Position numbers and translations under genes: made by a program. A DNA stretch of 23,292 bases from a virus. The stretch spans positions 1-23,292 of the IMG/VR virus record IMGVR_UViG_3300020428_000087; one strand, written 5' to 3'. The notes beneath the pieces were generated by a model that was not told the origin of the DNA, ran no database searches, and saw only the letters and a program-made list of their open reading frames with translations. Below, in pieces: positions 1 through 23,292 of this stretch (the first letter of the stretch is position 1; each line of letters starts with the position of its first letter).

Positions 1-1303
1 TAGAAGCAAGACCCATTGGTTGATAGTATTTCAACACTCCAGTTACTTTATCCCATGATGCCACGTAACCAACAGCAGTTGATCCAACACCAACTGTCTG
101 TGTTATTTCGGAGTCAACTGCATATGTTGTTGCAGTTGTAAGTCCTCCTAATTTCAAAGCTTTTAATCCACTAACAATGGATGTATCAAGTAGTTCAGTA
201 TCACTACCAAAAACAGTAGGATTCTTAAGAATACCAACCCTAGCAAAGTCATTACCTTCAATGATATCTGGGTTAGTTTCTAATGTTTCAAATCTTGCGT
301 AAAGAAGAGCTCTATAAGCACCCAACTCTCTATAAATGTCATATCCATGACCACCTTTTGGTGGAACAACAACATTGAATTGTGCTATGGATGTTGTACC
401 TATACCAGTATTGGTTAAGTTAGCAAGAGGACCACCACTTTCACTGCCAGGAGCGCCTGGGAAGAACTGAAGAGATCCATGAGTGTATCCTGTACCACCA
501 TCGGTAACAAACACCTCAGATACTTTTCCGAAAGAATCTACAGTAATGGTTGCTTTACCATCAACACCATCTCCCAGAATAGGAACATTTGCAAAGGATG
601 TAGAGATAGGCTGATAACTTGCACCCCTATCATTAACTACAACAACTTCAATTTTACCATCAATTGCATTATTTTTAGTAGCAATTGTTTCTCCAGTCTC
701 ACCCCATTGTTCTGGAACGGGGATATATTCGATGGAATCAAACTTTACGATTTCCGAAGGTTTAATCGTGTAAAGGTATTTCCAAACATAACCGTCGCCA
801 CTAGTACCAGCTGCCCTAGGCTCAAGGTCAATAAATGTGGGTTGGTCATACGAAGGCCTACCCTTTGGGTTCTCTGGATCTGATCCATTTTGTAAGCACA
901 CATACACTTTCAAGTCTTCATTAACGACATAATAATTTGCCTCATAGAGACTACCCTGACTTGTAATTGGAGTCAAGTTGTATATGTTATAATCATGTCG
1001 ATACATTTCATATGTAGTACCTGCCACCCACTTAACCTTTCTCACCAATCTACGAACATCCTTGTCCGTGATTTTCTTCATTGCAATAGTTGATTCCTTA
1101 ATGGAATACTCTTCTTGGAATCCATCTAAAGGAGATGGAGTGTTAGTAGCCCAAGTACTTGTACCACCAGCTTTGGGTTCAATTGAATTAGGTAATCCAA
1201 GAAATGCATAATACTTATTTACAGTCGATCCCACACCAACAAAACTTTTAACAAAAGTCTCGGCGTTCAGAATCCTGAATTGTTCAGAAATAATGGCAGG
1301 CAT
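1..1303 (-). CDS. gp8: Baseplate wedge protein gp8, N-terminal 434 residues (cut by left window edge)
   Basis: T4 gp8 is a structural component of the baseplate wedge, which assembles with gp6, gp7, gp10, gp53 and gp25. I translated this frame by hand: it opens at ATG 1303-1301 and has no stop before position 1, so the 3' end is missing. The N-terminus MPAIISEQFRILNAE is typical of cyanophage gp8. Family landmarks are the GDGYVWKYLYT segment (about residues 169-179) and PPKGGHGYDIYRELGA (about 314-329). T4 gp8 is about 334 residues, so this copy, already 434 without a stop, is enlarged. Between the two landmarks lies an extra beta module with a GGTGY motif (about 269-273), the same motif that recurs in the two giant neighbours. 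No clear Shine-Dalgarno sequence precedes the ATG. A degenerate late promoter lies 25 nt upstream. The identity rests on motifs and on the gp6...gp8 synteny. Confidence 0.9.
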   Translation of the reverse strand, partial: MPAIISEQFRILNAETFVKSFVGVGSTVNKYYAFLGLPNSIEPKAGGTSTWATNTPSPLDGFQEEYSIKESTIAMKKITDKDVRRLVRKVKWVAGTTYEMYRHDYNIYNLTPITSQGSLYEANYYVVNEDLKVYVCLQNGSDPENPKGRPSYDQPTFIDLEPRAAGTSGDGYVWKYLYTIKPSEIVKFDSIEYIPVPEQWGETGETIATKNNAIDGKIEVVVVNDRGASYQPISTSFANVPILGDGVDGKATITVDSFGKVSEVFVTDGGTGYTHGSLQFFPGAPGSESGGPLANLTNTGIGTTSIAQFNVVVPPKGGHGYDIYRELGAYRALLYARFETLETNPDIIEGNDFARVGILKNPTVFGSDTELLDTSIVSGLKALKLGGLTTATTYAVDSEITQTVGVGSTAVGYVASWDKVTGVLKYYQPMGLAS

Positions 1304-1328
1304 TTTAAGCTAGTGGTGTTTTTTTCTT

Positions 1329-1336
1329 TATTTAGT
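1329..1336 (-). promoter_or_regulatory. Degenerate T4-type late promoter upstream of gp8
   Basis: The minus strand reads ACTAAATA here, against the T4 late -10 consensus TATAAATA. It lies in the 35-nt gap between the giant gene's stop and the gp8 ATG. It continues as TAAATAAAGAAAAA, 14 nt identical to the sequence at the perfect late promoter at 12680-12687. The shared flank and matching position support a weakened or divergent late promoter. Two mismatches in the core make this uncertain. Confidence 0.5.
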
Positions 1337-1338
1337 GG

Positions 1339-4300
1339 TTAAGTTAGAGGTTTTATTCTGGAAACCACCGCAGCAGTGGATAATCCTGTTAATCCATTGT
1401 CTGGATTTACCAAGAATTCTTGTGGAGCACCAGCTCCTCTATTCTGATATCCGTAGATTTGACCCCATGTATATTTACCGTAGAAGGTATCAATAAGAGT
1501 TGAAGTGACAAATCCCACTTGAATATCACTGTTATTATTTGGACCAGGCTGGAAGGCACATGTTACTGTTACTAAACCAGAAACAGAATCACCATCAGTT
1601 GCATATTCTACTCTGAATATACCACCAAGATTATCTCCAGCTGTAATTATTCCAACTTTATTCAAAGGATAATTATTAATTCCACCGATGGCAGTTGTGA
1701 TTCCAGTCAATGCATGACCAACAACACAAGGACTATCATAAACTATAAAGTAATCATCCTTCTGCAATTGACTATAATTAATTCCCAAGGCATTAAGTGA
1801 AGAATATCCATATCCAAGGTTAGTATTATCATTGAAATCAGACTTCAATGTGAATTGTAACCTAGGCGGAATAGTAACACCTATACCAGGCATCCAAGTA
1901 TTAATACCAACAATAGTACCAAAATCACCTCTGGTTCTAAGTGAAAGAATATCTTCCTTCTTAGTAACATCGGATTGAACTAAAGATGGAGGGGAACTTC
2001 CAACATCATATCCAAATCCACCATCAAGGATATTTACACTTGTTATGACACCAGCAGTAACCGAAGCAGTTGCAGTTGCTCTATTGACTATTGGATCTGC
2101 ATAGAAAGCAGTTGTTCCAGATCCTACAGCAAGAACTCTTCTACCCTGACTTGGACCATAATTGGTCGATACAATATCCTTAATATTATTAGGATGATTT
2201 ACTACACGACCATTCCAATTGATTAGATCGAATGAATAATAAAGACTACCAGTAGTACTTATTCCAATGTAGATACCATCGATATACTTAAGAGTTCTAA
2301 AATCAAATGTAGCAGGATGAATTGCATTGTTATATTGTTGCTGACTCCAAGGTTCCCAGTAGTTCTTATCGGAAGAAACTCCAATAGTTCCATTATCTCC
2401 AACTGTGATGAATCTATTTCCATCGTAGATAATATCGTTCAAATTATAATTTGTATTACTTTGTTTTGGAGACCATATAGTTCCATCATTGGATGCAATT
2501 ACAGCACCACCATTTCCAACTGCAATAAACTCTTGTTGAGCATAAACCAATGAATTTAGATCCTGTAATGTATTAGAGAATCTACTGTAGTATGAATCAC
2601 TAGTAACACCAGTAGCAGTAAAGATAGATCCAGCAGCACCAACTGCAACCCAAGTATCTCTCGATCCTTCCCAGAGTACATCATTGAAACTACCAGCATA
2701 TTCACTTACATAAGTTACTGTCAAATTCAAAGCAGGAACTTGTCTCTCTTCCTTAAGATCCATTTCCTTCCAAGTGGTAATACTATTACCAACACCCATT
2801 GCTCTTGCAAGACTTCCAAATTCTCCAGCAGCAACAACATGAAGATCAGTAGGAGCAGAATATGTCCAACCAACGCCAACGGCATTGAAGGAAACTGTTC
2901 CACCAAATCCAATACTTCCTCTTTCCCAGAACTCGCCACTCTTAGTATTAATGTATCTACTACTACTTCCAACGGCAAGGAAAGGTTCTTCTGTAGTAAA
3001 TGCGTTCCACTGGACATCATCAGTTACACCAGTTATTCCATCAAACTTCCAATCCTTAATAATATCCTTCTTCTTAATTGCAGAATTAGATATTGAAATT
3101 ATTGGATTAGTGAGATAACTATATCCAGATCCACCACTTGTAATAGTCAAGGATGATATACTAGAAGAAGTAGAAACTAGAGAAGTAACAATGCCTGGTT
3201 CAATATCATAGTCTTCAAAAATCTGTGCATTTCTCTCAGATTGTGTTAATAGGTCAATATCAGAGAATACTGGATATGCATTATTAACCCAAATGATATT
3301 ATCACTACTACCCACATTTCTAATAATTCTAGTTGTAGGAACAATCCTAGCCTTTAAACTTGGTCTTGCCTTAGAAATTAGAACACCAGAAACAACCTTA
3401 TCTACCTTCTGTTTTTCCCACGTAATTGGTCTCTCAGCAGTTTGATTAGTATCAATACCGATACTATCATATGCAGCAGTTTCTAAAACATCAGAAGCAA
3501 CAATTCTCTTACCTGTTCTTGGGAACTGATCGATATCAAAGATATTATTTTTATTTTCTTTGATCTGAACAATATCACCAGCCTTAACGGTCAATGGTGG
3601 TTCAACTGTTTCAACATCCCTCTTAGATCCTCTAAAGTAGAAGATAGAACACTTGGAATTGGGTTTTGGTGGTTCAGTAAATACGATTCTACTACCCTTA
3701 AAGATATAAGCAGATTGGGGAGTCTGTAGAATATCATTCATGTAAATGAAGATATTGTTAGTGATATCCATATCACTACCAGGCAAAGTCTTAAGACTCA
3801 ATATCTCAGTAGTACCACCCGTTGTAACAGATAAAGTAAATTTCTTACGTATTCCATTAAAGTATGCAGAAATACTATCAAATAGTATAAACTGTCCCAT
3901 ATAGAAGGATGAGAAGTCATCATTCTCTAGATCAGTTACACTTAACTGGAACTCTGTAAGAACACCGACTCTAGGGTCACTTGATAGTCCAGCAACTGTT
4001 AATGCCTCAGTAATCTTATATCCAATTCCTTCTTCAGTTAGATTGAACTGACCAATATTACCATCAACATTAACACGTAAATCAACTACACCATTTGTTC
4101 CTATTCCACTGCTACCACTAATATACTCTAAAGGTAGGTTAAAGTATGGATCTGGTTCAACAATCTCTAAATCTATTGGTTTATCAATTCTACCACCTCT
4201 CTTGAAGTTGGCATATTCAGTAGTTAAACCAAGATTAACTCTTACACTACCACCATCAATTCTTTCTAGAACATCTACTCCAGAATATCCATCACCAGTA

Positions 4301-7300
4301 GAAGATGTTACTCTCTTACCGTGGAACATCTGACCACCTCTATTGTAGTGGTGAACACAAGTTGATATACCAACATTAACGACATATTCAGTTGGAGAAA
4401 GAATCTTATCAATAAATGTTCCTCCAGAAGCATAATCAGATCCACTTACTGAATTATTAACAAGTCTAGGAGCAACAATAGCACCTTGAATTGTTCCACC
4501 AGTCTTATAGAATGTTGGTACAGTAGATACACCAACGTTCATTTCTACTTTAGTACTACTGATAACTCTAGTAACCTTAGTACCATCAAACCAAGGATCT
4601 CCTTTCTTAGGATATGCGTGTGCCTGAACATTACCATCTCTAGTACAAGTGAATGTTAAAGCACCTTGTTCATACTTAAAGTTAGTTCCAGCAGTGAAAC
4701 TATGACCAGCACCAACTGTCATTGTCATAATACCGACAACTTCATTATAAGTTGCAGCAGAAGCGGTGTAAGTAACAGCAGTTGTTGTACCTACATTTAC
4801 ACTTAAAGTATTTGGTTCAGATGTATCAACAGTTAGTTTAGAATTATGGGCTGGGTCTGAAGAACGAGGATACTTATGTTCGGTGGAGTTATCATCCATC
4901 GCACAAGTATATGTTAGAGAATCTGTAACAATTCCAACACTTCTACTGTAATCCACTCCATGTGCATTATCAGTTGTTAATTCAACCCATCCTGTAGAAG
5001 GATTGTAAGTAGCATTAGTAACATTTACTGGAGTTATTGTGGTTATACCAACATTAACTGTAATGGAGTTTGTACTATGTGTCTTAATACCTATCTCTTG
5101 ATTATCGATAGGATCTCCAGTATTGATTGCCTTACCAACATTTAATGTTACAGTATTCTGAGTTGTTGCTCCAATTGCAACATTCTTGTTGTGTATGGGA
5201 TCTGTTGTTCTAGGATATGAATGGTTACTAGCATGTCTATCCTTAGCACAAGTGAATATCAAGGAATTAGTAGCAATTCCAATATTATCTCCAACTACAA
5301 GTGCATGATTAGCAGAAGTTAAAGTTAATATTCCAGTTATTCCTGTATAAGATGCAGCAGAGACATCTAATACAGATCCAGCAGCACCAACATTAACGGT
5401 GATACTAGTTGCAGTAGTAGATGCAATAGAAATTACTTTTGCATTATATGGGTCAGTTGCACGAGGATATGCATGATCACTAGCATAATTATCCCTTCCA
5501 CACTTGAATGTTATACCACTTGTAACGATTCCAACCTTAAGTTGACTATCAACTGCAAGAGTAACTGTTGCAGGATCAACCGTCATAGTCATAATACCAG
5601 TTGAACCATCATAAACAGCAGTGGTTACACCAGCATATTGAAGAGTAGATACACCAACATTACATGAAATAGTTGTTGCAGTTACTCCAGTAATTGGTAT
5701 AGACTTCCTATGTTGAGGATCAGTTGTACGAGGATAAGCATGATTTGAAGAATGACTATCTCTTGCACAAGTAAATGTTATACCACCCGTTGCAATTCCA
5801 ATTCCGCCAGGAGTTGAAGCTGTTAATCCATGACCAGATGGAACAGTAATTGTCAGAACACCTGTAGAAGGAATGTAAGTAGCGGTAGAAATATTTGTTG
5901 TTACTATTGTAGAAACACCAACATTAACTGTAATGGTATTAACTGTAGTTGCACCAATCGCAACGTTGGTCAATCCATGTACTGGGTCTGTAGTACGAGG
6001 ATATGTGTGTTCAGTAGCATGAGCATCTCTAGCACAAGTGAATGTTAAAGAATCAGTCTTAATTCCAACAGTATCAGTACCAGCAATAAGACCATGAGCA
6101 GAGCCGAACGTTAGTACTAGATTACCTGTAGCAGGGGCGTAAGTTGCACCTGTTGGAGTAAATTTAGTACCTGTCCAAGAACCTTTATGGACTGCATCAG
6201 TATTTTCTGTTCCAGCAACGAATGTGTGAGCATAATCACCACCAGTAAATGCAGCACCAGCCAAAGAACTAACGTAAGTGTGTGCAAAGTTGCCACCAAA
6301 CTCCAATGCGGATGATAATGCACTTGAGAACTGATGAGGATAAACTCCATCAACAAGAATTGCACCAGAATTAGCACTTACAAATGTATGAGCATATCCA
6401 GTTCTAGGATATGTGTGATTTGTTGCGTGATTATCTTGAGCACATGTAAATGTTAATCCATCAGTGGAGATACCTAAAGTTCCATTTGCCTTAGATAGTC
6501 CATCTGCATCTGCATTATAGAATACATGATTATAATCTCCACCAGAGTAGATTGAATCAGCAGTTGCAGAAATAAAGATATGATCAGATAGGTTTGAAGA
6601 TGTACCAACATCAAGAGTGATACCAGTTGCACTGGTAGAAACTATTCTAACAGCAGTGTTATATGCAGGATCTGGGCCCCCAATAGCTGTTGCTCTTGGA
6701 TAGAAATGATTTGTTGTATATCCATCCTTACCACAAGTAAATTTAAATGCACGAGTCTTTAATCTAACATTCTGACCCTTCGATAATTTGTGTGATCCTA
6801 TAGTTACTGTAAGATGTCCAGTAGCTGGATTATATGATCCTGCACTCGGACTCCATGAAGTTATTGTAGAAACACCAACATTAACACTAAAAGTATCTTC
6901 TGTAGTGTCAATAACTGGAGTCCATTTGGCTACTACTGGATCTGTACTTCTTGGATAACTATGAACTGTTTTTCTACCATCAAGACTACATGTAAATCTT
7001 AGAGAATCCTTTGCAAATTTTACCCTATCACCCGTAGTAAATCCATGATTAGGTACAGTACATGTGAGAATACCAGTTGCTCCATTATAATAAGCCATGT
7101 TAATGGTATAATAATCAGCAGACTTTAGAGATTCTCCAATTCTTGGTGATTCAATTACAAGTTCTCCAGTGGAAGGAGTATATGTAGAAGTTGATATCGC
7201 ATAAGTCTCTATAGTCGATACTCCAACATTTACTGTAAGTGTAGTTGCAGATGTTGATCCAATACCAACACTTAAGTTTCCACCATAAGGATCACTTGGT

Positions 7301-10300
7301 CTTGGATATGAATGTACAGTTCTATGTTCGTCTCTGGAACATGTAAATGATAGAGATCCTGTGTTGATTCCAATAGTATCAGATGCTTTCTTGAGTCCAT
7401 CAGCAAGACCAAGGAAGAATGTATGTGCAGTAGTGTTTGTAGAAACACCTACAAATACAGAGAAAGTATTAACTCCTACATTGTAGATTGGTAACCATTG
7501 ATTACTATATGGATCTGATGGACGAGGATATGAATGGGGTGCTGTGTAACCATCTTCAGCACACTTAAATGCAATTGATCCATCAACAAATTTAACGTAT
7601 TCACCACTCTTAAACCCATGAGAAGCAATTGTAGGTTCTATTACACCAGTAGAAGGTGTATATGTAGCGGTTGTAATCGTGTGTGAAGAGGTTGAAGTGT
7701 AAGTATGACCAGATCCAACTGTCAATACTAGATCACCTGTTAGAGGGTCATATGTAGATGTTGATATTGATCTCTTAGCAAGTGTAGATACACCAACTCT
7801 TACTGTGAAAGTATTTGTAGATACAGTTGTAATTCCTATATTCTGTCCATAAACAGGATCAGTCTCTCTTGGATATGCATGTTCTGTAGCATATCCATCT
7901 TTAGCACACTTGAATATTAGAGAACCAGAAGCTATTCCAACCTTTTGGACTGATCTTAATAGTCCTCCTGTAGATGCATTTTCAAAGGTATGAAGATAAT
8001 TACCACCACTAATAACTGCATCTGTTGAAACTCCAGTAAATTCATGATCATAATCACCACCAGTTATAACTGCATCAGCAGCAACACCTTGATTGGTGAT
8101 AAATGTGTGTGTAAAGTTTCCAGCAGAAGTTTGACCAATCTGCACCTCAAACATCGTACCAGCAACACCAATTACGGGTATAGCTTTATCATAATATGGG
8201 TCTGTAGGTCTTGGATAGAAATGAACTGTTGAGTTAGCGTCCTTCAAACAACTGAATGCTAAAGAACCAGGCTTAATCTTAACAGAGTCACCAACAATAA
8301 TACCATGATCTACAGTATCCAAAACAACTGTCATAATACCGACAGCAGGAGCATAATGAACGAATACTGGAGTACGTTTTACTATTGTAGAAACACCAAC
8401 ATTAACACTAATAGTTGTATCACCAACACCAGTTATAGGAACGGAAGTGTCATATACTGGATCTGTTGTTCTTGGATATGTCTTAATAGTCTGTTTTCCA
8501 TCCATTGAACACTTAAAGTTCAATGAACTATTTGCAATCTTAATACTAGTTCCCTGAAGTAAATCATGATTTCCAATGGTCATTGTCATGATACCAGTGG
8601 AAGCTGTGTAACTAGCGTCGGTAACAGTATGATTAACTATTGGTGATTTTCCTACAAATATCTCAAAAGTATCAGTTGTCTTATTCTCAACAGGAATCCA
8701 CTTATCACTAATTGGATCACTAGTTCTAGGATATGTGTGAGTGGATGCATATCCATCCATTGAACATTTAAATCCTAAAGAATTATCAATAACTTTAATA
8801 GTATCACCATTGGAGAACCCATGACTAGGTACTGTTATGGTTAAGATACCAACAACAGCGTTATATCTTGATGTGGTTATTGTATGTACAGAAGGACCAG
8901 ATAAACCATGACCATTAACAGTTAATGATAAGTCTCCCGTAAGTGGGTTGTAATCAGCAGCAGTTGGAGTTGTATTACTACCACCAACAACCGATATACA
9001 ATCAGTATTCTCAGAACCAGCAACAAATGTATGGTTATATGCACCACCAACTATAATTGTTTCTGGTAAAGAACTTACATAACGATGCGTATATGCACCA
9101 CCTTTAAATATTGCGTTTGATGCAGATGTAACAAACTTATGTTCAAAATCACCACCAGTTCTTAAAGCTCCATCAGTTGCTCTGATAAAGGTGTGATCAT
9201 ATTCTCCACCAAATATCAAACCACCTGTCTTTCCACTAACAAAAGTATGTACAAACTGATCTTGAGGTGGAGCATATCCAACTTGAGCACTAAAAGTAGT
9301 TCCTGTAATAGCAGTTATAGGAACGGAAGTATTATATGTACTTGACTGTCTTCTTGGATAATAATGTGTTCCAACACCTGCATCTATTTCGCAGGTCATT
9401 CCAATACCAGTTAATACAACGTCTTTACCTACTTTAAATCCATGATTGGCAGAAGTGGTAACGGTCATTACACCCGTTGTATTATCGTAGTCTGCACCAC
9501 TTAAATTAAGTCTAGGAGAATAGTCACAAGTAAATGCAATTCCACTAAAGACAACACAATCATCTTCTGATAAATTGTGGTTCTTTTTAGTAAGAACTGT
9601 TGCCATACCAGAGACGTTATCATATATGACTCTAGTTACCTCTACCGCAGGACTACTTCCAAATGTAACAGCAGTTCCAGTTGGTTGAATAAAGTCATCA
9701 GTAGATAATCCATGACCCTCTAATGGAACATAAGAACCAATACCCAAATGATGAGTATGAATTCCCACAGTTGTCATTCCAGCACCAATATTGACTTGGA
9801 AATTGACGTTATTTTCAATCTTGGTTATACCAAATACCCTTCTTGCATCACTTGGGAATGTTATATCCCCAATAGGAGTACTAAATGCAATACCAGCCAA
9901 TCTTACTGCATTATTAACTGTTAATCCATGTGCATATTGAGACTGTACAGTTGCAATACCTGTGGATGGGTTATACCAAACATTTGCAATTGCAGTACTA
10001 ATACCAAGTTCTTTTCCGTGAGCAGTTATGGTAGTAATTCCATCTGAAGGAGTTCCATCCAAATATGCGATTGATTTTGGTGTATAATATCCAGTTCCAC
10101 CATGAACAATAGAGAATGCTGTGACGATACCAGCTTCCATCCTCTCCACTACACCACCAGTTACATAATTATGTGCGAAAGTAGAAACACCAACAAAACA
10201 TTTAAATGTATTGGTAGTTACTCCAAGAAGATCAAATCCAGTTACATTCTTACCTTCTAAAATATGAGTATCGATACCAGATCTTACTGTACCACCAGCA

Positions 10301-11622
10301 ACATAAGTTAAAGGTTGAGTACCAACTCCAGTATATACTCTTACCTCATTTGCATTATCATTATTAACAATAGGATATCCATCTTCTCTGAATCTAAAAG
10401 TAGAGATACCGTCAGTAACATCTACAGCTTGAACTAAAATACTCCTAGATTGGTTAGTACCAGTTCCAATATAGTGACCACCAGATGCTCTTATACTTGC
10501 AATACCAGTAATATAATCATACCCAAAGAAAGCAATATTTCTAGCAGCAGCTGTTGGAGTAAATGTAAATCCAGCACCAGTAATTCTTATCCTATCATCT
10601 ATCTGATATCCATGAGCTGCATTTGTAGTAAATGTAGCAATTCCTGTAATATGATTGTATATTGCTGTAGTAATACCAACGGTAGTACCAGCATTAGTCC
10701 CCATCAGAGCAGTTACACTAGCTCCATATCCTTGAGAACTCTTAACAGTGATTTCAGGAACAGACCTATATCCTTGTCCCTTTCCAAGTACCTTACTAAA
10801 TTCTATAGCACCAGTAGTACCAACACCAACAGTACCAGCTGCTTTTAATGGAAAATAATATCCAGCTCCAGTTTGAAGACCTACTTTTACAATTCTTCCA
10901 GCTCTAGGTACTCCACTTAAAAAATTAATCTTGTTTTCTGTGCTATTAACAACCTCGAAATCAGCCCCAGGCGTTTGTACAATATTGTTTATCAATACAA
11001 ACGGATTATTATTAATATCAACCCCAGTATTTACGTTATTGTAGAGCGCAGATACTATACCTAAATTCTCAGTTAAAGTGAATTGGGTTCCAGCAACACC
11101 AGTAAATTCAAGAGCAATATCGTCTAAAATTACATTCTTATCTTGTTGCTCATATGGATCCAATTTTCTAGAGAATAATCTCCCAGAAAATGTAGAACCA
11201 GTCTCCAATCCAACAGGACCAGCTTTACCATATGGTGCGTCTGTGAAATAAATTGTATCATCTACAATATTGTAATCACCTGTAAAGACAGAATGACCAC
11301 TACCTATAGTATGACTAGTTGATATTGAACCGAATGCTCCACGTTCAACAACAACATCAGAAGCAGTTGTAGTACTAAAAACTGGATAATATCCTATACC
11401 ATTCTTGAATATTACTACATCCGATATCGTTCCAACGCCAGTAATGACAGGAAAGAATACACCCTCAATTGTGGGTGTCATTGTTCCGTCAATTTCTATT
11501 TTAGGTGGATCGGTCTTGGCGTATCCAACACCACCATCCAACACCTCAATTTTTTCTATTCCATAGTCGGAATTAAAATAAGGTCTTAGAAGAGCTCCAG
11601 ATCCAGGCGTAGTCCTTGGCAT
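1339..11622 (-). CDS. Giant modular virion protein (3427 aa) with YPR repeats, 18-residue repeats and a beta-propeller
   Basis: No single function can be named; it is probably a baseplate-periphery or fibre-like adsorption protein. It starts at ATG 11622, with AGGA 8 nt upstream, and ends at TAA 1341-1339. Order of parts: an N-terminal region with GGVGY-type motifs (residues about 25-40 and later) and an 'INNIVQTP' module (about 210-250). Next comes a long array of 16 C-x2-D-x5-H-x-YPR motifs (about 690-2350), interleaved with blocks of exact 18-residue GG-Y-H-F units. A second 'MNDILQTP' module follows (about 2625-2665). A repeat region with seven 'AVG'-type strands and S-x-D-x-x-x-W boxes looks like a beta-propeller (about 2866-3176). 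The C-terminal module ends near YGKYTWGQIYGYQ. I see no signal peptide or transmembrane segment. Repeats are diverged at DNA level and the frame is unbroken, so assembly collapse is unlikely. Synteny places it with baseplate genes, in the slot where T4 has gene 7; I see no resemblance to T4 gp7. Confidence 0.9.
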   Translation of the reverse strand: MPRTTPGSGALLRPYFNSDYGIEKIEVLDGGVGYAKTDPPKIEIDGTMTPTIEGVFFPVITGVGTISDVVIFKNGIGYYPVFSTTTASDVVVERGAFGSISTSHTIGSGHSVFTGDYNIVDDTIYFTDAPYGKAGPVGLETGSTFSGRLFSRKLDPYEQQDKNVILDDIALEFTGVAGTQFTLTENLGIVSALYNNVNTGVDINNNPFVLINNIVQTPGADFEVVNSTENKINFLSGVPRAGRIVKVGLQTGAGYYFPLKAAGTVGVGTTGAIEFSKVLGKGQGYRSVPEITVKSSQGYGASVTALMGTNAGTTVGITTAIYNHITGIATFTTNAAHGYQIDDRIRITGAGFTFTPTAAARNIAFFGYDYITGIASIRASGGHYIGTGTNQSRSILVQAVDVTDGISTFRFREDGYPIVNNDNANEVRVYTGVGTQPLTYVAGGTVRSGIDTHILEGKNVTGFDLLGVTTNTFKCFVGVSTFAHNYVTGGVVERMEAGIVTAFSIVHGGTGYYTPKSIAYLDGTPSDGITTITAHGKELGISTAIANVWYNPSTGIATVQSQYAHGLTVNNAVRLAGIAFSTPIGDITFPSDARRVFGITKIENNVNFQVNIGAGMTTVGIHTHHLGIGSYVPLEGHGLSTDDFIQPTGTAVTFGSSPAVEVTRVIYDNVSGMATVLTKKNHNLSEDDCVVFSGIAFTCDYSPRLNLSGADYDNTTGVMTVTTSANHGFKVGKDVVLTGIGMTCEIDAGVGTHYYPRRQSSTYNTSVPITAITGTTFSAQVGYAPPQDQFVHTFVSGKTGGLIFGGEYDHTFIRATDGALRTGGDFEHKFVTSASNAIFKGGAYTHRYVSSLPETIIVGGAYNHTFVAGSENTDCISVVGGSNTTPTAADYNPLTGDLSLTVNGHGLSGPSVHTITTSRYNAVVGILTITVPSHGFSNGDTIKVIDNSLGFKCSMDGYASTHTYPRTSDPISDKWIPVENKTTDTFEIFVGKSPIVNHTVTDASYTASTGIMTMTIGNHDLLQGTSIKIANSSLNFKCSMDGKQTIKTYPRTTDPVYDTSVPITGVGDTTISVNVGVSTIVKRTPVFVHYAPAVGIMTVVLDTVDHGIIVGDSVKIKPGSLAFSCLKDANSTVHFYPRPTDPYYDKAIPVIGVAGTMFEVQIGQTSAGNFTHTFITNQGVAADAVITGGDYDHEFTGVSTDAVISGGNYLHTFENASTGGLLRSVQKVGIASGSLIFKCAKDGYATEHAYPRETDPVYGQNIGITTVSTNTFTVRVGVSTLAKRSISTSTYDPLTGDLVLTVGSGHTYTSTSSHTITTATYTPSTGVIEPTIASHGFKSGEYVKFVDGSIAFKCAEDGYTAPHSYPRPSDPYSNQWLPIYNVGVNTFSVFVGVSTNTTAHTFFLGLADGLKKASDTIGINTGSLSFTCSRDEHRTVHSYPRPSDPYGGNLSVGIGSTSATTLTVNVGVSTIETYAISTSTYTPSTGELVIESPRIGESLKSADYYTINMAYYNGATGILTCTVPNHGFTTGDRVKFAKDSLRFTCSLDGRKTVHSYPRSTDPVVAKWTPVIDTTEDTFSVNVGVSTITSWSPSAGSYNPATGHLTVTIGSHKLSKGQNVRLKTRAFKFTCGKDGYTTNHFYPRATAIGGPDPAYNTAVRIVSTSATGITLDVGTSSNLSDHIFISATADSIYSGGDYNHVFYNADADGLSKANGTLGISTDGLTFTCAQDNHATNHTYPRTGYAHTFVSANSGAILVDGVYPHQFSSALSSALEFGGNFAHTYVSSLAGAAFTGGDYAHTFVAGTENTDAVHKGSWTGTKFTPTGATYAPATGNLVLTFGSAHGLIAGTDTVGIKTDSLTFTCARDAHATEHTYPRTTDPVHGLTNVAIGATTVNTITVNVGVSTIVTTNISTATYIPSTGVLTITVPSGHGLTASTPGGIGIATGGITFTCARDSHSSNHAYPRTTDPQHRKSIPITGVTATTISCNVGVSTLQYAGVTTAVYDGSTGIMTMTVDPATVTLAVDSQLKVGIVTSGITFKCGRDNYASDHAYPRATDPYNAKVISIASTTATSITVNVGAAGSVLDVSAASYTGITGILTLTSANHALVVGDNIGIATNSLIFTCAKDRHASNHSYPRTTDPIHNKNVAIGATTQNTVTLNVGKAINTGDPIDNQEIGIKTHSTNSITVNVGITTITPVNVTNATYNPSTGWVELTTDNAHGVDYSRSVGIVTDSLTYTCAMDDNSTEHKYPRSSDPAHNSKLTVDTSEPNTLSVNVGTTTAVTYTASAATYNEVVGIMTMTVGAGHSFTAGTNFKYEQGALTFTCTRDGNVQAHAYPKKGDPWFDGTKVTRVISSTKVEMNVGVSTVPTFYKTGGTIQGAIVAPRLVNNSVSGSDYASGGTFIDKILSPTEYVVNVGISTCVHHYNRGGQMFHGKRVTSSTGDGYSGVDVLERIDGGSVRVNLGLTTEYANFKRGGRIDKPIDLEIVEPDPYFNLPLEYISGSSGIGTNGVVDLRVNVDGNIGQFNLTEEGIGYKITEALTVAGLSSDPRVGVLTEFQLSVTDLENDDFSSFYMGQFILFDSISAYFNGIRKKFTLSVTTGGTTEILSLKTLPGSDMDITNNIFIYMNDILQTPQSAYIFKGSRIVFTEPPKPNSKCSIFYFRGSKRDVETVEPPLTVKAGDIVQIKENKNNIFDIDQFPRTGKRIVASDVLETAAYDSIGIDTNQTAERPITWEKQKVDKVVSGVLISKARPSLKARIVPTTRIIRNVGSSDNIIWVNNAYPVFSDIDLLTQSERNAQIFEDYDIEPGIVTSLVSTSSSISSLTITSGGSGYSYLTNPIISISNSAIKKKDIIKDWKFDGITGVTDDVQWNAFTTEEPFLAVGSSSRYINTKSGEFWERGSIGFGGTVSFNAVGVGWTYSAPTDLHVVAAGEFGSLARAMGVGNSITTWKEMDLKEERQVPALNLTVTYVSEYAGSFNDVLWEGSRDTWVAVGAAGSIFTATGVTSDSYYSRFSNTLQDLNSLVYAQQEFIAVGNGGAVIASNDGTIWSPKQSNTNYNLNDIIYDGNRFITVGDNGTIGVSSDKNYWEPWSQQQYNNAIHPATFDFRTLKYIDGIYIGISTTGSLYYSFDLINWNGRVVNHPNNIKDIVSTNYGPSQGRRVLAVGSGTTAFYADPIVNRATATASVTAGVITSVNILDGGFGYDVGSSPPSLVQSDVTKKEDILSLRTRGDFGTIVGINTWMPGIGVTIPPRLQFTLKSDFNDNTNLGYGYSSLNALGINYSQLQKDDYFIVYDSPCVVGHALTGITTAIGGINNYPLNKVGIITAGDNLGGIFRVEYATDGDSVSGLVTVTCAFQPGPNNNSDIQVGFVTSTLIDTFYGKYTWGQIYGYQNRGAGAPQEFLVNPDNGLTGLSTAAVVSRIKPLT
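2095..3030 (-). other. Putative seven-bladed beta-propeller domain within the 3427-aa protein
   Basis: About residues 2866-3176. Seven short hydrophobic-AVG-x-x-G strands follow one another: FLAVGSSS, VVAAGEFGS, WVAVGAAGS, FIAVGNGGA, FITVGDNGT, YIGISTTGS and VLAVGSGTT, mostly 35-60 residues apart. Several are followed by Asp-box-like pieces (SNDGTIW, SSDKNYW, SFDLINW). This pattern fits BNR/Asp-box or YCF48-type propellers, which often bind glycans or proteins. The fold is inferred from repeat count and motif only. Confidence 0.6.
6195..6400 (-). repeat. 18-residue GG-Y-H-F repeats, block D
   Basis: About four tandem units of exactly 18 residues (54 nt) with pattern GG-x-[YF]-x-H-x-[FY]-V-S-A-x4-A-[IL]-x. 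Examples start GGNFAHTYVSS and GGDYAHTFVAG. The block is attached directly after the YPR of copy 10 (YPRTGYAHTF) and ends in HTFVAGTENTDAV, nearly identical to the end of the block at 9015-9255. Confidence 0.88.
6510..6600 (-). repeat. 18-residue GG-Y-H-F repeats, block C (short)
   Basis: One complete and one partial unit (DHIFISATADSIYS, then GGDYNHVFYNADADGL). The block leads into YPR copy 10 through a linker of the form DGLSKA...GIST, seen in similar form before copies 5 and 7. Confidence 0.75.
7970..8125 (-). repeat. 18-residue GG-Y-H-F repeats, block B
   Basis: About three units lie between YPR copies 4 and 5: a THTFITN start, then GGDYDHEFTGV and GGNYLHTFENA. The GGDYDHEF unit is exactly 18 residues; the first is slightly longer. 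The block ends in GGLLRSVQKVGI, an alternative linker into the next F-x-C motif. Confidence 0.82.
9015..9255 (-). repeat. 18-residue GG-Y-H-F repeats, block A
   Basis: Four to five tandem units lie between YPR copies 1 and 2. The Gly-Gly codon pairs (plus-strand ccacc) recur at exact 54-nt steps, starting near 9041, 9095, 9149 and 9203. Units begin GGEYDHTFIRA, GGDFEHKFVTS, GGAYTHRYVSS and GGAYNHTFVAG. The block ends in AGSENTD, followed by a Y-NPLTG strand. Confidence 0.9.
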
Positions 11623-11630
11623 TTATTACG

Positions 11631-11634
11631 TCCT
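11631..11634 (-). promoter_or_regulatory. Shine-Dalgarno AGGA before the 3427-aa gene
   Basis: AGGA lies 8 nt upstream of ATG 11622 and within 5 nt of the preceding gene's TGA stop. It supports this start. It is the only clear ribosome-binding site at any of the gene junctions in the window. No promoter motif is visible in this 13-nt gap, so this gene is probably co-transcribed with the 340-aa gene. Confidence 0.7.
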
Positions 11635-11635
11635 A

Positions 11636-12658
11636 TCAAAGAATGTTAAGAGAACTACTGCAATATACCCTTGCGGCTCCAGTACTATCTCTAATAATAC
11701 TAAAGGTTAGAATATCGTCTGCACTTGTTGAAGGAGGAGGATTTCCACCAACCCAATGAATACCACCAGCAACAGGAATACTATTCACTTTAACTGCATC
11801 ACCATAAGTAGCACCAACCCCTGCGTTATTAATCAAAGTAATCGTAGTAGCCTTACTATTTAACGCAGTTACATTCGTGAAATCCCAAGTTACAACTGAT
11901 GTTGTTAGGCCTCCAAGAAGAACAGACCCTTGCGAAACATCTACAGTTAAAGTACCACCAACAGCTGTTAATCCATCTGTCCATTTACCAACTACTTTCT
12001 CAGTAATATCTCCATTTAAGTGAGATGTACCACTAAAAGTACTAACACCAGTAACTTGTACATCGCCCCTAACATCCAATCTAGAGGATGGAGCAGTAGA
12101 TCCTATACCACAATAAGCACCAGCAGTAACAACAAAACTTTCGGAAGGTGTTGCTAATTCATTAGATGAAACTTGAAGTCCATGTGCATCACCTTTAGTA
12201 ATAGCCCATATGGCTGGTCTTTCATTTGAATATGAAGCAACTTGTAACTGTGATGTTGGAAGAGAAGTTCCAATACCAACCATCCCGTCGGATCTAATCC
12301 TAAACATGGTTGTAGCATAACCAATCTCTATAGGACCATCAGCAATTGCACCAGGCTGTTGAATTGTTATCTTACCAACATCAGCATAACTGGTAGTTAC
12401 AACACCACTAGTGTTAATATCAATTGCATTACTTACATTCTGAGCAGTTCCAGCGTATGTCGAAGTTGTTGCAATACCACAATTTGTAGAGTATCCAGCG
12501 GTACTAGCGTAAGATACGAAACTAATCAAGTTCGCACCATCTCCAAAGACTGTATAAACATCTTCAAAGTTGGAATTAATTTTGATTGTTCCTGCCAACA
12601 GGGTATCGCCTGTCCCATCATTAGGGGCCGAACCCGTGTTTATCCCTTGTCTAGCCAT
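11636..12658 (-). CDS. Fibre-like virion structural protein with MARQGINTG N-terminus (340 aa)
   Basis: Probably a small tail-fibre or baseplate-decoration protein; exact role unknown. The N-terminus (residues 1-41: MARQGINTG, DGTGDTLL, IKINSNF, GDG) is a signature I associate with structural proteins of T4-like cyanophages. It may act as an attachment module. The middle has fibre-shaft type repeats: VGIGTSLPTSQLQV (127-140) and CGIGSTAPSSRLDVRGDVQVTG (183-204), with VSTFSG following. This 'IGTxxPTSxLxV' pattern is common in trimeric phage fibres. The C-terminus has a WVGGNPPP-type segment (about 302-310) and a beta-rich end, with no S74 chaperone peptidase domain. A perfect late promoter lies 21 nt upstream of the ATG, so this gene begins a late transcript that probably also carries the 3427-aa gene. 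No Shine-Dalgarno sequence is obvious. Confidence 0.87.
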   Translation of the reverse strand: MARQGINTGSAPNDGTGDTLLAGTIKINSNFEDVYTVFGDGANLISFVSYASTAGYSTNCGIATTSTYAGTAQNVSNAIDINTSGVVTTSYADVGKITIQQPGAIADGPIEIGYATTMFRIRSDGMVGIGTSLPTSQLQVASYSNERPAIWAITKGDAHGLQVSSNELATPSESFVVTAGAYCGIGSTAPSSRLDVRGDVQVTGVSTFSGTSHLNGDITEKVVGKWTDGLTAVGGTLTVDVSQGSVLLGGLTTSVVTWDFTNVTALNSKATTITLINNAGVGATYGDAVKVNSIPVAGGIHWVGGNPPPSTSADDILTFSIIRDSTGAARVYCSSSLNIL

Positions 12659-12679
12659 TATTTACAAGTGGTTTTTCTT

Positions 12680-12687
12680 TATTTATA
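12680..12687 (-). promoter_or_regulatory. T4-type late promoter (TATAAATA)
   Basis: The minus strand reads TATAAATA, a perfect match to the T4 late -10 element recognised by the gp55 sigma with gp33 and the gp45 clamp. It lies in the 30-nt gap between the 2999-aa gene's stop and the ATG at 12658. That would give a leader of roughly 15 nt. The downstream flank AAGAAAAACCAC resembles the one before gp8. Confidence 0.85.
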
Positions 12688-12688
12688 G

Positions 12689-15600
12689 TTAATATGGAGG
12701 GTTGTCATCGTGAGTCGCTAATGTTGTTCCCATACGAGTAACAGAAGAGTTCATTCTCTTGGTATCGTAATAGAAATTATTATCAACAGTACTCTCAACA
12801 TTTGCATATCTAGCCTTAACAAATGAGGTATCGCCAATTGACTTAACCTTCATCAACTCATCATCAATCTTAAGAATATCACCACCTGATAGAGAACTAA
12901 TTCCACTGGAAATAACAATTCCCTGATCAAGTTTAGATATCTGAGATCCTATTCCTACACTGAGTTTTTTGTTCTTAATAGGAGTTTGAATGATATTATC
13001 AATCATAATAAGAGCATTCAATGTAGGATCTGCATACTTCAGAACATGTGTTCCTGTACCCAATCCAGTAAAGTCCATTGGAAGTGCAGTAGCAATTCCA
13101 GACAATCTAAATGTAACATCATCAATCTTCTGTACAAATACCCTATCAGGCATATTTGTAGTTCCAAGTTCAATTGGAGTCATATACAAATCATCAGCGG
13201 GTGTAGCACCTCCAATATATGTTCCAGCAATAGAAATTCTATTGGTAACTGCATATCCAGTTCCACCCTGAACAACATCAGCAGATACTACATCCAAATT
13301 AGCATCTCTAGTTATATTGAATGTAGCACCACTACCAGATCCATTATTTGTTGATGGTAAGTCATAATATGTTGTTAAGATACCAGTTCTTGTTCCTGTA
13401 ACAGAAGTAACGGGGAATGTAAGGTTATTGGCAGGATTTGCACCACCCAAATGGGTTCCAGCAATACTTACAGTATCACCAACATCATATCCAGTACCAC
13501 CTTTAATCAATACAACAGCAGTCGATATTGCAACACCACTTGTTTGATCATAATCAAATTTAACTTGGAATCTTGCTCCAGTACCATTTCCAGTAGTTAT
13601 TCCAGGCAAACCACCATCAGGACTACCAAATCCATACCATCTATAGACGACTATGGGATTTGAAGTAACAGCAACACCTGTTACAGGGCCTGGGATTTGA
13701 ACGTTATAACCATTCTCATACATGGCACTAGATCCAGTACCAGATGTAACAACAGACATAACGATGTCCTTTGTTCCTGCTGCCATGGAAGTAGTTGCAA
13801 TACCAATTGCATCTCCACCCTGATTGTCATATATTAATTCTTGACCAGACTGGAAGTTGTGGCCCTGAATACTAATAGTGTTATTAAGTACGCTAACAGC
13901 AGTAGTATCAGAAGCACCAAATGATACTCTGAATACTGGTCTATTATCTGATCTTAACTTAAAGTCTCTATTTCCAACTAAAGTACCAGTTCTATCATGA
14001 GCACCAGTAAATCCCTGAGAGATATCATCCAATTTTAAGACCTTATTAGTCTTATTAAGAATGTAACTCTTAATTGGTCTTCCTTCTGGGAAATATATCC
14101 TCTGTACAGATCCATCATCTAACGCATCATCTTCTGTTACCATACAGAAGTTCTGCTTATTACCTAAGAATACTTCGTTATCAATATTGATTAAGAGATC
14201 AACCTTTTGATCTGCTGGTTGGACTCTCATGTTGTTGGATTTTGCAATACCAACATTTACAAGGTCTAATGAATTAGCATCTTTCTTAGAATCACTCGTA
14301 ATAACCAAATCAGAGAATTCTAGGAATCCTGATGGGTGTAGAATAGATCTTACAGATTCTTTCCACTGATTATATGGAAGATCACTCTTAATTGAATAAG
14401 AGAACTTCTGATAGTAGAAGTTATCGGATAATCTTTGACCGAAATCATTAAGAATACCGAAATTCATATCATTCTTGGATACTTTATTTCTAGTAACTCC
14501 AAGTTTTGTTTTAACCTTGAATTTGGTTACATCTCTAACATTTCCTTTAAGATCCGATACCTCTCCAGTTAAAGTTTCTCCAGACTTAAGTATTCCTTTT
14601 GTATCTCTAAGTCTTAACTGGTTTAATCTTGTATTCCAACCATTTTCAGCAACATATCCTTCAAATTTAGATGAAGTTACCCTTTCTCCAGAAATATATT
14701 TTCCATCATCAATTAACTTCATCTCAAACTTAGCCATATCGTTGTAATTAACGATATAACCTAAAGTAAAGTCATCATCATATTCACCAAGAGTTACAGT
14801 GTTAATTCCAGCAACATTAGCCATACTGTAAGTTATGGTGTAGTTTGTTGTATTAACTCCTGTTACTGGGAAGAAATTATAGTCATAAATGTCTGAGTTG
14901 AAATTACTTTCACCTTGAGTTATTGAATCTGGTTTTAACCTACATCCTTCAATGAAAACTAGATCACCAATTGCGAATGGAAGACTAATATCAGTAGAAG
15001 CATATCCAGCAGTAATTGGTTTATTAAACTGAGGATCAAGAAGAAGTTCTACAGTTACATTAGTACCAGAATGTGTAATAGTATCAATATCATATCCATT
15101 AGAGTTCTTAGTAGTAATGATACTTAATGGTTCATTAAATTCATAAGCATTTTCAACAATTTCTACCCTATCAACAGATCCACCAACAACATGAGCAGCG
15201 ATCTTAACCTTATCATTACCACGAACAGTTAAAGTTGGTGGTTGAGTATATCTCTTTCCACCTGTTGTCACACCAACAGAATCCATTCTAGCAATTCCAT
15301 TAATATCTACAATTGCAGGAACACTAAGGAATGGTAGTAGTGTAGGATCAGTTGGATAATCAAATCCGTCTTTTATCCTCTCCAAATTATCAACTTCACC
15401 AATTTCAGGAGAAGATACTTTAACTATACCATCTTTACCTTCAGTACTAGCAAAACCAATAACTTTAGGTAATATTCTATAACCTTTGCCAGGGAAATTA
15501 ACCTTAGTTTTAGCAATTGGTCCTCTAGCTGTAGAAGAGTTAGTTCTATAAGTTATTGTACTAACACCAACCCTAGAAACATACATTTGAGGTTCTGTAG

Positions 15601-18600
15601 GTTTCTCTGTCAAATTGAATGTAAATTCCTTAGAACCATTCCAAAGAACACTATGTTCTGCCTTAATAACAATCTTATTGAAAGTTACGTTATTTCTACC
15701 AGTAACTTCTGTATCTGAGATACCATAAAGTTTCCTTGCATCAGAAGGAACAACAGGTGTCAAGTTATAGTAACTCTTTCTTGGCCAATCAGTGTTAGAT
15801 CTAATACTAACAGTAGCACCGACAGTGCCTGGAGTACCACTTCTAGTAATATTAAATCCTAAAGTACTATCACCACTTACATCCATTCTATTGACGAAAT
15901 CAATATCCTCAAAGAAGTCCAACTGTAAATCAGCAAGAGTCAAATCAGAAACATCAAAAGTAACAGTATTACCTGTAGTAAAGTTTAATGCAGGATTAAT
16001 TTTAGCAAGAGAATATGTACCAACCGCTACACTAGTAATAGTAACTACCTTAGCGTCATCTACATCTCTTCTATGCTTACATAATTTTATTCCACTAACA
16101 TCTTCCCTTAGAATGAAATATGTTTCATTATCAATTAGTCCAGCTATAGCATTTCCACCTGAATAATATACAACTTTATCACCACTTTGGAATGTTGGAT
16201 TATTAATTGCAATTTGAGTTAAATCTGCACTGAAATCATTATTATCAAAGGATATCTTTTCAGTAGTAATCTTAGCAAGAACTGGATCATATCTTAAAGT
16301 AACATTCTCAGTTGCAGTAGGTATTGCATCAATAGTAATTACATCACCATTTCGTAGATTATGATCAGTTTTAGTAGTTACCTTTCCATAATATCTCTCT
16401 ACAGTAGAATTAACTCTTGGGAAGTTAGTAGTAAGAGAATGAGCAAATCCAACAACATTGGATAAAGTATAGAACCATATAGCATCTGCAGCAGTAGGGA
16501 ATCCAACTGTGGATAATCCAATACGATCTCTACCCAAATTTACAGCATAAACATCTGATCCATTTTCCAATACTTGTGTTCCGATACCACTTGTTGATCC
16601 AACAGAAGTTTTAGCCCAAACAATAGATGTACCAGCATAACCAATATCATAGGTCAGTTTCTGACCAGTGGCAATGGTATGTCCCTTGGGCATATAGATT
16701 GATCTCTCAGGAACAAATCTATTCTCTATAGTTGCATTACCAGCAGTTCCCAATCCAGTAGCTACTACATCATAATGTGTTCCAGTTGATCCAATACCAA
16801 GTGTCTCTTTTGGATCAAAATAAACATGATAATTTTTCTCTGAAGTATATGTAATATCATTATTACCCAACCCAAAGGAGAATTTGGTTGGTTTTAAAAC
16901 AACATTAGCAGTTCCTACTCCATGTGTTACAGCCATACCAACATAATATTCCCTCTTAACACGAAGTCTTGAATAATAAGGATCAATATCAAGAACCTGC
17001 ATAGTTTCAGATCCAATACCAATAATATCGTCCTGCTCAAATCCAAAAGTATCTGTTACACTAATATACGTACAAACTCCAGTAGTACCAACATTTGCAA
17101 GTTCTATAGACAACCCAACGGATCTACTAATAACTTCTACCTTCTGAAGTCCATTAAAAGGTGTGAATTGTGAAGTTGAAATTCCAGAAAGATGTATCGT
17201 TTCACCATTAGCAATTTCATGTGGAACTGTTGTTATACCAACAATCTTATTACCAACCAACAATAGATCAGTTTGAGGAAAAGTGGATACACCAATCTGT
17301 ACTGCATCAACTTCAGCACCTAAAACTTCAGAAACAACAATATTTGTTCCAGTACCATCTGTACCAGTATTGTCTAAAGTAAGACTATCATCTACCTTAT
17401 AACCAGATCCTCTAGCAAAAATAGTTACTGATGATATTCCAGCAGTTTTAGTCTTAGTTACATTAAATCTCTGTTTATAAGTATCACTAATTTTGTCAAT
17501 AAGATCATAATCAGAGTTTCCGTAAGAGAAATAATATGGACCAATATTTCTTGTTAGTTCATTAGCAATTACGGGATTGTCTTGATTGAAGAAGGTAATA
17601 AAGTTATCTTCAATTGGAAGATCCTTAAACTTAGTACCCATAATGTATGGATACTTAGGTCCAGCAACACCACTAGAATCAACATCTACACTATAGAAAT
17701 ATGCATATGTTCCATCTGGATATTGTGGGGTTATACAGTACCTTCCACCATATTCATCCAGATTTCCCGAATTATCATACTTAAAGTCATCAATAAAGTA
17801 TCCCAGAGCGTATCCAGGCGGTCTCAGACCAACTTTAGACGTGGTATCGACAATATACCCAGTCGTTAGTCTTATGACACTACCACCAGTCGGATTCTCA
17901 AAACCATAAGGTCCATATATTGGATTACCGTCATAAGCATAACCTAATATTGGAGAGTGTTGTGGATTTGTAGATTGTTCTAAATTACCAGAATCAATAT
18001 TATCACCAAGTTGATATCTCAACTTCTTAGGTGGATACATTGATACTGTTTGAAGTTGATACTCTGGGTTATTACTTGGTTTGGTTAGAAGTGAATCTTC
18101 ATCACTAATAATATTCTCATTCTTAACAACCTGATTAACTTTCCACTCGTGAATATCAGCAATGAACTTAGCTCCAGTACCTCTGTTCTGTAAAGTTAGT
18201 ATTGTATCACTACTTGCATATCCAACTCCTCCATCAAGGATCTGAACACCAGTTATTTTGTTATTTGTAATAACTGGAGCAACATCAGCAAATCTACCTT
18301 TAGGACTAGATACAATTATATCAGAATCTTCTCTAAATCCATTACCAGACGCAAGTATTTGAACATCTACAATAGAACCACTAATAATGATTGGTTTTAA
18401 CAATGCTTCTGTAGTAATTGTCGATATACCAACATTAGGTCTTCTATGGAAATCTAAAATGTTAGTACAACCGTATCCAGTACCACCTTCTTCCAAATAA
18501 ACACTTTCAATACTTCCAAGTACCTTTGGACGTATAGTAGGTTGAATAATTGTAGTAGATCCTATAGCAGATAGAGTTTCAACAGAAACAACAATAGGAG

Positions 18601-21600
18601 GATATTGTACTGTATGTTTTCCGCCAGCACCAACTCCCCGAATAGTTACATTTCTCTTCTTCTGATAGTTCTCAGGAGTTAATACAGTACCTATACCAAC
18701 ATCATATAACTTAAATCTATTATTATCCAATCTACCAATTGCATAATTGGTAGTTGTTACCAATCCAACAATTCCAGTTCCAGTGTGTCTGTATTCTACT
18801 AATTCGCCACTTTGGAAGTTATGATTAGGTGCAAAGATATAATCATCAGACGTACTTATACCAGACTGTATATCACCATCAACTGGTCTTCCAGGCACAA
18901 CAACCTTTTTGTTGGAATAACCACTTCCAGGCTCTTTTACGTAGATCTTAGTAATTGTATTTTTTGCTTCAAGTGTTGTTAATCGATGGAAACCAAAACT
19001 AACAGATCCTAAATTAACTGTATTAATTCCAGCAATAGCATCTTGTGGTGTTGTGTGTAATTTAAGTATTAAATCGCTAACTGGGAAAGCATAATAAGTT
19101 GAACCACTTACTATGTTACCTACTGGGGTATTTCCTCTTGCATCATATACAACACCTTCACCTAATTCAAAATTATGTCTAGTTTCAAAATCAATAGTAT
19201 CCGATGATGTATTGACTGATGTACCATCTGCTTTAAAGTTATTCTGAATTCTTCCTCTAACAAAGTTAGACTCCAAAACAGCACCAGCACCATTACCACC
19301 AGTAACAGATATCTTTGGTTTCTCTTGATATCCTATTCCAGGCGTTACAAGTTTAACATCTCTGAATGATCCCGTTACATTAGCATATGCAGATGAACCA
19401 GAACCAGAAGAATCGGTAATTATTAATGGAGGTCCATTAAGAACATCATAATTTTTACCAGTATCAGTTACTTCTATATTTGTTATATCACCATGAAATA
19501 TCTGTTCATCAAGAACAGTAGGTGGGAATAACTCCACACCATTTCCCAACAATCCAATAGCTCTATTATCAATGTCTCTCTTGTTTGGATCATCAAAATA
19601 ATTCTTTTCTCTTACATATGGAAATTTACGTAAGATTTTCTGGTTTTTAAGTGTTCTCTTTTCCCAACCAGACTTGTATATGAACTGGCCAGTAGTATTA
19701 GTCTTTACAGCAATATATTTCTTAGCAAATACGTCAGATCCACTATATGAAAGTCTAAATTCAGTTTCATTTACACTAGTAACAAAGTAAATACCAGTCT
19801 GTATTCCACTTAGAGTAGTATTGTCCCAATATACCTTATCTCCAGTTATATAATTGTGCTTAAATGCAGTATTAGCAGAAGGGTCAATAGATTTAATGGT
19901 ATATGTGTATCCACCACCTAAAATAGGAGTTCCACCTTCTGTTTCCTCTATAGAATCAGATTTAACCCATACTTTATTATCTGTAGCAAAAATAGGGTAG
20001 TTTGGTAATCCAGAAGAAGCTACATAATTGAACTTTTCCTCTTGATCCAAATAAGTGTTTTGGATACCAACTGGATAATCATTAATACCAGTAAAATAGC
20101 CAGAATTATGAGAAGCCTTAATTACCTTCTTTTGTATCTGTACTGGATCAGCAGGAGGAGGTGATGAAACCTGAACAACAATGGTATTTGAGAATTTCTT
20201 CTGTACATTTGTTGAAGCAAACTCAATATCTTTAATAATAACATTAATTGAATTTCCAGACTGATCAGATAAAGTTAATTCCTCATCAACATAGAAAACA
20301 ATAGCGTCGAATAATACAATTCTATAGGTATTGATGTTTACCTGATTAAATGACGAAATTGTATGAGTAGAAGGAATATTATAGATCCAGTTATTAAACT
20401 TTGGATCATCTCCCAAATCTTCACCAAACGAACTCAACTTCATTGAGTCACCAATCATCATATTTGATGTATCAGTGGTATCAACAGTATCAATAACATT
20501 TACAAGTCTAAACTGCAATAAAGCAGTTTGACCTATTCCAGAATATGCATATGCAAGTTTATCTTGGAATATATCTGCTGAAAAGTCCAAAGCAGTAGAT
20601 ACACCAGTTACACCAAGAAACTGATTAACTGTTTTATCTGTATATTTTACGTTAAGGAAGTTAGAGTTCTTTGTTGGTTTAACTAAGAGTTCACCAGTCT
20701 TACCGAATCCAACTGTAGAATCAACAACGATAGAAGTCGAGTCCTCAGCGGTAACTTCAAGAGTTTTAGTTTTGCCTGGAATCTCAAAAGAACCATCAAA
20801 TGAAGTAGAGTCTAAAGATAACTCATAAAAATCTTTATCACCAACAGGTCTATATTCTACATTGTAAATTGAAGCACTCGCAGTTCCAATTCCAGATATA
20901 TCTTGATATAGAAAATTACCAACAGAATCAAGAGGTTCTCCACCAAAAAGATTCTCTACAAGTAAGTGTTTTGTCTGAAAATATACGTTAGATGATGCAG
21001 AAATAGTTTTATCAATTGGTTTGATAAGTTCAATTTCTTCACCATAAAGTAATTTGAAAAGAATCTGATATGAAGCATCAGTTCCTTTGGACATATAAAA
21101 GTCCTTTGCCCTTGTTAAAACATTAGCAATGGACGTTCCAGTAGTAAAAGTTCTATTCTCAAATCCAGGCAAGAACTCTTGTTTAAACTTAGTAAAGAAT
21201 GTCTGTAGGAATAGATTACTTAAATTAAGTACAACAGTTGTGGCTACATGTGGTTCTGCATCTGTTTGTTGAAAACTTAGAAATTCAGATGCATCTTCTC
21301 TGGATATTTGATCAATACCACTAAATCCCCTAGCACAACCTAAAAATTGTGTATCGGTTTTTGAAGTATATGTAATAATCTCATTATCAATCTTTAAGAG
21401 ACCATACTTGTCAGGCCAACCACTTGTTGATACTACAGTTATAGTAGTTTCACCAGCAAGAATATCAGCGCCCAAAACCGTTCCAGGCACTAGGGTTTCA
21501 TTGTTAAATGCACTGATTTTCCGATAATCAACAATATTGCTAGCTAAATCACCAACACCCGATTGGTGTTCTTGTGATTGATAATAGACGTTAAGGAATT

Positions 21601-21688
21601 CCTCAAACAGAGGAGACTCCTGATTCAAGAACTCAGGAATCTGCGACTCAATAATATGAGAGATTTTTACCTTTTTAATATCCGTCAT
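12689..21688 (-). CDS. Giant virion structural protein in the gp7 slot (2999 aa), with GGxGY modules and a YHYH-like domain
   Basis: Function unproven; probably a baseplate-wedge or periphery protein. Its position directly after gp6 is where T4 has gp7 (about 1030 aa), but I see no resemblance to T4 gp7. The N-terminus (MTDIKKVKISHIIESQIPEF, then EEFLNVYYQSQE) is of a type I associate with cyanophage structural proteins. Residues about 67-127 hold an 'LLKIDNEIITY...GCARGF' module, echoed at the C-terminus by 'ILKIDDELMKV...KARY' (about 2935-2960). About eleven 'G-x-GY' beta modules occur between residues 745 and 2810. A YHYH-like domain lies at about 1240-1350. A segment with FYYQKFSYSIKSDLPYNQW and LHPSGFLEF (about 2420-2455) looks conserved but is unassigned. 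'DNIIQTP' sits near 2895. The ATG abuts the gp6 TAA without a gap or clear Shine-Dalgarno sequence, suggesting translational coupling. No transmembrane segment or signal peptide is visible. Confidence 0.9.
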   Translation of the reverse strand: MTDIKKVKISHIIESQIPEFLNQESPLFEEFLNVYYQSQEHQSGVGDLASNIVDYRKISAFNNETLVPGTVLGADILAGETTITVVSTSGWPDKYGLLKIDNEIITYTSKTDTQFLGCARGFSGIDQISREDASEFLSFQQTDAEPHVATTVVLNLSNLFLQTFFTKFKQEFLPGFENRTFTTGTSIANVLTRAKDFYMSKGTDASYQILFKLLYGEEIELIKPIDKTISASSNVYFQTKHLLVENLFGGEPLDSVGNFLYQDISGIGTASASIYNVEYRPVGDKDFYELSLDSTSFDGSFEIPGKTKTLEVTAEDSTSIVVDSTVGFGKTGELLVKPTKNSNFLNVKYTDKTVNQFLGVTGVSTALDFSADIFQDKLAYAYSGIGQTALLQFRLVNVIDTVDTTDTSNMMIGDSMKLSSFGEDLGDDPKFNNWIYNIPSTHTISSFNQVNINTYRIVLFDAIVFYVDEELTLSDQSGNSINVIIKDIEFASTNVQKKFSNTIVVQVSSPPPADPVQIQKKVIKASHNSGYFTGINDYPVGIQNTYLDQEEKFNYVASSGLPNYPIFATDNKVWVKSDSIEETEGGTPILGGGYTYTIKSIDPSANTAFKHNYITGDKVYWDNTTLSGIQTGIYFVTSVNETEFRLSYSGSDVFAKKYIAVKTNTTGQFIYKSGWEKRTLKNQKILRKFPYVREKNYFDDPNKRDIDNRAIGLLGNGVELFPPTVLDEQIFHGDITNIEVTDTGKNYDVLNGPPLIITDSSGSGSSAYANVTGSFRDVKLVTPGIGYQEKPKISVTGGNGAGAVLESNFVRGRIQNNFKADGTSVNTSSDTIDFETRHNFELGEGVVYDARGNTPVGNIVSGSTYYAFPVSDLILKLHTTPQDAIAGINTVNLGSVSFGFHRLTTLEAKNTITKIYVKEPGSGYSNKKVVVPGRPVDGDIQSGISTSDDYIFAPNHNFQSGELVEYRHTGTGIVGLVTTTNYAIGRLDNNRFKLYDVGIGTVLTPENYQKKRNVTIRGVGAGGKHTVQYPPIVVSVETLSAIGSTTIIQPTIRPKVLGSIESVYLEEGGTGYGCTNILDFHRRPNVGISTITTEALLKPIIISGSIVDVQILASGNGFREDSDIIVSSPKGRFADVAPVITNNKITGVQILDGGVGYASSDTILTLQNRGTGAKFIADIHEWKVNQVVKNENIISDEDSLLTKPSNNPEYQLQTVSMYPPKKLRYQLGDNIDSGNLEQSTNPQHSPILGYAYDGNPIYGPYGFENPTGGSVIRLTTGYIVDTTSKVGLRPPGYALGYFIDDFKYDNSGNLDEYGGRYCITPQYPDGTYAYFYSVDVDSSGVAGPKYPYIMGTKFKDLPIEDNFITFFNQDNPVIANELTRNIGPYYFSYGNSDYDLIDKISDTYKQRFNVTKTKTAGISSVTIFARGSGYKVDDSLTLDNTGTDGTGTNIVVSEVLGAEVDAVQIGVSTFPQTDLLLVGNKIVGITTVPHEIANGETIHLSGISTSQFTPFNGLQKVEVISRSVGLSIELANVGTTGVCTYISVTDTFGFEQDDIIGIGSETMQVLDIDPYYSRLRVKREYYVGMAVTHGVGTANVVLKPTKFSFGLGNNDITYTSEKNYHVYFDPKETLGIGSTGTHYDVVATGLGTAGNATIENRFVPERSIYMPKGHTIATGQKLTYDIGYAGTSIVWAKTSVGSTSGIGTQVLENGSDVYAVNLGRDRIGLSTVGFPTAADAIWFYTLSNVVGFAHSLTTNFPRVNSTVERYYGKVTTKTDHNLRNGDVITIDAIPTATENVTLRYDPVLAKITTEKISFDNNDFSADLTQIAINNPTFQSGDKVVYYSGGNAIAGLIDNETYFILREDVSGIKLCKHRRDVDDAKVVTITSVAVGTYSLAKINPALNFTTGNTVTFDVSDLTLADLQLDFFEDIDFVNRMDVSGDSTLGFNITRSGTPGTVGATVSIRSNTDWPRKSYYNLTPVVPSDARKLYGISDTEVTGRNNVTFNKIVIKAEHSVLWNGSKEFTFNLTEKPTEPQMYVSRVGVSTITYRTNSSTARGPIAKTKVNFPGKGYRILPKVIGFASTEGKDGIVKVSSPEIGEVDNLERIKDGFDYPTDPTLLPFLSVPAIVDINGIARMDSVGVTTGGKRYTQPPTLTVRGNDKVKIAAHVVGGSVDRVEIVENAYEFNEPLSIITTKNSNGYDIDTITHSGTNVTVELLLDPQFNKPITAGYASTDISLPFAIGDLVFIEGCRLKPDSITQGESNFNSDIYDYNFFPVTGVNTTNYTITYSMANVAGINTVTLGEYDDDFTLGYIVNYNDMAKFEMKLIDDGKYISGERVTSSKFEGYVAENGWNTRLNQLRLRDTKGILKSGETLTGEVSDLKGNVRDVTKFKVKTKLGVTRNKVSKNDMNFGILNDFGQRLSDNFYYQKFSYSIKSDLPYNQWKESVRSILHPSGFLEFSDLVITSDSKKDANSLDLVNVGIAKSNNMRVQPADQKVDLLINIDNEVFLGNKQNFCMVTEDDALDDGSVQRIYFPEGRPIKSYILNKTNKVLKLDDISQGFTGAHDRTGTLVGNRDFKLRSDNRPVFRVSFGASDTTAVSVLNNTISIQGHNFQSGQELIYDNQGGDAIGIATTSMAAGTKDIVMSVVTSGTGSSAMYENGYNVQIPGPVTGVAVTSNPIVVYRWYGFGSPDGGLPGITTGNGTGARFQVKFDYDQTSGVAISTAVVLIKGGTGYDVGDTVSIAGTHLGGANPANNLTFPVTSVTGTRTGILTTYYDLPSTNNGSGSGATFNITRDANLDVVSADVVQGGTGYAVTNRISIAGTYIGGATPADDLYMTPIELGTTNMPDRVFVQKIDDVTFRLSGIATALPMDFTGLGTGTHVLKYADPTLNALIMIDNIIQTPIKNKKLSVGIGSQISKLDQGIVISSGISSLSGGDILKIDDELMKVKSIGDTSFVKARYANVESTVDNNFYYDTKRMNSSVTRMGTTLATHDDNPPY
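17640..17970 (-). other. YHYH-like domain inside the 2999-aa protein
   Basis: About residues 1240-1350. The segment reads HSPILGYAYDGNPIYGPYGF, then a loop, then LDEYGGRYCITPQYPDGTYAYF. This matches, from memory, the pattern of the YHYH family (DGxPIYGPxG ... LDE-x-x-G ... P-x-YP-x-G-x-Y-x-Y). The namesake YHYH tetrad is YAYF here, so any function depending on those histidines is probably lost. Assignment is by motif recall, not by a profile search. Confidence 0.65.
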
Positions 21689-21691
21689 TTA
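21686..21691 (-). promoter_or_regulatory. Abutting stop-start junction TAAATG (gp6 to the 2999-aa gene)
   Basis: The gp6 stop TAA (21691-21689) is followed at once by the next ATG (21688-21686). Upstream, the minus strand reads TATACAAGATAA, with only a weak purine stretch and no late promoter. Translation of the giant protein probably depends on ribosomes finishing gp6. Confidence 0.6.
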
Positions 21692-23292
21692 TCTTGTATA
21701 GACTGAACCGCTTGTGTAGCTGGAGGTGGTGACGTATGATGTAGCAGATGTATTTTCACCAGAAGAAATAACGTCTGGAATAGCACTCACTGTACTATGT
21801 TGAACATCCAATTGTAAATACAAATCCTTCAGAGCAATAACGTCATTAGATGAAGGAATTCCTTCTATCTGAATAGTTCCGTTTGCCAATGAAGTACCTG
21901 TTATATTTACCACATCTAAAATAATCTCTCCTTTGGAATAATCAATTGTTCCAGCATCGTTTTTAACGACAAGAGGTAGATTATTTTCAAGTTTAAAAAA
22001 TACTAGTCTTCCTGTGTCAGTTCCTGTTATGGGAATATCACCAAGATAAACTGTTCCACTAATATTACTTACCGTAAATCCTGTAGATTTGATACCATAA
22101 CCATCACACTTCTGGAAGAACCCGTTACCATAACAAAGTTCATATGTAGCAAATACATTGATCTCAGGTGTTATATCCCTTCTCATCTTAACTTTCGTGA
22201 TGTTAGAAGTAACACCTCTAGCAGAGTCATCAATTAGACCAACAACTTTACTGTATTTGAATCTTCCACCAAAAGCATTGATATCCGTTGATTTAGAATA
22301 CGTAGTTAATGTCTTAAGTACAGATGTTCTTAAATCAGTTACATTGGATATTGAGTTTGTGTTGTAATAAACAGCAGAATCAACTTCAACATAAAGGTAC
22401 TTAAGATCAACAATTTCTGGTTTAATTCCAGCAATAGAATATTGTTTTAATTGTGTGGATATACTATCCTTGGTAATTTGTGATAAGAATGAACCATTTC
22501 TAGGTTTTACTGAAATGAAGACCTTTCCATACTCAGGGGGATCAAGTTCCTCACCCCCGTAGGCGGTCACAGACTCGACGTTAGGATAAACATATGGAAT
22601 GATACCCTTATAGTCGTTTGCCGTTACTGCACGATACTGTGCAGCGTATATACGGGGTGCTAGGTATTTGATTGAACTGATATCTTCTACACTATCACCA
22701 TTTCCAGCACTAGATGTGGTTGTTAGTAATGAAATACCACTTGTAATGGTTGTATCTGTATCATCCTTTAAAATACCAATAAAGGAGAAGTTACTAGCAC
22801 CGTTAGCAAGAGGACCATTAGTTACAATGTAAGTTACAGTAACAGTAGCTCCAGCAGGTGGTTTCTTACCTAAAATTCCATCACCAAATAAAATCTCATA
22901 CTGTTCATCTTCAATTTCCTGAATTAGGAACAATTTAGAAGTAGAATCTACTCTTAAAATATTATCATACAGAGCATATATCTCTTTTGTTGTAGATTCT
23001 ACTGTAACACGAATAGAAGTAGTATCAATATTCGCATTTGGAAGAACATATCTCTGATTTGGTTGAGAATAGTCAATTGTGAAGGTTTTTGTTAAATAAA
23101 CACCCTCATAAACGGACATATTATTGAAAAGTGAGACATTATTGTCATCTACAGTGGCAACAAAGTCATCTGGAATGGAAAATATGTACTGACCACCCTG
23201 TTGATTACCTAATGCAACCTGTCCAGCTTTTAAAATTACAATTCTAGTATCATTTGACCCCAAATCTACACTGAAATTAACAGTAGCAGTAG
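21689..23292 (-). CDS. gp6: Baseplate wedge protein gp6, C-terminal 533 residues (cut by right window edge)
   Basis: gp6 forms the inner ring that links the wedges of the T4-type baseplate and drives the hexagon-to-star change during contraction. The frame is open to the window edge (TATVNFSVDLGSN precedes the TTG at 23263). That TTG is therefore not the start, and probably around 100 residues are missing. T4 gp6 is 660 residues. Landmarks are YEILFGDGILGKK followed by ANGASNF (about 120-155 from the TTG), and YRAVTANDYKGII with VYPNVESV and GGEELDPPEYGKVFISVKPR (about 208-255), the typical gp6/baseplate J-like core. The protein ends at TAA 21691-21689. The tail beyond the core is Ser/Thr-rich and ends with SYTSGSVYTR. 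It is the first of the syntenic series gp6 - giant - fibre - giant - gp8. Confidence 0.93.
   Translation of the reverse strand, partial: TATVNFSVDLGSNDTRIVILKAGQVALGNQQGGQYIFSIPDDFVATVDDNNVSLFNNMSVYEGVYLTKTFTIDYSQPNQRYVLPNANIDTTSIRVTVESTTKEIYALYDNILRVDSTSKLFLIQEIEDEQYEILFGDGILGKKPPAGATVTVTYIVTNGPLANGASNFSFIGILKDDTDTTITSGISLLTTTSSAGNGDSVEDISSIKYLAPRIYAAQYRAVTANDYKGIIPYVYPNVESVTAYGGEELDPPEYGKVFISVKPRNGSFLSQITKDSISTQLKQYSIAGIKPEIVDLKYLYVEVDSAVYYNTNSISNVTDLRTSVLKTLTTYSKSTDINAFGGRFKYSKVVGLIDDSARGVTSNITKVKMRRDITPEINVFATYELCYGNGFFQKCDGYGIKSTGFTVSNISGTVYLGDIPITGTDTGRLVFFKLENNLPLVVKNDAGTIDYSKGEIILDVVNITGTSLANGTIQIEGIPSSNDVIALKDLYLQLDVQHSTVSAIPDVISSGENTSATSYVTTSSYTSGSVYTR

Follow-up and report, generated by a model that had tools for sequence, protein, structure and literature searches.

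Cyanomyophages and pelagimyophages are devoid of the T4 baseplate wedge protein gp7, which is apparently replaced by another large protein (PMC7029224), and the virion proteomics of cyanophages has been published (PMC3037559). Two annotated proteins offer the closest comparison for the locus presented here. The product of gene 103 of S-SSM7, a phage of Synechococcus WH8109, is annotated as "gp7, baseplate wedge" (3001 aa, UniProt E3SL21) and contains 12 copies of a cysteine-containing motif in forms with either His or Lys, whereas gp7 of P-SSM2 (5195 aa), a phage of Prochlorococcus NATL1A, is encoded by one fused gene and contains 7 motif units in its C-terminal part. Protein families related to these giant proteins, i.e., PHROGs 5342, 2885, 701 and 1276, strongly match across the array of motifs, but they are whole-protein families designated as tail fiber, baseplate wedge, virion structural or unknown, with names that refer neither to a unit nor to a motif.

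At the level of the single domain, the nearest described scaffolds are the β-barrel of phage endosialidases (PF12195), as found in K1F and phi92, and the FCCH domain of the cellular ubiquitin E1 enzymes (E1_FCCH, PF16190). The endosialidase barrel is a single domain in the catalytic propeller and its link to sialic acid is experimental: residues S460, S468 and G504 of K1F are part of the sialic acid site of the barrel and affect host discrimination (PMC12632334). The cyanophage units, in contrast, are known from sequence and predicted fold. They share with the endosialidase barrel a length of about 83 aa, an HGLxxGDxVxF core and a TFxV strand, and may, from prediction, also share its fold, but the barrel lacks the C-x2-D-x5-H-x-YPR hairpin that characterizes the units. 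The likeness to E1_FCCH consists of a remote fold match and a sub-threshold sequence match to a motif-less unit; it differs by the absence of the motif and by a score lying under the curated cut-off. No description of the motif was found in a search of the open-licence literature. The unit domain is thus an undescribed one, with hundreds of relatives in the databases and a nearest fold that is already known.

A two-part gp7-type gene between gp6 and gp8

The window, i.e., the whole stretch of 23,292 nucleotides that was analysed, carries on its minus strand, in this order, gp6, a gp7-like ORF of 2999 aa, a connector of 340 aa, an ORF of 3427 aa containing the motif array, and gp8. S-SSM7 shows this gene order too. 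The features of the window are as follows:

21689..23290, minus strand, gp6 baseplate wedge subunit, 5' end cut
12689..21688, minus strand, 2999-aa gp7-like ORF with a YHYH domain, homologue of the N-terminal part of P-SSM2 gp7
11636..12658, minus strand, 340-aa connector of the T4 gp9/gp10 N-terminal type
1339..11622, minus strand, 3427-aa ORF with the repeat array, homologue of S-SSM7 gene 103 and of the C-terminal part of P-SSM2 gp7
11335..11622, minus strand, N-terminal stretch of about 96 aa of the 3427-aa ORF, 38% identical to the N-terminus of another ORF of P-RSM6 in the same operon (CPXG_00125)
2..1303, minus strand, gp8 baseplate wedge subunit, truncated at the end of the window

The 3427-aa ORF is encoded between gp6 and gp8, as is gp7/baseplate wedge (phrog_2885 type), and its homology to annotated gp7 proteins reaches E-values of 0.0 for S-SSM7 gene 103 and 1e-105 for P-SSM2 gp7. 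The S-SSM7 protein occupies the same operon position and is about 55% identical over its N-terminal part; ten of its copies (1-10) are orthologous to those of the window, but it comprises fewer units in the variable block and exhibits Lys instead of His at copies 2, 3, 6 and 8. From its homology, the 3427-aa protein is a member of the cyanophage gp7-type family. In P-SSM2, residues 7-2606 of gp7 align with the 2999-aa ORF and residues about 3186-4927 with the 3427-aa ORF. Since this fused protein spans the homologues of both giant ORFs, which in the window are separated by the connector gene, the window and S-SSM7 would carry a split giant gp7 with the connector gene lying between the two halves. 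The YHYH domain (PF14240) was considered as a source of the motif and discarded; according to Pfam it is absent from the 3427-aa ORF and occurs in the neighbouring 2999-aa ORF.

The motif array and its unit

The motif copies extend from 4606 to 9393 on the minus strand, all within the single ORF 1339-11622. The initial annotation had counted sixteen invariant copies of C-x2-D-x5-H-x-YPR. The array itself is real and far beyond chance, the DNA pattern of the motif giving 12 matches in the window versus 0 in 100 dinucleotide shuffles, but strictly only 15 copies conform to C-x2-D-x5-H-x-YP[RK]: the sixteenth, at Cys1038, reads CSMDGKQTIKTYPR, where Lys substitutes for His, and YPK rather than YPR ends the final copy (Cys2326). 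The six positions can therefore not be regarded as identical in all copies, His being exchanged with Lys. Sixteen of the 26 Cys residues of the protein sit in motif copies. The distance from Cys to Cys between successive copies amounts to 209, 85, 87, 114, 115, 74, 117, 85, 97, 136, 89, 89, 84, 115 and 86 residues; a uniform unit of 84-89 residues, as previously proposed, accounts for only about half of these intervals, which run from 74 to 209.

According to profile searches, the unit is a domain of some 84 residues, complete or almost so in thirteen copies; copies 5, 7 and 10 are partial yet keep the motif, covering positions 24-83, 21-83 and 21-56 of the 84-position profile, respectively. 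At least three motif-less relatives of the first half-domain occur upstream, at aa 317, 545 and 661. The motif-less units were located by profile search, the sixteen units by motif and profile, and the block of units 2-4 was modelled with AlphaFold:

9520..10674, minus strand, three motif-less first-half units (aa 317-356, 545-580, 661-701)
9268..9507, minus strand, unit 1 (Cys744)
8638..8886, minus strand, unit 2 (Cys953), used for the AlphaFold single-unit model
8383..8631, minus strand, unit 3 (Cys1038), Lys replaces His
8125..8373, minus strand, unit 4 (Cys1125)
8107..8901, minus strand, units 2-4, predicted as three tandem β domains, mean pLDDT 88.6
7780..7962, minus strand, unit 5 (Cys1239), lacking the first part
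7435..7683, minus strand, unit 6 (Cys1354), His replaced by Lys in S-SSM7 and in the relative L015
7210..7404, minus strand, unit 7 (Cys1428), lacking the first part
6862..7110, minus strand, unit 8 (Cys1545), His replaced by Lys in S-SSM7
6592..6852, minus strand, unit 9 (Cys1630)
6397..6507, minus strand, unit 10 (Cys1727), motif hairpin with little barrel
5905..6162, minus strand, unit 11 (Cys1863), where the block that expands and contracts between phages begins
5641..5895, minus strand, unit 12 (Cys1952)
5377..5628, minus strand, unit 13 (Cys2041)
5128..5367, minus strand, unit 14 (Cys2125)
4777..5025, minus strand, unit 15 (Cys2240)
4519..4770, minus strand, unit 16 (Cys2326), YPK

Conservation, age and distribution of the unit

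Over all the fetched loci, the conserved positions of the unit are Y8, G13, H22, F39, C41, D44, H/K50, Y52, P53, R54 and D57, while most other positions vary freely. Five of them lie outside the motif and had escaped the initial annotation, although they are nearly invariant among all the fetched units (Y8 96%, G13 99%, H22 87%, F39 88%, D57 90%). The most invariant residue of the motif is Cys, with 99% over 800 unit columns. Among the loci chosen without recourse to the motif pattern, conservation reaches 98% for C, 92% for D, 96% for Y, 100% for P, 93% for R and 91% for D57, and the His position is shared between His (74%) and Lys (17%). In the whole set of fetched units, Lys replaces His in about 18%, a replacement specific to Lys, with Gln, Asn and others being rare. 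With respect to the close relative L015, amino-acid changes affect 2 of the 96 motif codons versus 216 of the 1208 other unit codons (Fisher p=6e-6), and synonymous change does not differ significantly between the two classes (p=0.15), which bears out the earlier proposal that the motif is under selection. Both motif changes in L015 convert His to Lys and involve two base changes each.

The additional proposal that the copies did not result from recent duplication holds for one part of the array and fails for the other. Copies 1-10 pair position by position with those of S-SSM7 and of the relatives L017 and L040 nearly throughout, copies 8 and 10 being the weakest, and since they are orthologous with the S-SSM7 copies, the array is old. 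Copies 11-15, on the contrary, do not pair in this way with S-SSM7, L017 or L040, and copy 15 of L017 has its closest counterpart in copy 11 of its own protein (76%), so that the array grows and shrinks towards its C-terminal end. Judged by these comparisons, copies 11-15 expand and contract between phages.

Database scans, run with the single protein and the motif DNA pattern, retrieved relatives in about 300 phage records by tblastn, all of them from Synechococcus, Prochlorococcus, cyanophage or marine virus, and at least 120 matching stretches in IMG/VR. As the initial annotation had anticipated, these relatives bear only generic names such as "structural", "tail fiber" and "gp7". Depending on the protein, the copy number ranges from 1 to about 19, with 7, 12, 14, 16 and 19 copies among phages. 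A cellular origin of the motif was examined on its best case, a contig from a Nonlabens isolate, and rejected as contamination, this contig being 98.7% P-TIM40 cyanophage DNA over the 8 kb tested; on the strength of this single-contig check, phage DNA is the best reading of the matches in assemblies of bacteria and archaea, MAGs included. In the isolated cyanomyovirus S-PM2, no unit occurs in the approximately 75 kb of genome read, including the genes on either side of gp8, so that phages of this type do not obviously require the array. The giant proteins of S-PM2d mutate under coevolution (PMC9910659); the motif is absent from the stretch read of these proteins, and that work gives positional support only for genes of the gp7 region.

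Fold of the unit and possible roles of the motif hairpin

The AlphaFold model of a single unit (pLDDT 89.1, pTM 0.76) and that of units 2-4 (pLDDT 88.6, pTM 0.57, with well-formed domains whose relative placement is uncertain) agree with the all-β nature that had been attributed to the units. In the single-unit model, Cys follows the strand 42-45, Asp forms part of the short helical turn at 47-49, and the strand 54-57, with the positions just after it, accommodates His, Tyr and Pro-Arg. Coevolution scores calculated over 643 units support this motif hairpin, the top couplings being 38-49, 40-46, 35-51 and 38-51 on the unit profile. When the single unit was compared to the PDB with Foldseek, the best matches were the phage endosialidases 4hiz, 3ju4 and 1v0e (probability 0.98-0.99, TM about 0.5, weak E-values of 0.09-0.36), reported as whole entries; ubiquitin E1 structures, including an FCCH half-domain, ranked lower. 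The three-unit model gave nothing significant against the PDB, plausibly because of the uncertain position of its domains.

The profile of the unit, compared to that of six endosialidase barrels, matches with a probability of 85% and a score of 33 over 23 columns, whereas 40 column shuffles did not exceed 13.5, the controls consisting of column shuffles and the reversed profile only. The stretch of K1F matched in this way (442-465) lies in the Pfam End_beta_barrel (424-506). A common ancestry of the unit and the endosialidase barrel receives moderate support from this profile similarity. Pfam, applied to the whole protein and to each unit, yielded no family explaining the motif: PF12195 missed its cut-off, with a best score of 12.8 versus 35 bits located off the motif units; E1_FCCH missed its own on the motif-less unit at aa 672-695 (22.7 versus 29.5 bits), with one of the 16 units matching at E=0.16; and End_beta_propel had no match in the 3427-aa ORF, where the units form a tandem array rather than being inserted in a catalytic propeller. 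Searches of PDB sequences with the whole protein and the unit profile gave chance-like matches only. A characterized domain accounting for the motif, the finding that would have overturned the initial annotation, was thus encountered neither in Pfam nor among PDB sequences, and a remote relative exists at the level of the fold.

The array is probably a modular, adhesin-like rod of the baseplate, one that would help the virus to stay attached to the cell surface. The protein would be a chain of small β-barrel domains with the endosialidase-barrel/E1-FCCH fold, each full barrel bearing an inserted β-hairpin at the loop that contributes to sialic acid binding in the K1F barrel. The matched K1F stretch ends at residue 465; at the corresponding point the units pass into their motif hairpin, which is missing from the endosialidase barrels and may represent an elaboration of the ligand-side loop. 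The C-x2-D-x5-[H/K]-x-YPR-x2-D residues would occupy the turn and the flanks of this hairpin. Their inferred role is that of a structural clasp holding the hairpin in shape: Cys would be buried, Asp would cap the helical turn, His or Lys would supply a basic residue, and Arg would pair with Asp. The variable residues surrounding this clasp, present many times over, would create a multivalent and evolvable surface turned towards the glycans of the cell envelope, and the array would set the reach of the arm during adsorption. As a whole, the reading of the protein as the half containing the repeats of a giant baseplate wedge or fibre protein of gp7 type from a T4-like cyanophage, made of a chain of endosialidase/FCCH-type barrels with a hairpin clasp and an evolvable glycan-facing surface, is given about an even chance.

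The position of the hairpin, at the binding loop of the endosialidase barrel, would also suit a motif that is itself an invariant glycan-binding site for a sugar common to picocyanobacterial envelopes, the array providing avidity; residues such as Asp, His/Lys, Tyr and Arg typically contact sugars, and a copy number varying from 7 to 12, 14, 16 and 19 is what avidity would predict. However, the most strongly conserved residues, Cys and Pro, are atypical sugar contacts, and receptor sites usually diversify between hosts while the motif is nearly the same in phages of Synechococcus and Prochlorococcus, so that this explanation is rather unlikely. The six motif residues being too constant across phages of different hosts, a clasp is favoured over a specificity determinant. 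Another unlikely possibility is that the hairpin serves as a modular, previously undescribed element for glycan binding or cross-linking, carried by a barrel of the endosialidase type, present in up to about twenty copies per baseplate arm and common to a large fraction of the cyanomyoviruses, and that His and Lys correspond to two functional states of each module. The differences in copy number among related phages, with the variable block confined to one end of the array, might also be expected from an array that serves the baseplate or fibre purely as a passive spacer or a ruler of length, devoid of any binding role, but copies 1-10 keep separate identities across phages, which would be needless for a pure spacer and makes this function quite unlikely.

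The chemistry of the motif residues invites two other explanations. Cys, Asp and His often serve as metal ligands and here lie together within a single short loop, so that a metal might stabilize each domain, as in several phage fibres; pyocin fibres contain buried iron, magnesium and calcium (PMC6116203). Such a site is disfavoured by the replacement of His by Lys, a poor metal ligand that is nevertheless found in about 18% of the units and is exchanged with His between orthologous copies, with a specificity for Lys that leaves Gln, Asn and others rare; a metal site must accordingly be considered quite improbable. The near-invariance of Cys over the 800 unit columns and its concentration in the motif could point to a covalent link, either a disulfide bridge between units or chains or a bond with a Lys/His partner. 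Each unit contains only one Cys and no conserved second one, which precludes a disulfide within the unit, adjacent units vary in spacing, and the His-to-Lys exchange would alter most covalent chemistries, all of which make a covalent link very improbable.

The way cyanomyoviruses recognize picocyanobacteria is poorly known, and their baseplates contain giant undescribed proteins in place of T4 gp7. In this respect, a defined and foldable module of 84 residues with a near-invariant hairpin, distributed in about 300 phage records, represents a concrete object for expression, structure and binding work, and many annotations as "virion structural protein" could be rewritten by means of this unit.

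Short repeats and C-terminal patterns in the 3427-residue protein

In the 3427-aa ORF that carries the array of motif units (C-x2-D-x5-[H/K]-x-YP[RK]), another short repeat occurs between these units, and a further stretch lies towards the C-terminus.

6187-9267, minus strand: GG-x-[YF]-x-H-x-[FY] repeat (aa 805-876, 1188-1223, 1694-1711 and 1776-1811)
2083-3045, minus strand: C-terminal stretch (aa 2860-3180) with recurring A-V-G-x-x-G-x-I-x-x-S-x-D-x-x-x-W-like patterns

The short repeat keeps a period of exactly 18 residues in three runs, and seems to replace the absent parts of the partial units 5, 7 and 10. No match to aa 2860-3180 was found in Pfam or by a PDB sequence search; from their sequence, the patterns of this stretch look like beta-propeller blades.

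YHYH domain of the neighbouring ORF

12689-21688, minus strand: 2999-aa gp7-like ORF, with a YHYH domain at aa 1172-1336 (Pfam, E=5e-20)

In one study, the YHYH domain is predicted to be a metal-dependent hydrolase (PMC7824862).

Motif units at other loci

Two loci from the database scans, L109 and L134, contain recurring triplets of units in which the His position reads Lys-His-Lys. A third locus, the 188-kb contig NZ_RMVE01000006.1 (L162) from the Nonlabens xiamenensis 1Q3 assembly, shares 98.7% identity with cyanophage P-TIM40 over the 8 kb compared and, judged by sequence, is phage DNA inside a bacterial isolate assembly.
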